A DNA stretch of 64,000 nucleotides. Origin: Thiosocius teredinicola. GTDB lineage: Bacteria; Pseudomonadota; Gammaproteobacteria; Chromatiales; Chromatiaceae. The stretch's first letter is position 1; every line of letters starts with the position of its first letter. Below are positions 1-64,000 of the stretch, in pieces. The notes beneath the pieces were generated by a model. That model had not been told where the DNA came from. It did no database searches and saw nothing but the letters and a program-made list of their open reading frames with translations. A program made the position numbers and the translations under genes. The DNA is taken from contig NZ_CP019936.1 in NCBI RefSeq assembly GCF_002009425.1, forward strand, positions 667,001-731,000, written 5' to 3'.

Positions 1-651
1 GGCTGGCACGACGTGATGCTGCTCGCTTACCTGCGTGAAGGCGAAGACAGTGCGGCATGGAAACACGCCTACGACGCCGTCAATGAGCTTATCTGGAGCG
101 TGCAGCCGAAGGCCGAACCCACCGAGCGCCAGCGTCTGCTCAAGGCGATTCCCGAATTGCTGAAGAAGCTGCGCGACGGCCTGAACAACATCTCGTTCGA
201 TCAGCACCGTGCCGGCCAGTTGTTCAAAGAGTTGCAGGCGTGTCACATCGCAGCGCTGCGCGGCGAGAACAACGAACCTGCCGCCGAAGATGCCGACGAA
301 GTTGTACCCGAAGGGGTCGTGTTGGCCTCGGAGCCGGAACCCGAGATGGTCGAAGACGAGTTCTTGGACAAGGCGAAAAACCTCGCGGTCGGTCAGTGGT
401 TGGAATGGGAAAGCGACGGCAATTGGGTGCGCGGCAAGTTGTCGTGGCGCAGCGAGGTGTCGAGCAACTGCATCTTCGTCAACCGCAAGGGCATGAAGAG
501 TGCCGAGATGACGATCAACGATATCGCCGTGCTGTTCCGCAATGAACAGGCGCGGTTGCTCGAGGACATCAACACGCCGCTGATGGACCGCGCGTTGAAT
601 GCGATGCTGAATGCACTCGGCGACGACGACAAGCCCGCCGAACCTGCCTGA
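1..651 (+). CDS. DUF1631 family protein, C-terminal part (5'-truncated by window)
   Basis: The reading frame is open to the first base (G-W-H-D before the first Met), so this is the 3' end of a longer gene. The last ~60 residues ([10 protein letters not shown], then [18 protein letters not shown], ending [10 protein letters not shown]) match the C-terminal region of DUF1631 proteins, a proteobacterial family sometimes misnamed thymidine phosphorylase. That region resembles a PilZ-like barrel, but I see no clear RxxxR / DxSxxG c-di-GMP motif. The middle is acidic (PEPEMVEDE) and looks like a linker. A nadC neighbour is common for this family. The biochemical function is unknown. Confidence 0.8.
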
Positions 652-724
652 CGAACGACCGGTCCGATACAATAGGGCGTCGGCATCGAGCCGGCGCCTT
701 CTTATTTCTACCAGGGGAATGCCG

Positions 725-1069
725 ATGGCAGAGCAGATGACCGATTCGGGATTGAAGTTCGAAGACCTCACTGAGGGCAGCGGCGACGTCGCCACGCCGG
801 GCCAACGCGTCAGCGTGCACTACACCGGCTGGTTGACCGACGGCAGCAAGTTCGATTCGAGCGTCGACCGTAATCAACCGTTTGAATTCGCCTTGGGGCG
901 CGGGATGGTGATTCGTGGCTGGGACGAAGGTGTCGCCGGCATGAAGGTCGGTGGCAAACGCAAACTGACCATTCCACCGCAGCTCGGTTATGGCGCCCAG
1001 GGGGCCGGTGGCGTTATTCCGCCGAATGCCACGCTGGTATTCGAGGTCGAGTTGCTGGCCGTCGGCTGA
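725..1069 (+). CDS. FKBP-type peptidyl-prolyl cis-trans isomerase (cytoplasmic, single domain)
   Basis: A 114-aa single FKBP domain with no signal peptide, so a cytosolic proline isomerase/chaperone. Family hallmarks in order: [66 protein letters not shown]. The aromatic binding-pocket positions (Tyr, Asp, Phe, Trp, Tyr) are kept. The frame stays open upstream and another ATG lies six bases earlier, but AGGGG at 713-717 is correctly spaced only for ATG 725. The stop TGA overlaps the nadC ATG by one base (TGATG), so the two are probably translationally coupled. Confidence 0.92.
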
Positions 1070-1923
1070 TGACGAGTCCTGCCCGGAATCCGGAACAAGC
1101 GGCGATCGATGTCCAGGTTCGCCAGGCGCTGGATGAAGACCTGGGGAGCGGCGACCTGACGGCCGCGTTGATGCCGCAGGATGCACTGGCGGTTGCCGAC
1201 GTGGTCGCCCGCGAGGACGCGGTGCTGTGTGGCGTCGAATGGTTCAATTCGGTTTTCAGGCAGTTGGACGCCACGTTGAGCATCCAGTGGTTTGCGGGCG
1301 ACAGCGATCGGCTGCAGAAAGACCAGGTAGTCTGCCGCATCGAGGGTCCGGCGCGGCCGATTCTGTCCGGCGAGCGTACGGCGTTGAACTTTCTTCAGAC
1401 CCTGTCGGGTACCGCGTCGGCCGCCGCAAGGTATGTCGCGGCCGTAGAAGGTACATCGGCGGTCATCCTGGATACGCGCAAGACGATTCCGGGTCTGCGT
1501 CAGGCGCAGAAATACGCGGTTGTCTGTGGTGGTGCGAGCAATCACCGCGTCGGGCTGTACGACGCCGTCTTGATCAAAGAAAACCACATCCGCGCAGCCG
1601 GTTCGATCGCTGCCGCGATGGTCGCGGCACAGGCCAATACCGCCGACGGCACGATGATCGAGGTGGAGGTCGAAAACCTCGATGAACTCGAACAGGCGCT
1701 AAAGGCCGGGGCACGGCGAATTCTGTTGGACAACTTCGACAATGCCGCCCTGATCGAGGCGGTGAAACGGACGGATGGTCGTGCCGAACTCGAGGCCTCC
1801 GGCGGGGTTAATCTGGATACTGTGCTCGATATTGCATTGACCGGTGTGGACTACATATCGGTCGGTCAATTGACCAAAGACGTGCGCGCTACCGATTTCT
1901 CGATGCTGTTCGCCACGTCGTAA
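1069..1923 (+). CDS. nadC: Quinolinate phosphoribosyltransferase (nicotinate-nucleotide pyrophosphorylase, carboxylating)
   Basis: Converts quinolinate and PRPP to nicotinate mononucleotide in de novo NAD synthesis. The 284-aa length is normal for NadC. Visible motifs: DLGSGDLTAAL near the N-terminus, RTALNFLQTLSGTAS, the PRPP/quinolinate-binding block DTRKTIPGLRQAQKYAV followed by CGGASNHRVGLYDAVLIKENH, VEVENLDEL, ILLDNF, and EASGGVNLDTV...GVDYISVGQLTKDV, the phosphate-binding end of the barrel. It starts inside the stop codon of the FKBP gene. No other NAD biosynthesis gene is nearby. Confidence 0.97.
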   Translation: MTSPARNPEQAAIDVQVRQALDEDLGSGDLTAALMPQDALAVADVVAREDAVLCGVEWFNSVFRQLDATLSIQWFAGDSDRLQKDQVVCRIEGPARPILSGERTALNFLQTLSGTASAAARYVAAVEGTSAVILDTRKTIPGLRQAQKYAVVCGGASNHRVGLYDAVLIKENHIRAAGSIAAAMVAAQANTADGTMIEVEVENLDELEQALKAGARRILLDNFDNAALIEAVKRTDGRAELEASGGVNLDTVLDIALTGVDYISVGQLTKDVRATDFSMLFATS

Positions 1924-2000
1924 AGCGGCGATCGTTCCGGCGCTGCCCGGAGAGCGAGTCAGGCGAATCGACGCCGACGAATCGACTCGGCCAATGTCAA

Positions 2001-2228
2001 TCAGGCTTTGACGTCGAGCAGCGATCCCAGCAGGGTGTCGGCGGCTTGCAAGGTCTTGATGTTGGCCTTGGCTGCGTGCTCGTGCTGCTTCAACTCGACC
2101 ATGGCGCGCGTCATGTTTGTCTGGTCCCCCGGTTTTGACGCCCGTGCGATCTCGGCGGCGCTGCGAGCCATGCCCTGGGTACTGCGTTGAATACCCTGCA
2201 AGGCCGAATCTGTCATTTTTCCGATCAT
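2001..2228 (-). CDS. Small flagellar rod/hook C-terminal-like protein
   Basis: A 75-aa protein with no signal peptide or membrane segment. Its second half (MTRAMVELKQHEHAAKANIKTLQAADTLLGSLLD) resembles the C-terminal heptad helix of flagellar rod/hook proteins (Flg_bbr_C: a methionine, then V-x-L, A-x-x-A-N-x-K and T-A-D-x-x-L). The N-terminal half is a short predicted helix (ALQGIQRSTQGMARSAAEIA) like the rod-protein N-terminal segment, so it looks like a rod protein reduced to its two helices. No flagellar gene is in the window. ATG 2228 follows GGAAGA at a good distance. The assignment is by similarity only. Confidence 0.6.
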   Translation of the reverse strand: MIGKMTDSALQGIQRSTQGMARSAAEIARASKPGDQTNMTRAMVELKQHEHAAKANIKTLQAADTLLGSLLDVKA

Positions 2229-2380
2229 GGTGTCTTCCCACGATTCCCGTACTCGCTACCTATAACGACACGACTGAATGCGGGTTTATAGCACCGGATA
2301 CAATCTGTGAAGTCAGTTCTGTGTTTCAGGGCGAAGCTTCGTAAACTGGGAGTAGACTTCCCGAAGTACTGGATAACACG

Positions 2381-3058
2381 ATGAAAAGAGTCTTTTTTGT
2401 CCTTCTGATGTGGTCGCTTTCCGGTCTCGTCGTTGCTGCCGACGAGGCGGGCTTGAGTGTCTCCGAGCGCTACAGCTATGCGATGGGTGTAAGGCTGGGG
2501 CAATTGCTCAAGGGGCAGGGCGTGCGTGATCTCGACAGCAAGGCCTTTGCCGCGGCAATCGATGATGTATTGGCGGATCGGCCGTTGCGTCTGAGCGAAA
2601 CCGATATGGTGAACGCCATCCGCGAGCAACAGCAACAGTTTGCCCAGCAGCGTGATTTGCGCGCCGCTGAGAATCTCAAGGCGGGTCAGGCCTACCTGAC
2701 CGAGAACGCCGGCAAGGCAGATATCGTCGTGCTGCCCAGCGGGTTGCAATACCGCGTGCTCGAAAGCGGCAAGGGTGCTCAGCCGCAGCCGACCAGCACG
2801 GTTCGTGTGCATTATCACGGCACCTTGATTGACGGCACCGTCTTCGACAGTTCGGTGGATCGCGGCGAACCGGCTGAGTTTCCGGTGGGCGGTGTGATTC
2901 CGGGCTTTCGCGAGGCCTTGTCGTTGATGCACGTAGGCGATCGCTGGCAGGTGTTTGTGCCCAGCACCTTGGCCTATGGCGAGCAGGGTGCCGGCGCCGA
3001 CATCGGCCCGAATGAAACCCTGATCTTCGAGCTGAGTCTGCTCGATATCGTCAAATAG
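2381..3058 (+). CDS. FKBP-type PPIase of FkpA/Mip class, periplasmic
   Basis: A 225-aa proline isomerase with an N-terminal signal peptide (MKRVFFVLLMWSLSGLVVAA, cleavage probably just after), an alpha-helical dimerisation region at about residues 25-105 (YSYAMGVRLGQLL..., then EQQQQFAQQRD), and a C-terminal FKBP domain at about 115-225 (VRVHYHGTLIDGTVFDSSVDRG, FPVGGVIPGFREALSLMHVGD, YGEQGAGADIGPNETLIFELSLL). This is the Mip/FkpA/FklB architecture, acting as a chaperone for exported proteins. It is monocistronic, with a ~150-base upstream region shared divergently with the small flagellar-like gene. Confidence 0.93.
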   Translation: MKRVFFVLLMWSLSGLVVAADEAGLSVSERYSYAMGVRLGQLLKGQGVRDLDSKAFAAAIDDVLADRPLRLSETDMVNAIREQQQQFAQQRDLRAAENLKAGQAYLTENAGKADIVVLPSGLQYRVLESGKGAQPQPTSTVRVHYHGTLIDGTVFDSSVDRGEPAEFPVGGVIPGFREALSLMHVGDRWQVFVPSTLAYGEQGAGADIGPNETLIFELSLLDIVK

Positions 3059-3064
3059 TCCGGG

Positions 3065-4261
3065 CTATTCCCAGGCCGCCTTGCCCGGCGGCATGACCAG
3101 GCGGGTACCGGCAAAGCCACAACGCTGCGTGACCTCGGCGCATACGCGGAAGCTGGCGCGACGCAGTGCAGGTTGGGTATGCAGGCAACCACCACGTTGC
3201 ACCAGGCCTTGGTCGTCGGTGCAAGGTGCCAGCACCGGGTCGTCGGGCGCCTGGTAGTCGGGGTAGGTATGGAAAGCATTGGCGCACCATTCCCAGCTAC
3301 GGCCGAACCCCTCGATCTGGCTGAGGCGCGCAGCGACCTCCCATTGGTACTCGTGTTGCGGCACTGCGCCGCTCAGCCCCTGGCCGCGGGCGGATGCCCA
3401 GGCAGCGAATGCGCCTGCCTCGTGCCCCGATAGGCCTGCGACCGGCTCGTCGGGATGCAGGTCCATCGGGCCGTTGATCCCGATCGAGTACCAGTGCCCG
3501 CTGCCATTCCGCCTCCACGCCCAGGGCGCGCCGACCTGCAACTGGTCGCGCCAATCTCGTCCCTGCTCGTCCCACCAGCCGTCGTCGCGGTATCCGCCGT
3601 CGTCTACGAATGCCAGGAACTCGGCGTTCGATACCGGTTTGCGCTGGATGCGGAAGGAGTGCAGCTCGACGACCTGCGGCGGCGTTTCATGAGTAAACAC
3701 CGGGCCGCCGCGGGCGCCTATCCGGTAGTGTCCCTGGTCGATGCGAACCGAATCGTCTGCCGGCAGTTGTGGCGTCAGCGGATTCTCCACGACGTGATCT
3801 TCGCCGGCCAGCGTGGCACTGCGCGCGGTCAGCACCGCCAACAGCCACTCGTACAGCAACGCCTCACGCTGCGCGAGATGCCACACCAACCAACTGTCTT
3901 TGAGCAGGTCGTGATCGCGCAGCTGCCCCGGATTGGCCAGCAAGGTGAGATGCTGATCGAAGACCTCGTTGGCCCAGTTCAACAGATGTTCTCGTGGCGG
4001 CAGCTGCTCATCCACGGGCGCTGCGTGTCCCGGTTCTGCGTCGAACAGGTGGCGCACGCGGTCGGCCAGGTCGGGATCCCCCTGCACCCTGCTTCTCAGC
4101 AGATGGAGTTCGAGATAAACGGCCCGGCCCAGCAGCCAGCCGGCTGACGGCAGGGCTGGATCAAAGCGCCTGTTGCAATCCCGCGACGGCAGGTTCTCGA
4201 TCAACTGCAACAGAAGCTCATGGGTACCGGCGAGTGCGCCGAGAGATTGTGGATCGATCAT
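3065..4261 (-). CDS. EgtB/FGE-like nonheme-iron enzyme homologue lacking metal ligands
   Basis: A 398-aa protein with an N-terminal DinB-like helical domain (about 1-150) and a C-terminal FGE-sulfatase/EgtB domain (about 185-390: RKPVSNAEFLAFVDDGGY, WAWRRNGSGHWYS, PVAGLSGHEAGAFAAWASARG, WEVAARL, RSWEWCANAFHTYPDY, RGGCLHTQPALRRASFR). EgtB and OvoA are sulfoxide synthases that bind iron through three histidines, in WHxGH and HxxxHxE. Here those positions read WLLGR (42-46) and HLAQR (128-132), so only one ligand remains. No egtD, senB or senC lies nearby. It may be a degenerate or repurposed enzyme. The stop lies 6 bases from the convergent FKBP gene. Confidence 0.75.
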   Translation of the reverse strand: MIDPQSLGALAGTHELLLQLIENLPSRDCNRRFDPALPSAGWLLGRAVYLELHLLRSRVQGDPDLADRVRHLFDAEPGHAAPVDEQLPPREHLLNWANEVFDQHLTLLANPGQLRDHDLLKDSWLVWHLAQREALLYEWLLAVLTARSATLAGEDHVVENPLTPQLPADDSVRIDQGHYRIGARGGPVFTHETPPQVVELHSFRIQRKPVSNAEFLAFVDDGGYRDDGWWDEQGRDWRDQLQVGAPWAWRRNGSGHWYSIGINGPMDLHPDEPVAGLSGHEAGAFAAWASARGQGLSGAVPQHEYQWEVAARLSQIEGFGRSWEWCANAFHTYPDYQAPDDPVLAPCTDDQGLVQRGGCLHTQPALRRASFRVCAEVTQRCGFAGTRLVMPPGKAAWE

Positions 4262-4379
4262 CGAGGCGGCATGGCTGATTGGTTGTCGGTCGGCGGTGAT
4301 GCCCGTCAGGCTTCTAGTCTGCGATTACTGCGCGCATTGACGATGCAATCAGGCGGACACCTCCGCCATACACAGTTGC

Positions 4380-4778
4380 TCAGGCATGATCGGGCGCGGC
4401 TGGAACGATGGACCGCACCTGATCTTCGAGGTACTCGATGATGTCGCCGGACTCGTACAACCACTGGTCGTCGCCGTCCTTACCGGCGATCAGCAGGCAG
4501 GGTACCTGCAATCGACCGCCTTCGGCGAGCAGTTGACTGCGCCAGCGTGGGTCGTTGCGCGCGTCGCGGGTCTCGATGTTCAGGCCGAGGCGTCGCATTG
4601 CGCGTCGGGTCTTGACGCAGAAAGGGCAGGCCTTGAACTGGTACAGCGCAAGGTGGCGGGTGGCGTCATCGATGACCGCCTGCTCTGCCGGATCGCGCTG
4701 CGGTTTACGCGGCGCGGTGAGAAAGTCGATCAGCAGGATCAACTGGCCAAGCGGCCAACGTATCAGATTGAAGATCAT
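4380..4778 (-). CDS. Glutaredoxin / GST-N-like thioredoxin-fold protein, membrane-anchored
   Basis: A 132-aa protein. An N-terminal hydrophobic stretch (IFNLIRWPLGQLILLIDFLTAP) could anchor it in the inner membrane, and is followed by a glutaredoxin fold with the redox centre K-A-C-P-F-C (about residues 51-54), a cis-Pro segment RLQVPCLLI, and YESGDIIEYLEDQ, which is typical of GST-N/glutaredoxin families. It probably reduces disulfides or handles glutathione adducts. Its ATG overlaps the bolA stop (ATGA, 4775-4778), so the pair is one translation-coupled unit. BolA and glutaredoxin proteins commonly act together, though this is not a CGFS-type monothiol glutaredoxin. Confidence 0.85.
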   Translation of the reverse strand: MIFNLIRWPLGQLILLIDFLTAPRKPQRDPAEQAVIDDATRHLALYQFKACPFCVKTRRAMRRLGLNIETRDARNDPRWRSQLLAEGGRLQVPCLLIAGKDGDDQWLYESGDIIEYLEDQVRSIVPAAPDHA

Positions 4779-5089
4779 GACTTGCCTCCGCCCAGGCAGG
4801 GGGGAGAATCAGGGGCGGCGCCACCTTTTTCGAACCACTCGTTGGGCGTCATCGTATGCAGTGCGAGCGCGTGGATCTGTCCCGCCAGTTCGGTGCTCAG
4901 CGCGCTGTTCACCGCGCGATGGCGTTGCAGCAAGGGCTTGCCATCGAATTGCTCGGTGACCAGGACGATCTTGAAATGGGACTCGGAGCCTGCCGGCACA
5001 TTGTGCATGTGGCTCTCGTTTTCCACCTCGAGGTGCAGCGGCGCGAATGCATCGCGCAGCTTCTGTTCGATCTGTTGTTGAACTTGCAT
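4775..5089 (-). CDS. bolA: BolA family protein
   Basis: A 104-aa BolA-fold protein (class II KH-like). Visible: QQQIEQKLRDAFAPLHLEVENESHMH, SHFKIVLVTEQFDGKPLLQRHRAVNSAL and IHALALHTMTPNEW, with the conserved HR of the RHR motif. BolA proteins bind [2Fe-2S] clusters with glutaredoxins and influence iron metabolism and stress morphology. The start at 5089 is chosen because GAGG lies seven bases upstream; a start five codons earlier (5104) has no such site. Translationally coupled to the downstream glutaredoxin-like gene. Confidence 0.9.
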   Translation of the reverse strand: MQVQQQIEQKLRDAFAPLHLEVENESHMHNVPAGSESHFKIVLVTEQFDGKPLLQRHRAVNSALSTELAGQIHALALHTMTPNEWFEKGGAAPDSPPCLGGGKS

Positions 5090-5203
5090 AGCTAAACCTC
5101 TCAAGCCGGCGCGGTCTGCGAATATGGCAGATGCGCTGCAGCAGCATCATTGGCGGTCATTGTACGCGGAACGCGCAATGTTCCCTAACGGGCCGGGGCA
5201 GCC

Positions 5204-6172
5204 TCAAGCAATGCCGTCCCAGAATTCGGAGTCACGGGCCAGGAACTCGTCGACCGGGATGTAGTGCGAGCCGTCGCACGAGAAGTTCAGGCCGACGATA
5301 CCGTTGAAGATGTTGATCGAGCCGGCGCGCAGGTAGATGGTGTCGTCGGCGTAGCGCAGATGCTTGAAGGTGTCGAGAATCGGACGGATCTGCTCCTGCG
5401 GTACGACGGCCTCCTTGGGATAGTCGCGATGCGGAAACGCCAGGCACACGTCGGCATCGGCCAGGTCGTCGTATTCGAGCAACTGGTATCGGTAGGGGTC
5501 GTCGAGCAGCCAGATCGTCGCCCGACTGCTGGAGAAATGGATCTTCAGGTGGAAAACGCCGTTTTCCATCACCAGTTCTTCGAGGACCGGCAGGATCATA
5601 TCGATGTGGTCGTCGAGTCGGCTTTGGATGCGGCATTGTTGAAAGACATGCCCGCGAATCGCGGGGTCGCCCTTGATCTGGCGCCAGCGCGAAGGCTCCG
5701 AGTACAGCTCCTTGGTGATCGGCAGGCCACGCAGGTCGAAGTCACCGCCGAGGTAACCGATGAGCTGGTCATTCAGGTAGACGCGTTGGATGGCGGTAAC
5801 CGACGGCCGCTGCGCACGCAAACTGATATAGGCCTCGGACAGGGTCATGTCTTTGCGTTTCGACAGGTGCTTCATGTACGGCCGGTCGGCGCGATCGCGG
5901 CCGTAGTCCTCGAGTATCAGGCCGTCCACCGAGGCGTTGGCGCTGACCTGTTTCCCCTTGGTGTCGAGGGCGTACAGGTAGGTGACGTACGGCACCTTGG
6001 GCAGCGACTCCATCAGCAGGTGGTCCAGGGCCGGTTTGTCGTCCCACACCTTGGCGCAGCGTTTCGCAACCCGGTGCATCGGGTCGATCAGCATATTGTG
6101 CAGCGTTGCGCGCTGGCGCAGGATGCGCTGTCGCAGGGGAGAGTCGGCTGCATTGATATCTACGTCGGACAC
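5204..6172 (-). CDS. PDC/Cache sensor-domain protein without visible output domain
   Basis: A 322-aa protein. Residues about 15-165 look like a PDC (PhoQ-DcuS-CitA) Cache fold: VPYVTYLYALDTKGKQVSANASVDG, the signature RDRADRPYMKHLSKRKDMTLSEAYISLRAQRPSVTAIQRVY, and YLGGDFDLRGLP. A second region of about 150 residues is unfamiliar. No signal peptide, transmembrane helix, kinase, methyl-accepting or GGDEF domain is present, so the sensor seems to be a free-standing cytoplasmic protein. Ligands of such domains are usually small organic acids or amino acids. It starts 11 bases upstream of the DUF1820 gene's end, on the same strand, so the two may be co-transcribed. Confidence 0.8.
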   Translation of the reverse strand: MSDVDINAADSPLRQRILRQRATLHNMLIDPMHRVAKRCAKVWDDKPALDHLLMESLPKVPYVTYLYALDTKGKQVSANASVDGLILEDYGRDRADRPYMKHLSKRKDMTLSEAYISLRAQRPSVTAIQRVYLNDQLIGYLGGDFDLRGLPITKELYSEPSRWRQIKGDPAIRGHVFQQCRIQSRLDDHIDMILPVLEELVMENGVFHLKIHFSSSRATIWLLDDPYRYQLLEYDDLADADVCLAFPHRDYPKEAVVPQEQIRPILDTFKHLRYADDTIYLRAGSINIFNGIVGLNFSCDGSHYIPVDEFLARDSEFWDGIA

Positions 6173-6193
6173 GTCGTTGCCCTTCTGATTGGT

Positions 6194-6517
6194 TTAGCTT
6201 TTGCGCCCATCGGGCGGTGAGAAAGGGAAAGGTGTGATGTTGCTCATCATGCCATCGGCTTCCAGGATTTTGTTCTGTCCGCGCTTCTCGACTTCTTCGA
6301 TGCGGATGACGGCATGCAGCGGCAGCATCAGACGCTGCACCCCGGCAAACTCGGCCTTGAGCTTCTCTTCTGCCGGATCAATGACTACGGTCGTGTGTTC
6401 ATCGAACAGCAGATCGCGTACCTCGATGAAGCCGTACAGGTCACCATGCGCAACCTGTTGCGCGTGAATCTGGTAAACCTTGCCGTTGCTGTGGAATGAA
6501 ACGCGAAATATGCGCAT
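6194..6517 (-). CDS. DUF1820 family protein
   Basis: A 107-aa protein. RIFRVSFHSNGKVYQIHAQ, YGFIEVRDLLFDE, KLKAEFAGVQR and IRIEEVEKRGQNKI are the hallmarks of DUF1820, a small gammaproteobacterial family of unknown function with a beta-rich fold. The start at 6517 gives the usual N-terminus MRIFRVSF; the frame stays open a further 126 bases upstream but that extension is unlike the family. It precedes the PDC-sensor gene on the same strand and is divergent from hisI. Confidence 0.88.
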   Translation of the reverse strand: MRIFRVSFHSNGKVYQIHAQQVAHGDLYGFIEVRDLLFDEHTTVVIDPAEEKLKAEFAGVQRLMLPLHAVIRIEEVEKRGQNKILEADGMMSNITPFPFSPPDGRKS

Positions 6518-6636
6518 CGGGGCTCCGGACGTCCGCAAAGCCGGTATTCTAACGCCAATGCCTTGCGGGCGAACCCCGCCGGGGCATTCAGACGATGCGG
6601 TATGATTCTGGTTTCCAACCAGATTTGCGTCTCCCG

Positions 6637-7074
6637 ATGTCACAGATATTCAAACAGCTCGAAAAACTGCCTACCGGGGAGTCGTTGCCGCTGGCCGACG
6701 TGCTCGATGGATTGCCGTGGAACGCCGACGGCCTGTTGCCGGCCATCGCCCAGCAGTTCGATAGCGGTGAGGTGTTGATGATGGCGTGGATGAATCGGCA
6801 GGCGCTCGATGAAACGCTCGCCACCCGGCGCGTGTGTTATTGGTCGCGGTCGCGCCAGTCGCTGTGGCGCAAAGGCGAATCATCGGGCCAGGTGCAGATG
6901 TTGAAAGAACTGCGTTTCGATTGTGATGGCGACACCATCCTGCTCAAGGTCGATCAGACCGGTCCTGCCTGCCACACCGGGCGGCGCGACTGCTTCTACA
7001 ACCTGGCGAGCGGTGATCGCTTGGTCGTCGATAAAGACGTGATGATCGATCCCAAGGAACTGTACGGCAAATGA
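6637..7074 (+). CDS. hisI: Phosphoribosyl-AMP cyclohydrolase
   Basis: Third step of histidine synthesis: hydrolytic opening of the adenine ring of PR-AMP. The 145-aa protein has all family blocks: [35 protein letters not shown], the Mg/Zn site [28 protein letters not shown]. It is the cyclohydrolase alone, not fused to HisE. ATG 6637 is preferred because MSQIF precedes the conserved region; an upstream ATG at 6595 would add 14 non-conserved residues. Neither start has a strong ribosome site. The stop overlaps the gloB start (ATGA), and the other his genes are not in this window. Confidence 0.93.
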
Positions 7075-7850
7075 TCGATATCACCCCGATCCCCGCTTTC
7101 GACGACAACTACATCTGGCTGCTGACCCGCAGCGGCTACGACGGCTGCGCCGTGGTCGACCCGGGTGACGAAGATCCGGTGATCGAGCGCATACGTTCCG
7201 TCGGTCTGCGTCTTGACGCGATCCTGATCACGCACAAACACGGCGACCACGTCGGCGGTATCGCCGGCCTGAAAGCGCAGTGGCCGGATGCGTTGGTCTA
7301 TGGCCCGGCGAATGAGCCGGTTCGTGCGATCGAGCGCCCTTTGCGCGATGGCGACCGGGTGTCACTGCAAGGGCTCGACATTGAATTTGCGGTGTTCGAT
7401 GTGCCGGGCCATACCGAAGGGCATATCGCCTACTACGCGCCCGGTATATTGTTCTGCGGCGATACTCTGTTCGCCGGTGGATGTGGACGGGTGTTCAGCG
7501 GCACGTTCGAACAGTTGAGCGCGTCGCTCGAGCGTCTTGGCAGACTGCCTGCCGACACCCACGTGTACTGCGCGCACGAATACACGCTGGCCAACCTCGG
7601 TTTTGCCGAATGGGTCGAGCCCGACAGTGAGGCCTTGCGTGAGCGAACCCGGCGCGACCAGCGCTCGCGTGCCGCCGACCGGCCGACCGTACCGTCCACC
7701 ATCGGCGATGAGCTTGCGACCAATCCCTTTATGCGCACCGATCAGGCGAATGTGGTGGCTGCGGCAGCCGAGTGGGCGGGAAGGCCGCTAAGCAGTCGCG
7801 CCGAGGTGTTTCGCGCGCTGCGCACCTGGAAGGACAAAGACTACGATTAG
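7071..7850 (+). CDS. gloB: Hydroxyacylglutathione hydrolase (glyoxalase II)
   Basis: Hydrolyses S-D-lactoylglutathione to D-lactate and glutathione, the second step of methylglyoxal detoxification. The 259-aa metallo-beta-lactamase fold shows FDDNYIWLL, the binuclear metal motif [41 protein letters not shown], and [11 protein letters not shown]. The C-terminal tail [12 protein letters not shown]...FRALRTWKD matches GloB. Translationally coupled to hisI by a 4-base overlap. A strong hairpin follows at 7922-7949. Confidence 0.95.
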
Positions 7851-7921
7851 TGCCTTGGCCGGCATAGCCGTCGCGTAAGTCACCGCACTCAGCGTGACGT
7901 TTGCGGGTTTGGGCGAACCTG

Positions 7922-7949
7922 CCATCGGGGCGATTCGGCGCCCCGATGG
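7922..7949. terminator. Stem-loop between convergent gloB and lipoprotein gene
   Basis: A perfect 11-bp GC-rich stem (CCATCGGGGCG pairing with CGCCCCGATGG) around a 6-base loop (ATTCGG). It sits between two convergent genes, where a bidirectional terminator would be expected, but no T-tract follows on either strand. It may work as an RNA 3'-end stabiliser or Rho-assisted terminator. Confidence 0.5.
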
Positions 7950-7958
7950 TGTCGGTCC

Positions 7959-10157
7959 TCAGGGTAGCGGATCACACATGATGGGTTTGTAGGTGTCCGC
8001 AAGATCGCTTTCGCATCGCCAACCGATCATGTCGCCTTCAATCTGTGGCACGAAGATCACCGACCTGCCTTCATACAGTGCGAAATCGTCGTACTCGATG
8101 ACGACGCGGCCGTCGTCCGGCACGATCGAGATACGATAGCGGTCGCTGTTCAGCGATCCTGGGTTCAGTTCCACGACCTCATCGGCCGACGGGAAGCGCG
8201 CATTGTCGGCGTAGAAGGTTTCGACGAGCAGCTTTGCTTGTTCACCCGACACCATGCCCTGATTGACCGAGGCTGCTTTGATGTACTCGTTGTACGCGGG
8301 AAGGGCGATCGCTGCGACGATGCCCATCGCCGCCACGCTGCCGGCACTGTTGCCGGCGAGCAGCAATTCGGCCGGGTTGCTCTCGAAGGTGAATTCGAGC
8401 GCCAGCTGCGACTCGTTCGACGTGAGTTTGACGCCGAACGATCCTTCGTCGGGCACGCCTGCTTCGCGCGCCGTGGGCAAGGCAAACATGTCGATCGGGC
8501 GTTGCACCACGTCGCCAAGGTACGACAACATCTCGAGGTTGAATTGGTACATCAGCCCCGGTACGTCATCGTTGCGCAGGGTGCCCAGCAGCAGCGCACC
8601 GTCCGCCTGCATGCGCTGCGTCTGCTCCAGCCATTGGTCGACCGGGGTGCGCTCGGCGATGTAATTACGGTCCATCAGCACCTGGGGGAGGCTGGACATG
8701 ATCAGATAACCGTCTTCCTCGATCCAGTAGGTGTGGCTGGGGGCATCGAGAAAACGTCTGGCGAGGATTTCGCCTTCGCTCTTCGCGGCTGCCGCATCGT
8801 CGGGAAGCAGCTGTTCGAACGGGGGCATGGTCAGGTGATGGTAGATATTCCCGCCGATCTCGCGCGTTTCATGCTTGAACCCGAAGCGCTGCACCGCGCT
8901 GTCGATGATCGCATGGAACTTCTGGCCATCCTTCAGACGTACAGCCACGTATCGTCCCGCGTCGTCGAACACGATGCTCATGTCCTGTCCGAGCGCTGCC
9001 AGCAGGTCGTCAATCCCGAAGCCCAGTTTCTCTTTGAATTCGCGCTTGAAGTCCTGGTACTTCTGCATGTCCTGCGGCGTGCTGAACTTGGTCAGCTCCG
9101 CTTCGAAGGCAGCCCAATCCGCGGTGCTTGGCAGGCCGAGTACCGCAATGCCGGTGGGATCGCCTGCGGCACTGAAGGTGGGGGCGTCGCCGACCAGCGG
9201 AAGGAAGGTGCGGAATCCGCGCTTGGGCATCTCCACAACCGCTTTGAGGCGGTGAATGCCGCCGCTGGCGCCGAGGCCGACGGCCAGGCTCTTGATATCG
9301 TTGACGCCGAACATGTTCATCATCGCAACCTGATCACGCGGCCCCATCGCGCTTGCCAAGCCGATCAGCTGGGTGGTGTTGACCCAAACGAACAACCCTT
9401 GGCCGCTAGCATCGATACTCTGTTCCACGCTGTACATCGGATGGGTCGGATTCGGCTGGAGCGCCTGAGCGATGGACGCCGTTGCCGACGGCGCCGGGCC
9501 GACGCTGCCCGACAGGAAAAGCCGCGACTCGGCCTGGTCGAGTCGGACCGACAGGCGCATGCCGCCTGCCAGCAGTTCGCCGGGCTGGTCTGCCTGCACC
9601 GGGTTCAGCATGGCGACTCCCGGGGCCTGGCTCGTCGCCTCATCGAGAAACTTGTTGAGTGCAGCTGCGTCGCTGAAATCGACAGCCATCGTGATCATCA
9701 CGACCGGTGCGGGGTTCTGCTGATCCGTGGGGGCGAGCACCGCAATCTCTATCGGTGACGTGGCGTGCAGCAACAGCAGGCTCAACATCGGGCGTGCATC
9801 CGGCGGAAACTCCGGGAGCACGGTCGCACTGAAGCCTTCGCGTATTGACCGCACCGCATCGGCATACGCGGCCGAACCCACGGCTTTGTCCAACACGCCG
9901 CCGGTGGGTACGCCCATCATTCCCCAGATGCTGGGAATGCGTGCATAGCCATACACATCGTTGGGAAGCCGCTCGCGCAGGTAAGCAGGTTTCGACAGCG
10001 CTTCTCCCGTTGCCGGCTCGACTGCGCGCATGGTCGGCTGCTGGGTTTCGACCGCCGGTGCCGGCTCGGAAACCTGCTGCGGCGTCTGTGCCTGGTCACA
10101 GGCGGACAATATAGAGATGGCGAGAACGAAGGTCAGCCAGCGAGAGCGTGTTTGCAT
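7959..10157 (-). CDS. Large lipoprotein (DUF3352-like) with C-terminal pilin-like domain
   Basis: A 732-aa lipoprotein: signal peptide with lipobox ISILSAC (mature N-terminal Cys near residue 20), then a Pro/Gln/Glu-rich linker. A large region (about 50-600) resembles DUF3352-type proteins (TGIAVLGLPSTADWAAF; FKEKLGFGIDDLLAALGQDMSIVF). Residues about 604-732 look like a type IV pilin without its first residues: a hydrophobic helix GSVAAMGIVAAIALPAYNEY, then TFYADNARFPSADE, and two C-terminal cysteines in WRCES...KPIMC like the pilin D-loop disulfide. No prepilin peptidase site is present. Start 10157 gives the signal peptide; 10187 would add ten residues. Function unknown. Confidence 0.75.
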   Translation of the reverse strand: MQTRSRWLTFVLAISILSACDQAQTPQQVSEPAPAVETQQPTMRAVEPATGEALSKPAYLRERLPNDVYGYARIPSIWGMMGVPTGGVLDKAVGSAAYADAVRSIREGFSATVLPEFPPDARPMLSLLLLHATSPIEIAVLAPTDQQNPAPVVMITMAVDFSDAAALNKFLDEATSQAPGVAMLNPVQADQPGELLAGGMRLSVRLDQAESRLFLSGSVGPAPSATASIAQALQPNPTHPMYSVEQSIDASGQGLFVWVNTTQLIGLASAMGPRDQVAMMNMFGVNDIKSLAVGLGASGGIHRLKAVVEMPKRGFRTFLPLVGDAPTFSAAGDPTGIAVLGLPSTADWAAFEAELTKFSTPQDMQKYQDFKREFKEKLGFGIDDLLAALGQDMSIVFDDAGRYVAVRLKDGQKFHAIIDSAVQRFGFKHETREIGGNIYHHLTMPPFEQLLPDDAAAAKSEGEILARRFLDAPSHTYWIEEDGYLIMSSLPQVLMDRNYIAERTPVDQWLEQTQRMQADGALLLGTLRNDDVPGLMYQFNLEMLSYLGDVVQRPIDMFALPTAREAGVPDEGSFGVKLTSNESQLALEFTFESNPAELLLAGNSAGSVAAMGIVAAIALPAYNEYIKAASVNQGMVSGEQAKLLVETFYADNARFPSADEVVELNPGSLNSDRYRISIVPDDGRVVIEYDDFALYEGRSVIFVPQIEGDMIGWRCESDLADTYKPIMCDPLP

Positions 10158-10623
10158 GGAACATACATCCCTGATGTGTTGTAACAAGCCCCCGGTCTCG
10201 AGGGCACGAAAGCATCAGAGCGGGACGAGGCTCGCTCTGAAAGGGCAAAAACGTGACGATTGGGTAACGGTCAGCATCCTTTCCGATCTAGGCCGGGCGC
10301 CCAAATACCGCAGCAGCGGCGTGGGCAGCAACGCACCTGGTGCGTTGCCGGATCATTTTGCAGACGGGATCATATCTCAACGTTCCCGGGCTTGCCCGCG
10401 AGTCGGCAATCTCAGGGCGTTAAATCTGCCCGGACCGTGCGTGAGGCCATCGAACTTCCCGCAGCCGGCGGGTGAGGGGTGCTGTGATGGAAGCACCCGT
10501 TTATACTGCGAAGAACACCGATTCAGGCGCGCCTGCGCTATGGTCAATCCCTGCCTTTGACAAGGCCGCCGACACCCGAGCACATCCCGCATTGCGGATG
10601 CGAAACGACAAGGATCACATGCG
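10158..10623. other. Divergent intergenic region with two dyads
   Basis: This 466-base gap separates the lipoprotein gene from dihydroorotase. I see no convincing gene. It contains an 8-bp inverted repeat (TCAGAGCG / CGCTCTGA, 10215-10240) and a 21-base near-perfect palindrome (10328-10348). AAGGA at 10610-10614 is the likely ribosome site for the downstream ATG 10624. The distance suggests promoters for both flanking genes, but none is clear enough to place. Confidence 0.5.
10328..10348. promoter_or_regulatory. 21-base palindrome, candidate operator
   Basis: Two 10-base arms (GCAACGCACC and GGTGCGTTGC) are exact reverse complements around a single T. The shape fits a binding site for a dimeric regulator as well as an RNA hairpin; the one-base loop argues against a simple hairpin. 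It lies 171 bases upstream of the lipoprotein start and 276 bases upstream of the dihydroorotase start. The regulator is unknown. Confidence 0.4.
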
Positions 10624-11964
10624 ATGAGCCAGAAACTCCTGATCAAGAACGCTCGAATGGTCAATGAAGGGCAGCAATTCGACGGCGATCTGCTGATCAG
10701 CGGCGAGCGCATCGCCAAGATTGCCACCGGCATCAGCGCCGACGGTGCCGAAGTGATCGATGCCGACGGCATGCTGTTGATGCCGGGCATGATCGATGAT
10801 CAGGTACATTTCCGCGAGCCGGGTGTCACGTACAAGGGCGACCTGGCCACCGAGTCGAGCGCTGCCGTGGCCGGCGGTATCACCTCGGTCATGGAGATGC
10901 CGAACACCAAGCCGCAGACCGTGACGATCGATGCGCTGCGCGACAAGTACGCCATGGCGGCCGGCCGCGTGCGGACCAATTATTCTTTTTATCTCGGCGC
11001 GACCAATAACAACATCGACGAGATCCGCAAGCTGGGGCACGACGAGACCTGTGGCATCAAGGTGTTCATGGGGGCGTCGACGGGCAATATGCTGGTTGAT
11101 GATCCCGCGGTGCTCGAGCAGATCTTCCGCGATGCACCGACGCTGATCGCAGCGCACTGTGAAGACACGCCGACGATACTCGCCAACGAAGCCAAGTACC
11201 GCGAGCAGTATGGCGAAGAGATCCCGATGCGTTTCCATCCGACAATCCGCAGCGAAGAGGCGTGTTGGAAATCGTCATCGATGGCCGTCGAGTTGGCGCG
11301 CAAACACGATGCGCGGCTGCACGTACTGCATTTGACGACGGAACGCGAGCTCGCCTTGTTCGAGGCCGGACCGGTCGAAGGCAAGCGCGTCACGGCCGAG
11401 GCCTGTGTGCATCATCTGTACTTTAGCGAGGCGGATTACGAAAAACGCGGTAGTTTCATCAAGTGCAACCCGGCAATCAAGACGGCTGGCGACCGTGCCG
11501 CGCTGCGTGCTGCGCTGGCCGAGGACAGGCTTGATGTCATCGCCACGGATCACGCGCCGCATACCCTTGAGGAAAAAAGCGAGTCGTCGTACTTCAAGGC
11601 GCCGGCCGGTCTTCCCCTGGTGCAGCACGCTTTGGCGATGGCGCTGGAACTGGTGCACGACGAGGTCCTGACCCTGCCGCAACTGGTGCACAAGGTCTGT
11701 CATGCGCCCGCCATACTGTTCGATGTCGCCGAGCGCGGCTATCTTCGCGAGGGCTACTTCGCCGACCTGGCGCTGGTCGATATGCTGCATCCTCACCGTG
11801 TCGAGAGAGAAGACGTGCTGTACAAGTGTGGCTGGTCGCCGCTCGAGGGCGACGTGTTGCGCTCACGCGTACACACGACCATCGTCAACGGCTCGGTCGT
11901 GTACCAGGGTGGCAAGTTCCCGCGCGACCCTAACGGTTTGCGATTGTCATTCGATCGCGGTTGA
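10624..11964 (+). CDS. pyrC: Dihydroorotase
   Basis: A 446-aa amidohydrolase that cyclises carbamoyl-aspartate to dihydroorotate in pyrimidine synthesis. Motifs: LLMPGMIDDQVHFREPG, the lysine of GIKVFMGASTG (candidate carbamylated metal bridge), AAHCED, HVLHLTT and TDHAPHTLEEK. The first histidine of the usual HxH is Gln (DDQVH), which I recall as normal for one dihydroorotase subgroup rather than a sign of decay; the remaining metal ligands are intact. An allantoinase or hydantoinase relative is less likely. It stands alone, away from other pyr genes. AAGGA lies about nine bases upstream. Confidence 0.88.
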   Translation: MSQKLLIKNARMVNEGQQFDGDLLISGERIAKIATGISADGAEVIDADGMLLMPGMIDDQVHFREPGVTYKGDLATESSAAVAGGITSVMEMPNTKPQTVTIDALRDKYAMAAGRVRTNYSFYLGATNNNIDEIRKLGHDETCGIKVFMGASTGNMLVDDPAVLEQIFRDAPTLIAAHCEDTPTILANEAKYREQYGEEIPMRFHPTIRSEEACWKSSSMAVELARKHDARLHVLHLTTERELALFEAGPVEGKRVTAEACVHHLYFSEADYEKRGSFIKCNPAIKTAGDRAALRAALAEDRLDVIATDHAPHTLEEKSESSYFKAPAGLPLVQHALAMALELVHDEVLTLPQLVHKVCHAPAILFDVAERGYLREGYFADLALVDMLHPHRVEREDVLYKCGWSPLEGDVLRSRVHTTIVNGSVVYQGGKFPRDPNGLRLSFDRG

Positions 11965-11996
11965 AGTTGCCGTGGGCCGGTTTGCCGGCGAGCCAC

Positions 11997-12848
11997 TCAG
12001 GTCTTGGCGATCGCGCCTTTGTCGATGCCCTCGAAGGCCCGCACGATGAAGCGCTCATCCGGGTGCTCGCTGCCTAGAACCTGCGCCACATGGTCGGCCA
12101 GGTTTTCGACCGTCGAATCCGTGTCGATCAGGTAGCAGGCCGATTTCGGCAGCGTCAGTCCGAAATGCCCCTGTGCGCTGCGGTAGCCGAACTCGTAGTA
12201 CTCGACGTTATCGCGTTGGCTTGTGCCGATTACGTCTTCGCGTGTGCCGATGTAGATATCGGCCCACACCGTCGCCCAATGTTTCTCCAGGTCGTGGTCG
12301 CGTTGACCGTTGCGCATTATCTCGATGCGCGACCTGTGTCCATGTGCGATCCGCTGGCAATTACCGTCATGCCGTTTCAGGCCGTGGCTGTAGTGATAGA
12401 AAGCGCCGTCGGTGTTCTCCGGCCACAGGCAGATACGGATAGCGCTGACGTTCTCCGGCGTTTGCGGCGACAGGTAGTCGGCAATGATCTGCGCCAGGCG
12501 GTCGGTGGCGATGCGCTCGCAGGGCACCAATCGAACGGCATCGCGCGGTGAACGGTGTTCAATCACGCGCTCGTCTTCGAGCCCGAAAGTCAGGTGCACG
12601 CCTTCCGGGTAGTCGGCTATCTGCAGCGCCTCGTAGTCGGCCGGAACCAGAAGCTTGTGATCGAATTGCTCGTCGATCATGCGTTTGATGGAACGTTTGA
12701 CTTCGCCGAAGTCCAGAACCATGCCCTGGTAATCGAGGTCGCCATCGAGTTCGACATCGACCTGCCAGCTTTCACCGACAAGGCCGCGCGATGGGCTCAG
12801 GTAGGAGCAATCGATTGAAGTGAGTCGGTTCACAAAAAGGGTTGCCAT
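11997..12848 (-). CDS. 6-pyruvoyl-tetrahydropterin synthase / QueD-like protein
   Basis: A 283-aa protein, about twice the size of a typical QueD. The N-terminal half shows FVNRLTSIDCSYLSP and LDYQGMVLDFGEVKRSIKRMIDEQFDH, which is the conserved QueD/PTPS block for Zn and substrate binding; the C-terminal half shows YHYSHGLKRHDGNCQRIAHGHRSRIEI, which looks like the PTPS N-terminal Zn site (H...HGH). The blocks may be circularly rearranged or two PTPS units fused. QueD makes 6-carboxytetrahydropterin for queuosine; whether this protein does so is not certain. Start 12848 (MATLFVN) is preferred over an upstream ATG because family similarity begins there. Confidence 0.75.
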   Translation of the reverse strand: MATLFVNRLTSIDCSYLSPSRGLVGESWQVDVELDGDLDYQGMVLDFGEVKRSIKRMIDEQFDHKLLVPADYEALQIADYPEGVHLTFGLEDERVIEHRSPRDAVRLVPCERIATDRLAQIIADYLSPQTPENVSAIRICLWPENTDGAFYHYSHGLKRHDGNCQRIAHGHRSRIEIMRNGQRDHDLEKHWATVWADIYIGTREDVIGTSQRDNVEYYEFGYRSAQGHFGLTLPKSACYLIDTDSTVENLADHVAQVLGSEHPDERFIVRAFEGIDKGAIAKT

Positions 12849-13027
12849 GCGCGCAGAATACCCGGAAATCGGCGATTTGGAAGCCGCACGATCGCAGCGG
12901 ATATGCGTCGCAGCGAAAAGCATCCGGTGTCTGGTACGCTTGGCCTCATGGATACTCAAAGGACCTTTGGCCGAAAAACGCAGTCGTATTAGTTGCGTGT
13001 TTTCAATCAGCCGGATCGAGCTGCAGA

Positions 13028-14749
13028 GTGAGGCTTTTTTTTCTTATTGCCTGCGTGGCCGTGACGTCGCCGGGTGCGATTGCCGATGTGACCATCGAAG
13101 CACCTGGCGCCGACAAAACGCTGCAGGAGAATCTTCGTACGCGTCTCGAACTGGCGGATGAACCCTGTGATGCGCCGGGCTGGCGCGTGCGCCGGTTGTT
13201 TTCAGCCGTTGAAGAAGATCTGCAGCCTGGGTTGCATGCCTTCGGCTACTACCGCGCGACCATCGACAAGGACCTGGATACCGCCGACCCGAAATGCTGG
13301 CATGCCAAAGTGGCGGTTGAACTGGGTGAGCGGGTGACTGTGCGCAAACGCTCGGTCGCTGTGCAGGGCGAAGCCAAGGATGACCCGGCCATGAAGGCCT
13401 TGCTGGCCGACCTGCCATTGGCAAAGGGTGCGCCGCTCAATCATGGCGAATACGAGGCGATCAAGGATCGTCTGCGTGCGCTCGCTTCGCAACGCGGCTA
13501 TTTCGATTTTGCGTTTTCACGTCAACAACTGCGTGTCTACCCGGATGATGCAGCGGCGGAGATAGACCTCGTGGCCGACAGCGGTCCACGCTATCGCTTT
13601 GGTGAAATCCGGATTGGTGAACAGCCGCTCGACCGGCAGTTCATCGACAAGTTGACCCAGGTCCGCGAGGGCGAGCCATACAACGCGCGCCAGTTGACCG
13701 CGCTCGATCGCAGTCTGAACGATGCCGGCTATTTTCAACGTGTCGAGGTGCGCGCCTTGTTTGACGAGAAGCGCGACGGTGCCGTGCCGATAGAGATAGT
13801 GTTCGATCCGCAGAAACGCCACGCCTGGCGCTTCGGGGTCGGCTACGCCACCGACACCGGGCCGCGCGGCACGGTGCGATATGACAACCGCTACGTCAAC
13901 GACGTTGGTCACCAGTTCAAGAGTGAGTTGCGATTGTCGCCGGTTGAATCCGGGCTCACCGCCGATTACACAGTCCCGGGCGAAAAGCCCTTGTTGGAGA
14001 CCTACAGCTTCGGTGCCCGCTTGTTGCACGAGGAGACCGAAACCGCCGATAGCGACAGCATCACCTTGTTCGCGCGCCAACAGCTCAAGACCTGCAAATG
14101 GAAGCAGACCCGATTCCTGGAATGGATGTATGAAGACTCCACGGTCGGCGACGACAATACGAGTTCATACCTGTTGATGCCGGGTATCAGCTTCGAACGC
14201 CTCGAGGCCGACGATCCGCTGCGCACCTATCGCGGCTACCGCATCTTTTTCGAGACCCGGGCGGCCCACGAGAACCTGCTGTCGAGCGCGTCTTTCGTTC
14301 AGCTGCGCGCCGACCTCAAGGGTATCTATCGCTTCGGCGACGCCGGCAGGTTGACCAGCCGGATCGAAATCGGGGCGACCATCGGCGACAGCATCGACAA
14401 CCTGCCGGCATCCCTGCGCTTCTTCGCCGGCGGTGATAACAGCGTGCGTGGCTACGAGTACGAATCGCTTGGCCCGGTAAACGACGATGGCGACGTGATC
14501 GGCGGCCGCCACCTGTTGACCGGCAGCATCGAGTACGAGCACCCGGTGTTTGAAGAGGATTGGTGGGTGGCCGCGTTCATCGATGCCGGTAATGCATTCA
14601 ATTCCGACGAAATCGATCCGAAGGTGGGGTATGGCATCGGTGTGCGCTGGTACTCACCCGTCGGCCGTCTGCGCGTCGACCTTGCGTTTCCGGACGATAC
14701 TTCGGAAGACGACTGGCGTTTTCATATCGGGTTGGGTGCCGACCTGTGA
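13028..14749 (+). CDS. tamA: Translocation and assembly module subunit TamA (Omp85 family)
   Basis: A 573-aa outer-membrane Omp85 protein, close to E. coli TamA in length. GTG 13028 gives a signal peptide (VRLFFLIACVAVTSPGAIA). Three POTRA domains follow (about 22-260), then a 16-strand barrel with the lid-loop motif GGDNSVRGYEYESLGP and a terminal strand ending WRFHIGLGADL. With TamB it assists insertion of a subset of outer-membrane proteins and has been linked to phospholipid transport. Its TGA overlaps the tamB GTG (GTGA), the standard tamAB arrangement. Confidence 0.93.
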   Translation: MRLFFLIACVAVTSPGAIADVTIEAPGADKTLQENLRTRLELADEPCDAPGWRVRRLFSAVEEDLQPGLHAFGYYRATIDKDLDTADPKCWHAKVAVELGERVTVRKRSVAVQGEAKDDPAMKALLADLPLAKGAPLNHGEYEAIKDRLRALASQRGYFDFAFSRQQLRVYPDDAAAEIDLVADSGPRYRFGEIRIGEQPLDRQFIDKLTQVREGEPYNARQLTALDRSLNDAGYFQRVEVRALFDEKRDGAVPIEIVFDPQKRHAWRFGVGYATDTGPRGTVRYDNRYVNDVGHQFKSELRLSPVESGLTADYTVPGEKPLLETYSFGARLLHEETETADSDSITLFARQQLKTCKWKQTRFLEWMYEDSTVGDDNTSSYLLMPGISFERLEADDPLRTYRGYRIFFETRAAHENLLSSASFVQLRADLKGIYRFGDAGRLTSRIEIGATIGDSIDNLPASLRFFAGGDNSVRGYEYESLGPVNDDGDVIGGRHLLTGSIEYEHPVFEEDWWVAAFIDAGNAFNSDEIDPKVGYGIGVRWYSPVGRLRVDLAFPDDTSEDDWRFHIGLGADL

Positions 14750-17700
14750 AGCGCGTCCTGAAGATTCTGTTGTGGCTGCTGTTGCTTGTTGTCATCGCTG
14801 TACCGGTAGCCCTGTACAGCGTGTTGATGACCGAGCCGGGTAGCCAGTGGTCGCTGAGAAAGGCCAGCGATTGGCTGTCGGGACAAGGCTACACATTCTC
14901 TTACAGCCACAGCGAGGGACGCCTGGCCGAGCGCGTTACGCTGCATGATGTGGTGTTCTCGATGGACGGCACCGAGTTCGCTGCGAAGCGCACGACGCTG
15001 GAGTGGCGTCCATGGGAGTTGAGCAACGACCGGCTGCATGTCGTTTTGCTCGAGGTCGTAGACAGTCGCCTGGCACTGCCCGCGTCACCGCCGTCGGAAG
15101 ACGGCCCGGTATCCATCCCGGATATCGTCCTTCCGGTAGAGGTCGTTGCCGATCGTCTGGCGATTGAGCGTTTCCAGTTCGAACAAGCGGATGCCCGTTA
15201 TTTCATCGATGCCTTGAGCGTGTCTGCATCACTTGCCGACGAGGTGCTCGCACTCAACGGACTGTCGTTCAAAGGCATGGATGTGCAATTGACGGGTGAG
15301 TTGACACTGGGTGCGGTTGCGCCGCATCGACTCGGCGGACGTGCGGCGATCCAGGTGAGCGAAGCACTGCTCGGGCCGGATGTCGGGTACCTCGCGGCGA
15401 CCCTGGAGTTAGGCGGTGAGGCACTGAAGCCGGCGTTGAACATCAAGGTAACGGATCCGGCGAGATTGACCCTGCACGGAAAGGCGCAGCTCGATCTGCC
15501 GTCGCCGGCGTTCGATGTGGCGGCGAACTGGGACAAGGTCAGCTGGCCGCTGCGCGGCGCACCGACAGTGACGCTCAACGATGGGCGACTGACGTTGGTT
15601 GGCAGCGCCGACGATTATCGTGCCGAATTGCAGGCGCTGGCGGAGGCCGAGTCGATGCCGCCGGCCGAGATGGACGTTACATTGCGCGGCGACCTGAACG
15701 GTATCGTATTGCAGCCGGCAGTGATCAAGGCACTCGACGGGCAAGCGACAGCCGATGGTTCGGTCAGTTGGCAGAAGCAGCTCGAATGGGCGGTCGATTT
15801 GCAGCTTGCCGGAATCAATCCACAGGCGTTGGCTGCCGAGTGGCCTGGCAAAATCGACGGCAGATTGCGGGTCACCGGAAACCTCGATCTCGAATCGGGT
15901 GGCGATCCTTTGGTCGAGCTGGCGATTGAATCGCTGAGTGGTCAGTTGCGTGGCTACCCGGTCAGTGCCAGCGGCAATGTGGCGATGCGTGGAAGCCGAT
16001 TGCGCGCTGACCGACTCGCCATCGCGTCCGGTGCAAACCGGGTGAACCTCGATGGCCGTTGGGATGACGCACTGGATCTCAAGTTCGTCCTGGATGCGCC
16101 CGATCTGGCTGGGTTGTTGCCGGACCTACAGGGCGGCCTGCAGGGCAACGGCAATGTCAGCGGTTCGGTCGACAAACCGGTTATGGTGGCCAAGCTCACC
16201 GGTTCGAATGTCACCTATGAAGGCAACTCGGTGAACAGTGTCGACCTCGATATCGATTGGCGCGGTGAGCGAGGGCAGGGGCAGTTGCGGGCCGCGGGCA
16301 TCGACGCGCAGGGCACGCGGATCGACGAACTGACGACGGACATAAACGGGACGCTGGATGGTCACGACATCGCTTTGCATGCCGCCGGCGACGTCGGCAG
16401 GCTTGACCTTGCTGCGCGTGGTGGATGGCAAGAGACGCTCTGGCGGGGCACGCTGAACCGCTTGGAGCTCGATGAGCCCAATGTTGGTCTATGGGTGCTC
16501 TCCGAGCCCAGCGCGATCAAGCTGGGGGCTGAGCAGATTGACGCCGAACAGCTTTGCCTGGGTCGCAATGGGGCCGACGTCTGTGTCGATGGTGGCTGGC
16601 AGGCAGAACAAGGTCTTGATGCCAACGGTCGCTTGCAGGGTTTCGATCTGGCCAAGCTGGTTGGCGTCTTGCCCGGCAATGCCGTGATCGACGGTGTGCT
16701 GCAAGGCAGGTTCAGCGTCACGGGAGCGTTGGACAGGCCCGATGCGCAATTCGAGCTGGCGCCGGGGGATGGCGAGATCCGCTTTCCGGAAGCCGAAGAG
16801 CCCTTTGTATTGCCGTATGCCAACGCCCGGATTAGTGGTCGCTTCAAAGATGACCGAGGTACATCCGAGCTGACCCTCAGCCTTGGCGCCGCCGGTGAGG
16901 CTCGTGGCAAGGTGAACCTCGGGCCTGCAACTGACGGCGATCGTTCGCTCGACGGCAACATCACGGCAGCTTTCCCCGACCTGAGCCTGATCGCCGGCTT
17001 CGTTCCGCAACTCGAGCAGGTGCAGGGTCGGCTGAACGTCCAAACCAGGCTGGGCGGTTCGCTGGCCGAGCCGCGCGTTGAGGGCCTTGTCTCGATCGAC
17101 GATGCGAGCGCACGCCTGCCCGCTGCCGGTATCGAGTTGAAGGATATCGGCCTGGCACTGCGCAGTGACGGCGGCCCCATGCAGGTGAACGGGCAGTTGA
17201 CCTCCGGTGAGGGCACCTTGCGCATCAATGGCAACGTCGACCTTGGTGGTGCCAAGGGGCCAGCGGTGGACCTGACCCTGAAGGGTGATGGTGTACTGGT
17301 CGCGCAACTGCCCGAGGCCGTCGTGAAGATATCGCCCGACCTCACGCTGAGCGGTAGCGGTCCCTACCATCTCGCTGGCGTGGTGCGCGTGCCGCAGGCC
17401 AAGATCGAATTGAAGGAACTGCCGCCCAGTACCGTGGCGGTGTCCGACGACGAGATCATCGTGAACGGCGATGAGGCGCCGGAGATCGAACGCGGCCCCG
17501 GCAACCTCACGGCCAAGGTGCGCGTCGAACTGGGTAAGGATGTGACCTTTGCGGGCTTCGGCCTGAAGACAGGGTTGGCCGGCGCGATCGATGCATCGGT
17601 CGACAGCAAAGGCACCAACGCGCAAGGCAAGATCGAGCTGATCGAGGGCGAGTATCGCGCCTACGGCCAGGATCTGAAGGTGGAACGCGGGCGCCTGCTG

Positions 17701-18210
17701 TTTGCCGGGCCGCCGTCTGATCCCGACGTCGATCTGCGCGCGAGTCGCACATCCATCGATGGTCAATACGTCGCGTATCTGTCTTTGCAGGGGCCGTTGT
17801 CCGAACCGCTATCGAAGGTCTACACCGAGCCGAGTACCTCTCAAGCGGAGTCGCTGGCGTACCTGTTAACCGGGGCCGGATTGTCGGAGGCCAACGAAGA
17901 ACAAGGCTCGCGAATCCTCAGCGCCGCCTATTCGTTCGGCTTGGCGCGCGGCGAGCCCTTGCTGCAACAGTTGAGCGATCGCCTGGGGCTTGACGAGATA
18001 CGTGTCGACACCGGCGCCGGCCTGGAGGAAAGCTCGCTGATTCTCGGCAAGTATCTGAGTCCTGACTTGTACCTTGGCTATACGCAGGGGCTGTTCGATC
18101 CGGACGGCGCCGTGCTGATGCGCCTCAAGCTGTCAGAACACATCGAAGTCGAGACACGCTCGAGCGACGAGCAATCGGTCGACTTGTTCTACCGTATCGA
18201 GCACGACTAG
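14746..18210 (+). CDS. tamB: Translocation and assembly module subunit TamB (DUF490, AsmA-like bridge)
   Basis: A 1154-aa protein with an N-terminal inner-membrane anchor (VLKILLWLLLLVVIAVPVALYSVL) and a long repetitive beta-strand region that folds as a hydrophobic groove across the periplasm. The C-terminal DUF490 domain is clear: EGEYRAYGQDLKVERGRLLFAGPPSDPDVDLRAS, SEPLSKVYTEPSTSQAESLAYLLTG, and SSLILGKYLSPDLYLGYTQGLF near the end. GTG start overlapping the tamA stop. Somewhat shorter than E. coli TamB (about 1259 aa). Confidence 0.94.
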   Translation: MKRVLKILLWLLLLVVIAVPVALYSVLMTEPGSQWSLRKASDWLSGQGYTFSYSHSEGRLAERVTLHDVVFSMDGTEFAAKRTTLEWRPWELSNDRLHVVLLEVVDSRLALPASPPSEDGPVSIPDIVLPVEVVADRLAIERFQFEQADARYFIDALSVSASLADEVLALNGLSFKGMDVQLTGELTLGAVAPHRLGGRAAIQVSEALLGPDVGYLAATLELGGEALKPALNIKVTDPARLTLHGKAQLDLPSPAFDVAANWDKVSWPLRGAPTVTLNDGRLTLVGSADDYRAELQALAEAESMPPAEMDVTLRGDLNGIVLQPAVIKALDGQATADGSVSWQKQLEWAVDLQLAGINPQALAAEWPGKIDGRLRVTGNLDLESGGDPLVELAIESLSGQLRGYPVSASGNVAMRGSRLRADRLAIASGANRVNLDGRWDDALDLKFVLDAPDLAGLLPDLQGGLQGNGNVSGSVDKPVMVAKLTGSNVTYEGNSVNSVDLDIDWRGERGQGQLRAAGIDAQGTRIDELTTDINGTLDGHDIALHAAGDVGRLDLAARGGWQETLWRGTLNRLELDEPNVGLWVLSEPSAIKLGAEQIDAEQLCLGRNGADVCVDGGWQAEQGLDANGRLQGFDLAKLVGVLPGNAVIDGVLQGRFSVTGALDRPDAQFELAPGDGEIRFPEAEEPFVLPYANARISGRFKDDRGTSELTLSLGAAGEARGKVNLGPATDGDRSLDGNITAAFPDLSLIAGFVPQLEQVQGRLNVQTRLGGSLAEPRVEGLVSIDDASARLPAAGIELKDIGLALRSDGGPMQVNGQLTSGEGTLRINGNVDLGGAKGPAVDLTLKGDGVLVAQLPEAVVKISPDLTLSGSGPYHLAGVVRVPQAKIELKELPPSTVAVSDDEIIVNGDEAPEIERGPGNLTAKVRVELGKDVTFAGFGLKTGLAGAIDASVDSKGTNAQGKIELIEGEYRAYGQDLKVERGRLLFAGPPSDPDVDLRASRTSIDGQYVAYLSLQGPLSEPLSKVYTEPSTSQAESLAYLLTGAGLSEANEEQGSRILSAAYSFGLARGEPLLQQLSDRLGLDEIRVDTGAGLEESSLILGKYLSPDLYLGYTQGLFDPDGAVLMRLKLSEHIEVETRSSDEQSVDLFYRIEHD

Positions 18211-18222
18211 AAGATTTGTCGG

Positions 18223-18738
18223 CTACTGCGGCCAGTCGGTCCGCGATCCGATTTGGCGCCGCCATTGCCAAGGTGGCATCGGTTCAGGGTCCGACCAAAG
18301 CCCACGCCCCAGCCAGCGCGCATCGCGTTCGGCCGTAATGTATGGATGTACAAATTCATCGTCGGTATCGGGAGCGGGTAGCGTCGTCCAGGCCAGGCCG
18401 GCGTAGATCAGGTCGAGCGCGACATCCCTCCGGCCGACGAGCGGTGTGCCGACGACTACACCGTTGGCGCCTAGTCTGGATGCCGTGATGACCACGAATC
18501 GGCCGGTGAGACTGCGCTGCAGCGCGTCTGCGGCCAGGCTGCCCCAGGGCTGGTTGAGTTCCGGTGCGTCGATGTCTGCCAGCTCGATCCGGTAGCGGAT
18601 GCCGCGCATTTCCATGATCAGCGAATCGCCGTCGATGACACGCTGTACCTGACCGGCGAGTTCGAAATCGCCGGCTCGGACGATCGCTAGTGCGGCCGAA
18701 AGCGCAAACAGGACGGATAGCCGAAGTGCGTGTTTCAT
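18223..18738 (-). CDS. Staphylococcal-nuclease-like (thermonuclease family) exported protein
   Basis: A 171-aa protein with a signal peptide (MKHALRLSVLFALSAALAIVRA) and an SNase OB-fold: VQRVIDGDSLIMEMRGIRYRIELADIDAPE...WGSLAADALQRSL, DVALDLIYAGLAWTT and a WLGRGLWSDPEPMPPWQWR tail typical of bacterial thermonucleases. The Arg and Glu of RIELADIDAPE (equivalents of Arg35 and Glu43) are present. The segment that normally reads D-R/K-Y-G-R, carrying the second catalytic Arg (Arg87), here reads LGANGVVVGTP, so activity is doubtful. Convergent with tamB, 12 bases apart. Confidence 0.8.
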   Translation of the reverse strand: MKHALRLSVLFALSAALAIVRAGDFELAGQVQRVIDGDSLIMEMRGIRYRIELADIDAPELNQPWGSLAADALQRSLTGRFVVITASRLGANGVVVGTPLVGRRDVALDLIYAGLAWTTLPAPDTDDEFVHPYITAERDARWLGRGLWSDPEPMPPWQWRRQIGSRTDWPQ

Positions 18739-18786
18739 CGGCGTGTTTCCCCTGGGTCGAATGGGCGCCGGACGCGGAAAGAGAAG

Positions 18787-18862
<76 letters not shown>

Positions 18863-19026
18863 TGCGAGGGGCGGCATTATATCGGCAGACAATCGAGTTT
18901 TGCCAGTGCTGGAATGCTACGCGCATCGCACGGCCGGCCCTGGCCCGGGTCGGCAAGCGATCGTTATCGATAGGGGCCGTGCGGATGCGAAATCCGCATT
19001 CGCGCCCCGAGCTACCCAGCCCCAAG

Positions 19027-19263
19027 CTACCCAGTGAACGGTGCGACCCAGATCTGCTGCGCGTGGCGCGCGGGGATGTGGAAACGCTCGTCCTCGCTCG
19101 ATACCACCAGGTTGCCGTCGCGGCAGCGCAGTTCGAGTCGCAGGCGTGCGCCGTCGATCAGCCCGAGCAGCGTCAGCCGGCGGCTGGTCCAGTGGCTTGA
19201 GGCATGCATGATGACAGCGTCGTCTCCCGGTTCGAGGTCGCTGAGTCTGAGTGTCTTGTTCAT
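19027..19263 (-). CDS. FeoA-like SH3-domain protein
   Basis: A 78-aa protein with the FeoA fold: LRLSDLEPGDDAVIMHAS, RRLTLLGLIDGARLRLELRC, and a final beta-strand VVSSEDERFHIPARHAQQIWV. FeoA domains bind the ferrous transporter FeoB or act in metal regulators, but no feoB is nearby. It is the last gene of a three-gene minus-strand operon; its ATG touches the DUF2325 stop (overlap at 19263). The operon promoter at 21222-21249 carries a Fur-like box, in line with an iron role. Confidence 0.85.
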   Translation of the reverse strand: MNKTLRLSDLEPGDDAVIMHASSHWTSRRLTLLGLIDGARLRLELRCRDGNLVVSSEDERFHIPARHAQQIWVAPFTG

Positions 19264-20792
19264 TATTGGATCGCTACGTTTTCCAGGGCTTTGGCGAATG
19301 TCGAGATACCGGACGAACGCAGGAAGACATGCGGCTTGTCGTTGCGTTTGCAGAAGCGTTTCAAGCGGTAATACGCGTCATGGCTCACGCTATCGGTGGC
19401 GCAGACCACCGCGTCGGCTGATGAAAGCATGGCTTCGAGGCGCTGGCGGCTGTCCTCCACGCCACCGTCGTGGTGTTCGAACTGGCCGTTGCAGCGAGCG
19501 ACCAGTGCGCGGTATTGGTCGATCAGACGATGTCGGCCACCGACACACAGGATGCGCCGGCCGCCCAGATCGGGGCAGTCTTCGCAACTGTCCGACTCAC
19601 AGCGGTCACACGGCGACAGCGATTGCGCCAGTAGCGATTCGAGGGTGCGTCGCTCGGCGTGGGTCTGCCGCAGCTCTTTGTCGAGATCGCTGACCTGGCG
19701 GTGGGTGGATTCGTGGAGGCGACGCCATTCCTCGTTGCGTCGCCGTTCTTGGTCGAGTTCCTGGGTCACGCGGTCGAGTTCGGCCTGAATCTGCTTGCTG
19801 TTGGCGCGCTGCAGCTGATCTTCGACGACGCCGAGCAACTGTTTGAGTTCGGTGAGCTGCAGGCACTGCGCGCGCAGTGAGTCCTGGTCTTCGCACTGTT
19901 GCTTTTCGAGATCGTGTATCCGTTGCTCACGGTCTTCGAGCTGTCGCCGGCTGCGCTTATGCAGCGCGTCGAAATCGCGTTGCAGATTGCTCAACGCCGC
20001 CTCGGTACGGGTCAGTTTCTTCAGGTCGGCGCGTTGCCCGGCGCCGACCTGGTGCGACAGCATGTGCACCTCTTCGAAGATCCGCGCGCGCAGCGCCTCG
20101 TCGCAGTTGGGGTGGGTGAGACCGGCCCAGACGCCGCCGGGCACATCGCCGCGCCCCAGCGAGTCCTCCCACAACGCTGTCAGCTCGTTTGCTGATTTCG
20201 CCCGCGCGAAACGTTTGACTTGCGATGCGAACTTTTTGTCGAGCGCCTTGTGGGCCGCGAGCGACAACACGTTCTTGTCGTCGGCGGCAGAGACGAAGCT
20301 CACGTGCACTTCGTAGTCGCTGATCGGTCCTTCGTGCCAGGCGCCGGCGCGCCGCGCCAGCTTGCGCAACTCCGCGCTGTCGAGGCAGGTGCCGATGACC
20401 GGGCAATGCAGTTTGTGCGACAGCTCCCAGAGTTTGCGGCGCGTCTTCTTGGTGCTGCCGGCGGCGACAGCCGCGTCACCGATGACGTCGGCCCCGCGTC
20501 GCAACGGAAAGGTAGGCATGTCGCCGACCGACGATGCGAGCGCGCCGTCGAGCAGGTTTGCCACCTGTTCACTGCGTTGCCGCAGTTCATCGTCAGGGAG
20601 CGCAATCAGGCGTTGTGCTGCGTCGCTGGCCAGTTCGGCGAGTGGCTCGCCGCTGTCGACATCGCAGATCGCTATGCGCGCCGGTTCGGCGTGCAGTTCG
20701 AGCAGATAGCGCACCGGATCGTTGGCTTCGGAATGTGTGGCCGGCCCGCCGGCACAGCAGTTTCCGGTAAGTTCGTTACTTGCACCGCACAT
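19263..20792 (-). CDS. DUF2325 domain protein with coiled coil and cysteine clusters
   Basis: A 509-aa cytoplasmic protein in three parts: a Cys-rich start (MCGASNELTGNCC) with a helical domain, a long coiled coil at about 250-385 (RTEAALSNLQRDFDALHKRS...ELDRVTQELDQERRRNEEWRRLHE), and a C-terminal DUF2325 domain preceded by a cysteine cluster (SPCDRCESDSCEDCPDLGG), with RILCVGGRHRLIDQYRALV, DADAVVCATDSVSHDAYYRLKRFCK-like sequence and FLRSSGISTFAKAL. The cysteines could hold Fe-S or Zn. ATG 20792 is two bases after the upstream gene's stop; the frame extends upstream but overlaps that gene. Function unknown; genetic context points to iron. Confidence 0.82.
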   Translation of the reverse strand: MCGASNELTGNCCAGGPATHSEANDPVRYLLELHAEPARIAICDVDSGEPLAELASDAAQRLIALPDDELRQRSEQVANLLDGALASSVGDMPTFPLRRGADVIGDAAVAAGSTKKTRRKLWELSHKLHCPVIGTCLDSAELRKLARRAGAWHEGPISDYEVHVSFVSAADDKNVLSLAAHKALDKKFASQVKRFARAKSANELTALWEDSLGRGDVPGGVWAGLTHPNCDEALRARIFEEVHMLSHQVGAGQRADLKKLTRTEAALSNLQRDFDALHKRSRRQLEDREQRIHDLEKQQCEDQDSLRAQCLQLTELKQLLGVVEDQLQRANSKQIQAELDRVTQELDQERRRNEEWRRLHESTHRQVSDLDKELRQTHAERRTLESLLAQSLSPCDRCESDSCEDCPDLGGRRILCVGGRHRLIDQYRALVARCNGQFEHHDGGVEDSRQRLEAMLSSADAVVCATDSVSHDAYYRLKRFCKRNDKPHVFLRSSGISTFAKALENVAIQ

Positions 20793-20794
20793 GC

Positions 20795-21061
20795 TCAAGC
20801 CTCCAGCGTGCCGTTGGCTTGGCGGGCCAGCCAGCGCCAATGCGTCTTGAGTCGCAGATAGCTGCAAAGTTCGGTTGCGCCACCTTCGAATGCCGGGTGG
20901 GCGCACAAGGTTTCGATATGACGCACCACGGAGCCTGCGATCGCCGGCGAACGGGTCTGCAGATAGTGTCGAATCAGGTGGGCGAGGCGTTCCTCGATTG
21001 CGTCGGGCGGCAATTGGTCCAGGCGCTGAACCCGGTCGGAAAGAACTGCAAACGTAGCCAT
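20795..21061 (-). CDS. Conserved-looking 88-aa hypothetical protein, first gene of FeoA-like operon
   Basis: An 88-aa soluble protein that I do not recognise. It is probably helical (PPDAIEERLAHLIRHYLQT, GSVVRHIETLCAH) and ends in a basic, Trp-rich stretch (SYLRLKTHWRWLARQ); two cysteines and several histidines could bind metal. It is separated from the DUF2325 gene by two bases, so it is almost certainly co-transcribed. The promoter with a Fur-like operator lies 160-190 bases upstream. Confidence 0.7.
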   Translation of the reverse strand: MATFAVLSDRVQRLDQLPPDAIEERLAHLIRHYLQTRSPAIAGSVVRHIETLCAHPAFEGGATELCSYLRLKTHWRWLARQANGTLEA

Positions 21062-21221
21062 GCGTCGTACCTCGAAAGCTGCATATCGATGATCGGCTGG
21101 CTGGCCACGCGGTAGGGAAGGCGGCTTGCTGGCGCTACTTTTTCGCTCGGCCGTTCGGCCGGCGGCGTCACATCACACCGGCGACCGCTTCGTTTGAGGC
21201 CGAACGGGGTGGTTGCTGATT

Positions 21222-21249
21222 AGCCTAGCGTGCCGTGCGAAATTGTCAA
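21222..21249 (-). promoter_or_regulatory. Sigma70-type promoter of the 88aa-DUF2325-FeoA operon
   Basis: On the minus strand a consensus -35 TTGACA (plus 21244-21249) and a -10 TAGGCT (plus 21222-21227) are 16 bases apart. The Fur-like box at 21248-21266 overlaps the -35 from upstream. The leader would be about 150 bases long. Confidence 0.55.
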
Positions 21250-21266
21250 TAAGAATCATTCGCATT
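21248..21266. promoter_or_regulatory. Fur-box-like operator
   Basis: A 19-base dyad with half-sites AATAAGAAT and ATTCGCATT around a central C, i.e. AAT-NN-GAAT-N-ATTC-NN-ATT. It matches 10 of 19 positions of the classical GATAATGATAATCATTATC box. Thirteen bases (minus-strand AATGCGAATGATT) recur exactly in the bfd/bfr intergenic box at 42910. It overlaps the -35 of the FeoA-like operon promoter, a position suited to repression. Confidence 0.6.
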
Positions 21267-21316
21267 AAAGCCGACGGTTTTGCTGGGGTTTGGGGCGCGC
21301 GCGAGCGCTGGGGGGA

Positions 21317-22408
21317 TCAGCCGCGGGCAGCGGTCCAGGAATAGGGAGCCGGATCGACGATAGGGGCTCGCTCAATCACGAGGTCCGCCGCCAAGCGAGC
21401 GGATGCCAAGCCGAGCACGATGCCGTTGCGGAAATGCCCGGCATTGACGAACAAGCCAGAGACCTGGGGGTGTTGCCCGATATAGGGCACTCCGGCGGGC
21501 GACGATGGGCGCAATCCGGCCCAGTGCGCCTCTACGGAGAATGTCTTCAGGATCGGGAAGCGTTGTGTCGCGATGGCATAGAGTTCGTCATACGCCTCGC
21601 CGGTGGTCTGTTTCTCGAATCCGACATCCTCGATTGTGCTGCCGAACAGGGTTCGCCCGTCGCGCCTCGGTATCACGTAGCGGCTGCCTTCGAGCACCAT
21701 GCGCGAAATGCTGCCGGGCTCGGCGCGAAACAACAGCATTTGGCCGCGGATCGGACGCACCTCGGGTGGAGACGGCAGATCCGCGAGCAAATCTCTGCTC
21801 CAGGCTCCGCCGCAGACCACGACCGCATCGCCCTGGTGAGTTCCGGTCGACGTCACCACGCCACTGCAGGCGTCGCCCGCGATCAGCAGCGATTGCACCG
21901 GCTCGTTGGTGCGAACCTCCACACCCAGCTGTCGGATGCGGCTTTCCAAAGACTTGACCATCCGCGGGTTTCGCACCTGCCCGACCGTCGGCATCCAGAT
22001 GGCGGTTGGTGCAGGTGTGGCGATCTGGGGCTCGAGTTCCCGATAGCCGGCTTGATCGATGACTTCAAGTTGTCGGGCATGCTGGCGGCCCCAGTCGAGG
22101 GCGGCTTGCTGTTCCTCTGGTGCCACGAGAATCAGCCCGCATTCGGTGTATTCGGGATCGATGCCGGTCTGCTTGGCCAGTGCGCCGCAGAACGCCGGGT
22201 AATGGGTCTGACTCCAGCTTGCCAGCGCGGTGACGCTATCTAGATAGCGCCAAGGAAACAGTGGAGACACAATCCCGCCGCCGGCCCAGGACGACTCGCG
22301 TCCGGTGTCGCCGCGTTCGAACAAAGTCACCGGATACCCGGCGGTCTTCAACTCGAGCGCGGTGAGCATGCCGATGACGCCGCCGCCCACTACAAGAATT
22401 CGGCTCAT
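21317..22408 (-). CDS. thiO: Glycine oxidase ThiO
   Basis: A 363-aa FAD enzyme that oxidises glycine to iminoglycine for the thiazole half of thiamine. Visible: Rossmann motif RILVVGGGVIGMLTALELKTAGYPVTLFERG, RESSWAGGGIVSPLFPWRY, an RPIRGQMLLF strand, and the C-terminal FAD/substrate block HWAGLRPSSPAGVPYIG...GLFVNAGHFRNGIVLGLASARLAADL. Other thi genes are absent here. thiO beside the fimT/pilV cluster is also found in Pseudomonas. I saw no TPP riboswitch upstream. Confidence 0.93.
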   Translation of the reverse strand: MSRILVVGGGVIGMLTALELKTAGYPVTLFERGDTGRESSWAGGGIVSPLFPWRYLDSVTALASWSQTHYPAFCGALAKQTGIDPEYTECGLILVAPEEQQAALDWGRQHARQLEVIDQAGYRELEPQIATPAPTAIWMPTVGQVRNPRMVKSLESRIRQLGVEVRTNEPVQSLLIAGDACSGVVTSTGTHQGDAVVVCGGAWSRDLLADLPSPPEVRPIRGQMLLFRAEPGSISRMVLEGSRYVIPRRDGRTLFGSTIEDVGFEKQTTGEAYDELYAIATQRFPILKTFSVEAHWAGLRPSSPAGVPYIGQHPQVSGLFVNAGHFRNGIVLGLASARLAADLVIERAPIVDPAPYSWTAARG

Positions 22409-22529
22409 GAGGATTGAGGTTCTGCCGCTAAGGTGTTGGTATGCCGCGGTCCCGACCGTTTGTCGGGGAATTGCCGCAGTCTATCATCCGCGGCGCGACA
22501 TCAATAATCAGAGTTGCTATACCGCCATT

Positions 22530-23078
22530 ATGAAAAGCAGACAACAAGGTTTAACGCTCATCGAACTGATGGTCACGCTCGCCGTTGCCATCGTGCTCGT
22601 TGCCGTTGGCATGCCACTGTTCACCGGCGTTGCGGCCAATAACCGGGCAACAACGCAATCCAACAGCCTCCTTGCCGCGGTGCGACTGGCGCGTAGTGAG
22701 GCGTTGCGTCGATCCACCGATGTGAGTTTGTGTCCGACGGCCAATCCTACCGCGGCATCGCCGACATGCACTGGGAACACCAATGACTGGAATGGCGGTT
22801 GGACGGTGTATTACGTAGACAGTGCAACCGCTACGACGGAACACATTCGTATTCAGCAGGCGCTCGATGGGAATCCGACGATTACGAGTGATACATCGCC
22901 GGTTATTAGATTCGATTCGACCGGAGCGGCTGCTTTACCCGTTGCCAATTTGCCCTGGAGCGTTTCGCTGTCGTTCGCGGAAACGACGGGCGTGCAGTCG
23001 CGGTGTATTTCTGTGAACAACGCCGGACAGATCCGGATGAGACGTTACGATCCAGGTAACGGAGAAACCTGTCCATGA
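22530..23078 (+). CDS. fimT: Minor pilin FimT/FimU (GspH family)
   Basis: A 182-aa type IV prepilin. Leader MKSRQQG is cleaved before LTLIELMVTLAVAIVLVAVGMPLF (Glu5 present). A GspH-type head follows (NNRATTQSNSLLAAVRLARSEALRR), with cysteine pairs typical of FimU/GspH. It initiates minor pilin complex assembly at the pilus tip. First gene of fimT-pilV-pilW-pilX-pilY1-pilE. The chosen ATG gives a normal 7-residue leader; the frame continues upstream but that part is antisense to thiO. The stop overlaps the pilV start (ATGA). No clear Shine-Dalgarno is seen. Confidence 0.9.
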   Translation: MKSRQQGLTLIELMVTLAVAIVLVAVGMPLFTGVAANNRATTQSNSLLAAVRLARSEALRRSTDVSLCPTANPTAASPTCTGNTNDWNGGWTVYYVDSATATTEHIRIQQALDGNPTITSDTSPVIRFDSTGAAALPVANLPWSVSLSFAETTGVQSRCISVNNAGQIRMRRYDPGNGETCP

Positions 23079-23527
23079 GTGTAAACAAAATGGTTAACAA
23101 ACAGTCGGGCTTTACGCTGCTCGAAGTGCTGGTTGCGATGATCGTGCTGTCGATCGGACTGCTTGGCCTTTCCGGTCTGCAGACCACGTCAGTGCGCTCT
23201 AATCACAGCGCATTTCTGCGTTCTCAGGCAACCACCCTGAGCATGGATATCATGGACCGCATGCGTGCCAACAGAGATGGCGCGATAGCCGGTTCGTACA
23301 ACATCGCCTACGCGACGACGGCAACCTCTCCAGGCTGCAATCTCAATTGCAGTAACGGCCAGGTAGCTCAGCGCGACTTGTTCCAATGGCGGTCGTTTGT
23401 TGAGCGCCTGCCTGGTGGTGAAAGCGAGGTTGACGTCACTGCTACCGGTGTTGCCGAAGTCAAAATCCGGTGGTTCGACGCTCGTGACGGGAACAAGCTT
23501 GAAGTGAAAATGAGGAGCTCGGTATGA
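23075..23527 (+). CDS. pilV: Minor pilin PilV
   Basis: A 150-aa prepilin with leader MSVNKMVNKQSG, then FTLLEVLVAMIVLSIGLLGLSGLQ, the PilV signature, and SQATTLSMDIMDRMRANRDGA, also typical. It is part of the minor pilin-PilY1 complex that primes pilus assembly. It overlaps fimT upstream and pilW downstream by 4 bases each. Confidence 0.93.
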   Translation: MSVNKMVNKQSGFTLLEVLVAMIVLSIGLLGLSGLQTTSVRSNHSAFLRSQATTLSMDIMDRMRANRDGAIAGSYNIAYATTATSPGCNLNCSNGQVAQRDLFQWRSFVERLPGGESEVDVTATGVAEVKIRWFDARDGNKLEVKMRSSV

Positions 23528-24552
23528 GCCTGCGTTTCAAACAGAAAGGCTTGACGCTGGTCGAACTCATGATCAGCGTTGCGCTGAGTCTGCTGTTGTT
23601 GGCAGGCGTCATGGTGCTGTTCTCGGGCAACAAGACCAGTCATCGCATGCAGGAAGGTATGTCGACTTTGCAGGACAGCGGTCGCTATGCGGTGACTGCG
23701 ATCAAGCGTGATATCAACGCGGCGGGTTTTGGTGGCTGTATCAGCTCTTCGCAAGATCCCATACTGATCGCCGCAAGTCCGCTGCCGTATGTTCGGGAAT
23801 ACCGCGACGGGCAGTTGGTTGCGGGAGAGAACGACGTGTCCGGCCGCACAATCGAAGGCGAGCCCGTGACGGACGGGACCGACGTATTGCAGATCAGGGG
23901 CCCGCTCGGTTCGGCAGTTTTTTACGTCAAGCAGCGTGTCAGCGCGATACCGCCGATCGTCGTGCAGGGTGATGCCTCGGCGTTCGCGACGGGTGACTAC
24001 TTGGTGGTCAGCGATTGCGTTCATACCGAGATATTCAAGGCCAGTTCTGTTTCTGTCACCACCGGCCCGCCAGCATCGACCACGATTGCGCATGCCAGTT
24101 CGCACAACGACCGTGGCGGTATCTTTCAGACCAAGATGGGTTCGGATTCGGTCGTCATGCGGCTTTCGACGCATACCTATTTCATTGCTCCCTCGAGTTG
24201 GACGAATGCCAGCGGTGCTACCGTACTGTCGCTGTATCGTGCCACCGGTGACGGTTCGCCCGACGAACTGTTGCAGGGTGTTGAGGATATGCAGGTTACC
24301 TATGGTATCGATTCGAATGGTGACGGTGGTGTCGACTCGTTCCGCGATGCGGCTAGCGTAACCGACTGGACGCAGGTCGCAAGTGTCAACGTATCGCTAT
24401 TGGTCAACAGTGTCGACAACGCCAGCGATACGCTTGCAAGTTACCGTTACTCGCCCGTTGGCTCGGCCGCGATCACGCCGAGCAATACGGCCGATCGATT
24501 GATGCGACAGGAATTCACTGCGGTCTTGACGGCGCGCAACAATCTAATGTGA
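23524..24552 (+). CDS. pilW: Minor pilin PilW
   Basis: A 342-aa prepilin: leader MSLRFKQKG, then LTLVELMISVALSLLLLAGVMVLF with Glu5. Family marks include TLQDSGRYAVTAIKRDINAAGFGGC and VEDMQVTYGIDSNGDGGVDSFRDA, whose D-S-N-G-D stretch resembles a Ca-binding loop. In Pseudomonas PilW acts with PilV, PilX and PilY1 at the tip. Coupled to pilV by ATGA. Confidence 0.92.
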   Translation: MSLRFKQKGLTLVELMISVALSLLLLAGVMVLFSGNKTSHRMQEGMSTLQDSGRYAVTAIKRDINAAGFGGCISSSQDPILIAASPLPYVREYRDGQLVAGENDVSGRTIEGEPVTDGTDVLQIRGPLGSAVFYVKQRVSAIPPIVVQGDASAFATGDYLVVSDCVHTEIFKASSVSVTTGPPASTTIAHASSHNDRGGIFQTKMGSDSVVMRLSTHTYFIAPSSWTNASGATVLSLYRATGDGSPDELLQGVEDMQVTYGIDSNGDGGVDSFRDAASVTDWTQVASVNVSLLVNSVDNASDTLASYRYSPVGSAAITPSNTADRLMRQEFTAVLTARNNLM

Positions 24553-24560
24553 GAGATGAA

Positions 24561-25097
24561 ATGAAGGGATCGATCACGTCAATTACAAAAACCATGGCAA
24601 AGCAGCGCGGCGCTGTCCTTATCGTTGCACTGGTGTTGCTGCTGGTGTTGACCATTCTGGGAACGGCCGGGATTCAGAACACGCTCATTACCGAACGTAT
24701 GTCCGGCAACTACCGTGATGTGGCCATAGCGTTCGAATCGGCCGAGGCGGGATTGCGTTCGGGCGAGGTCCGGATCGCAGATGCCAGCGCCTTTGGCGCG
24801 TTGGCCTTCGATGGGTCGGATGGTAGTTGGGACATCACCGACGATCAGCAGGGTGTTAATCCGCTTGAAGCGTCGACAACTTTCCCCATCAATACAGATT
24901 CGTCCGAGATTCCCGAGAACAGCGGCGGTGCATCCTACTACTTGGAGCGGCTGCCCGCGACAAAGGATCCGGATAGCAGTCTGGTCGTGGGATTTCAGGA
25001 CCAACCACAGCCGGAACATTACTACCGTGTGACCAGCAGGGGTACGGGTTTGACGCCTGCGGCGGATGTGGTTCTGCAGAGTACGTATTTCCGATAA
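24561..25097 (+). CDS. pilX: Minor pilin PilX
   Basis: A 178-aa PilX-family prepilin: after a 17-residue basic leader ending AKQRG comes AVLIVALVLLLVLTILGTAG, with no Glu at position 5, as usual for PilX/GspK-type tip pilins, then QNTLITERMSGNYRDVAIAFESAEAGLR, the family signature. A GTG at 24549 overlaps the pilW stop, but GAGAG at 24551-24555 favours ATG 24561. PilX is expected to cap the minor pilin complex. Confidence 0.88.
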   Translation: MKGSITSITKTMAKQRGAVLIVALVLLLVLTILGTAGIQNTLITERMSGNYRDVAIAFESAEAGLRSGEVRIADASAFGALAFDGSDGSWDITDDQQGVNPLEASTTFPINTDSSEIPENSGGASYYLERLPATKDPDSSLVVGFQDQPQPEHYYRVTSRGTGLTPAADVVLQSTYFR

Positions 25098-25150
25098 GTG
25101 ACGGCGTTCGAGCACCGTTGCGTTGATTGATATCGATTGAGGTTTCGAAG

Positions 25151-28100
25151 ATGGACAGATTGAAGCGTGGAATTGTCGCGGCGATGGGCATGGGTTACGC
25201 CCTCGTGTCGTCGAATACTGCCTTTGCGGTAGCGCCCAGCAGCTTGTCCCAGGTTCCCTTGTTCCTGGTTACATCAGCCGAGGCGCAGGTCATGCTCAAC
25301 ATGTCCAACGACCACCAGCTGTTCTACAAGGCCTACGATGACTGGTCGGATGTCGACAGCGACGGCGCGATTGACATCACCTACGACCATTCGATCGACT
25401 ACTACGGCTACTTCGATTCCTACAAGTGCTACTCGTACAGCTCGGGTAGCAGCCGTTTCGAACCGGCGGCCGTTACGAGCGATAAATATTGCGGCTCGGT
25501 ATCCGGTGACTGGAGTGGTAACTTCCTGAACTGGGCCACGATGAGCCGTATCGACACCGTGCGCAAGATCCTGTTCGGTGGCTTGCGTTCGACCGACAGC
25601 GCTGCACTGACCGTGCTCGAGCGCGCCTATCTGCCGGGCGATGCGCACAGCTTTGCAAAGTATTATGCCGGCGGCACCAGTGAGATTCGCAAGCTAACAC
25701 CGTTCAACGTTTCCGAGATCACGTTGTGCAACACGACATATGCAAGAAACGGCGATTCGGAAGATCGCACTGAGCCGCCGTTGATTCGTGTCGCAGACGG
25801 CAACTTCGCGTTGTGGGCGGCCAACGAGCGTCATCAATGTCACTGGGACAATCACAGCGAGTTGCAGTCTGATATCTTCAACTCGCCCAACCCGAATACC
25901 AACAACGGCAACGACCCGGCCACCACCGGTCTGAATGCCGATGCCGATAACCCGGATTGGGCGAATGACCGGCTCGGCAGTGGCGACTACGTAGTACGCG
26001 TCGAGGCATGCCGTACGGGCCTTATCGGTCAAGAAAAGTGTAAGGTCTACCCGGATGGCAACAGCAAGCCTATCGGTCTGCTGCAGGAGTATGGTGACGA
26101 CGGCCAGATCCACTTCGGGTTGATGACCGGTAGTTTTCAGCGCAACAAATCCGGCGGTACCCTGCGCAAGAACATCGGTTCGATGACCGACGAGATCAAC
26201 GTGACCACCAACGGTACGTTCAAGGCGGCGCCGGCGGCAGGCAATATCATCGCGGCACTGAGCTCTTTGCGTGTCAGTGGTTACGATCACGATCCGGGTT
26301 ATTACAACTCGTCCGACAACTGTTCTTGGGGTTTGAGTTCTTTTCCCAACGGTCGGTGCACGAACTGGGGTAACCCGCAGTCGGAGATATTCCTCGAGAG
26401 TCTGCGCTATTTTGCCGGTAGGTCTCCCGACTTCAACGCTAACGACAGCAGCTACATCAACGGGTTGGTGACGGCGAGCTCGTGGAGCGACCCGCTGGGC
26501 GCGGCAAACTACTGTGCGCCACTCAATATCATTCAGTTCAACGCCAGCGTCACGTCGTACGACGGAGATGATCTGGGCGGCGTTTCAGATCTGGCGTCGT
26601 TGTCGTCGCTCGACACCTGGACCGACAAGGTAGGTACCGGTGAGAGCATCGCCGGTGGCAGTTTCTTCCTGGGTGAAGGCACCTCGGTTTCCGACGGTAT
26701 CTGTACGGCTAAGAGCCTGAGCAACCTGTCAGATGCACGGGGCATCTGTCCGGAGGCTCCGCGCCTGGAAGGCGGTTTCGATATTGCCGGCCTTGCCCAC
26801 TATGCGCGCACCACATCGATCCGGACCGATATCTCGGACACCGATGGCAACACTGCAGACATTATGGTTAAGACCTATGGTGTGACCCTGTCGCCTGCCG
26901 TACCGAAGATCGAGGTGCCGGTGCCTGGGGCTACCGGTCAGATCGTCACGATTTTGCCGGCCTGCCGCAACGAATCGATTGGCGGCAACTGCGCAATCGT
27001 TGATTTCAAGGTTGTGCAACCGCATACCGAGACATCGCCCGGCGTCTACGAAGGCAAGTTCTACGTCAACTGGGAAGACAGTGAGCAGGGTGGTGACTAC
27101 GACCAGGATATGGCGGGCGTGTTGAGCTATGTCGCCACGTCATCGACCATTGAAGTGACCACGGCGGCGTTCGCCGATTCGACGCCGAACCTGATGGCAT
27201 TCGGCTACATCATCGGTGGCACCACGCAAGATGGCTTCCATGCCCACTCTGGCATCAATTTCTTCACGGCTTATACCGACCCGACCGGGGTGCTGACCTG
27301 TAGCAACGGCTCGATCGACTGTGAGACTGGCCGACCGGCGACATCGGTCACCTACACGATCGGAACCAGTCCGGCTGACCTGTTGAACGATCCGCTTTGG
27401 TATGCCGCCAAGTGGGGTGGTTTCGAAGAAGACGATCTCACAGTGGCGCAAGGTGGTGAGCGTCCGGTCGGCACGCCGGCACCAAACCAGATCCCGGACG
27501 AATCCTACGAATGGGATAAGGATAACGACGGTATACCCGACAGCTACTTCTATTCAACCAACCCGGCCGAACTCGAGACATCGCTGGCCGCCGTATTCCT
27601 CGACGTCTCGCGCTCGCAGGCATCGGCGTCGTCGACTGCGGCAAACTCGCAGCGTATCTCGACCGACACCACGATTTATCAGGCACGTTTCAGTAGCGCG
27701 AGCTGGACGGGCGAGCTGTTGGCCTACCCGGTTATCCCGTCGACCGGCTTCCTGAGTTCGACGCCATCGTGGGATGCGGGCGACAAGCTCGAAAGCGTGG
27801 CCTGGAATGCGCGAGAGATCATCACCAACAATCCGACATCCGGCGGTGTTCCGTTCGAATGGAGTTCGCTCAGTGCTACGCAGCAGGGATTGCTCAATAC
27901 CAATCCTGACACGTTGGCCAGTGACAGTCTCGGTGAGGATCGTGTCGAGTACCTGCGCGGCAACAATGCGCTTGAAGTGCAGAACAGCGGAACCTTCCGC
28001 GACCGGCTGCGTAAGCTCGGCGACCTGATCAACTCTTCACCGGCGTATGTCGGCGACCCGAGCTTCGGCTACCCAAACTGGGTCGAGCGTTACGAGGATG

Positions 28101-29815
28101 CGAATAGTCCGAGCACGATTACCAACTCCTCTGCCGAGTCTTACGGTGACTTCAAAGCCAGGGTGCAGGCAATGCGCTCGGGCTCGGGGCGTGAGCCGAT
28201 GCTGTACGTCGGTGGTAACGACGGCATGGTGCACGGCTTCGCAGCCGACCCCGACCCGGTTGTCGGCGGCAGCGAGCGAATTGCGTTCGTTCCGAACTCG
28301 GTGATGGCAGACCTCAACGAATTGACGTCGCCGAACTACAACCACCGCTACTATGTCGACGGTACGCCGACGACCGGCGATGTGATGTTCAGCGACAACA
28401 ATTGGCACTCCATTCTGGTGGGTGGTCTGAACGGTGGCGGGCGAGGCATCTACGCACTCGATGTTACCGATCCGTCGAACTTCTCCGAGGGCAATGCAGC
28501 GAACCTGTTCCTCTGGGAGGTCGATCCTTCGGTCGCTGGTTTCGCCGATCTCGGCTACACCTACAGTCGCCCTGCTGTGGTCAAGAACCACAGCGGTGCG
28601 AATGCGTTCAACTACGAGTCCGGCGAAGGCAAATGGATCGTGGCATTCGGTAATGGTTATGCCAGTGCCTCGGGTAAAGCCGTGCTGTACATCGCCGACG
28701 CTCAGACGGGTGCGTACATCGATAGCGTGGTGGTCGATTCAAGCGGCAACAACGGTCTGTCGACGGTTTCGCCTGTCGATGTCGATGGCGATTACAAGAT
28801 CGACGTAATCTATGCCGGCGACCTCAAGGGCAACCTGTGGAAATTCATCCCGGACGGGTCGATCAACGGCTGGAAGGCCGATTTCAACGGTGCGCCGCTG
28901 TTTGCCGCGCCGGCAGACCCTTCCACTACGATCAATCCGACAAATGTGGATCCGCAGTCGATCACGATGCGGATCGAGGTCGGCCGTCATCCGGTCGGTC
29001 TGCCTGGCGTCATGGTGTACTTCGGTACCGGTTCCTACTTCAAGGTGGGTGACAACGTCGGTAACTCGGATACGCAGTCGGTTTACGGTATCTGGGACGT
29101 TTGGGACAAGTGTTACGGCAACACCGGCGGGCGTCTGACGCGTTGCGGCTCCAACTACTCGAAGGTTGTAGGCGCCAGCACTGTCACGCCACCAGTTACA
29201 CCGGCAATCACTCGCGACAATCTGTTGAAGCAGTGCGTTACGGGTACTGACGGCGTCACTTGTCTGTCGAAGCGTACCGCTGCTGGTCAGCCGGACGCCT
29301 CAACCGGGTTGGTGAGCTCCTATGACATTCGTGTGGTTTCGAATAACCAGCTCACTACGTGGGATTGGAGTGCGTCGCGCGGCGACATGGGGTGGTACCT
29401 GGATCTGCCGGACTTCGGCGAGAAGCAGGTTACCCGCCACATTCTTCGTGGAGGCCGCCTGATCTTCGTTTCGATCATTCCGTCCGACCATGCGTGTGAA
29501 GACGGTGGTGAGAGTTGGCTGATGGAACTCGATGCCGCCACCGGTGGACGGTTCGACTACCCGGTGTTCGACCTGAATGGCGATGGCGTGTTCGATTCGC
29601 AAGACAATCTGGGGTCATCGGCAGGTTCTGCGGGTATCCCGGTGTCGGGTAAGAAATCGAAAGAAGGTATTACCCAGCCGCCGAGCATTGTTTCGAGCGA
29701 AGACGGTACGAAAGAGTTCAAGTACGCCAGTGGTTCGAAAGGCGGCGTCGAAGTTACCACCGAATCGCCGAGTGGTGAGACGCGAGGCCGTAAATCTTGG
29801 ATCCGTCTGCAGTAA
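25151..29815 (+). CDS. pilY1: Type IV pilus tip adhesin / assembly factor PilY1
   Basis: A 1554-aa exported protein (signal peptide to about residue 27, ...NTAFA). The N-terminal half carries the PilY1 region common to environmental proteobacteria (MLNMSNDHQLFYKAYDDWSD; GNFLNWATMSRIDTVRKILFGG), and the C-terminal half is the Neisseria PilC/PilY1 beta-propeller (LYVGGNDGMVHGFAAD, GGRGIYALDVTDP, VVAFGNGY-like, DVDGDYKIDVIYAGDLKGNLWKF). Candidate Ca loops: DKDNDGIPD, DVDGDYKID, DLNGDGVFD. PilY1 controls retraction, adhesion and surface sensing. Start 25151 follows GAGG at a good distance; a start 8 codons earlier lacks one. Confidence 0.92.
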   Translation: MDRLKRGIVAAMGMGYALVSSNTAFAVAPSSLSQVPLFLVTSAEAQVMLNMSNDHQLFYKAYDDWSDVDSDGAIDITYDHSIDYYGYFDSYKCYSYSSGSSRFEPAAVTSDKYCGSVSGDWSGNFLNWATMSRIDTVRKILFGGLRSTDSAALTVLERAYLPGDAHSFAKYYAGGTSEIRKLTPFNVSEITLCNTTYARNGDSEDRTEPPLIRVADGNFALWAANERHQCHWDNHSELQSDIFNSPNPNTNNGNDPATTGLNADADNPDWANDRLGSGDYVVRVEACRTGLIGQEKCKVYPDGNSKPIGLLQEYGDDGQIHFGLMTGSFQRNKSGGTLRKNIGSMTDEINVTTNGTFKAAPAAGNIIAALSSLRVSGYDHDPGYYNSSDNCSWGLSSFPNGRCTNWGNPQSEIFLESLRYFAGRSPDFNANDSSYINGLVTASSWSDPLGAANYCAPLNIIQFNASVTSYDGDDLGGVSDLASLSSLDTWTDKVGTGESIAGGSFFLGEGTSVSDGICTAKSLSNLSDARGICPEAPRLEGGFDIAGLAHYARTTSIRTDISDTDGNTADIMVKTYGVTLSPAVPKIEVPVPGATGQIVTILPACRNESIGGNCAIVDFKVVQPHTETSPGVYEGKFYVNWEDSEQGGDYDQDMAGVLSYVATSSTIEVTTAAFADSTPNLMAFGYIIGGTTQDGFHAHSGINFFTAYTDPTGVLTCSNGSIDCETGRPATSVTYTIGTSPADLLNDPLWYAAKWGGFEEDDLTVAQGGERPVGTPAPNQIPDESYEWDKDNDGIPDSYFYSTNPAELETSLAAVFLDVSRSQASASSTAANSQRISTDTTIYQARFSSASWTGELLAYPVIPSTGFLSSTPSWDAGDKLESVAWNAREIITNNPTSGGVPFEWSSLSATQQGLLNTNPDTLASDSLGEDRVEYLRGNNALEVQNSGTFRDRLRKLGDLINSSPAYVGDPSFGYPNWVERYEDANSPSTITNSSAESYGDFKARVQAMRSGSGREPMLYVGGNDGMVHGFAADPDPVVGGSERIAFVPNSVMADLNELTSPNYNHRYYVDGTPTTGDVMFSDNNWHSILVGGLNGGGRGIYALDVTDPSNFSEGNAANLFLWEVDPSVAGFADLGYTYSRPAVVKNHSGANAFNYESGEGKWIVAFGNGYASASGKAVLYIADAQTGAYIDSVVVDSSGNNGLSTVSPVDVDGDYKIDVIYAGDLKGNLWKFIPDGSINGWKADFNGAPLFAAPADPSTTINPTNVDPQSITMRIEVGRHPVGLPGVMVYFGTGSYFKVGDNVGNSDTQSVYGIWDVWDKCYGNTGGRLTRCGSNYSKVVGASTVTPPVTPAITRDNLLKQCVTGTDGVTCLSKRTAAGQPDASTGLVSSYDIRVVSNNQLTTWDWSASRGDMGWYLDLPDFGEKQVTRHILRGGRLIFVSIIPSDHACEDGGESWLMELDAATGGRFDYPVFDLNGDGVFDSQDNLGSSAGSAGIPVSGKKSKEGITQPPSIVSSEDGTKEFKYASGSKGGVEVTTESPSGETRGRKSWIRLQ

Positions 29816-29827
29816 AGGAGCTGCGAG

Positions 29828-30244
29828 ATGATGAAACAGAAAGGTTTGACGCTGGTGGAGCTCATGGTAGTGGTGGCCGTTATGGCCATCATTGCCGCGA
29901 TTGCCTACCCGCTGTATACCAACCAGACGCAAAAGACGCGTCGCGCAGACGCCAAGGTGGCGTTGGAATCGGTCGCCATGGCCCAGGAGCGCTTTTACTC
30001 CATCAACGGCCAGTACACGGGCAACCTAGCATCGCTACAAGTGTCGAGCGAGCTCAGGAACAACAGTAAGTCTGATCAGGGTTACTACGATGTTTCGATC
30101 GGCGGATTGGGTGCGGATAACCAAGCGTTTACGGTCACTGCGGTTGCCGATAGCGGCGCGGCGCAGGCAAACGACTCGGATTGCCCGCAGTTTACGTTGA
30201 ACCATCAGGGTGTTAAGGACGCTACCAACACGAAGTGCTGGTAG
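29828..30244 (+). CDS. pilE: Minor type IV pilin PilE
   Basis: A 138-aa prepilin with leader MMKQKG, then LTLVELMVVVAVMAIIAAIAYPLYTNQTQKTRRADAK, the PilE signature, and a short head with DCPQFTLNHQG...NTKCW near the C-terminus, a disulfide-bounded D-region. AGGAG at 29816-29820 sits seven bases before ATG 29828. Last gene of the minor pilin operon. The following 17 bases separate it from convergent ispH, the same order as in Pseudomonas. Confidence 0.93.
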   Translation: MMKQKGLTLVELMVVVAVMAIIAAIAYPLYTNQTQKTRRADAKVALESVAMAQERFYSINGQYTGNLASLQVSSELRNNSKSDQGYYDVSIGGLGADNQAFTVTAVADSGAAQANDSDCPQFTLNHQGVKDATNTKCW

Positions 30245-30261
30245 CAGATAGAGCCTTATCG

Positions 30262-31227
30262 TCAGCTTGCTGATGGGCCATCGCCCATCGCGACGACCAG
30301 ATTCTTAGGCAAGGCAAAGACGACGGTCTCGGGTTGACCGTCGTCTTCCGTTACGGATTCCGCACCCCACGCCTGCAGCTGGCTGATCACGCTTTCAACC
30401 AGGATCTCGGGCGCTGAGGCACCGGCGGTCACACCGATATTCTCCACATCCTTGAGCCAGGCGTGCTTGATATCTTCCGGGCCGTCGATCAGGAAGGCCT
30501 TGCGCCCCTGTTTCTCGGCAATCTCCTTCAAGCGGTTCGAATTCGAGCTGTTGGGTGAGCCGACGACCAGCACCAGATCGCAGCGGGCTGCCAGGCGGGT
30601 TACGGCGTCCTGACGGTTCTGGGTGGCGTAGCAGATATCGTCTTTCTTCGGGCCCTGGATGCTCGGGAAGCGCTTCTGCAAGGCTGCGATGACCAGCGCG
30701 GTATCCTGGATCGACAGCGTCGTCTGGGTGACGAAAGCCAGTTGCTCCGGGTTCTTGATTGACAGCTTCTCAACGTCGGCCGGCGTCTCCACCAGGTAGA
30801 TGCCGGCCTCGCTGCGCGGGCAGCGGTATTGCCCCATGGTCCCTTCGACCTCGGGGTGCCCCTTGTGGCCGATCAGTACCACCTCGTGGCCATGGCGGCA
30901 ATGCCGGGCGACCTCGAGGTGGACCTTGGTGACCAGCGGGCAGGTCGCATCGAATATCTTCAGATCGCGGCGTTCGGCTTCGTCACGCACCGCTTTGGAG
31001 ACGCCGTGCGCACTGAAGATCACGGTGCCGCCATCGGGAATCTCGTTGAGCTCGTCGACGAACACGGCGCCGCGTTCGCGCAGACTTTCTACGACGAAAC
31101 GGTTGTGTACCACTTCATGGCGCACATAGATGGGTGCGCCGAAGGCATCGAGCGCGCGCTCGACGATCTCGATCGCACGGTCGACACCGGCACAAAAGCC
31201 GCGGGGGTTGGCGAGCAGGATATTCAT
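30262..31227 (-). CDS. ispH: 4-hydroxy-3-methylbut-2-enyl diphosphate reductase
   Basis: Final enzyme of the MEP isoprenoid pathway, a [4Fe-4S] reductase producing IPP and DMAPP. The 321-aa length is typical. The three cluster cysteines are visible in [11 protein letters not shown] (Cys12), [12 protein letters not shown] and a third conserved Cys in [15 protein letters not shown]. The substrate-binding [11 protein letters not shown] and GASAPE are also present. It follows slpA on the minus strand by 59 bases, so probably one operon with slpA and the dehydrogenase-like gene. Confidence 0.96.
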
Positions 31228-31286
31228 GGGCGGATTGTCCCGGCCGCTGGGCGCTATTTCAAGCCGCCCGCCGGCGCGGGAATCGG

Positions 31287-31751
31287 CTAGTGCCCGCTGG
31301 CGTCACCCTGCGGCGGCGATACGTCGAGGATCTGGACCTTGAAGGTGATCTCGTGGCCCGCCAGGGGGTGATTGAAATCGACCTCGACATGCCCTTCGTC
31401 GAGACTGAGAACCTGTCCGGCGGCCTCGTCGCCGTTGGGCATCGCAAAGGCGATGATCTGGCCTTTTTCCGGCACGAAGTCGCTACCGAACTCGGTCCGT
31501 GGCATCTGCTGGATCAGGTTGCGGTCGCGCAGACCGTAGGCCTGTTCCGGTAACAGGTTGAGCGTCTGCTCATCACCGGCCTTGAGGCCGTAGAGCGCCA
31601 GTTCCAACCCCGGTTGCAGGGTGCCGTCGCCCATGATGACTTCCAACGGTTCTTCATCGAACGTGGAGATGGCTACCGTGCCGTCTTCGAGCGCGATCGA
31701 GAGGTGTAAGGTGACGCCGCAGTTGGGCAGGATTTCCTGTGGATCGCTCAC
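31287..31751 (-). CDS. fkpB: FKBP-type PPIase SlpA/FkpB
   Basis: A 154-aa SlyD/FkpB-class isomerase with the insert-in-flap layout: [54 protein letters not shown], then [21 protein letters not shown] (insert domain) and [28 protein letters not shown] 31751 overlaps the preceding gene's TGA (GTGA). In Pseudomonas the same gene lies next to ispH. It lacks the His-rich tail of SlyD, so a nickel role is unlikely. Confidence 0.92.
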
Positions 31752-32533
31752 GCCGGCACCGCCTGTTGCTCCTGTGCGATCGATTCGAGGGTCGGGAGTT
31801 CGACGCCCAAACGCTTGCCGTTTTCCAACGCGCGCGCCAAACGTGCCGGCGCACTGCGCCCCATGCACTTGTGGTCCGGATCGCCCTCGAAAGCCGCTAC
31901 CATGGCGGCAATCAGTTCATCGTTGTTGAACCGCGATCCGGTCATCGCTTCCTGCAAGGCGATAACATCTTTGGCTACCGCACGTGCGGTTTCTTGCTGG
32001 TCCGCCCATAGCTGGCCCACCGTACCGCCGGTGCGCAGGCCGGCGATATTGCTGGTCAGGATGTAGAGGTTCTTGACGACAAGCTCGAACAGCATATCGC
32101 GTGGCTTGTCGACCAGCTTGACCGGGATATCCAGTGTGGCCAACGCCTTTGCCAGCAACGAAGCGCGAGGTCCGAATGCCGGCGACGGGATGATGACTTT
32201 CGAATCCTGGCCCATCTTCTTTTCGAACCACACCGAAATGACCGTGACGTTTTTGATGTCGGCGTAGTCATTGGGAAGCAACTCGTTCTGCAATAGTACA
32301 AGGCGCTTGCGCCACGGCTTCGGTATCTTCTTCAACATCGGCTGCAGGGCCGCTTCGCCCACCGCGACCAGCACCAACTTGGGTTTCGGCAATTGTTCGG
32401 CCAAGGCTTTCATGTCGCTACCACGATTAACCGGATACACCGGATAACCGAGGCGCAACAGGCCGCGCGCAAACACACTGCCCATCTCGCCAACGCCAAT
32501 GACTACAACCGGTTTCTCAGCCACCTTGCGCAA
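31748..32533 (-). CDS. NAD(P)-binding ketopantoate-reductase-like protein
   Basis: A 261-aa protein with a Rossmann start (PVVVIGVGEMGSVFARGLLRLGYPVYPVNRG, the GxGxxG motif), a central PAFGPRASLLAKALATLDIPVKLVD, and a C-terminal helical domain with FELVVKNLYILTSN and DHKCMGRSAPARLARALENGKRLGVELP, resembling ApbA/PanE-type reductases but with an unusual N-terminal half. Actual substrate unknown. Coupled to fkpB by GTGA. It lies 82 bases from the adenosyltransferase gene, so it may or may not belong to the btuB operon. Confidence 0.7.
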   Translation of the reverse strand: MRKVAEKPVVVIGVGEMGSVFARGLLRLGYPVYPVNRGSDMKALAEQLPKPKLVLVAVGEAALQPMLKKIPKPWRKRLVLLQNELLPNDYADIKNVTVISVWFEKKMGQDSKVIIPSPAFGPRASLLAKALATLDIPVKLVDKPRDMLFELVVKNLYILTSNIAGLRTGGTVGQLWADQQETARAVAKDVIALQEAMTGSRFNNDELIAAMVAAFEGDPDHKCMGRSAPARLARALENGKRLGVELPTLESIAQEQQAVPA

Positions 32534-32615
32534 TCCTTCCCACTATCGAGTGTATTGACGGCAAGGTTGCGCTTCACCCGTGCGAAATTCAAGTTGTGCT
32601 GCCGCGTCGAGGGCG

Positions 32616-33164
32616 TCAGCGCAGGTCTTTGTTCCACAACACCTCGCTGTTGCCATCCAGGCGCGCCAGTACCCTGGCCATGACGAACAACAGGTCGGAC
32701 AGACGGTTGAGATAGTGCAGGCTGGCTGCGTTGAGCGGTGTGTGTTGATGCAGCGATAACAGGCAACGCTCGGCACGACGACAGACGGTGCGGCAGACAT
32801 GGCACGCTGCGGCCGGCGGATTGCCGCCCGGCAGGATGAAATCGCGCAGCGCCGGCAGATCGGCATTCAGCCGGTCGAGTGCGGTTTCCAATGCCGCGAC
32901 ATGTTGCGCATCGATCGCTTGACTGCCTGGAACCGCGAGTTCTCCGCCGATATCGAACAAGCGGTGTTGGACCCGCTCGAGCAGCGCGTCGATATCGTCG
33001 GGTAGCGACTGTGCGCGCATCACGCCCACCGCCGCATTGAGTTCATCGACCGTGCCGATGGCCTCGATGCGCGCATCGGTCTTGGCTATACGGGTGCCGT
33101 CGGCGAGGCCGGTTGTGCCATCGTCACCGGTGCGTGTGTAGATCCGCGTCAGGCGGTCGCCCAT
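32616..33164 (-). CDS. pduO: Cob(I)alamin adenosyltransferase, PduO/MMAB type
   Basis: A 182-aa trimeric-type ATP:cob(I)alamin adenosyltransferase that converts reduced cobalamin to adenosylcobalamin. Motifs: the ATP-binding N-terminus TRIYTRTGDDGTTGLADGTRIAKTD, IGTVDELNAAVGV, LFDIGGELAVPG, LPGGNPPAAACHVCRTVCRRAER, and LHYLNRLSDLLFVMAR. GAGG is seven bases before ATG 33164; an ATG two codons earlier overlaps the btuB stop but is too close to that site. Next to the receptor gene under a cobalamin riboswitch, so it probably adenosylates imported cobinamide or cobalamin. Confidence 0.93.
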   Translation of the reverse strand: MGDRLTRIYTRTGDDGTTGLADGTRIAKTDARIEAIGTVDELNAAVGVMRAQSLPDDIDALLERVQHRLFDIGGELAVPGSQAIDAQHVAALETALDRLNADLPALRDFILPGGNPPAAACHVCRTVCRRAERCLLSLHQHTPLNAASLHYLNRLSDLLFVMARVLARLDGNSEVLWNKDLR

Positions 33165-33166
33165 GA

Positions 33167-35077
33167 TCATCCCTCGAACTGGTAGCTGACACCGAACCAG
33201 AAGTTCCGCTCCGGTGCCGGGTTGTAGCCGTCACCGGCGAAAGCGCTGGCTCCCGTCTCGCTGTAGCGCTCGTTGAACAGGTTATTGACCTTTGCCGAAA
33301 AGCGCCAGTCGCCGAAGGTCCGGTGGACGACCAGGTGCGTGACCGTGTATTCCTCAAGCGGTTCGGCTGTGTTGGTGAAGTCCGACCCGAGGAACTGGTC
33401 GTCGACATATTCAACATCGAGTCGCGCCAGCCAGTCGGCGGTAGGTCGATACTCGATAAAGGCGTTGGCCTTGTTCTTGGGCACCAATGGCACCTCTAAA
33501 CCCTTGTGGGCGCCGCTGGTGATCTCGCTGTCCAGGTACTCATAGCCGCCGCCGACGGTGACGAGCCGGTTGATTGCCACATCACCCGAAACAACGAAGC
33601 CGTAGCGCCGGCTGCGCGGCAGATTGACATTGGTAAAGGTGACCGCGTCGAAACTGATTTCGTCTTTCAGGCGCAACTTGTACGCGCGCAGCGACAGGTT
33701 GAAATCGGCACTGTTGTAAGCCACGCCGGTCTCGAGCGAGACGCCGCGCTGGTTCTTGAGGCCCACCGGCTGACCGAAGGGAACATTGGTGTGTTCGTCG
33801 ACTTTGGCGAAACGGTAGTTCTGATCGGCGCGCAGGAAGGCGCGCCATTGTGAGGTCGGGCGGTAGGTGAGCCCGATCGAGCCGACAGTCACCGAGTCGT
33901 CCAATTCCACGGCAACGCCGCCGTTGTCGATGTCGTTCTCGACCCGGGCGTGGCGCGCCCCGGTCGTCAGGGTGATGGTCTGCGAAACCGGCGTGCTGAC
34001 CTGGCCGTACCATGAAGCGATCTGCTGGTCGTTGCCCTGTGGGCCGAATGCGGTCAGCAGGTCGTACTCGCTGTCCAGGTAGTCGACGCCGAGTGTGATC
34101 AACGTGTCGTCGAACCGACCGATCACGCGTGGGGTGAGTTCGAACACGTCGCGGTCCTGGGTCGACTCGGTGCCGGGAAAGCCGCGAAAGCTCTGCACGA
34201 AGTCGCGGTGGTCGTCACGCCGGGCAAGTTCCGCTTCCAGTCGCCAGTGCTCGCTGAACTGCTGCTGCGTTCCCAGTCGCAGCACCTTGCTGTCGGTGTC
34301 CAGGTAGTCGTCGGGAAAAATCGCCTGGCGACGGTCGGCCTCGAGTTCGGACTCGAGCAGGGCGCCGGGTGTCTCGACATAGTCGTTCAACTGTTGGGCT
34401 TCGACATAGCTGTAGCCGGCGTGGTGCGCTACTTCCAACCGCGCATCGATACGTTCGACGCGGCTGGCATTGTGGTCGCGGTAGTTGTCGCTGTCGCGGC
34501 GCAGTACCTGGGCGCTCAGTCCGACCCGGTCGCTGAGCGGCTGATTGAAGCCGGTATCGATCTCCCAGGCGTCATAGCTGCCGGCCCCGACCGTCACGTG
34601 ACCACTGCGTGATCCAGGTCGCTTGGTGATGATATTAATCAGGCCGCCGACCGCCTGGTTGCCGTACAGCACGCCGGCGCTGCCCTCGATGACCTCGATC
34701 CGCTGCACATTGTTGAGCGGGATGCTGTTGAGATACAGGGTGGCGCCATCGGTCGCCGGGTTGATCTTGCGCCCGTTGACCAGCACGGCGACGTTGGACT
34801 GGGCGGTGCTGCCGAAACCGCGCATGTCGATCTTGGCGCTGCCACCGTCGCCGATCGAGTCGGCGACATGAATGCCGGGGATGCGGTGCAGCACCTCGGC
34901 AACATTGCGTGCGCCGCTCTCCTCGATCTGTTGGTCATCGATAATCGTGGTCGCGGCCGGAATATCCAGCCCGGTCTCGGCGGTGCGCCCACCGCTGATC
35001 ACGATGGTTGGCAGGGTGGTCTCGGCAGTGGCCTGCGAGCTCAACATACAGGCAGTGAAAATAGTGCGGTACAGCAT
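33167..35077 (-). CDS. btuB: TonB-dependent receptor, BtuB-like (vitamin B12)
   Basis: A 636-aa outer-membrane receptor: signal peptide MLYRTIFTACMLSSQATA, a TonB box-like TLPTIVISGG, plug domain (AATTIIDDQQIEESGARNVAEVLHRIPG; NVQRIEVIEGSAGVLYGNQAVGGLINIITKRP), and a 22-strand barrel ending in ...FWFGVSYQFEG with terminal aromatic. The cobalamin riboswitch in its leader makes B12 or a corrinoid the likely ligand. GGGAG lies four bases before ATG 35077. Its stop is followed closely by pduO. Confidence 0.9.
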   Translation of the reverse strand: MLYRTIFTACMLSSQATAETTLPTIVISGGRTAETGLDIPAATTIIDDQQIEESGARNVAEVLHRIPGIHVADSIGDGGSAKIDMRGFGSTAQSNVAVLVNGRKINPATDGATLYLNSIPLNNVQRIEVIEGSAGVLYGNQAVGGLINIITKRPGSRSGHVTVGAGSYDAWEIDTGFNQPLSDRVGLSAQVLRRDSDNYRDHNASRVERIDARLEVAHHAGYSYVEAQQLNDYVETPGALLESELEADRRQAIFPDDYLDTDSKVLRLGTQQQFSEHWRLEAELARRDDHRDFVQSFRGFPGTESTQDRDVFELTPRVIGRFDDTLITLGVDYLDSEYDLLTAFGPQGNDQQIASWYGQVSTPVSQTITLTTGARHARVENDIDNGGVAVELDDSVTVGSIGLTYRPTSQWRAFLRADQNYRFAKVDEHTNVPFGQPVGLKNQRGVSLETGVAYNSADFNLSLRAYKLRLKDEISFDAVTFTNVNLPRSRRYGFVVSGDVAINRLVTVGGGYEYLDSEITSGAHKGLEVPLVPKNKANAFIEYRPTADWLARLDVEYVDDQFLGSDFTNTAEPLEEYTVTHLVVHRTFGDWRFSAKVNNLFNERYSETGASAFAGDGYNPAPERNFWFGVSYQFEG

Positions 35078-35217
35078 GGTTCTCCCGGGGCAGCGCCCAC
35101 CGCGCTGCAGATTTTGGGCGGCTGGGAGATCAGAGGCAGGATTGTCCGCTGGACCGGCGACGGATATCGGAGCGACTGCCATATAGCCGCCCGCCGCGGT
35201 TTCATGGTTTAGCGCTT

Positions 35218-35412
35218 GGGGCCGGTATCCGGACTGACGGGTTGGCCTATGGCCGATCGCTGCGCCTTCCCACGTCTGTGACGCAGTGGCTGAGAAGCAG
35301 TCTTCGTTACCCGATCACCGTTGCGGGGGCAGTGCCGGCATTGCTGCTGAGCAGCTCACCGGCTTCCCGTTTAACCCTGATCGGCGGAAGTTCGACGTCC
35401 AGGGCACCTCAG
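35218..35412 (-). promoter_or_regulatory. Cobalamin riboswitch upstream of btuB-pduO
   Basis: Minus-strand RNA of about 195 nt shows the conserved blocks in order: GAGGTGCCC with GGGTTAAACGGGAAGCCGGTG, then the core CCGGCACTGCCCCCGCAACGG followed by TGATCGGG, a middle hairpin region, CACTGCG...GTGGGAAGG, and the closing block AGTCCGGATACCGGCC, the classical B12-box form. It ends about 140 bases before the btuB ATG, leaving room for an expression platform. Adenosylcobalamin binding would be expected to lower expression of receptor and adenosyltransferase. Confidence 0.93.
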
Positions 35413-35484
35413 GCGAGTGCCGGACTGTAAGGCGAGGCAGGAGGGGGGTCAAGCCGCGTTCTGTCCATGCCGCGGCGGTGGTGT

Positions 35485-35625
35485 CTACTTGAGCAGTTCC
35501 TGGGTCACAAACATGTAACCGAGAACGCCGGTAATCGCGATCACGAGGACCATCTGCAGAATGATGCAAATGCCCGGGATATCGTTGCAGTATTTGCCGA
35601 GAGTGCAACTCAGAAACGACTTCAC
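35485..35625 (-). CDS. 46-aa single-span membrane protein (small ORF)
   Basis: GTG 35625 is preceded by GGAGGT seven bases upstream, one of the strongest ribosome sites in the window. The 46-aa product starts VKSFLSCTLGKYCNDIPG, then forms one hydrophobic span (about residues 19-41, ICIILQMVLVIAITGVLGY) and ends FVTQELLK. Three cysteines (7, 13, 20) lie before or at the start of the span. I do not recognise the family. A palindrome at 35686-35705 lies 61 bases upstream. The gene lies between the btuB leader and an AT-rich promoter region. Real expression is inferred from the ribosome site and operator. Confidence 0.65.
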   Translation of the reverse strand: MKSFLSCTLGKYCNDIPGICIILQMVLVIAITGVLGYMFVTQELLK

Positions 35626-35996
35626 AACCCGTACCTCCGTCAACCACTGCGTGGTTTTTAATTTTTGTCGTAACCCTCGGTTTTTAAATTAGAAAATACT
35701 AATTTTCAGACCTAGGGTATTTGCTGATACTGGCATGGCTTTCCCAAGATGACAACAGTGTTATCCACCAATTCAGGGCTATTTGACTGATCCACGTTAA
35801 GCTGTCGCGTACGATCTGAATCCCACCGCAAAAAGGGGTTTCTGTGCGTCAAAACTTGTCGCGATCCCGGCCGGTGCAGGTGATGTGACCCGCGCGCTTT
35901 CGCAGCCTACCATCAGGGTTATTTTGCGGCCGCATTCCCTTATTCTTTCGTATCCATGACGAAAAAAAGTCTGTACGACGTCCCCGGAGAGTATCG
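35626..35996. other. AT-rich intergenic region
   Basis: This 371-base stretch holds the ATTAG-N6-CTAAT palindrome for the 46-aa gene and is clearly more AT-rich than its surroundings at 35650-35720. No other gene is convincing. GGAGAG about five bases before ATG 35997 is the ribosome site of the plus-strand 108-aa gene. Near 35745-35770 there is TGACAACAGTGTTATCC, without obvious promoter pairing. Confidence 0.45.
35686..35705. promoter_or_regulatory. Palindromic operator AAATTAG-N6-CTAATTT
   Basis: Perfect 7-base inverted repeat with a 6-base spacer (AAAATA). Same architecture as the site at 47279-47298 (ATATTAG-N6-CTAATAT), shared core ATTAG-N6-CTAAT. It lies 61 bases upstream of the 46-aa gene start, versus 64 bases at the other locus. 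Likely a site for a small dimeric (for example ArsR-type) repressor; the regulator gene is not in the window. Confidence 0.5.
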
Positions 35997-36323
35997 ATGG
36001 ACATCGAAGGTCCGATCAAAGTCGGCGTAGTAGAACCCACGCCCGACGGTAGCTACGAGCTGCACATCACGTTCACTGACGAGTTCAAGCGGGCCGAGCT
36101 GTCAGCCCAGGGCGCAGCCTTTCGCCAGTACCTGGCCGATCTCGACAAGGCACTGCAACAGGGCGGTCTGGACGACAGAAATGCGCAAGGCGTGTTGCTG
36201 ATCCAGCAGATCTGCGAACAGCTCAAACCGCATATCGAGGGCGGTGAGCTGGCGTTGGGCGAGGCCCTGGTAATCGAGGTTCAGCGCACGCCGGGAGTCA
36301 ATCTGGTCGACCTGCTGAACTGA
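35997..36323 (+). CDS. Hypothetical 108-aa protein ahead of cnoX-like gene
   Basis: A soluble 108-aa protein I cannot place. It has a beta-rich start (IKVGVVEPTPDGSYELHITFTDEF) and a helical middle (LSAQGAAFRQYLADLDKALQQG, QGVLLIQQICEQLKPHI), with no cysteine pair or known motif. GGAGAG precedes ATG 35997 by five bases. Its TGA overlaps the next ATG (TGATG at 36321-36325), so it is translated together with the CnoX-like protein and may act with it. Confidence 0.7.
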   Translation: MDIEGPIKVGVVEPTPDGSYELHITFTDEFKRAELSAQGAAFRQYLADLDKALQQGGLDDRNAQGVLLIQQICEQLKPHIEGGELALGEALVIEVQRTPGVNLVDLLN

Positions 36324-37186
36324 TGGCCGACGCCAATTTCATCCTTGCCGCGAACGAGTTCAACTTCGACGCCCTGGTGCTGGAGAACTCGCGCAAGGGA
36401 TTGGTGCTCGTCGATTTCTGGGCGCCGTGGGCGGGTCCTTCACTGCGACAGCAGCAGGTGCTGAAGAAGCTGGCAGACGAGTACCGTGGCCGTTTCCTGC
36501 TGGTGACGGTCAATACCGATGAGGAGAAAGGCATAGCGGGTCGCTTCGCGGTCAAGAGCCTGCCGTCGGTCAAACTGTTTCGCAACGGTCAAGTTGTCGA
36601 GGCGATGCATGGCATGCAGGCAGAGGCCGACTACAAGGCGATGGTAGACCGTCATCTGGCATCGGCGGGCGACGAGGTGAGGGTCGCAGCCGCCAAGGCG
36701 TGGAACGCGGGCGAGCATGACAAGGCTGTCGGGATACTGGCCGAAGGTGTTGCGGAAGAACCGGAGAACCTCGCTATCCCGGCCATGCTGGCAAAACTGC
36801 TGGTGCGCCTGTCGCGCTTCGACGAAGCCCGCGAGGTGCTCGCCAAGTTGCCGCCCCAGGCACGTGAGATCGCCGAGTTGACGACCTTGCGCGCATACGT
36901 CGAGCTCATCACGCTCGCGCAGCGTATCGACGATGAGCAGGCATTATTCGATCGACTCGACGCCCAACCCGTCGATCTGCAGGCGCACCTTGAAGCGGCT
37001 GCGCTGCACGTGCAGCACGACCGGTTCGAGGCGGCGCTGCAGTCGCTGATCGTGGTGCTGCGTCACGATCGCGAGTTTGAAGACGGCGTCGCGCGACGCG
37101 GTGTGCTGGCGATCTTCGATATGCTCGGCAGCGACCATGCGTTGGTCAAAAAGTACCGCGGTGAACTGGCGCGGTTGATACACTGA
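36323..37186 (+). CDS. CnoX/YbbN-like thioredoxin-fold and TPR protein
   Basis: A 287-aa protein: a thioredoxin fold (about 1-110: GLVLVDFWAPWAGPS, LVTVNTDEEKGIAGRFAVKSLPSVKLFRNG) and C-terminal TPR-like helices (KAWNAGEHDKAVGILAEGVAEEPENLAIPAMLAKLLVRLSRFDEARE...). E. coli CnoX is a holdase chaperone working with GroEL and DnaK. The WCGPC active site is WAGPS here (36-40), with no cysteine, so it cannot do dithiol chemistry and presumably acts as a chaperone only. Co-translated with the 108-aa protein upstream, 24 bases before rimO. Confidence 0.87.
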   Translation: MADANFILAANEFNFDALVLENSRKGLVLVDFWAPWAGPSLRQQQVLKKLADEYRGRFLLVTVNTDEEKGIAGRFAVKSLPSVKLFRNGQVVEAMHGMQAEADYKAMVDRHLASAGDEVRVAAAKAWNAGEHDKAVGILAEGVAEEPENLAIPAMLAKLLVRLSRFDEAREVLAKLPPQAREIAELTTLRAYVELITLAQRIDDEQALFDRLDAQPVDLQAHLEAAALHVQHDRFEAALQSLIVVLRHDREFEDGVARRGVLAIFDMLGSDHALVKKYRGELARLIH

Positions 37187-37210
37187 CGCTTTGATCGCTG
37201 CAGTCCTGCC

Positions 37211-38533
37211 ATGAGTTCCAAGTCCGAGCCCACCATCGGCTTTGTCAGCCTCGGCTGTCCGAAAAACCTGGTCGATTCCGAACGCATCCTGACCCAACTG
37301 CGGGCCGAAGGTTACGGCGTGTCGCCGAGCTATGACGATGCCGATCTCGTGGTGGTGAATACCTGCGGATTCATCGACGCTGCCGTTGAAGAGTCTCTGG
37401 ATGCGATCGGCGAGGCGATGAGCGGCAACGGACGGGTGATCGTTACCGGCTGCCTTGGTGTGCGCGCAGATGAGATTAGAACGGCGCACCCGGGCGTATT
37501 GGCGGTTACCGGCCCGCATGCCTATGAAGAGGTCATGGAGGTAGTCCATGAACACCTGCCGGCGCCGCATGATCCGTTCATCAGTCTGTTGCCCCCGCAG
37601 GGGATCAAGCTGACGCCGAAGCATTATGCGTATCTCAAAATCTCGGAAGGCTGCAACCACCGCTGCAGCTTCTGCGTGATCCCGAGCATGCGCGGCGATC
37701 TCGTCAGTCGGCCGATCGGATCGGTGTTGAGCGAAGCCGAACGGCTGGTCGAGTCGGGCGTGCGCGAGCTGTTGATCGTGTCGCAGGACACCAGCGCCTA
37801 CGGCGTGGATCTGAAGTACCGTGCCGACTTCTGGAACGGCAAACCGCTGCAGACCCGATTATCGGTGCTGGCGCGTGAACTGGGACAGCTGCCGGCATGG
37901 ACGCGTCTGCACTATGTGTATCCCTACCCGCATGTTGACGACCTGATTCCGATGATGGCGGAAGGCCTGATCCTGCCTTATCTGGATATGCCGCTACAGC
38001 ATGGCAGCGAAAAGATTCTCAAGGCGATGAAGCGTCCGGCGGCGACCGAAAAAGTGTTGTCGCGTATTGCACGATGGCGCGAAACCTGTCCTGAGCTTGT
38101 GCTGCGTTCGACCTTCATCGTCGGTTTCCCCGGCGAGACCGAACAGGATTTCGACCAGCTCCTGGAATTCATCCAGCAGGCCCAGTTGGATCGTGTTGGT
38201 TGCTTTGCGTATTCGCCTGTGCAGGGTGCGACCGCCAATGAACTGCCGGACCCGGTGCCTGAATACGTCAAACAAGATCGGCTGGAACGCTTCATGGAGA
38301 TCCAGGCCGAGATCAGTCGCAACAAGCTGGCGATGCAGGTTGGGCGCGAGATGTTGGTGTTGATCGACGATGTCGAACAGGGGCGCATCGTTGCGCGCGG
38401 CCCCGGGGATGCCCCCGAGGTCGACGGTCTGGTGCTGATCGATGGCGAATGGGAAGATGTCGCTCCCGGCGATTTCATCGAGGTGCAGGTGACCGGTTAC
38501 GATGATCACGATCTCTTCGCCGAACCCCTCTGA
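37211..38533 (+). CDS. rimO: Ribosomal protein S12 methylthiotransferase
   Basis: A 440-aa radical-SAM enzyme that methylthiolates Asp88/89 of S12. N-terminal MTTase domain with cluster cysteines in [37 protein letters not shown] and GCLGVR, the radical-SAM motif [48 protein letters not shown], and the C-terminal TRAM domain. GDLVSRP and the absence of the MiaB-type FCTVPYTRG assign it to RimO. Confidence 0.95.
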
Positions 38534-38554
38534 CGAAGCCGCGCACGGAGCAAT

Positions 38555-38809
38555 ATGGGTTTCTCATCGTCTCTTGGCTTGCTGGCCGCGTTCCTGACAA
38601 CAGCGGCTTTCGTCCCGCAGGTGTTTCGCGTTGTGCGCACGCGCGATACGCACGCCATCTCGCTGACCATGTACCTGATGTTTGCCGCCGGCGTGGCCCT
38701 GTGGCTGATCTACGGCATCCTGCTCGGTCTGTGGCCGGTGATCATCGCCAACGGCATCACCCTGTTGCTGGCATTGATGGTGATTGCGCTGAAGCTGCGC
38801 CGGGGCTGA
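38555..38809 (+). CDS. SemiSWEET sugar transporter
   Basis: An 84-aa protein with three transmembrane helices, one MtN3/SWEET triple-helix unit. It shows the PQ motif in FLTTAAFVPQVFRVVRTRDTHAISLTMYLMF, then VALWLIYGILLGLWPVIIANGITLLLALMVIALKLRR. SemiSWEETs dimerise to make a sugar pore, usually for sucrose or glucose; the substrate here is unknown. It is 21 bases downstream of rimO and convergent with the DUF1513 gene. Confidence 0.92.
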   Translation: MGFSSSLGLLAAFLTTAAFVPQVFRVVRTRDTHAISLTMYLMFAAGVALWLIYGILLGLWPVIIANGITLLLALMVIALKLRRG

Positions 38810-38857
38810 GTCGCGTCGACTATTCGGGGCGTGATCCGCAACGCTGCAGAATGCGGG

Positions 38858-39943
38858 TCAGAACACCGTCAGGTGGTTGTCCCACTGTGACTTGGCGAAG
38901 TGCCGGTTTTCGGGGGTGTCGCCGTCGCCGGCATGCCGCAGGTTGCCCAGTCCGTCGCTGAACCAAAATCGTCGTGCGTCCGCCGCCACGCCGCATACAT
39001 CGGCCTGCTTGTCGGCGGCAATGAAATCTCCGTTGCGGTGCCAATGCGTGATCAATCCGCCACGCGGCGAGGTCACGGCGAACGTCTGTCCGTCGTTGGC
39101 GAATGCAACGCTGCCGCAGTAGTTGCGCATCCGGTTCTGGATATCGACAGGCGCGGTTAACCACGATATCGCGCTACGGCCATCGAACAGGCCGACCAAC
39201 GGTGGCCGATCCTGTTTGCTGCCTTCGTATTGCAGCGCGAGGGCGATGCGGTTGTCGGCCGCGACATCGAGGTGCCGGATACTCAGTTGATGCCAGGTCT
39301 TGGGTGTCGGGTATTCATCCAGCTTGCGGCCGTCCAGTCGATCGACCAGCGTCAACGATGCGCGCATATCGCCGAGGTTGAGCTTGGCGCGTGGCATATC
39401 GGGATGTGTACGGATACCACCGTTGGCGATTGCCAGCGTGGTGCCGTCCGGCATGAGTACCAATTCATGCGGACCGATGCCGTGACTGTCGATTTCGCCG
39501 ACTCGCCGATAGTCATCATCGGCTGCGTAGATGCCGATCTTACCGTTCCCGCTGTCGTAGGCGTTCTCGGTAGCGTAGAGCAGGCCGCCGTTCGGGCTGT
39601 ACACGCCGTGACCGTAGAAGTGGCGCCCCTCAACAGCTCGCAGGCGATGCAGCACGCGTTGCTGTTCAAGGTCGATCACGACCATGAAGTCACCGGGACG
39701 GCGCGCGAATATCACTGCGTGTGTTGCGCTGGGTGCAACGGCAATGCCGTGGCCACGCGCCGGTAGAACGACATCCATCAGGATATCGCCGGCGCTGTTG
39801 AACAGCGTCGCCAGGTGACGGCCGCCGGAACCGTTGCGGCAGCTCAAAAAGCGTTGTTCGCCTGCCGCCGCGATGCTGCGCGTCGGCCCGAGCAACGATA
39901 AGGCTGCCGCGACCTTTAAGAAACTACGTCGATCAATCGCCAT
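38858..39943 (-). CDS. DUF1513 beta-propeller-like protein, Tat-exported
   Basis: A 361-aa protein with a twin-arginine signal (DRRSFLKVAAALSLLG) and DUF1513 blocks: GIAVAPSATHAVIFARRPGDF, GRHFYGHGVYSPNGGLLYATEN, GEIDSHGIGPHELVLMPDGTTLAIANGGIRTHPD, and NYCGSVAFANDGQTFAVTSPRGG. It is a presumed periplasmic seven-bladed propeller. Tat export suggests folding or cofactor loading before export. It overlaps the end of the imelysin gene by 11 bases, so it is the last gene of the di-haem oxidoreductase-imelysin-DUF1513 operon. That operon layout recurs in Pseudomonas and is linked to iron. Confidence 0.88.
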   Translation of the reverse strand: MAIDRRSFLKVAAALSLLGPTRSIAAAGEQRFLSCRNGSGGRHLATLFNSAGDILMDVVLPARGHGIAVAPSATHAVIFARRPGDFMVVIDLEQQRVLHRLRAVEGRHFYGHGVYSPNGGLLYATENAYDSGNGKIGIYAADDDYRRVGEIDSHGIGPHELVLMPDGTTLAIANGGIRTHPDMPRAKLNLGDMRASLTLVDRLDGRKLDEYPTPKTWHQLSIRHLDVAADNRIALALQYEGSKQDRPPLVGLFDGRSAISWLTAPVDIQNRMRNYCGSVAFANDGQTFAVTSPRGGLITHWHRNGDFIAADKQADVCGVAADARRFWFSDGLGNLRHAGDGDTPENRHFAKSQWDNHLTVF

Positions 39944-40991
39944 CGAGACTGTTGAACCCCAGCGGTAGCCCCAACGCCTGAGACAGCTCGCCGCCGATCA
40001 CATCGTTGAGTGTCGCCAGTTGTGTTTTGAGTTCGACCAGTTTGCCTCTCGCGTCTGCGTCGATTACCGCTTCCGGTATTGGTATCTGCAGCGCGTCGAG
40101 CGTAGCCAGTGACGAATCGAACAGGCCGGCAATACGTTGATTGAGCTGCTCGTTGCCGACGCGCGGTGCAAAGCCGACACGGTACAGCGCGTACGTGGCC
40201 TGCAGATTGGCGCGCAGCGCCGCGTTGCTCAACCCGCTGCGCCATGCCTCGGCGCGCTTGGGCAGGGCCCGCTTTATCTCCTCACGCAAGGCACGGCCGA
40301 GTTTCTGATCGACCATGCGTTCGAGTTGGGTATGCAGATTGTTGAGCAGCTTGGCGCTGAGTTCATCGTCGCTGTCGTAGTAGTCGTTGCCGTCGATGGC
40401 GGTGGCGAACATGTCGCGGTGTGCGTACGACCCTTCGGTCCATTCCGCGAGCGTTTCGGCCGACATGCGTTCGAGGTTGGCAGTAATCGCGCCGATGACC
40501 CGGCAACGCCATTCATCATCGGCGTTCTTGGTGTCACCGTCGAACAGCAGTCGCTCCAACGCACTGAATCCCTGCACGGCGACACTGCCACCGGCGAAGG
40601 TATCGGGGTCGAGGCTGGTCGCATCGGGTTTGGACAACAACTTGCGCAGGTGTTTGCCGACCGAGCCGCGCTTGTCGGGCCAGAGCTGATAACGATAGTC
40701 GCGCGACAGGGTCTGGATCGGACCGAAGCGCAGATGCTCGATTCCCTGCCACGCGAGGTAGGCCGGCCTGTATGCGGCGCGAAGCTGATTCAGGCCGGTC
40801 TCACCTTGGGCACACGCCGGTGCGGCGGCATTCAACTGCTGTGTGGTCTGCGCGAGTTTTTGGTAGGCCGGTATCACATGCTCGTCGGCGACCGCGAGGT
40901 TGTAGTTGACCGGTTCCGCCCATGCCGCTGTGACCATTACTGTGCCGAGCAACAGCGCGATGTTTCGGCAGAAAGTTTTCAGGGAAGTCAT
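39933..40991 (-). CDS. Imelysin-family periplasmic protein (second copy)
   Basis: A 352-aa protein with signal peptide (about 1-25, ...VMVTAAWA) and an imelysin-like helical fold. Visible features: EHVIPAYQKLAQTTQQL, GLNQLRAAYRPAYLAWQGIEHLRFGP, and FAGGSVAVQGFSALERLLFD (the GxxALE position of the imelysin GxHxxE motif: V-Q-G-F-S-A-L-E keeps Glu but has Phe-Ser where His is expected). Imelysins (peptidase M75, EfeO C-domain relatives) bind iron. It starts inside the stop of the di-haem gene (ATGA, 40988-40991). Degenerate metal motif compared with the copy at 44154. Confidence 0.85.
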   Translation of the reverse strand: MTSLKTFCRNIALLLGTVMVTAAWAEPVNYNLAVADEHVIPAYQKLAQTTQQLNAAAPACAQGETGLNQLRAAYRPAYLAWQGIEHLRFGPIQTLSRDYRYQLWPDKRGSVGKHLRKLLSKPDATSLDPDTFAGGSVAVQGFSALERLLFDGDTKNADDEWRCRVIGAITANLERMSAETLAEWTEGSYAHRDMFATAIDGNDYYDSDDELSAKLLNNLHTQLERMVDQKLGRALREEIKRALPKRAEAWRSGLSNAALRANLQATYALYRVGFAPRVGNEQLNQRIAGLFDSSLATLDALQIPIPEAVIDADARGKLVELKTQLATLNDVIGGELSQALGLPLGFNSLDGD

Positions 40992-42451
40992 AGGCTTTCG
41001 ACGAAGCGCAGCATCGCGGCGCGGTCCTCGGCAGACATGGCGACCACCCGGTCGCGTGCCGCCTGCGCCTCGCCTCCATGCCACAGGATAGCCTCGAGCA
41101 GATTGCGCGCACGTCCGTCATGCAGGTAGTAGCTGTGGCCGTTGACCGTCGGTGTCAGGCCGATTCCCCACAGTGGTGGGGTGCGCCACTCGCGGCCGTC
41201 GGCGGCGCCTTCGGGGCGATTGTCCGCAAGGCCTTCACCCATATCGTGTAACAGCAGATCGGTGTAAGGCCAGATGAGCTGACGTTTCTGTTCGGGTGCG
41301 ACATCGTCGGAACGCGTGACGTACTTGGGTGTGTGGCAGCCGATGCAACCGGATTCGTAGAACAGCTTCTTGCCGGCGAGCACCTGTGGGTCGTCGTAAT
41401 CGCGGCGCGCGGGTACGGCAAGGTTCTTGGCGTAGAACACGACCAGGTCGCTGACTTTCTGATCGGCTTCGACGTTGTCGTATTCCGGGCTGTTGCCGTC
41501 GGGTGCTGCGATGCAGTCTTGTTGCTGTGCCGTGCATTCACCGCTACCGGCGGGGTGCAGCGGCGTCGATATGCCGACGTCGCCGGCGAACGCGCCCAGG
41601 GACTGTTCCATAACGCTCGATTCACCGGCTTTGTGGCCGAAACGGCCGAGCATGACTTTGTCGTGTTCCAGACTCCATACGAGGTTTGGACGCCCCGATA
41701 TGCCATCGTTGTTGGAATCGTCCGGGTCGACCTGCGACAGGATGTCCTGTTCGTCGATCGCCTCGAGCAAACCCAGGCCGATCATCTGCGGTGCAATACG
41801 TGGCGACAACTGGGCCTGTGCGTGCAGCGGGCCGTAACCGAGGTCGGCGGCGGTATAGGTTGGCGCGCGCAGGCTCGCTGTCTCACCGTCGGCGAGCTTG
41901 ACCGGTAACTCTTGGTAGTCGATCTGCAGGCGGTATTCGGCATTGTGGCCGGCGATGGCGAAGTCCTGCAACTGCGTGCCGTACATCGGGTCTGGGATGT
42001 TCTTGACCCGATGCGTCTCGATCAATTGGCGATCGGCGTCGGATTGCGGCGGGATACTCACGCGCAGAAACATCGATACCGCATTGTCGTTGCTGTTCTC
42101 GGGCGGATGGCCGCGACCGTCTTTCAGGTGACAGCGTTGACATGAGCGGGCGTTGTACAGGGGGCCGAGGCCATCGGCCGCCTTGGTCGACGCCGGGGCA
42201 GTCACCCACAGTCGTTTGAAAAAGCCGTTGCCGACCTTGAAGTCGATCTCGCGCTCGAAACTCATGTTCGCCGAAGCATGCGAGAACGCATCCTTGTTGA
42301 GTTTCTTGGTGTGGGTGGCGGCACCTGCGGGGTAGCGCTCGTATTCTTCCGCCTTGGTGAAATCGGTCGTGGGCTGGGTTATCGGTTCAGCGGCATATGC
42401 CACCGTCAGCGCGCTACACGCCGCTGCCAGGATCAGTGGGGAAAGGTTCAT
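40988..42451 (-). CDS. Di-haem oxidoreductase (DHOR, DUF1111 family)
   Basis: A 487-aa periplasmic cytochrome: signal peptide MNLSPLILAAACSALTVAYA, two CxxCH haem c sites, CQRCH (104-108) and CIGCH (369-373), and family blocks GLGPLYNARSCQRCHLKDGRG, DPDDSNNDGISGRPN, GRFGHKAGESSVMEQSLGAFAGDVGI, TPPLWGIGLTPTVNGHSYYLHDGRARN. These proteins resemble MauG/CcpA di-haem peroxidases and often sit beside imelysin genes, where a ferrous-oxidation role has been proposed. First gene of a coupled unit with imelysin and DUF1513. Often mislabelled thiol oxidoreductase. Confidence 0.9.
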   Translation of the reverse strand: MNLSPLILAAACSALTVAYAAEPITQPTTDFTKAEEYERYPAGAATHTKKLNKDAFSHASANMSFEREIDFKVGNGFFKRLWVTAPASTKAADGLGPLYNARSCQRCHLKDGRGHPPENSNDNAVSMFLRVSIPPQSDADRQLIETHRVKNIPDPMYGTQLQDFAIAGHNAEYRLQIDYQELPVKLADGETASLRAPTYTAADLGYGPLHAQAQLSPRIAPQMIGLGLLEAIDEQDILSQVDPDDSNNDGISGRPNLVWSLEHDKVMLGRFGHKAGESSVMEQSLGAFAGDVGISTPLHPAGSGECTAQQQDCIAAPDGNSPEYDNVEADQKVSDLVVFYAKNLAVPARRDYDDPQVLAGKKLFYESGCIGCHTPKYVTRSDDVAPEQKRQLIWPYTDLLLHDMGEGLADNRPEGAADGREWRTPPLWGIGLTPTVNGHSYYLHDGRARNLLEAILWHGGEAQAARDRVVAMSAEDRAAMLRFVESL

Positions 42452-42545
42452 CGGTTTTGGGAGATACGGCTAATGGGTTGGCTAATATCAAACCTGCGGG
42501 ATTTAACCGGCGGTTACGTCTTGTGGCGGGGGTGTGATGCCACGT

Positions 42546-42566
42546 GCCGCAACAGGCTGTTGCGGC
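42546..42566. terminator. Stem-loop between bfd and the di-haem gene
   Basis: Nine-base perfect stem GCCGCAACA / TGTTGCGGC with a 3-base loop (GGC) lying 90-110 bases downstream of the bfd stop on the minus strand. No T-tract, so it may attenuate rather than end transcription into the di-haem operon. Confidence 0.4.
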
Positions 42567-42658
42567 GACCTCGGCGACTGTTGTGGGTGGCTGCAGCGAC
42601 AGCGTGCAACCAATTCAGCAGGCGCGTCTGGAAGGTGTTGAGTTGGCGTGCCATCGGA

Positions 42659-42871
42659 TCAGGCGCACGCGCACGCGGCGGTAGCGAAGGATGCTTGCTG
42701 CCACTGCTCGGTCACTGCGGTTTGCAGCACGCGCTTGGCGCAATCGTGACAACGACCGCAGCATGACGCGACCTTGAGCTCATCGTGCAGTTCATCCATT
42801 GAACACACCCCGCGTTCTGCGGCTTGGCGGATCTGTCCGTCGGTTACTTTGTTGCAGACACACACATACAT
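42659..42871 (-). CDS. bfd: Bacterioferritin-associated ferredoxin
   Basis: A 70-aa [2Fe-2S] protein that donates electrons to bacterioferritin for release of stored iron. Cluster cysteines are in MYVCVCNKVTD (CxC) and VASCCGRCHDC (CxxC spaced as in Bfd). The tail has extra cysteines (ATAACACA). It is divergent from the bfr pair. Its promoter carries a Fur-like box, matching the known induction of bfd under iron limitation. Confidence 0.95.
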   Translation of the reverse strand: MYVCVCNKVTDGQIRQAAERGVCSMDELHDELKVASCCGRCHDCAKRVLQTAVTEQWQQASFATAACACA

Positions 42872-42898
42872 GGCCTAACCCTCTTCGTCGATAGCTTA

Positions 42899-42927
42899 AT
42901 AGTAGTGGGAATGCGAATGATTTGCAA
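42899..42927 (-). promoter_or_regulatory. bfd promoter
   Basis: Minus-strand -35 TTGCAA (plus 42922-42927) and -10 TACTAT (plus 42899-42904), 17 bases apart. The Fur-like box 42910-42928 fills the spacer and the -35, a repressor position. The 5' leader would be about 20-30 bases. Confidence 0.55.
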
Positions 42928-42928
42928 C
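42910..42928. promoter_or_regulatory. Fur-box-like operator between bfd and bfr
   Basis: The dyad AATGCGAAT-G-ATTTGCAAC matches its own reverse complement at 6 of 9 half-site positions, and its first 13 bases AATGCGAATGATT are identical to the (reverse-complement) box at 21248-21266. It overlaps promoter elements of both divergent genes. Confidence 0.6.
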
Positions 42929-42951
42929 AACAATGTCGTTGCGACTATTAT
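42922..42951 (+). promoter_or_regulatory. bfr promoter
   Basis: The palindromic TTGCAA (42922-42927) can also serve as plus-strand -35, with -10 TATTAT (42946-42951) at 18 bases. The bfr leader would be about 130 bases. The Fur-like box lies at the -35, so iron control of bfr is possible but its direction cannot be read from sequence. Confidence 0.4.
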
Positions 42952-43089
42952 TACGAAATACGTTGTAAAACAAAGAGTTATCTTGCCTGCGGGCGTGCTT
43001 GCGCCTTACTATGAGCTGTCAGAGCGGCAAGCCAGTCCCAGTCGGATAGCCAGCCTTCCTTGTAACAGTCGTTAAACAGGAGGCGCTGG

Positions 43090-43560
43090 ATGCACGGCGA
43101 CCCGCACATCCTCCAGGGGCTGAATCTCTGCCTTAGAGATCAGCTCACTGCCATCAACCAACTATTCCTGCACGCCCGCATGGCCAAAAACTGGGGTCTT
43201 GAGGGGCTCAATGCATACGCCTATGGCCAATCCATCAGGGCGATGAAACAGGCAGACGATCTGATTGAACGTGTGCTGTTTCTCGAGGGTCTGCCCAATC
43301 TGCAGGATCTCGGCAAGCTGCTGATCGGCGAGAACGTGCCGGAGATGCTGCACGGCGATCTGAGCATGTTGCTGCCGATGCGTACCCAACTGCAAACCAC
43401 GATCGCCGACTGCGAATCGGCGCAGGATTACGTCAGCCGCGACCTGCTCGAGAAAATTCTCGGGGAAACCGAAGAGCATATCGACTGGCTGGAGACCCAG
43501 CACAGCCTGATTGCGAACGTCAGCCTCGAAAACTACCTGCAAGCCTTGATGGAGGACTAA
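43090..43560 (+). CDS. bfr: Bacterioferritin subunit, haem-binding type without ferroxidase centre
   Basis: A 156-aa four-helix ferritin-like subunit with [47 protein letters not shown] and EHIDWLETQ. By E. coli Bfr numbering, Met52 (haem ligand) is kept in AMKQAD, but the di-iron ligands are lost: Glu18 to Gln, Glu51 to Ala, His54 to Gln, Glu94 to Leu, Glu127 to Thr; only His130 remains. It should bind haem in mixed 24-mers and rely on the partner for iron oxidation. AGGAGG lies six bases before ATG 43090. The downstream subunit begins 2 bases after the stop. Confidence 0.93.
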
Positions 43561-43562
43561 GC

Positions 43563-44051
43563 ATGAAAGGCAACAGCAAGGTCATTGCACACCTGCAGAA
43601 ATTATTGTCCGGCGAACTGGCGGCGCGCGACCAGTACTTCGCGCACTCGCGTATGTACCAGGACTGGGGATTGCAGCGCCTGTATGAACGTATCAACCAC
43701 GAGATGGAAGAAGAGACCCAGCATGCGGATGCGCTGATTCAGCGCATGCTGTTTCTCGAGGTCCAACCGGATCTGTCGAACCAGGACGCGTTGCGCATTG
43801 GCGACACGGTTCCGCAGATGTTGAAGAACGATCTGGCGGTCGAGTACGAAGTGACCGCGGCATTGAAAGAGGCGATCAGCGTGTGCGAGCAGGAGCGGGA
43901 CTATGAAACCCGCCAGATCCTGTTGCAGTTACTCGAAGATACCGAGATGGATCATGCCTACTGGTTGGAGAAACAGCTCGGCCTGATCGACAAGGTCGGC
44001 CTGCAAAACTATCTGCAGTCACAGATGGGCGAGGGCGGTGCGTCGGCCTGA
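43563..44051 (+). CDS. bfr: Bacterioferritin subunit, ferroxidase type without haem Met
   Basis: A 162-aa bacterioferritin with the full ferroxidase set by E. coli numbering: Glu18 ([12 protein letters not shown]), Glu51 and His54 (EEETQHAD), Glu94 (DLAVEYEV), Glu127 and His130 (TEMDHAYWL). The haem ligand Met52 is replaced by Thr (EETQH). It complements the upstream subunit; such pairs form heteropolymers in Magnetospirillum and Neisseria. Two bases separate the genes. The end faces the imelysin gene, whose terminator at 44099-44124 may also end this transcript only weakly. Confidence 0.94.
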
Positions 44052-44098
44052 CGTCGATGTAGTCAAGACGGCCTGTTGCCGCTCAAGGTACGGCGCAT

Positions 44099-44124
44099 AA
44101 AAAAGCCGCCCCGGTTGGGGCGGC
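44099..44124 (-). terminator. Rho-independent terminator of imelysin gene
   Basis: On the minus strand, an 8-bp GC stem (GCCGCCCC/GGGGCGGC) with loop AACC is followed by six T. It lies 30 bases after the imelysin stop at 44154 and ends the hemP-porin-imelysin unit before the bfr genes. Confidence 0.85.
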
Positions 44125-44153
44125 GACGGGCGGGGTCAATCGCCGGTTGCGTA

Positions 44154-45410
44154 TTACTCGAACACCTTGTCCGGTGCATCGAGGCTGTCGGATCCCTCGA
44201 AAGCGATCGATTCGAGGTCCATCACCGCGACGGCCTTCTCGATCGCCTTGGTCTGATCGAGTAGCGCATCGATCGCCGCGGCGACCTTGCGGTTGCCTGC
44301 GTCATTGTTCTCACCGATCAGCTGGTCGTAGGCCTCTCCGCCTTTGGCGCTGTCGACCAATGCCTGCATTTTGTCGAGCGTGGCATTGAGCTTGTCGCGC
44401 AGCTGCTTGTCGGCAGCAGGATCGCGGGCGGCGACCAGATCGGCAACGCTGGGTCCGGTCATCTCGGAACCATCGACCCGTTTGTAGCTGCCGGTGTAGA
44501 CGTTCTTGATACCGAGCGCGTCGTTGTAGTGCGACCAGTGGGTGTTGTCGCTGAAGCAGTCGTGTTCTTCTTCGGGGTCGTGCAGCATCAGGCCGAGCTT
44601 CATGCGCTCGCCGGCGAGTTCGCCGTACGACAGGCTGCCCATGCCGGTGAAGATGGTCGATAGCCCGACTTTCGGATCGCCGCTGGTCAGCGTTGTACGC
44701 GCTTCACCGCCGGGTGCCCATTGCTCGGTCATCCACGCCAGTTCCTGCACCAGCAGATCGGTAGCGGCCTTCAAGTAGGCAGCGCGCCGCTCGCAATTGC
44801 CCCACGAGCAATTGCCCGGGTCGAAGTCGCTGGCAGGGCGGGCGCCGGCACCCGGGCCGGTGCCGTTGAGATCCTGGCCCCACAGCAGAAACTCGATGGC
44901 GTGGTAACCGGTGGCGACATTGGCCTCGATCTCGTCGACTTCATGCAGTGTTTCGGCGAGCAACGAGGGCGTGATGTTGCCGGCATCGATCTCGCGGCCG
45001 GACAAGACCAGTTTCGGATGGGCGATCACGTTGGCGGTGTAGTAGGGATTTTCATCGGACTCGCCGCCGTAACTCGATGCGACATAATCAATCAGTCCTT
45101 CATCGAGTGGCCAGGCATTAACCTTGCCTTCCCAGTCGTCGACGATGGCGTTGCCGAAGCGATAGGCCTCGGTCTGCTGATAAGGATGGCGTGCGGTTAC
45201 CCAGGCCGCTTTGGCGGCCGACAGGTTCGCCTCGGTCGGGGTCGCGATTAGTGCATCGACGCGTTGCTGCAGGGTTTGTGCGGTCTGCAGCGAATCGCCG
45301 TACATGGCATGCGCCAGGTCAGCATAGTGCGTGAGCACGGCCTGCGGGGTGGTTGCCTGAGCGCTCACGCCGAACGTGATACAGGCAATGAAAGTTACTG
45401 CGCGTTTCAT
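44154..45410 (-). CDS. Imelysin-family periplasmic iron-binding protein (first copy)
   Basis: A 418-aa protein with signal peptide (MKRAVTFIACITFGVSAQA) and imelysin (M75) fold. The hallmark GYHAIEFLLWGQDLNGTGPG contains the GxHxxE metal motif. Others: WVTARHPYQQTEAYRFGN, VNAWPLDEGLIDYV, ITPSLLAETLHEVDEIEANVATGYHA, LTSGDPKVGLSTIFTGMGSLSYGELAGERM. Relatives include insulin-cleaving IcmP, IrpA and EfeO C-domains; a peptidase role is doubtful and iron binding is the current view. It is 20 bases downstream of the porin gene, so co-transcribed. Ends at the terminator 44099-44124. Confidence 0.92.
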   Translation of the reverse strand: MKRAVTFIACITFGVSAQATTPQAVLTHYADLAHAMYGDSLQTAQTLQQRVDALIATPTEANLSAAKAAWVTARHPYQQTEAYRFGNAIVDDWEGKVNAWPLDEGLIDYVASSYGGESDENPYYTANVIAHPKLVLSGREIDAGNITPSLLAETLHEVDEIEANVATGYHAIEFLLWGQDLNGTGPGAGARPASDFDPGNCSWGNCERRAAYLKAATDLLVQELAWMTEQWAPGGEARTTLTSGDPKVGLSTIFTGMGSLSYGELAGERMKLGLMLHDPEEEHDCFSDNTHWSHYNDALGIKNVYTGSYKRVDGSEMTGPSVADLVAARDPAADKQLRDKLNATLDKMQALVDSAKGGEAYDQLIGENNDAGNRKVAAAIDALLDQTKAIEKAVAVMDLESIAFEGSDSLDAPDKVFE

Positions 45411-45430
45411 TTGTACGTTCCTCGGTTTGC

Positions 45431-46579
45431 TCAGAATTCGACCGCGAGCAGTGCGGTAATCGTGTCGGCATCAGCGCCGGTATAGTCTTCGTCGTTGCGG
45501 TATTCCAGAGCGACCGCCGTGCCGTCGAAGATTTCTACCGAAAGGGTGCCGCCGACGCGTTCTTCGGTGAAGCCGTCGTTGATGTTGTCCATTTCGTCGC
45601 TACCGCCATAGGCCAGCGCAAAGGTCGCTGGTTTGCCGATGATCTCAAAGTCGATGGCGGCTTCGACGTTGAACGCCGAGGGTTCGTCGTCGCCGGCATC
45701 GGCGAAGCCATCGATGGCCGCGAGGTACTCGCCGGTCAGACGGATGGCGCCGAACTGGAACTGTGCGCTGGCGACCCAGGCGGCGACGTCATCGCCGTCG
45801 GCGATGAAGCCTTCGTCGACCATGAAGTCGGATTCGCCCAGGTCGTTGATGTAACCAACGTGACCGATAACGCCGAAGTTGTCGCTGACCGACTCGAAGT
45901 TGAGCGCGGCGCCGAAGTTGTCGATGCGTGAATCGCGGTCGCCCTGGAAGGTGAATACCGATGCCGTCACCATGCCGAAGTTCCAGCCTGCTTCGATCGC
46001 GGTATCGCCCGTCTCGCCCAGCTCCAGGGTCAGCGGGTCGGCGACCATGTCGGTGTTGTAGGTGCCGAACGGTACGGTGAACTGACCGGCATTGACGAAC
46101 CAGCTGCTGTCCGGGTCGGCAATCGTGACCATCGCAGTATCGACGCTGAAGTCGCTGCCGTCGCCGCTGCCGTCATCGTTGTCGGTATCTTCTTCGTACA
46201 GCAGCACGAGTTCTGCACTGACCCAGTCGTTGACCTGGGCGGCGATGCCCAACTCGACCGTGGGCGTGATCAGATCGCTTTCGTCTTTGTCGCCGTCGGG
46301 CGAGGTGTGGCTTGCCTCGATCTCGATCAGCCCGCTGACTTCGATGTTGTCGACCCAACTGCCACTGCTCGCGGCGCTATTCCCCCCGGTCGTTTTCTTC
46401 AGCTCGGCGATCTCGCGGTCTTTCTCGAGGATCACCTCGTCTTGCGTTTCGACGCGTTTCTCGAGGTAGTTCAGGCGTTTTTCCATCGCCTCGAGGCGCT
46501 CTTCCAGGGTTGCTGCGCCGGCGGCTCCGCCCCCGGCCAGTGCCGCAGATATCGTTGCGGCAAGCAGTGCTTTTTTCAT
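45431..46579 (-). CDS. LbtU-family (siderophore) porin
   Basis: A 382-aa outer-membrane protein: signal peptide (MKKALLAATISAALAGGGAAGA), an N-terminal coiled coil (TLEERLEAMEKRLNYLEKRVETQDEVILEKDREIAELKK), and a beta-barrel rich in acidic loops (TSPDGDKDESD, EEDTDNDDGSGDGSD), ending LLAVEF with terminal Phe. LbtU from Legionella takes up legiobactin without TonB. A carboxyl-rich barrel could attract iron complexes, which is an inference. Preceded by hemP by 55 bases and followed by imelysin by 20. Confidence 0.85.
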   Translation of the reverse strand: MKKALLAATISAALAGGGAAGAATLEERLEAMEKRLNYLEKRVETQDEVILEKDREIAELKKTTGGNSAASSGSWVDNIEVSGLIEIEASHTSPDGDKDESDLITPTVELGIAAQVNDWVSAELVLLYEEDTDNDDGSGDGSDFSVDTAMVTIADPDSSWFVNAGQFTVPFGTYNTDMVADPLTLELGETGDTAIEAGWNFGMVTASVFTFQGDRDSRIDNFGAALNFESVSDNFGVIGHVGYINDLGESDFMVDEGFIADGDDVAAWVASAQFQFGAIRLTGEYLAAIDGFADAGDDEPSAFNVEAAIDFEIIGKPATFALAYGGSDEMDNINDGFTEERVGGTLSVEIFDGTAVALEYRNDEDYTGADADTITALLAVEF

Positions 46580-46634
46580 GTTGAGTGGACTCCCGTACAT
46601 AAATTTTTTTAGGTTCCAGCCGATCTTCGAGCGG

Positions 46635-46811
46635 CTACTTGGTCAAAATGAGTTTCCCCTGGCGTGTAATCTGTAAGCGATACGTTTCGCCACGGTGCTC
46701 GATCTCGATACGGTTTCCGCCACGGAACAGCTCGGAGGTACACAATCGAGGGGGATCCTGCGTTTTGCCTTCATCGCATTTGCACGGTTCCTGCCTGCTC
46801 TTATCGTTCAT
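46635..46811 (-). CDS. hemP: Hemin uptake protein HemP
   Basis: A 58-aa gene found by reading the minus strand upstream of the porin. The C-terminal half is the HemP signature: SELFRGGNRIEIEHRGETYR, then LQITRQGKLILTK. The N-terminal half is polar with three cysteines (EPCKCDEG, RLCTS). HemP (HmuP-like) proteins are small regulators or helpers of haem/iron uptake, normally under Fur control. It is the first gene of the hemP-porin-imelysin unit; a Fur-like site lies 28-46 bases upstream. No strong ribosome site is visible before ATG 46811, but the length and reading frame match the family. Confidence 0.88.
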   Translation of the reverse strand: MNDKSRQEPCKCDEGKTQDPPRLCTSELFRGGNRIEIEHRGETYRLQITRQGKLILTK

Positions 46812-46838
46812 GACTCGGCGTGCTGTAGATCTTGTGTT

Positions 46839-46857
46839 GGAAATCGTTATCGTAATA
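46839..46857. promoter_or_regulatory. Fur-box-like site upstream of hemP
   Basis: Minus-strand TATTAC-GATAAC-GATTTC-C is three head-to-tail GATAAT-like hexamers and matches the classical 19-base Fur box at 12 positions. It lies 28 bases before the hemP ATG. It does not share the AATGCGAATGATT core of the other two sites. Confidence 0.5.
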
Positions 46858-46951
46858 CGAACAATTTGCGTTTACAAACTAATTTCGAATGGAGCGAACC
46901 CGGTTCCCGCGGGCGATGTGCCTGCCCCAACGGGAGATATGGTGGGCACAA

Positions 46952-46976
46952 AAAAGCCGGCGCGAGGCCGGCTTTT
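46952..46976. terminator. Bidirectional terminator
   Basis: AAAA-GCCGGC-GCGAG-GCCGGC-TTTT: a 6-bp GC stem extended by four A:T pairs, with T-tracts on both strands. It follows the DUF2892 stop (47000, minus strand) by 23 bases and insulates it from the hemP promoter. Confidence 0.85.
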
Positions 46977-46999
46977 CGGTGTGTCTGTCTGGTGGCCGC

Positions 47000-47215
47000 T
47001 TAGAATGCAGCGCCCGGCTGTTTGCCCATCTTTTTGAGGATCAGCGCCAGCGGGCAGAATCCGGTGAACGCCGATTGGAACAGGTTGAAGCCAATGAATG
47101 CGGTGAAGTACAGCCAATAGTGGTGGTGAAAGATCGGGCTTTCTGCCACGCCCAGCGCGATGGTCAGCATGATCATGAAGCCGGCAAATGCCATGACGAT
47201 ACGTTCGATGGACAT
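47000..47215 (-). CDS. DUF2892 small membrane protein (YgaP-type)
   Basis: A 71-aa protein with two transmembrane helices: RIVMAFAGFMIMLTIALGV and YWLYFTAFIGFNLFQSAFTGFCPLALILKKMG, the DUF2892 signature with conserved FTGFCP. The same domain is fused to a rhodanese in YgaP and occurs in sulfide-responsive operons. Here it is alone, between a terminator and a strong promoter with a palindromic operator. The Cys in GFCP may be redox-active. Confidence 0.9.
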   Translation of the reverse strand: MSIERIVMAFAGFMIMLTIALGVAESPIFHHHYWLYFTAFIGFNLFQSAFTGFCPLALILKKMGKQPGAAF

Positions 47216-47278
47216 AGGGTCTCTCCGAAAGGTGTTGGATGAAACCGCTGCAACGGCTCGCGGTCTGAAACGCGCAAG

Positions 47279-47308
47279 ATATTAGCGAAAACTAATATAT
47301 AAAGTCAA
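47279..47308 (-). promoter_or_regulatory. DUF2892 promoter with ATATTAG-N6-CTAATAT operator
   Basis: Minus-strand -35 TTGACT (plus 47303-47308) and -10 TAATAT (plus 47279-47284), 18 bases apart. A perfect 7-base inverted repeat (47279-47298) spans the -10 and most of the spacer, so a bound dimer would block the polymerase. It is similar in layout to ArsR-type, sulfide- or metal-responsive repressor sites, and shares core and position with 35686-35705. Confidence 0.6.
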
Positions 47309-47349
47309 GGTTGAACAATCGTTTAGCATCGCCCGCGTGCTCTGGCCGT

Positions 47350-47706
47350 TTACAACAGCTCGGTATCTTCGTGCGCGTAGGCCGGGCTGCAGCAACACAG
47401 TATGACCAGGGTTTCGTGGCCCGTGTTGTGCACGTTGTGCGGCGTACCAGGCGTGATCGCGATGGTGTCGCCCGCACCTATCGGCAAACGGTCGTCACCG
47501 AGAGTCATGATGCCGCTGCCGGCAGTTACATGGTAGAGCTCTTCGCTCAGGCGGTGTCGATGCAAGGCCGTCTGTTCACCCGGCTCGACCCGCGCCTCGG
47601 CAAGACTCTGATTGGCGTTGCCGTGAACCGTAGGGTGCATCAGTTCGCGGATCTCTGATCCGTCCTTGGTTTGGTAAGCGGGGATTTCGTTGTAGCGGGT
47701 ATGCAT
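47350..47706 (-). CDS. Cupin-domain protein
   Basis: A 118-aa single cupin_2 barrel: TALHRHRLSEELYHVTAGSGIMTLGDDRLPIGAGDTIAITPGTPHNVHNTG contains the metal ligands HxH...E and the later H. It ends in an unusual Cys-rich tail (ILCCCSPAYAHEDTELL), with CCC possibly metal-binding. Function unclear: mannose-6-phosphate isomerase-like cupins or small dioxygenases are possible. Its ATG lies 21 bases after the EamA gene's stop, so the two are probably co-transcribed. Confidence 0.8.
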   Translation of the reverse strand: MHTRYNEIPAYQTKDGSEIRELMHPTVHGNANQSLAEARVEPGEQTALHRHRLSEELYHVTAGSGIMTLGDDRLPIGAGDTIAITPGTPHNVHNTGHETLVILCCCSPAYAHEDTELL

Positions 47707-47726
47707 AACGGTTCGAGGTTGCTCGG

Positions 47727-48599
47727 TCAAAGTGCGATGGCCGCGACGCCGGCCACCATCATACCGCCGGCCAACAGGTGACGCCCGAGGTGGCGTTCGC
47801 CGAACAGCATGGCGCCGTACAGCATGCCGAACAACAGGCTGGTGCGTTTCACCGCAATCATATAGGCCGCTTCGATCTGCGCCAGAGCGAGAAAGTGGGT
47901 GACCACCATGACCGACATGAAGCCGGCGACGACCAGTAAGGGTAACCAACCGTGTTTGACGACGTGCAGCGAACGGGGTTGGTAGAGGGTTGCCAGCACG
48001 AGCACCAGCGTACCGAGAACCGCGAAGTAGAAGGCGCCGAACTGCTCGGCGGGCATCCACTGCATCGCTGCCTTGCCGCCCACTGAAGTGATCGCATAGA
48101 TGCCGGCAGTCATCAGCATCAGGCGGGAACCGGGGTTGATCACGATCGCGCGCAATGGGGCGAACAGGGTACGCGGTGTAAGTTTGTCGGTGTGCTCGAA
48201 ATTCAACAGCCACGAACCGGCTACTACCAACAGGATGCCGAACAGACCGCCGTTGCTGACTTTCTCGCCGAGAATCAGCCAACCGGTCAGCACCACCAAC
48301 ACGGGCGTGAACGCCAGGTAAGGCACCGTCAACGCGAGTGGATAATCGCGGATCGCCCGCATGTACATCAGCATCGCGGTGATCTCCAATGGCATCAGCA
48401 ACGCCATCCATGCCCAAAACTGCCAGGGCAGAACCGGTAGGTCGAATGTGATCACCCACGGGATCAGCAAGAGGCCGCTGAAGCCGAGGCGCACCACCAC
48501 CATCTGAATCGCGCCGGCCTGGCGAAACCAGTGTTTGGCACCGGCGTCGGACGTGGCCAGACAGAATGCGCAGATCAGGCTGAGCGCGAGCCAATGCAC
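47727..48599 (-). CDS. EamA/DMT-family transporter
   Basis: A 290-aa inner-membrane protein with about ten transmembrane helices in two EamA repeats: LSLICAFCLATSDAGAKHWF, PLALTVPYLAFTPVLVVLTGWLILGEK, and FLALAQIEAAYMIAVKRTSLLFGMLYGAMLFGERH with AGVAAIAL at the end. These are exporters or importers of metabolites and the substrate cannot be read. It precedes the cupin gene, and the upstream 94 bases are clear of genes. Confidence 0.88.
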   Translation of the reverse strand: MHWLALSLICAFCLATSDAGAKHWFRQAGAIQMVVVRLGFSGLLLIPWVITFDLPVLPWQFWAWMALLMPLEITAMLMYMRAIRDYPLALTVPYLAFTPVLVVLTGWLILGEKVSNGGLFGILLVVAGSWLLNFEHTDKLTPRTLFAPLRAIVINPGSRLMLMTAGIYAITSVGGKAAMQWMPAEQFGAFYFAVLGTLVLVLATLYQPRSLHVVKHGWLPLLVVAGFMSVMVVTHFLALAQIEAAYMIAVKRTSLLFGMLYGAMLFGERHLGRHLLAGGMMVAGVAAIAL

Positions 48600-48693
48600 G
48601 GTGTGGTTTCCAATCGCGGATTAAAGCGGAATTCTAACGCGCGACGTCGCGCTATGCTGTTGCTTGTCTTTAGGTGTTCAGCGCAGGTATCGG

Positions 48694-49077
48694 TCAGGCC
48701 GGGAGCGGGGAGGCGACCTCGATTAGATTGCCGTCCGGATCGTGAAAATACAGCGAAAGGATCGGACCGGTTGCGCCCGTACGTCGCACCGGGCCCTCGA
48801 TGATGGCAACCCGCTGATCATCGAGCCTTTGCCTTACATCGTCTAATGGTTGATCGGTCAACAGGCACAGGTCGATAGCGCCGGGTGTCGGGAAAGTCGC
48901 CTTGGGTTCGAACTCTTGCCCCGCCTGATGCAGATTGATCTTCTGGTCGCCGAATGCCAGCGCGATGCGGTCGTCGCCGAAGCGCAAGACGTCCATGCCA
49001 AGAACACGGCTGTAAAACCTGCAGGTTGCAGGAATATCGACTACGGTCATAACCAAGTGATCGATGCGTTGGATCAT
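48694..49077 (-). CDS. VOC/glyoxalase-family protein
   Basis: A 127-aa two-module VOC fold: RIDHLVMTVVDIPATCRFYSRVLGMDVLRFG, INLHQAGQEFEPKA, AIDLCLLTDQPLD, ILSLYFHDPDGNLIEVA. Metal ligands H7, H54-like and E are in the usual positions (DHLVMTV, NLHQAG, GNLIEVA). This subgroup resembles fosfomycin/bleomycin-resistance-like and biphenyl-diol dioxygenase-like proteins; no specific substrate can be given. Confidence 0.85.
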   Translation of the reverse strand: MIQRIDHLVMTVVDIPATCRFYSRVLGMDVLRFGDDRIALAFGDQKINLHQAGQEFEPKATFPTPGAIDLCLLTDQPLDDVRQRLDDQRVAIIEGPVRRTGATGPILSLYFHDPDGNLIEVASPLPA

Positions 49078-49343
49078 CGCAGTATCGCCCGCGGAAGGTT
49101 GTGTGAATCGCGCCGCCGGGGCGGACCGTTGGGCGAAGTTTCACCCACCCTCAACGGCCCGATGGGTGGAATCCCGCCTATTGCTGCCACCTCGCGCATC
49201 CGTCACAAGGCGGTTATATAAAAGAAAAACAATGGGATAGCGTTGTAGTCGATGAACTGGCACCTGCGTTGCAACACTACCCCGCGTGTCGTCCTCAGCG
49301 GGGCGCACCCGCATTCCAAAATATCGATAAGGAGAGTAACACC

Positions 49344-50345
49344 ATGCGTAAGCATCTGATCGGCTTTGCCGTAACCGCGGCTCTGGCTGTTTCGGCCACC
49401 CCAGTCTTTGCGAACTGTGATTCCGGCGAGATGGTGATCAAGTTCAGCCATGTCACCAATGCCGATAAGCACCCGAAGGGCATCGCGGCGAACCTGTTGG
49501 CCGAGCGGGTCAACGAGCGGATGAACGGCAAGGCCTGTATGCAGGTGTTTCCGAACTCAACCCTTTACGATGACAACAAGGTGCTCGAAGCGATGTTGAA
49601 CGGCGATGTGCAGATGGCCGCGCCGTCGCTTTCCAAGTTCGAAACCTTCACCAAGAAATTCCGCATCTTCGATCTGCCTTTCGTGTTCGAAGATATCCAT
49701 GCCGTCGACCGCTTCCAGAACTCCGACGCGGGTCAGAAACTCAAGGATTCGATGCGCCGTCGCGGACTGACCGGTCTGGCTTTCTGGCACAACGGTATGA
49801 AACAGATCTCGGCGAACAAGCCGCTGCTCAAGCCCGAAGATGCCAAGGGTCTTAAGTTCCGTGTTCAGGCTTCGGACGTGTTGGTCGCACAGTTCGAACA
49901 GCTCGGCGCATCACCGCAGAAGATGTCGTTCAAAGAGGTGTACGGCGGTCTGCAGCAGGGCGTCATCGACGGCCAGGAGAACACCTGGTCGAACATCTAC
50001 GGTAAGAAATTCTTCGAGGTTCAGGACGGTGTCACCGAGAGTAATCACGGTGTGCTGGATTACCTTGTCGTAACGTCGACCAAGTGGTGGGACGGCCTGC
50101 CCGACGATGTGCGCAACGAACTGGCGGCAATTCTGAAAGAGGTCAGCGAAGAGCGTAACGCCGAGTCGAGCAAGGTGAATGCGCAGAACCGCCAGTCGAT
50201 CATCGATGCCGGTGGTGTTGTACGTCAGCTTACCCCGGAACAGCGCCAGGCATGGGTCGAGGCGATGAAGCCGGTGTGGAAAAAGTTCGAGAAAGACATC
50301 GGTGCCGACCTGATGGAGGACGCACTGAAGTCCAACGAGGGCTGA
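49344..50345 (+). CDS. dctP: TRAP transporter solute-binding protein DctP
   Basis: A 333-aa periplasmic protein with signal peptide (MRKHLIGFAVTAALAVSATPVFA). DctP hallmarks: MVIKFSHVTNADKHPKGIAANLLAERVNERMNGK, FDLPFVFEDIHAVDRF, GLKFRVQASDVLVAQFEQLGASPQKMSFKEVYGGLQQGVIDGQENTWSNIYGKKF. The conserved Arg of KFRVQ is the carboxylate anchor, so C4-dicarboxylates or related organic acids are likely substrates. AAGGAGAG eight bases before the ATG is the ribosome site. A strong hairpin follows before dctQ. Confidence 0.93.
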   Translation: MRKHLIGFAVTAALAVSATPVFANCDSGEMVIKFSHVTNADKHPKGIAANLLAERVNERMNGKACMQVFPNSTLYDDNKVLEAMLNGDVQMAAPSLSKFETFTKKFRIFDLPFVFEDIHAVDRFQNSDAGQKLKDSMRRRGLTGLAFWHNGMKQISANKPLLKPEDAKGLKFRVQASDVLVAQFEQLGASPQKMSFKEVYGGLQQGVIDGQENTWSNIYGKKFFEVQDGVTESNHGVLDYLVVTSTKWWDGLPDDVRNELAAILKEVSEERNAESSKVNAQNRQSIIDAGGVVRQLTPEQRQAWVEAMKPVWKKFEKDIGADLMEDALKSNEG

Positions 50346-50363
50346 TCCTTCGCGTGACTGACC

Positions 50364-50397
50364 AAGCGGTCGTCGGGCGGGGAGCCGGCGACCGCTT
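50364..50397 (+). promoter_or_regulatory. Intercistronic stem-loop between dctP and dctQ
   Basis: Left arm AAGCGGTCG-T-CGG and right arm CCG-G-CGACCGCTT form a 13-bp stem with one T-G wobble and an 8-base loop. Located 19 bases after the dctP stop. No T-run, so it probably protects the dctP mRNA 3' end or attenuates, allowing more binding protein than membrane subunits. Confidence 0.6.
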
Positions 50398-50493
50398 CGG
50401 CGTTCGAGTAACGCCGCCTTACCCATTCATCGGTTTGAAGACGGAATCGACCAGCACGGGTGCCGAATCCGAATTCCGTCGGCCGGAGGCAAG

Positions 50494-51150
50494 ATGCAAA
50501 CAATTCCAACATCCCGCGTCGGGCGCATCGCCGACACCATAGAAGAAACCAGTATCGCCATCTGCATTGGCCTGATGGTGTTGGTCACCTTCGCCAACGT
50601 CGTGGCGCGCTATGCCTTTTCCGACAACATCCTGTGGGCCAACGAGATCACCGAGTTCCTGTTCGCCTGGCTGGTGCTCATGGGGATGTCGTACGGCGTG
50701 AAGAAGCACGTACACATCGGTGTAGACGTGGTGATTCAACACCTTTCGCCGGCGGCACGAAAAATTGCTGCGTTGCTCGCGGTGACCGCCTGTCTGGCGT
50801 TCGCGCTGATGGTGCTGTACGGCTCCTGGCATTACTGGCTGCCGTTCGCCACCGAGCGTGCATGGATGGAAACCGATGACACACCAATGCCCGAGATGTT
50901 CCAGTTTCTTGCCGAATGGATGAACGAAGGGGAGCGTTACGAAAAGATCCCGCGTTGGATTCCTTATCTTGCATTGCCGTTGGGTTTGGCCTTGTTGACG
51001 CTCAGGTTCTTTCAACAGGCCTGGTACATCCTGACCGGCAAGGTCGACATGATCATCGCCAGCCATGAAGCCGAAGAGCTGATAGAGGAGTTGGAGATGG
51101 CCGACCCGCATCCGCAGCCATTGACTGCGCGCAAGGATGGGGAGGGCTGA
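50494..51150 (+). CDS. dctQ: TRAP transporter small permease DctQ
   Basis: A 218-aa membrane subunit with four helices: TSIAICIGLMVLVTFANVVARYAF, EITEFLFAWLVLMGMSYGVKKHVHIGVD (family signature), a long middle insert of acidic/aromatic sequence (ATERAWMETDD...NEGERYEKIPRW), and LPLGLALLTLRFFQQAWYIL, with a cytoplasmic tail. It bridges DctP and DctM. The stop is followed by dctM after 2 bases. Confidence 0.92.
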   Translation: MQTIPTSRVGRIADTIEETSIAICIGLMVLVTFANVVARYAFSDNILWANEITEFLFAWLVLMGMSYGVKKHVHIGVDVVIQHLSPAARKIAALLAVTACLAFALMVLYGSWHYWLPFATERAWMETDDTPMPEMFQFLAEWMNEGERYEKIPRWIPYLALPLGLALLTLRFFQQAWYILTGKVDMIIASHEAEELIEELEMADPHPQPLTARKDGEG

Positions 51151-51152
51151 TC

Positions 51153-52520
51153 ATGGAAGTGCTGGTTCTGTTCATCATGGTCATCGGTTTCATGTTGATC
51201 GGCGTGCCGATCGCGATTTCGCTGGGCCTTTCGTCAATCTTGTTCCTGATGATGTTCTCGCACGATGCGTCGCTGGTGGCGGTCGCGCAGTCGTTGTTCG
51301 ATGCCTTCGAGGGGCACTACACGCTGCTGGCGATACCATTCTTTATCCTCGCCTCGGTGTTCATGTCGACCGGCGGTGTCGCACGCCGCATCATCCGCTT
51401 TGCTATCGCGGTGGTCGGCTCGTTCCGCGGCGGCTTGGCGATCGCCTCGGTCTTCGCCTGTATGTTGTTCGCTGCCTTGTCCGGCTCATCGCCGGCCACG
51501 GTGGTCGCGATCGGGTCGATCGTGATCGCCGGCATGATTTCGGTCGGCTATTCGCGCGAGTTCGCCGCCGGCGTTATCTGTAACGCGGGCACGCTCGGTA
51601 TCCTGATACCGCCGTCGATCGTCATGGTGGTCTATGCTGCGGCGACCGATGTGTCCGTGGGGCGCATGTTCCTGGCCGGCGTCTTTCCCGGATTATTGGC
51701 CGGCTTCATGCTGATGGTCGCCATCTACATCTGGGCGCGTGTCAAGGGGTTGCCGGCCAGTCCCTGGCAGGGTTGGGGCGAGGTGTTCGCGTCGATGGCC
51801 GATGCCTCATGGGGCTTGTTGCTGGTGATCATCATCCTCGGTGGTATCTACGGCGGCATCTTCACGCCGACCGAGGCCGCGGCCGTGGCTGCCGTTTACT
51901 CGTTTCTGATCGCAAACTTCATCTACCGCGACATGGGGCCATTCAAAGACGGCATGGGCTCTGTTGCCGGTTTGCCGGTTCGCATTGTTTCCGTGATTTG
52001 GCACCCGGATACCAAGCATGCGCTGTTCGAAGGCGGCAAGTTGACCATCATGTTGATGTTCATCATCGCCAACGCGCTGATCCTGAAGCATGTGCTCACC
52101 GAGGAACGCGTGCCGCAGATGATCACCGAGGCGATGCTGTCGGCGGGTTTCGGGCCGATCATGTTCCTGATCGTGGTCAACGTGCTGTTGTTGATCGGTG
52201 GTCAGTTCATGGAGCCGTCCGGACTGTTGATCATCGTCGCACCGCTGGTCTTTCCGATCGCCATCGCCCTGGGTATCGATCCGATTCACCTGGGTATCAT
52301 CATGGTCGTGAACATGGAGATCGGCATGATCACACCGCCGGTGGGCTTGAACCTGTTCGTGACCGCGGGGGTCGCACAGATGTCGGTCGGCAGCGTCATC
52401 CGTGCCGCCGCGCCCTGGGTCGCGATCATGTTCCTTTTCCTGTTGATCGTGACCTATGTGCCGGTCGTGTCGACCTGGTTGCCGACCCAACTGATGGGGC
52501 CGGAGATCATCACGCGTTGA
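51153..52520 (+). CDS. dctM: TRAP transporter large permease DctM
   Basis: A 455-aa transport subunit with about 12 transmembrane helices. Signature blocks: IGVPIAISLGLSS, FFILASVFMSTGGVARRI, LFAALSGSSPATVVAIGSIVIAGM, NAGTLGILIPPSIVMVVYAAATDVSVGRMFLAG, GGIFTPTEAAAVAAVYSF, EPSGLLIIVAPLVFPIA, and NMEIGMITPPVGLNLFV. It uses a sodium gradient in known members. Convergent with the pentapeptide gene, 10 bases between stops. Confidence 0.95.
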   Translation: MEVLVLFIMVIGFMLIGVPIAISLGLSSILFLMMFSHDASLVAVAQSLFDAFEGHYTLLAIPFFILASVFMSTGGVARRIIRFAIAVVGSFRGGLAIASVFACMLFAALSGSSPATVVAIGSIVIAGMISVGYSREFAAGVICNAGTLGILIPPSIVMVVYAAATDVSVGRMFLAGVFPGLLAGFMLMVAIYIWARVKGLPASPWQGWGEVFASMADASWGLLLVIIILGGIYGGIFTPTEAAAVAAVYSFLIANFIYRDMGPFKDGMGSVAGLPVRIVSVIWHPDTKHALFEGGKLTIMLMFIIANALILKHVLTEERVPQMITEAMLSAGFGPIMFLIVVNVLLLIGGQFMEPSGLLIIVAPLVFPIAIALGIDPIHLGIIMVVNMEIGMITPPVGLNLFVTAGVAQMSVGSVIRAAAPWVAIMFLFLLIVTYVPVVSTWLPTQLMGPEIITR

Positions 52521-52530
52521 CTACGCGCGT

Positions 52531-53646
52531 TCAATCGGCGACGTGTTGCGGGGCTCCCTTCGCGTCGTCGAAACGCGCATCGGTCAAATCGGCATTATCG
52601 AACTTCGCTTCGCGCAGGTTGGCGCGGGTGAAGTTCGCCGACCTGAGGTCGGCGCCGCTGAAGTCGGCGTTGTACAGATTGCAGGCCGAGAGGTTGGCTT
52701 GGCGCAGGTCGGCATTGGTGAACCTTGCATCTTTGAGGTTGGCGCCTTGCAGGTTGGCGCGCCGTAGATTGCTGTTGCTGAAATCCATGCCGATCAGGTT
52801 GCCGCTGAGGGTGATCTGATCGAGTTTGGTTGAATTGAGCGTTGCGCCTTGCAGCTTGACGCTTTGCAGAACGGCGTTGCGAAGATCCGCGTTGTCCAGA
52901 TTTGCATCGCTCAGGTTCGATTTGCGCAGCTCTGCGGCACGCAATGACGCCGCGACCAAACGAGTGCCAGACAAGTTGGCGTCGTTGATCTGCGCTGTGT
53001 CCAGTTTGCTTTCACTGAGGTCGACGCCGCTCAGGTCGGCCTTGTCGAGCCGCGCGCCGCCAAGATCGACACGGGTCATCGAGGCGACCGGGCGCAGATC
53101 GAGTTGCCGCAGGTCTGCTTCCTTGAGCCGGGCTTCATGAAGATGGGTGTTGTCCAGCGTTGTGTGCCGCAAACGCGCACCTTCCAGGTTCGAGCGCGAC
53201 AGGTTGGCGCCCGAAAGGTCGGCATGCTCCAGCATTGCCTCACGCAAGTCGCTGTTACGCAGATCGGCATCGATCAGTGTCGCGTGCGCGAGCTTGGCGC
53301 GCTGCCAGGCGATACCGGAAAGGTTCGCGCTCGACAGGTTGGCACGCCCCAGGCTGGCGCCTTCAAGCTTTGCTCCCCTCAGGTCTGCGGCCGACAGGTT
53401 TGCGCGGAACAGAATGGCGCCGCGCAGGTTCGCATCGCGCAGGTCGGCGCCGGATAGATCGGCTGCCATCAGGCGTCGCCCCGACAGGTCTTCGCCGGCG
53501 AGGTCGCAGCCGATACAGGCACCGCTCTGCTCGAGGAGTTTGACTGCGTCGCCTGAGGCATGCGCGCCCGAATACGCCGCAAGCGTCGCTATCAATGCCG
53601 CGGTGGATGCGGCTGAAACGCTTGTTTGTCGGTAAGAACGATGCAT
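52531..53646 (-). CDS. Exported pentapeptide-repeat protein
   Basis: A 371-aa protein with signal peptide (ending SGAHA) and a short Cys loop (GACIGCDLAG) before about 60 A(D/N)LxX repeats running to residue ~365, e.g. ADLSGADLRDANLRGAILFRANLSAADLR, predicted as a right-handed square beta-helix in the periplasm. Binding partner unknown; cytoplasmic relatives mimic DNA, which is not applicable to an exported one. ATG 53646 is five bases after the dusA stop; a GTG at 53655 overlaps that stop (GTGA) and could be used instead. DNA-level repetition comes from the coding repeats. Confidence 0.85.
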   Translation of the reverse strand: MHRSYRQTSVSAASTAALIATLAAYSGAHASGDAVKLLEQSGACIGCDLAGEDLSGRRLMAADLSGADLRDANLRGAILFRANLSAADLRGAKLEGASLGRANLSSANLSGIAWQRAKLAHATLIDADLRNSDLREAMLEHADLSGANLSRSNLEGARLRHTTLDNTHLHEARLKEADLRQLDLRPVASMTRVDLGGARLDKADLSGVDLSESKLDTAQINDANLSGTRLVAASLRAAELRKSNLSDANLDNADLRNAVLQSVKLQGATLNSTKLDQITLSGNLIGMDFSNSNLRRANLQGANLKDARFTNADLRQANLSACNLYNADFSGADLRSANFTRANLREAKFDNADLTDARFDDAKGAPQHVAD

Positions 53647-53651
53647 TGTCG

Positions 53652-54617
53652 TCACCCCATTGCCGACATGGCGGCTGTCAAGATCTCAGGTCCACAGTCC
53701 GCTTTGTGGACGTTTTCGGAAAGATGGCGACGCCAGGCGCGCGCGCCTTTGACGCCTTGAAACAGGCCAAGCATGTGGCGAGTGATGCGATGTACCGGAA
53801 CACCCTGCGCATGTTGTTGCTGGATGTAGGGCAGCATGCGTGCGACGACATCGTTTCGCGACTGTGGTCCGATATCGTCGCCATACAATCGCGCATCGGC
53901 TTCAGCCAGTATCCACGGGTTTTGATAGGCCTCTCTACCGATCATCACGCCATCGACCTGCCTGAGTTGCTCCTCGACTTGGGCCAGCGTTTTGAAGCCG
54001 CCGTTGATCACGAATGTCAGTTGTGGGAAGTCCGACTTCAATGCATGCACTACGTCGTACTTTAGCGGCGGAACCTCGCGGTTCTGTTTCGGGCTGAGTC
54101 CCTGTAGCCAGGCTTTGCGTGCGTGCACGATAAAGGTACCGCAGCCGGCGTTGGCAATGGCGTCGATGAACCGGGTCAGGTGATCGTAACCATCGAGATC
54201 GTCAATGCCGATACGATGCTTGACGGTAACCGCTTGCGGCGTTGACTGCGCCATTGCCGCGACGCATTCCGCAACCAGCGATGGTTCGGCCATCAGGCAG
54301 GCGCCGAAGCGGCCCGACTGTACGCGGTCGGAAGGGCAGCCGACGTTCAGGTTGACCTCGTCGTAACCCCATTCATCGGCCAGTTTTGCGCATGCCGCGA
54401 GCTCGTTCGGATCGCTGCCGCCCAGTTGCAGTGCGAGCGGATGTTCGGCAGCGTTGTAGTCGAGAAAGCGCGCCGGATCGCGATGCAGCAGGGCGCCGGT
54501 GGTGATCATCTCGGTGTAAAGCAGGACATGATGCGAGATCTGCCGCAGAAAGAAGCGGCAGTGGCGATCCGTCCAATCGAGCATGGGGGCAATGGAGAGC
54601 GTTCGGTCGAGCATCAT
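53652..54617 (-). CDS. dusA: tRNA-dihydrouridine(20/20a) synthase DusA
   Basis: A 321-aa FMN enzyme reducing U20/U20a in tRNA D-loops. Visible: LSIAPMLDWTDRHCRFFLRQIS, YTEMITTGALLHRDP, PLALQLGGSDPNELAACAKLADEWGYDEVNLNVGCPSDRVQSGRFGACLM (Cys general acid), KHRIGIDD, FIVHARKAWLQGLSPKQNREVPPLKYD, NGGFKT, GVMIGREAYQNPWI. Start 54617 gives the family N-terminus; an upstream ATG at 54680 would add 21 non-conserved residues. Confidence 0.95.
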   Translation of the reverse strand: MMLDRTLSIAPMLDWTDRHCRFFLRQISHHVLLYTEMITTGALLHRDPARFLDYNAAEHPLALQLGGSDPNELAACAKLADEWGYDEVNLNVGCPSDRVQSGRFGACLMAEPSLVAECVAAMAQSTPQAVTVKHRIGIDDLDGYDHLTRFIDAIANAGCGTFIVHARKAWLQGLSPKQNREVPPLKYDVVHALKSDFPQLTFVINGGFKTLAQVEEQLRQVDGVMIGREAYQNPWILAEADARLYGDDIGPQSRNDVVARMLPYIQQQHAQGVPVHRITRHMLGLFQGVKGARAWRRHLSENVHKADCGPEILTAAMSAMG

Positions 54618-54681
54618 GACGTGGTTCGGCTGATGCCCCGATGGTATCGCCTCGCGATGCCCTATCCAACCGATTCGCACT

Positions 54682-54711
54682 GACGCCGACGCGTTTGCTC
54701 GCGCCGGCGTC
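54682..54711. terminator. Stem-loop between cytochrome c peroxidase gene and dusA
   Basis: GACGCCG/CGGCGTC outer stem (7 bp), one mismatch, CGCG/CGCG inner stem, loop TTTGCT. It lies 7 bases past the peroxidase stop on the minus strand. No T-tract; it could be a weak terminator or mRNA-protecting hairpin. Confidence 0.45.
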
Positions 54712-54717
54712 GTTACC

Positions 54718-55791
54718 TCAACGGTGGGCCGCGCGACCCATATGCGGATCGATCGGCGGGATCACGCTTATATTCGGCGTGGCCGGGAGTCGCGGCATGG
54801 CGATTTCCGGAAACTCACCGCCCAAGCCGTTCAGGAAGGCCACGATATCGTTGACATCGTCTTCGCTGATTTCCTGGTTCAGTTGGGTTTTCGCCATGAC
54901 GCGAACGGCCTCGTCCAACGTCGGCACGGCGCCGTTGTGGAAGTAGGGCGCCGTCAGCGCCACGTTGCGCAACGTCGGTACGCGCCACATGTTGGCATCA
55001 CTGGCCTGGTTGGTGACCGTCTGGCGGCCTTTGTCGTCGGTCAGCTTGTACTTGGTTTCATACTCGCTGCCGGCGAACGTTGGGAACTTCATGAAAAAGC
55101 CAGTGCCGACCGGCATTTCCGGTCCGCTGAAGTTGGCGCCGGCGTGACATGAGGTGCAGCCGAGTTCGGCGAAGCGGTTCATGCCGCGAACCTGCCGCTC
55201 ATTGAGCGCCGTCTTGTCGCCTTTGACATAGCGGTCGTAGGGCGTGTCCGGGGTGATCAAGGTACGCTCGAAGGCAGCTACCGCCTTGGCCGCGTTGTCT
55301 GCGGTTACCGGGTTCTCTTCGTTGGGGAAGGCCGCCTCGAACATGGGTTTGTAACCCGGGATCTTGAGCAGGCGGGCCATCGCCGCATCGAGGTTTGCCA
55401 TGCCCATCTCGATCGGGTTCTGTACCGGGCCTTTGGCCTGGTCTTCGAGCGTGGCGGCGCGGCCGTCCCAGAACTGGGTCGACAGAAATGCTGCGTTCCA
55501 TACGGTCGGTGCACTGCGCTCACCGCGCGCATCGTGCATGCCTATCGAGTTGGGGCGGTTATCATCGCCCGCTGCCATGACGTTGTGACACGAGTTACAC
55601 GACAGGGTGCCGTGCTCGGAAAAACGTGGGTCGAAATACAGTGTCTTGCCGAGTTGAATCTTCGCCTCGGTCTGTGGGTTGTCTGCCGGTGCCGGGGCTT
55701 GCTCGGGCAAGGCCTGCCAGTCGTAGGCGTGTGCCGATAGCGACATGCACAGCGCGCCGCCGGTTAACAGTGTTGTCCAAATACGCATCAT
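54718..55791 (-). CDS. Di-haem cytochrome c peroxidase (CcpA/MauG family)
   Basis: A 357-aa periplasmic enzyme reducing H2O2 with electrons from cytochrome c. Signal peptide (ending SLSAHA), haem sites CNSCH (65-69) and CTSCH (212-216), YFDPRFSEHGTLSCNSCHN, WNAAFLSTQFWDGRAATLEDQAKGPVQNPIEMGM, LRNVALTAPYFHNG. Typical length for CcpA. GGAG lies 4-7 bases before the two adjacent ATG codons. Possibly the first gene of a minus-strand unit with dusA, separated by about 100 bases and a hairpin. Confidence 0.93.
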   Translation of the reverse strand: MMRIWTTLLTGGALCMSLSAHAYDWQALPEQAPAPADNPQTEAKIQLGKTLYFDPRFSEHGTLSCNSCHNVMAAGDDNRPNSIGMHDARGERSAPTVWNAAFLSTQFWDGRAATLEDQAKGPVQNPIEMGMANLDAAMARLLKIPGYKPMFEAAFPNEENPVTADNAAKAVAAFERTLITPDTPYDRYVKGDKTALNERQVRGMNRFAELGCTSCHAGANFSGPEMPVGTGFFMKFPTFAGSEYETKYKLTDDKGRQTVTNQASDANMWRVPTLRNVALTAPYFHNGAVPTLDEAVRVMAKTQLNQEISEDDVNDIVAFLNGLGGEFPEIAMPRLPATPNISVIPPIDPHMGRAAHR

Positions 55792-56142
55792 GCTTCTCCA
55801 TTTGAGTGAGTCAATTCAACACAGACGCGGCACGTTCCGACTTCTGTACGGATATGACGGGTACTCGCCACGAGTACCGCGCGTTCCGTTGATGGTCGGT
55901 CTTGTCTGGTTCTGGCTGGGATGGCGCCAGTGCGAACCAACATGGATGGGTCAGGTGTCGTCCCATGCCAATGCGTTTTCGCAATGGGCGCCGTCTCTGC
56001 TGGGGGTAGAGTTAGCCATTCGTTTGCTGACGAATGGCTGACGAACAGGCGATGGATGCGTTCGGTGTTGTCGAGCTAGGTGGCTCTGCGCGCGAAATGT
56101 GAACCGGGCAGCAGTTTCAGTCGTAGCGGTGACAGCCTGACG
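55792..56142. other. Intergenic region with a strong stem-loop
   Basis: This 351-base gap has no convincing gene on either strand. It holds a 13-bp stem-loop at 56011-56042 (GTTAGCCATTCGT / ACGAATGGCTGAC, one G-T wobble, loop TTGCTG) with no T-tract. GGAG at 55796-55799 (minus strand) is the ribosome site of the peroxidase gene. Confidence 0.4.
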
Positions 56143-56454
56143 TCAACGCTTGAGGTTGAGCAGGCGCTTGTTGCCGGGCTTGCCGCCGGTGGATTCGAAC
56201 AGCCAGTTCGACAGGGCCTCTTTCTTGCCTTCTTCGTGCTGTTGCTGGGCCTGCGCCTCGGCGCCCGCGCAAACGTCCTGTGCGATCTCCTGCGCGCGCA
56301 GCGCGCCTTCGCCGTTGGCCGGCAGCAGTCCCTCGCGATGAAATCGCTCGATCAGGGTGTTGGAGAGCTGCTCACATTGCAGGTCGATGTCGGCGCCGTA
56401 CGCGACGGGAGTTGATGCGAGCAATACGCTCGCGACGACAAAATACTTGGTCAT
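56143..56454 (-). CDS. Exported 103-aa hypothetical protein
   Basis: A 103-aa protein with a signal peptide (MTKYFVVASVLLASTPVAYG) and a small helical mature domain with two cysteines (IDLQCEQLSNTLIERFHREG and IAQDVCAGAEAQAQQQHEEGKKEALSNWL), likely one disulfide. No recognised family. Start 56454 gives the signal peptide; the open frame upstream is non-conserved. It is alone on its strand and divergent from the zinc-uptake-like genes. Confidence 0.65.
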   Translation of the reverse strand: MTKYFVVASVLLASTPVAYGADIDLQCEQLSNTLIERFHREGLLPANGEGALRAQEIAQDVCAGAEAQAQQQHEEGKKEALSNWLFESTGGKPGNKRLLNLKR

Positions 56455-56593
56455 ACCGGGTCTCGCTGGGATTTCCTGTCGACCCATCGTACGAAACTCG
56501 CGATGGGCTAGCCAATCTAAGCGAGCGGCTCGCCGGCATGCGAGTCGAGCAAGTCGGGCGGTAGGGCTTGCCACCAGGTACTGGTTGATTTAT

Positions 56594-56616
56594 AAAACGT
56601 AATAACATTACGTTTT
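56594..56616. promoter_or_regulatory. Zur-box-like palindrome upstream of zrgA-like gene
   Basis: Perfect 10-base arms AAAACGTAAT / ATTACGTTTT around AAC (23 bases). The central GTAATAACATTAC matches 10 of 13 positions of the gammaproteobacterial Zur core GTTATAATATAAC as I recall it. It lies 81 bases before the zrgA-like ATG and between divergent genes. The zinc-uptake context supports Zur; no zur gene is in the window. Confidence 0.6.
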
Positions 56617-56696
56617 GGCTGTGTGGCGCGCGAGCTGAAGGTCCGTGCGCGGACCGCGGCAGTTTTTCCGAATGCCTCTGTAACGGGAGTGGATCT

Positions 56697-57278
56697 ATGA
56701 AGGTGAAAAGGTTTGCTGCGTCGATCGCAGCGGCATGCATGTTTTCGTCTGTGGCGGCTCTCGCGCAGCAGGGTTTTCGACAGCACGACGCGCACGAGCA
56801 CGGCACCGCGCAGTTGAACGTTGCGGTTGACGGCAATCAGCTGCTGATCGAGTTGTCGTCACCCGCCGCCAATCTGGTCGGCTTCGAGCACGAGCCGACG
56901 AGCGACGAAGATATCGACCAGGCCACGACGGCCGCGCAGGTGTTACACGATGCCAGCCAGATGTTTGCCACGCCGTTCGCAGCGAACTGCGCCATCGATA
57001 GGGTCAAGGTCGAGATGCCGTGGGATCTGCAGGGCAGTCTCAAGCCGGGTACCTTGCCGGCGGAACAGCACGCAGCACACGAACATGATCACGGTGATCA
57101 CAGCGATATCGAGGCGGAGTACAGCTATACCTGCGGCAATCCGGAAAGTCTGACCGAACTCGATATGGTACTGTTTCAGACGTTTCCGGCGACCGAGCGC
57201 GCGCATGTGCAATACATCACGGCGACCAACCAGGGGTCGGTGGAGTTGACGACATACAATCGCCAGTTGCGGTTCTAG
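56697..57278 (+). CDS. zrgA: ZrgA-like periplasmic zinc-binding protein (DUF2796)
   Basis: A 193-aa exported protein (signal ending SSVAALA) with two His-rich stretches: FRQHDAHEHGTAQLNVAVDGNQLLIELSSPAANLVGFEHEP and HAAHEHDHGDHSDIEAEYSYTC, then FQTFPATERAHVQYIT and the DUF2796 end SVELTTYNRQLRF. Vibrio cholerae ZrgA serves a zinc importer made with ZrgB (ATPase) and ZrgC (permease); the same order follows here. Preceded by a Zur-box-like palindrome, in line with induction by zinc shortage. Confidence 0.88.
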   Translation: MKVKRFAASIAAACMFSSVAALAQQGFRQHDAHEHGTAQLNVAVDGNQLLIELSSPAANLVGFEHEPTSDEDIDQATTAAQVLHDASQMFATPFAANCAIDRVKVEMPWDLQGSLKPGTLPAEQHAAHEHDHGDHSDIEAEYSYTCGNPESLTELDMVLFQTFPATERAHVQYITATNQGSVELTTYNRQLRF

Positions 57279-57317
57279 GCCGCAGGGTTTCACTCCAATC
57301 GAGGCTTTGATCGCGGC

Positions 57318-58070
57318 GTGACGTCGGCGCAGCATCAGCGAGAAGACAACGATTCGGCCAGCGACGCCGTTGTTCGTCTGCACGATATTGCGTTCAGTTG
57401 GCAGCGCGACGAGCCGCCTGTGCTGGTTCTCGAACAGCTGCGGATAGACCGCGGCGAGCAGGTATTCGTCGAGGGCGAGAGCGGGAGTGGCAAGAGCACG
57501 CTGCTCAGCCTGCTCGCCGGTGTGGCGTTGCCCGCATCGGGGCGCGTTGAGGTCCTCGGGCAGTCGTTGAACGCACTGGGCGCGGCCCAGCGCGACGCGT
57601 TTCGCGCCGAACACATCGGCTACATCTTCCAGATGTTCAACCTGATTCCGTATCTGTCGGTGATCGACAATGTCACCTTGCCGTGTCGCTTTTCCGCAAA
57701 ACGTCGCGCCAGGGCGCTGCGCCAAGCGCCAAGCCTGGATCACGAGGCACGACGCCTGTTGACCCATCTGGACATGGGATACGATGAACTGATCGCTCGC
57801 CCTGTCACGGCGTTGAGTGTCGGTCAGCAGCAGCGTGTCGCCGCCGCCAGGGCGCTGATGGGTTCACCCGCACTGTTGATCGCCGACGAGCCGACATCGT
57901 CGCTGGATGCCAGCCGTCGCGAGTCGTTCGTCAAACTGTTGTTCGACGAGTGTCGTGCCGCCGGCTCGACGCTGGTGTTCGTCAGCCATGATGCATCACT
58001 CGAACCGCTGTTCAGTCGCACCATTCGCCTTGCCGACGTGAATCGGGCACCACGCCGGGGTGTGTTGTGA
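57318..58070 (+). CDS. ABC transporter ATP-binding protein (ZrgB/LolD-like)
   Basis: A 250-aa ATPase: Walker A GESGSGKST, Q-loop FQMFNLIPYLSVIDNV, signature LSVGQQQRVAAARAL, Walker B LLIADEPTSSLD, H-loop FVSHD. It is of the MacB/LolD type that pairs with an FtsX-like permease, and by order matches ZrgB. GTG start 57318, 39 bases after the zrgA-like stop; the stop overlaps the permease GTG (GTGA). Confidence 0.87.
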   Translation: MTSAQHQREDNDSASDAVVRLHDIAFSWQRDEPPVLVLEQLRIDRGEQVFVEGESGSGKSTLLSLLAGVALPASGRVEVLGQSLNALGAAQRDAFRAEHIGYIFQMFNLIPYLSVIDNVTLPCRFSAKRRARALRQAPSLDHEARRLLTHLDMGYDELIARPVTALSVGQQQRVAAARALMGSPALLIADEPTSSLDASRRESFVKLLFDECRAAGSTLVFVSHDASLEPLFSRTIRLADVNRAPRRGVL

Positions 58071-59329
58071 CACCGGTACTCGGTCTTGCCTGGAAGAGTC
58101 TGCGCAATCGGCGTTTCTCGGTCGGCCTCACGGTGGTTTCGATCGCGCTCAGTGTCGCGATGTTGATCGGCGTGGAGCGTGTTCGCAATGAAACCCGCGC
58201 CAGCTTCGCCAACACGATCTCGGGTACCGATCTGATCGTCGGTGCACGCAGTGGGCCGGTTCAGCTGTTGTTGTTCTCGGTGTTTCGTATCGGCAACCCC
58301 ACCAACAACATCTCGTGGCAGAGTTACCAAGAGATCGCGTCGCATCCCAAGGTCGCATGGAGCGTGCCGCTATCGCTCGGTGATTCGCACCGCGGCTATC
58401 GCGTACTCGGTACCAACGGCGACTATTTCAAGTACTACCGATTTGCCCGAGAGCAAACGTTGCGCTTCGAGGCTGGCGGTAAGTTCGCCGACCTGTATGA
58501 CGCCGTCATTGGCGCTGAGGTCGCCGACAAGCTCGGATACCAGCTGGATACGCCGCTGGTCATTGCCCATGGCGGTGCCGATGTCGGGTTCGCACGGCAT
58601 GAAGACAAACCGTTCCGCGTGGTTGGTATCCTCGAACGCACCGGTACCCCGGTCGACCGTACGGTACATGTCAGTCTCGAGGCCATCGAGGCGATTCATG
58701 TGGATTGGCAGAGCGGTGCGCCGGTGCCGGGGTTGTCGATCAGTGCCGACCAGGCCCGCAAGCTGGACCTGAAACCGAAGGTGATCACGGCGGCCTTGTT
58801 TGGTCTCAAATCCAAGATCGCGACCTTCCAGGTGCAGCGATACGTCAACGAATACAAAGGCGAACCCTTGTCTGCCGTACTGCCCGGCGCTGCGCTGGCA
58901 GAGCTATGGGGCCTGATCGCGATTGCCGAGAATGCGTTGTTGGTGGTGTCGGCCTTCGTGGTCGTGGTGGGCCTGTTCGGTATGTTGGTGGCATTGTTGA
59001 CCAGTCTCAACGAACGGCGTCGTGAAATGGCTATCCTGCGGTCGGTCGGTGCGCGGCCGGTTCATATCTTTGCGTTGATCATGGGGGAGGCGGCGGTGCT
59101 GACGTTGCTCGGTATCGGGCTCGGACTCGCGCTGCTATACCTGTTGCTACTCGTCGGCAGACCGTTCATCGAGGTTCACCTCGGCCTGTTCATCGAGATC
59201 GGTTCGCCTACCGCTTACGAGTTCACCCTGCTTGGTGCGGTTCTGTTGGCCGGTTTCCTGGTCGGCAGTATTCCCAGCTACCGCGCTTACCGTATGTCGC
59301 TGAGCGATGGCCTGTCGCTACGGGTGTAA
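58067..59329 (+). CDS. ABC transporter permease, FtsX/MacB-type (ZrgC-like)
   Basis: A 420-aa permease with an N-terminal transmembrane helix (FSVGLTVVSIALSVAMLIGVERV), a large periplasmic MacB-PCD-like region (about 45-270), and three C-terminal helices (IAIAENALLVVSAFVVVVGLFGMLVALL, GEAAVLTLLGIGLGLALLYLLLL, FTLLGAVLLAGFLVGSIPSY). FtsX motif SLNERRREMAILRSVGARP is present. Co-translated with the ATPase. Type VII ABC proteins usually act as mechanotransmitters, so if zinc import is right the mechanism is unusual. Confidence 0.87.
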   Translation: MTPVLGLAWKSLRNRRFSVGLTVVSIALSVAMLIGVERVRNETRASFANTISGTDLIVGARSGPVQLLLFSVFRIGNPTNNISWQSYQEIASHPKVAWSVPLSLGDSHRGYRVLGTNGDYFKYYRFAREQTLRFEAGGKFADLYDAVIGAEVADKLGYQLDTPLVIAHGGADVGFARHEDKPFRVVGILERTGTPVDRTVHVSLEAIEAIHVDWQSGAPVPGLSISADQARKLDLKPKVITAALFGLKSKIATFQVQRYVNEYKGEPLSAVLPGAALAELWGLIAIAENALLVVSAFVVVVGLFGMLVALLTSLNERRREMAILRSVGARPVHIFALIMGEAAVLTLLGIGLGLALLYLLLLVGRPFIEVHLGLFIEIGSPTAYEFTLLGAVLLAGFLVGSIPSYRAYRMSLSDGLSLRV

Positions 59330-59357
59330 GCACGGTCGGCCAACGTCGAAAACCGCT

Positions 59358-60458
59358 TCACTGCGCGCCGGCCCATAGCTCGGATGTGCGCAGCGCGGGG
59401 CTGACGATCTCTTCGAATCCGCTGTCAGTTCTGATGATGAAGAACGCCTTGAGCTGCTGGGCGTCGGCCAACGCCGGTGCGCGTTGCTCACCTAGAGCCA
59501 TCAAGGCCGTTGCCCAGGCATCCGCATCGGTACAGTTGTCGGCGAACACCGTGACTGATGCCAACCGGTGGCGCAAGGTTTCGCCGGTCTTCGGATCGAT
59601 GGTGTGGGAATACAATCTACCGCCATCGGTGAAGAAGTTTCTATAGTCGCCGGAGGTCGCCATTGCGGCCTCGTTGAGGGCGACGACACGCTCGACGGCG
59701 CGCTGATCCAGCAAAGGCTTTTCGACTGCGATGCGCCATGCCGAGCCATCCGACTTATGTCCACGGGCAACGACCTCGCCGCCGATCTCGACAAGATAGT
59801 TGGTCATGCCGGCTTTGTTTAACAGTTCGGCGACCTGATCTACGGCCCAGCCCTTGGCGATCGACGACAGGTCCACCTGCAGTCCGGCAACATCCTTTTT
59901 CAGCGCAGGCGGAGAGGGTCGGGTGTGCAGTTTCTGAAACCCGATCGTCGCCAGAGCTTTGGCGATCTCGGCATGCGCGGGTGGTGTGTCGCGCCGGCCC
60001 GCATTGCCGAAGCCCCAAAGATTGACCAGTGGCCCGACCGTGACATCGTAGGCACCACCACTCAACTGGCTGATGGTGTTCGCCCGATCGACCAGATCGA
60101 CCAGTTCCCGTGGTACCGCATGCCAGTCGGTCGTTGATGCAAGATTGAACCGCATCAGGTCGGTATCCGGCTGGTAGGTCGACATCTGTGCATTGATGTC
60201 GTGCAGACGCTGATGGATCTGTCGCTGCAGTTCGTCGCGCAGCGCCGCTTCTGGCGGTGGTGAGATCTTGATGCTGAACGTGGTACCCATCGTGGGCCCG
60301 GTGAGTTCAGCAACCTCCGGCACGTCGTCGGCGCAACCGCCGATGGTCAGGGAAATGCCGAGGACCACCAGCAGCGCGGCAATCGACAGCCGGTTACGCC
60401 GCCCACAGGGTCGAGCGAAACCCGACGTCGCGGCAGTCGGGCGAGTGCGGTGGTTCAT
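59358..60458 (-). CDS. apbE: FAD:protein FMN transferase ApbE
   Basis: A 366-aa lipoprotein (lipobox LTIGGC, Cys about residue 42) with the ApbE fold: GPTMGTTFSIK, NAQMSTYQPDTDLMRFN, GGAYDVTVGPLVNLWGFG, QVDLSSIAKGWAVDQVAELL, YLVEIGGEVVARG, MATSGDYRNFFTDGGRLYSHTIDPKTGE, DADAWATALMALG. It attaches FMN to Thr residues of periplasmic or membrane flavoproteins such as NqrBC or RnfDG. No target gene is nearby. Convergent with the ABC permease. Confidence 0.93.
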   Translation of the reverse strand: MNHRTRPTAATSGFARPCGRRNRLSIAALLVVLGISLTIGGCADDVPEVAELTGPTMGTTFSIKISPPPEAALRDELQRQIHQRLHDINAQMSTYQPDTDLMRFNLASTTDWHAVPRELVDLVDRANTISQLSGGAYDVTVGPLVNLWGFGNAGRRDTPPAHAEIAKALATIGFQKLHTRPSPPALKKDVAGLQVDLSSIAKGWAVDQVAELLNKAGMTNYLVEIGGEVVARGHKSDGSAWRIAVEKPLLDQRAVERVVALNEAAMATSGDYRNFFTDGGRLYSHTIDPKTGETLRHRLASVTVFADNCTDADAWATALMALGEQRAPALADAQQLKAFFIIRTDSGFEEIVSPALRTSELWAGAQ

Positions 60459-60464
60459 GTCAGC

Positions 60465-60980
60465 TCACTCAATCTTGATGTAGGCGAAGCCTTCACTCTG
60501 TAGTTCGGCCAACCTGACGACCCCGGAAGGAACCGTCTCCACACCCTCGTACAGCTTGTCTTCACTCAGGCCGATCTGCGAGCGCGTGATATCGCACAGC
60601 TCGAGCTTTACGCCCTGAACCTTGTGCAAGGACTGCAGTCGTCCAGCGTTGCTCTCACGCCGCTCTGCCATGGCCGCATCTTCTTCGAAGGGTGTGCCTG
60701 TCAGCTTGTCGTCGGTAACGAAACGTATGCCGTGGGCGACGAACACGATACGCACATCGTACTCAAGCAGGTCGTTTTGATAGTGAGTAACCATGTTGTT
60801 GACACTGGTCAGCAGGGCGCTGAACCGGCGAGGGTCCGCGAAATCGGCATGGTAGACGACCTTGACGACATCGCTGGCGAATACTGGGCGTGTAAACAAG
60901 GTGCCCGCCACCAGTACAAGCGCCAGGAGCACAACGGAAAAAGGGCCGATCGAGTGGTATGAAAGACGTTTGTTCAGCAT
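60465..60980 (-). CDS. DsrE-family exported protein
   Basis: A 171-aa protein with signal peptide (VVLLALVLVAGTLFTRPVFA) and DsrE-like alpha/beta core: VVKVVYHADFADPRRFSALLTSVNNMVTHY, YDVRIVFVAHGIRFVTDD, GVKLELCDITRSQIG with the single conserved Cys, and GVVRLAELQSEGFAYIKIE. Such proteins are common in sulfur-oxidising bacteria; sulfur binding by the Cys is an inference. GGGAG precedes ATG 60980. It is 6 bases upstream of apbE in the same direction, and 25 bases after the 107-aa gene. Confidence 0.85.
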   Translation of the reverse strand: MLNKRLSYHSIGPFSVVLLALVLVAGTLFTRPVFASDVVKVVYHADFADPRRFSALLTSVNNMVTHYQNDLLEYDVRIVFVAHGIRFVTDDKLTGTPFEEDAAMAERRESNAGRLQSLHKVQGVKLELCDITRSQIGLSEDKLYEGVETVPSGVVRLAELQSEGFAYIKIE

Positions 60981-61005
60981 AAGAAATCTCCCGGCAATGT
61001 TGTTG

Positions 61006-61329
61006 TCAATGTGACGCTTCATCACATTCTTCGCGTCGGTATCGGTTCATCTGGACGCGCAACTGTATATAACTGCCAGCCAGCCAGAGCAATACGAGTA
61101 CGTCGATAACAACGAGCGGCGCGATCAGTTTCGGCAACGCTATGAACACAACGAGGCTGATCACCGCCATCACCGCAGCGATTTTGACGAAAGTTAACGT
61201 GGCATTGCGGGTGAAGGTGAGGCATTGGTCGGCGTTGTCGACGCCCATCTCTCGCAATTGCTGTCGGAATGTATCGTATTGCTGCTGGTTGCGTCTGGAA
61301 ACGCGTCCGAAAGGGTCGTTAATCTTCAT
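61006..61329 (-). CDS. Small two-helix membrane protein (hypothetical)
   Basis: A 107-aa protein with two transmembrane helices (TFVKIAAVMAVISLVVFIALP and IAPLVVIDVLVLLWLAGSYI), a basic N-terminus (FGRVSRRNQQQYDTFRQQLRE) and a charged tail with Cys (RREECDEASH). No family recognised. First gene of a probable minus-strand unit with the DsrE-like gene and apbE. Confidence 0.65.
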   Translation of the reverse strand: MKINDPFGRVSRRNQQQYDTFRQQLREMGVDNADQCLTFTRNATLTFVKIAAVMAVISLVVFIALPKLIAPLVVIDVLVLLWLAGSYIQLRVQMNRYRREECDEASH

Positions 61330-61833
61330 CGATGGTTGTCGGCGGTTTGACTACGGAAGAGCTGAGACGATGCCAGGGTACCGATAGTTTCGTTGTTATG
61401 AGCTTTTGGGGCGCGAACACTGTCGTTTACCGCTTCCGGCAGGGAATTAAAAGTACTAGATGAAAATCGGATCGGGCAAGCGTCGTGCAACAAAAGCAGT
61501 GAAATTGGGACGTTCATGCCTTGCCGAATGCCTTTAAAGGCGAATTTGGTGAAGTGCGTTCTGGAAAACCTCGGATTGAGGCCAATAATCCCCCGAGCGA
61601 CGGATTGCCGTCGTGTCCGGTGGCAAATTTCCTGGGTCGGCACAGCATGTATTTGATCGCGAATCTATCGTGCTTTGGATATGATTTATACAGAAAAAAC
61701 AAAGCGATGGGCGCTATGCCCGCGGATATCCTCAGCGCGCCTGGCGGGCGCTGGCGTGCCGCAGACGGTGGCGCACAACGATGCCGTCGACCATCGCAGA
61801 TGAACGTATAAAAGTGCCGACAAAACAACGAAC
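61330..61833. other. Intergenic region of about 500 bases
   Basis: No gene is supportable between the 107-aa gene and the kinase gene. The stretch 61640-61710 is AT-richer than its surroundings (…TATGATTTATACAG…) and may hold the promoter of the kinase-regulator pair. No riboswitch, repeat or terminator is seen. Confidence 0.4.
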
Positions 61834-62997
61834 GTGAGTAACCAGATCCACGTGCTGTTTGTCAGCGCGTCGGTTGCCGATCTCACCGTGATGTCGGCGC
61901 TGATTGCCGCTGAACCCAGCCCGAACAAAATCAACATCGTCGCGGCGCCAAGCGCCGAGGCATTCTTTGACGCCCTGCACTCCGAGCAGGCTTTCAACAT
62001 TGTCGTCGTCGACGAACGCCAACGCTGGGCAGATTGGAAGACACTGGTCGGCGCCTGCACCCGCAATCGCCCGGAAGCGCTGATTGTGTTGTTGTCGTCT
62101 GTCGCCCACATCGAACACGGGGAGGCGAGCGTGCCGCACGGCGTCGCTGCCGTTTACCCGAAGAGCAGTGCGGGTATCATTGCCTTATCCCGCCTTTCGT
62201 CTAATATCGCCACGCAGAACATAAACAGTGAATGGCGCCACCATTCGTCGATCGTAGCGGCGCACGACGCGGGATCCGAAGAGGAAAGACGGTCTTTGGT
62301 CTACGCGGTCTCGCACGACCTGCAAGACCCGCTGCAGCTTGCAAAACGCTATGCGGACATCCTCAGCACCGATTTCGAAGGCCAGCTAGACAAATCCGGT
62401 ATCGATGTACTCGAACACCTGCAGTTCAACCTGGCGCGGACGCAAGAGATGCTCGATGAGTTGCTGGACTACTCGCGCATCGAAAACGCAACGCCGGACA
62501 AGACGCCGGTGGATCTCAATGAATTGCTGGACGAGGTCCTCGGTCTGTACCGTTTGACGCTCGAGGAGATAGGCGCCAAGGTCAATGTCGGTCATGATTT
62601 GCCGACCTTGCACGTCGATAGACGCCACTTTCACCGCGTGTTTCAGAACCTGATCGGCAATGCCATCAAGTTCCGCAGTGATCAACCGCTACGCATCACC
62701 GTACGTGCAAAACGTGTCGGCGATGCCTGGCGGATCGGGGTAAAAGACAACGGCATCGGTATCGATGAGAAAGATGCCAAGCGCGTGTTCGGCATGTTCG
62801 AACGTACCGCCGAAGCGGCGGATTATCCAGGGACCGGTATGGGGCTGGCGATTTGCAAACGCATCGTCCGCAACCACGGGGGCAGAATCTGGGTGCGCTC
62901 GACGCCGGATAGCGGCAGCGCCTTCATTTTTTCGTTGCCGGTCGAAGACCACATTGATTCGACACAGGCGTACGACAATACGGCAGGTGTTCAATAG
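61834..62997 (+). CDS. Sensor histidine kinase with N-terminal receiver-like domain
   Basis: A 387-aa soluble protein. Residues about 5-125 resemble a degenerate receiver fold (IHVLFVSASVADLTVMSAL, FNIVVVDERQRWADWKTLV, ALIVLLSS). HisKA is at about 155-225 with phospho-His in YAVSHDLQDPLQ, then LLDYSRIENA. HATPase: FQNLIGNAIKFRSDQP (N box), VKDNGIGIDEKDA (G1), GTGMGLAICKRIVRNHGG (G2), GSAFIFSLP. No transmembrane helix. GTG start 61834. Adjacent to a REC-PAS-GGDEF gene, so a two-component pair feeding c-di-GMP signalling is likely. Phytochrome-type kinases share this core, but no GAF/PHY domain is present. Confidence 0.85.
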   Translation: MSNQIHVLFVSASVADLTVMSALIAAEPSPNKINIVAAPSAEAFFDALHSEQAFNIVVVDERQRWADWKTLVGACTRNRPEALIVLLSSVAHIEHGEASVPHGVAAVYPKSSAGIIALSRLSSNIATQNINSEWRHHSSIVAAHDAGSEEERRSLVYAVSHDLQDPLQLAKRYADILSTDFEGQLDKSGIDVLEHLQFNLARTQEMLDELLDYSRIENATPDKTPVDLNELLDEVLGLYRLTLEEIGAKVNVGHDLPTLHVDRRHFHRVFQNLIGNAIKFRSDQPLRITVRAKRVGDAWRIGVKDNGIGIDEKDAKRVFGMFERTAEAADYPGTGMGLAICKRIVRNHGGRIWVRSTPDSGSAFIFSLPVEDHIDSTQAYDNTAGVQ

Positions 62998-64000
62998 TTG
63001 ACAACCAACGGCGAAGTCATCGATGTATTGCTAGTCGAAGACAACCCGCAAGAAGCGGACATCGTCCGCCTTTATCTCGCCAAACGGCATGCGCATATCT
63101 ACCGCCTCACCCATGTCCGCAGCATCGATCAGGCATTGACGGCGATCGCCGGCGAGAGGTCGCCCGGTGTGATTCTCCTCGATCTTCATCTTCCGGGTGC
63201 GCGCGGGCTTGAGGGGTTCGAGCGATTGGCCGCCGAGGTTCGCGGCGTGCCGATCATCATTCTGACGAACTGCGATGAAGAACGCATCGCCGCGCAAGCG
63301 GTGCGCGGTGGTGCACAAGACTACCTGGTGAAGCGCGAAGTCAATGCCGCGTTGCTGCATCGCGCCATTGTCTACGCCATTGAGCGGCAGCGCGCCGAGC
63401 GCGATCTCATCAAGGTCAAAGAGCGCTATGCCTTGGCGGTCGAGGGAGCCAACGATTGCATCTGGGATTGGGATGCGGTCAGTGGGCAGGCCTACTTTTC
63501 GCCACGCTGGAACGAGCTCGTCGGCCTCGAGAATGAGACGACGGTCGGCGATCTCGACGACTGGTTCAAACGCGTCCACCCAAAAGATATCGCTGAACTC
63601 AAAGGTTTGATGATCCCGCCGGTCAGCGGCGACCGCAATCACTTCGAACACGAGCACCGCTTGCGGCATGAGAATGGCGACTACATCTGGGTCTATGCGC
63701 GCGGTGTGGTATTGACCGACGGCGGGGATTCGGCGGTGCGTATGGCCGGTTCCATCAGCAGTATCACCAAGCGCAAGCAGACCGAGCGGCAGCTGATGCA
63801 CCGTGCGCTGCACGATGCGCTGACGGGGCTGCCCAACCGCGTGTTGTTCATCGACCGCCTGATGCAGGCGCTGCGCCGCTACAAGCGCAACCCTGCGTTG
63901 CAGTTTGCGGTGCTGTATTTCGACCTCGATGGCTTCAAGATCGTCAATGACAGCCTCGGCCATTCGGCGGGCGACAGTCTCCTGGTGTCGATAGCCCGTC
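62998..64000 (+). CDS. Response regulator REC-PAS-GGDEF (3'-truncated by window)
   Basis: The open frame runs off the window (334 codons seen). REC domain, about 8-125: VLLVEDNPQEAD, phospho-Asp in VILLDLHLPG, ILTNCDE, DYLVKRE. PAS, about 145-255: GANDCIWDWDAVSGQAYFSPRWNELVG...EHEHRLRHENGDYIWVYARG. Then the start of a GGDEF domain: HDALTGLPNRVLFIDRLMQAL and VLYFDLDGFKIVNDSLGHSAGD, with the catalytic motif lying beyond the edge; an EAL domain may follow. TTG at 62998, directly after the kinase stop and preceded by AGGTG, is the likely start. Minus-strand frames here are antisense shadows. Confidence 0.87.
   Translation, partial: MTTNGEVIDVLLVEDNPQEADIVRLYLAKRHAHIYRLTHVRSIDQALTAIAGERSPGVILLDLHLPGARGLEGFERLAAEVRGVPIIILTNCDEERIAAQAVRGGAQDYLVKREVNAALLHRAIVYAIERQRAERDLIKVKERYALAVEGANDCIWDWDAVSGQAYFSPRWNELVGLENETTVGDLDDWFKRVHPKDIAELKGLMIPPVSGDRNHFEHEHRLRHENGDYIWVYARGVVLTDGGDSAVRMAGSISSITKRKQTERQLMHRALHDALTGLPNRVLFIDRLMQALRRYKRNPALQFAVLYFDLDGFKIVNDSLGHSAGDSLLVSIAR

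Follow-up and report, generated by a model that had tools for sequence, protein, structure and literature searches.

An acidic LbtU-type porin in a candidate TonB-independent iron uptake and storage island of Thiosocius teredinicola

Scarce metals are generally taken to cross the outer membrane by TonB-powered receptors or by leakage through general porins. A nine-gene iron island of Thiosocius teredinicola (NZ_CP019936.1), lying in the 64,000-nucleotide stretch of DNA that we analysed (the window), raises the question of how iron would enter through a locus with neither a TonB receptor nor an inner-membrane permease. Genes for HemP, an LbtU-family porin and an imelysin are followed by a bacterioferritin (bfr) pair on the opposite strand, by bfd, and by genes for the di-haem oxidoreductase DHOR, a second imelysin and a DUF1513 protein (Table 1). 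A sequence-only reading of this DNA had proposed these parts, their order and their strands, and ORF coordinates, Pfam and NCBIfam bear it out; the overlaps are also there, as an ATGA shared by the DHOR stop and the imelysin 2 start and as 11 bases at 39933-39943. The imelysin-DHOR-imelysin-DUF1513 order is found with bfr and bfd intervening between the first imelysin and DHOR, and bfd is probably the first gene of a bfd-DHOR-imelysin 2-DUF1513 unit. The genome has eight TonB receptor matches, none of them within 38858-46857, as had been claimed; the nearest, at 33167-35182, is preceded by a cobalamin riboswitch and is therefore probably of the B12 type. Nor, in agreement with the same reading, did any island gene match a permease family in Pfam or NCBIfam.

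Table 1. Features of the iron island and of one possible distant member, with their positions in the window
Feature	Position	Strand	Evidence
Fur-like operator region upstream of hemP	46833..46875	.	weight matrix
hemP, 58 aa	46635..46811	-	PF10636, 63.5 bits
LbtU-family outer-membrane porin, acidic group	45431..46600	-	NF033652, 249.7 bits
imelysin 1, ICMP type, GxHxxE	44154..45410	-	PF09375, 305.9 bits
bfr2, bacterioferritin subunit	43563..44051	+	TIGR00754, above cut-off
bfr1, bacterioferritin subunit	43090..43560	+	TIGR00754, above cut-off
Fur-like operator, bfd/bfr1 divergent promoter	42907..42931	.	weight matrix
bfd, [2Fe-2S] bacterioferritin-associated ferredoxin	42659..42871	-	PF04324 (Fer2_BFD), 42.3 bits
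DHOR di-haem c oxidoreductase	40988..42451	-	PF06537, 325.1 bits
imelysin 2, IPPA/PA4372 type, GxxxxE	39933..40991	-	PF09375, 162.7 bits
DUF1513, Tat-type start, predicted beta-propeller	38858..39943	-	PF07433, 348.3 bits
DUF2325-like protein, possible distant member of the system	19263..20906	-	identity to G240 gene; Fur-like site above

From the observed gene content, linkage, Fur-like sites, acidity and domains we think it somewhat probable that the island is a Fur-controlled, TonB-independent module for iron uptake and storage. We infer the transport, metal and redox chemistry of such a module, including passage through the porin, the sequence of transfer steps, DHOR's part in the redox chemistry and the use of unlinked FbpAB. 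Iron, as the cation or a small labile complex, would enter by the strongly acidic LbtU-type barrel and be captured in the periplasm by imelysin 1, which carries GxHxxE; DHOR, together with imelysin 2 and the His-rich propeller of the DUF1513 protein, would set its redox state or pass it along; an FbpABC-type ABC importer (or FeoB), whose genes lie away from the island in this genome but within or next to the cluster in several relatives, would move it across the inner membrane; and the two-subunit bacterioferritin would then store the iron, with Bfd serving to release it.

The outer-membrane step would depend on the porin, which exceeds the curated NF033652 cut-off of 90 bits over model positions 2-327 of 327. 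With a net charge of -60, it is the most acidic of the 35 non-overlapping window ORFs of at least 250 aa. Its predicted structure, of modest confidence, has a long helix at 32-70, possibly a coiled coil, and 16 strands; acidic loops had been claimed for it, and the model carries 36 D/E against 3 K/R in loops and turns and 29 against 4 in strands. The C-terminal residue is Phe, and a signal-like sequence suggests that the true start may be near 46579. Profile searches of the PDB with LbtU and with DUF1513 found no clear relative.

NF033652 proteins divide into a neutral clade (support 100/98) and an acidic group, and imelysin-linked porins formed one clade in a first tree and required two changes in a larger one. 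Acidity was compared between 20 of these acidic loci and 20 neutral ones. Metal systems (imelysin/DHOR, FbpAB, Znu or Cbi) lie within about 4 kb of 12 of 29 acidic LbtU loci and of none of 20 neutral loci, a partly circular count, since the Fbp, Cbi and Znu seeds came in part from linked loci that had already been identified; as the genomes are also related, p values serve as indications only. Near the other 17 acidic loci no metal system was found. The 29 loci were sorted by hand and exclude partial or weak matches (G009, G109, G226) and low-scoring second copies, and the neutral control was drawn from about 50 further matching genomes, of which 20 were fetched. An imelysin is present in 10 of 28 genomes with an acidic LbtU and in 28 of 341 others; this and the preceding two-by-two count were tallied by hand. 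Some matches fell just short: in the neutral set to bfr1, 5 kb away (L220), to bfd, at the edge of the locus (L222), and to FeoB, at 25% and 6.8 kb away (L232); in the acidic set to ZnuA/ZnuB, at about 6 kb (L208), left uncounted. The weak LbtU-like fragment of G109 adjoins the imelysin of that genome, and an ORF upstream of the imelysin in L096 proved not to be LbtU.

The family name invites another interpretation, in which the porin acts as a genuine LbtU-like receptor, taking up a ferric carboxylate siderophore such as rhizoferrin, and the imelysin strips the iron from it in the periplasm. NF033652 takes its name from LbtU; the window porin scores 250 bits and the acidic, imelysin-linked porin of G015 339, the fifth best in the class search. 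According to passages of PMC11705809, Legionella LbtU is a ferri-siderophore receptor that imports ferri-rhizoferrin and is encoded by a gene under Fur control, and the title of a reference therein calls it TonB-independent. However, the top three matches of the class search all fall in the neutral clade and the window porin falls outside it; strong acidity is ill-suited to a polycarboxylate ligand; and relatives adjoin Znu and Cbi genes, neither of them a siderophore system. We regard a siderophore receptor as unlikely. What looks new here is the porin, as one of an acidic LbtU group travelling with metal systems. More tentatively, and short of an even chance, acidic LbtU barrels could be a family of outer-membrane porins dedicated to metal ions and independent of TonB, each with a cargo that depends on the neighbouring system (iron with imelysin/DHOR or FbpABC, zinc with ZnuABC, cobalt or nickel with CbiMQ). 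In the iron branch, a di-haem enzyme and a propeller with five invariant His would then form a new periplasmic hub for handling iron, in place of EfeU-type chemistry. An expected B12 riboswitch was not found at the Cbi-linked porin loci, so that cobalt and nickel are indistinguishable there, and a Zur consensus scan of the Znu-linked locus gave nothing convincing.

The sequence-only reading had proposed a neighbourhood search for co-occurrence of these genes. Among 369 genomes, 38 bear an imelysin, and 37 loci were fetched (G343, with a degraded imelysin, was left out). In seven of the 38, LbtU is no more than about 3 kb from an imelysin gene, with one gene between them in G240, and the association spans five families (f1, f16, f45, f126, f158). 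G015, of another family, has the window order with no hemP detected, so the island is no accident of one genome; G141, of the same family, has a rearranged version. The four core genes are all present in 70 of 71 named loci of at least 15 kb, which were picked by similarity to imelysin 1, and bfr occurs in the imelysin loci of eight of 37 genomes (the window's and seven others) and in 24 of 80 named loci. Comparisons of neighbouring genes took in 39 of 40 and 51 of 53 long ORFs and the first 25 of 52, 42 and 62 families. The same survey bears on whether the island is only a clustered Fur regulon, with iron modules side by side and no common pathway: gene order varies (window, G141, G074), parts occur alone, and 30 of 37 imelysin loci have no acidic LbtU, yet the shared order in G015, the spread over five families and the clustering of imelysin-linked porins in the trees speak against mere juxtaposition, and we hold it to be distinctly unlikely.

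That the porin and hemP belong to one system is supported by hemP standing directly 5' of LbtU in four genomes (the window's, G141, G048 and G240); hemP is assigned, with a putative role in haem uptake, by the PF10636 family match. A plain Fur consensus was too weak to decide on the window sites (12/19, with 23, 32 and 56 of 300 shuffles as good for hemP, bfd and bfr1) and was replaced by a Fur-like weight matrix built from 12 sites of other genomes and scanned over 63982 window positions. With it, the hemP site ranked 4th (13 of 1000 shuffles equal or better) and the bfd/bfr1 site 3rd (3 of 1000), and no Fur-like site was found directly upstream of DHOR (best rank 621, 801 of 1000 shuffles as good). 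The best site of the window (21245-21269, ranks 1-2) stands above the DUF2325-like ORF, which over 401 aa is 37% identical to the G240 gene between LbtU and imelysin; the PF10087 match is on the G240 gene, and the window ORF is likened through it. The bfd/bfr1 site has a counterpart in G141 (14/19, 7 of 300 shuffles as good), and five relatives have boxes of 15-16/19, equalled by no shuffle of 300, ahead of hemP, LbtU or an imelysin gene. Fur-like boxes were absent from both LbtU loci tested next to Cbi or Znu genes and from the LbtU-imelysin locus of G185 (11/19, 281 of 300 shuffles as good). The island is probably iron-controlled, and the iron theme of the earlier reading is supported. The core forms part of the cluster PA4370-PA4373, described as Fur-regulated in PMC3143127.

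Imelysin 1 has the claimed GxHxxE motif, as GYHAIE at 168, and aligns with PDB 7xrx over nearly its full length. Imelysin 2, which matches PDB 3pf0, has GFSALE at 140 instead, as a degraded motif would; among 83 imelysin 2 reading frames from relatives, not all of them complete, 82 lack GxHxxE, so the degraded motif is a family trait. DHOR has CxxCH motifs at residues 104 and 369. The DUF1513 protein had been called a Tat-exported propeller, in keeping with its twin-arginine start (RRSFLK) and an all-beta model of good confidence (pLDDT 87) with a predicted propeller fold; H65, H112, H159, H224 and H357 stand in 79 of 79 aligned rows and H180 in 75. Sections of the literature report that neither imelysin tested bound haem or ferric ion in thermal shift (PMC3143127) and that in Leptospira the imelysin genes respond when iron is limiting (PMC7567364).

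DHOR, imelysin and DUF1513 could also form a periplasmic defence against peroxide and metal damage that controls redox-active iron and does not import it. Bacterioferritin is protective, Pfam describes DHOR as a putative peroxidase, and di-haem proteins that we label MauG/MbnH-like (best NCBIfam match MbnH, 162 bits, under the cut-off of 363) occur in the imelysin loci of eight of 37 genomes. In Leptospira, imelysin and haem-protein genes are induced by H2O2, as a portion of PMC7567364 has it. The importers within or next to the cluster (FbpAB, ZnuAB-like) and the Fur-like boxes, which suggest induction under iron scarcity, argue in the opposite direction, and defence alone seems quite improbable. 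A downstream partner gene for the MbnH-like protein, sought by eye only, was unsupported. An extract of a T6SS review (PMC8602904) reports IcmP as a partner of ModA and molybdate, which would allow the imelysin system to serve another metal; the Fur-like sites, Bfr/Bfd and the FbpAB linkage, in a survey without a dedicated ModA or molybdate seed, make this very improbable.

The sequence-only reading had left the inner-membrane step open, and the step is indeed absent from the island, but candidates exist. FbpAB shares the locus with an imelysin in six of 37 genomes and follows LbtU in G048 and G290, ZnuA/ZnuB-like genes (25-27% identity only) stand just before LbtU-imelysin-DHOR in G269 and G363, and the window genome itself has one FbpA-FbpB pair and two FeoB, all outside the island. 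No PF03239 match to an EfeU/FTR1 permease was found in this genome, in a search that was positive in four of 14 control genomes.

For storage, the split bacterioferritin of the sequence-only reading is not peculiar, since the PDB has entries with two Bfr chain types. In alignments, bfr1 keeps the haem Met52 and has Q18, A51, Q54 and L94 at ferroxidase positions, and bfr2 has Glu/His at these positions, with one residue inserted before the last, and lacks Met52; bfr1 is nearer to 9iig_M than to 9iig_A, and bfr2 the reverse. By sequence, the pair is of the known two-subunit kind, with one predicted haem-Met52 subunit and one predicted ferroxidase subunit.

If the proposal for the acidic barrels is true, porins travelling with iron, zinc and cobalt or nickel importers would be a third outer-membrane way, and the label 'siderophore porin' would be doubtful for many annotated proteins. 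The imelysin cluster, long known and unexplained in mechanism, would gain an outer-membrane door and, from its relatives, inner-membrane candidates, which makes the pathway testable step by step.

Among known systems, the two-subunit bacterioferritins (PDB 9iig and 9h1u, with two Bfr chains; presumably also Neisseria BfrA/BfrB) have the same division of subunits, and no difference was seen. FbpABC resembles the present case as a recurrent neighbour of imelysin clusters and of two acidic LbtU loci, whereas in the window genome the FbpA-FbpB pair is not linked to the island, and the surrounding 12 kb contain no ATPase gene to match it. EfeUOB shares an M75 protein, a haem protein and the iron theme, but membership was dropped because the genome has no FTR1; here the M75 protein scores 26.5 bits against the NF041757 (EfeO) cut-off of 270, the imelysins have no cupredoxin domain in Pfam, and an outer-membrane porin is added. 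Legionella LbtU belongs to the same NCBIfam family and is likewise an outer-membrane barrel without TonB features; the window porin differs in belonging to the acidic group, with its metal-linked loci. The DUF1513 gene we take to be the counterpart of PA4373, the fourth gene of the Pseudomonas cluster. As far as the relevant section of PMC3143127 goes, PA4370-PA4373 (ICMP, IPPA) has the GxHxxE imelysin, the di-haem protein, treated there as an EfeB homologue, and the histidine-less GxxxxE second imelysin, so that this core is not new. To it the island adds hemP, the LbtU-type porin of the acidic group and Bfr/Bfd, with the genes arranged as two units on either side of the bfr pair.

ORF calls with Pfam and NCBIfam matches found the nine island genes where the sequence-only reading had put them: hemP, the LbtU porin, imelysin 1, bfr1, bfr2, bfd, the di-haem c oxidoreductase (DHOR), imelysin 2 and DUF1513. 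Both overlaps it described also hold, the ATG of imelysin 2 lying over the DHOR stop (ATGA), with a refined imelysin 2 start, and imelysin 2 running 11 bases into DUF1513. Promoters are taken to lie in the 218-base gap between bfd and bfr1 and in the stretch upstream of hemP. Against a plain Fur consensus, candidate sites at hemP and bfd each matched at 12/19 positions, a score that 23 and 32 of 300 shuffles, respectively, also reached. A Fur-like matrix built from twelve sites in other genomes ranked the putative bfd/bfr1 and hemP sites third and fourth of 63982 positions, and found none upstream of DHOR in the 64-kb window, which suggests that bfd, DHOR, imelysin 2 and DUF1513 are probably a single unit read from the bfd promoter. 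The two best-ranked positions lie upstream of a DUF2325-like gene. Homologues of this gene occur between LbtU and imelysin in G240 (37% identity over 401 aa), near bfd in G346, upstream of consecutive porin, imelysin and DHOR genes in G131 and, weakly, in locus L241. At gathering thresholds Rfam gave only two matches in the whole window, a cobalamin riboswitch and a tRNA, neither of which lies in the island. ORFs upstream of a PilY1-type gene may form a pilus gene run.

Positions of features in the window and in loci from other genomes
Feature	Sequence	Position	Strand
DUF2325-like gene (547-aa ORF) and 88-aa ORF, below best Fur-like site	window	19263-21269	
Putative Fur sites, matrix ranks one and two	window	21245-21269	
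PilY1-type protein (PF05567)	window	25127-29815	
Cobalamin adenosyltransferase	window	32616-33170	minus
TonB receptor, probably B12 type	window	33167-35182	minus
Cobalamin riboswitch (Rfam)	window	35203-35426	minus
Preceding three together	window	32616-35426	minus
Imelysin 2/DUF1513 overlap	window	39933-39943	
Imelysin 2 start, refined	window	40991	
Hfq gene between MauG/MbnH-like gene and DHOR	L078 (G141)	9209-9490	
Acidic LbtU divergent from DUF4198, 222-aa protein, CbiM, CbiQ	L186	8729-12824	
Same arrangement	L199	4973-7937	
154-aa protein between LbtU and FbpABC, apparently exported	L182 (G048)	3459-3923	
Second Fur-like box (15/19), after 154-aa protein	L182	3962	

The composition of the island is more than chance. 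In a sample of 143 class genomes, roughly one for each family, 17 have imelysin, while DHOR, DUF1513 and LbtU were above cut-off in 19, 9 and 36, respectively; LbtU, both imelysins, DHOR and DUF1513 sit together in the window's genome (G000), G141 and G015. G015 belongs to another family and keeps the window's order (LbtU, imelysin 1, bfr2 and bfr1 on the opposite strand, bfd, DHOR, imelysin 2, DUF1513) at 38-70% protein identity, hemP not being detected there. In G141, bfr1-bfr2 face bfd, hemP, LbtU, imelysin, a MauG/MbnH-like gene, Hfq, DHOR, imelysin 2 and DUF1513. Furthermore, among 80 named loci, the best 80 of at least 589 relatives by imelysin 1 match and mostly Alphaproteobacteria judging from titles, imelysin 1, DHOR, imelysin 2 and DUF1513 were all present in 70 of the 71 that reach 15 kb; Mesorhizobium and its kin carry a Bfr-like gene between imelysin 1 and DHOR. 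MauG/MbnH-like di-haem proteins were seen in imelysin loci of 8/37 class genomes (L237, L239, L244, L245, L247, L251, L078, L205) and also in L096 and L100, with no obvious partner gene downstream in these loci.

The window porin carries the NF033652 label, LbtU siderophore porin, and at -15.4 net charge per 100 residues is the most acidic of 35 non-overlapping window ORFs of at least 250 aa, followed by imelysin 1 (-7.4). In a tree of 54 LbtU-like proteins, in which many deeper branches are open and several rows long, all 25 control rows form one clade (100/98) with charges of -3.4 to +3.2; the remaining rows are acidic, from -5.8 to -17.9, the latter a partial frame. The acidic count excludes three entries, from L209 (a partial frame close to neutral), L211 (+3.3) and L187 (an ORF on the opposite strand). 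Relative to their neighbours' median, acidic LbtUs stand at -8.2 (n=20) versus -0.6 for neutral ones (n=20). Imelysin-linked porins formed one clade (96/88) in a first tree of 37 rows; in the 54-row tree this label requires two changes. Modelled with AlphaFold from four sequences (mean pLDDT 63, pTM 0.57), the porin is predicted to have 16 strands and, besides a signal-like helix, another one at 32-70; the putative loops hold 36 D/E to 3 K/R and the strands 29 to 4. Strand acids are commoner on the less hydrophobic face (20/93 vs 9/94), but this outcome is favoured by assigning faces from hydrophobicity, and a model this weak does not show which way they point.

An acidic alignment, A5, matches 78/369 class genomes, and our sorted acidic set holds 29 loci in 28 genomes. 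A metal system lies within about 4 kb at 12/29: imelysin or DHOR in G000, G141, G015, G240, G185, G269 and G363, FbpAB in G048 and G290, DUF4198-CbiM-CbiQ in G128 and G242, and an ABC-3 permease, ATPase and divergent ZnuA in G036. None of 20 neutral control loci has one at this distance (Fisher p = 0.0006 by locus; p = 0.006 by family, 9/21 vs 0/13), in a comparison between related genomes that is partly circular because some seeds were drawn from acidic loci. The neutral loci came closest with a match to bfr1 at a distance of 5 kb, one to bfd where a locus ends, and one to FeoB (25%) at 6.8 kb; among the first 25 Pfam families listed per batch, 77 neutral neighbours included a single TerC and a single ABC ATPase of unspecified kind, but no named metal importer. 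The other 17 acidic loci have no metal system within about 4 kb; L183 has a ferritin nearby, L202 a cupredoxin, and L208 ZnuA/ZnuB matches about 6 kb away. Candidate Fur sites of 15-16/19, equalled by 0/300 shuffles, precede hemP, LbtU or imelysin in L096, G048, G290, L097 and G010, and G015 has a putative 12/19 site (13/300). The consensus reached only 10/19 at Cbi-linked G128 (299/300) and 9/19 at Znu-linked G036 (295/300); LbtU-imelysin G185 (11/19, 281/300) counts against the pattern. The two Cbi-linked loci L186 and L199 represent two genera of one family, and a search there for a cobalamin riboswitch found none, so the metal may be cobalt or nickel. The 154-aa protein of L182 has no Pfam match. 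The acidic LbtU group, with its metal partners, is the part that deserves specialist attention.

The sequence-only reading saw no inner-membrane iron permease in the island, which stands; the gap it drew from this is narrower, as candidates exist elsewhere. Imelysin occurs in 38/369 genomes, and the loci were read in 37, the window included. Six carry FbpA-FbpB in the imelysin locus (G074, G109, G210, G226, G244, G325), within the gene run itself in G210 and with a multicopper oxidase also at G109 and G226. ZnuA- and ZnuB-like matches (25-27% identity) directly precede LbtU-imelysin-DHOR in G269 and G363, and FbpA- and FbpB-like genes follow DUF1513 in the named genome at L098. The window's own genome has zero FTR1 matches, two FeoB and, far from the island, one FbpA-FbpB pair (42-45% identity); the 12 kb read there contain no ATPase gene to go with it. 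Together, the relatives' loci and this gene content favour an inner step in which iron would cross through the unlinked FbpAB or FeoB.

The DUF1513 alignment comprised 79 rows, the window and 78/80 other frames of about 280-620 aa, shorter and longer ones being dropped. H65, H112, H159, H224 and H357 are invariant and H180 is conserved in 75/79. The AlphaFold model (12 sequences, pLDDT 87, pTM 0.86) is predicted to be all-beta, with repeated short strands in a pattern as in a propeller. Nitrous oxide reductase has a histidine-ligated metal centre, which the histidines spread over the predicted DUF1513 blades may resemble.

Parts of the island have precedents. The paired bacterioferritin is of a known kind, as Bfr1 is nearer PDB chain type 9iig_M and Bfr2 nearer 9iig_A. 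The Fur-regulated PA4370-PA4373 operon, which encodes a di-haem protein along with a pair of imelysins, is already described, as is a family of second imelysins with the histidine lost (PMC3143127). Leptospira has a group made up of a haem protein between two imelysins, which responds both to peroxide and to iron limitation (PMC7567364), and the same trio is given in order for Vibrio fischeri (PMC5466423). In the literature collection searched, no paper combined imelysin with either DUF1513 or LbtU, and none came up for DUF1513 by itself. The core is thus known, and these searches found no published link to the porin. We conclude that the island is real and conserved, and that it departs from the known imelysin cluster as a novel variant.
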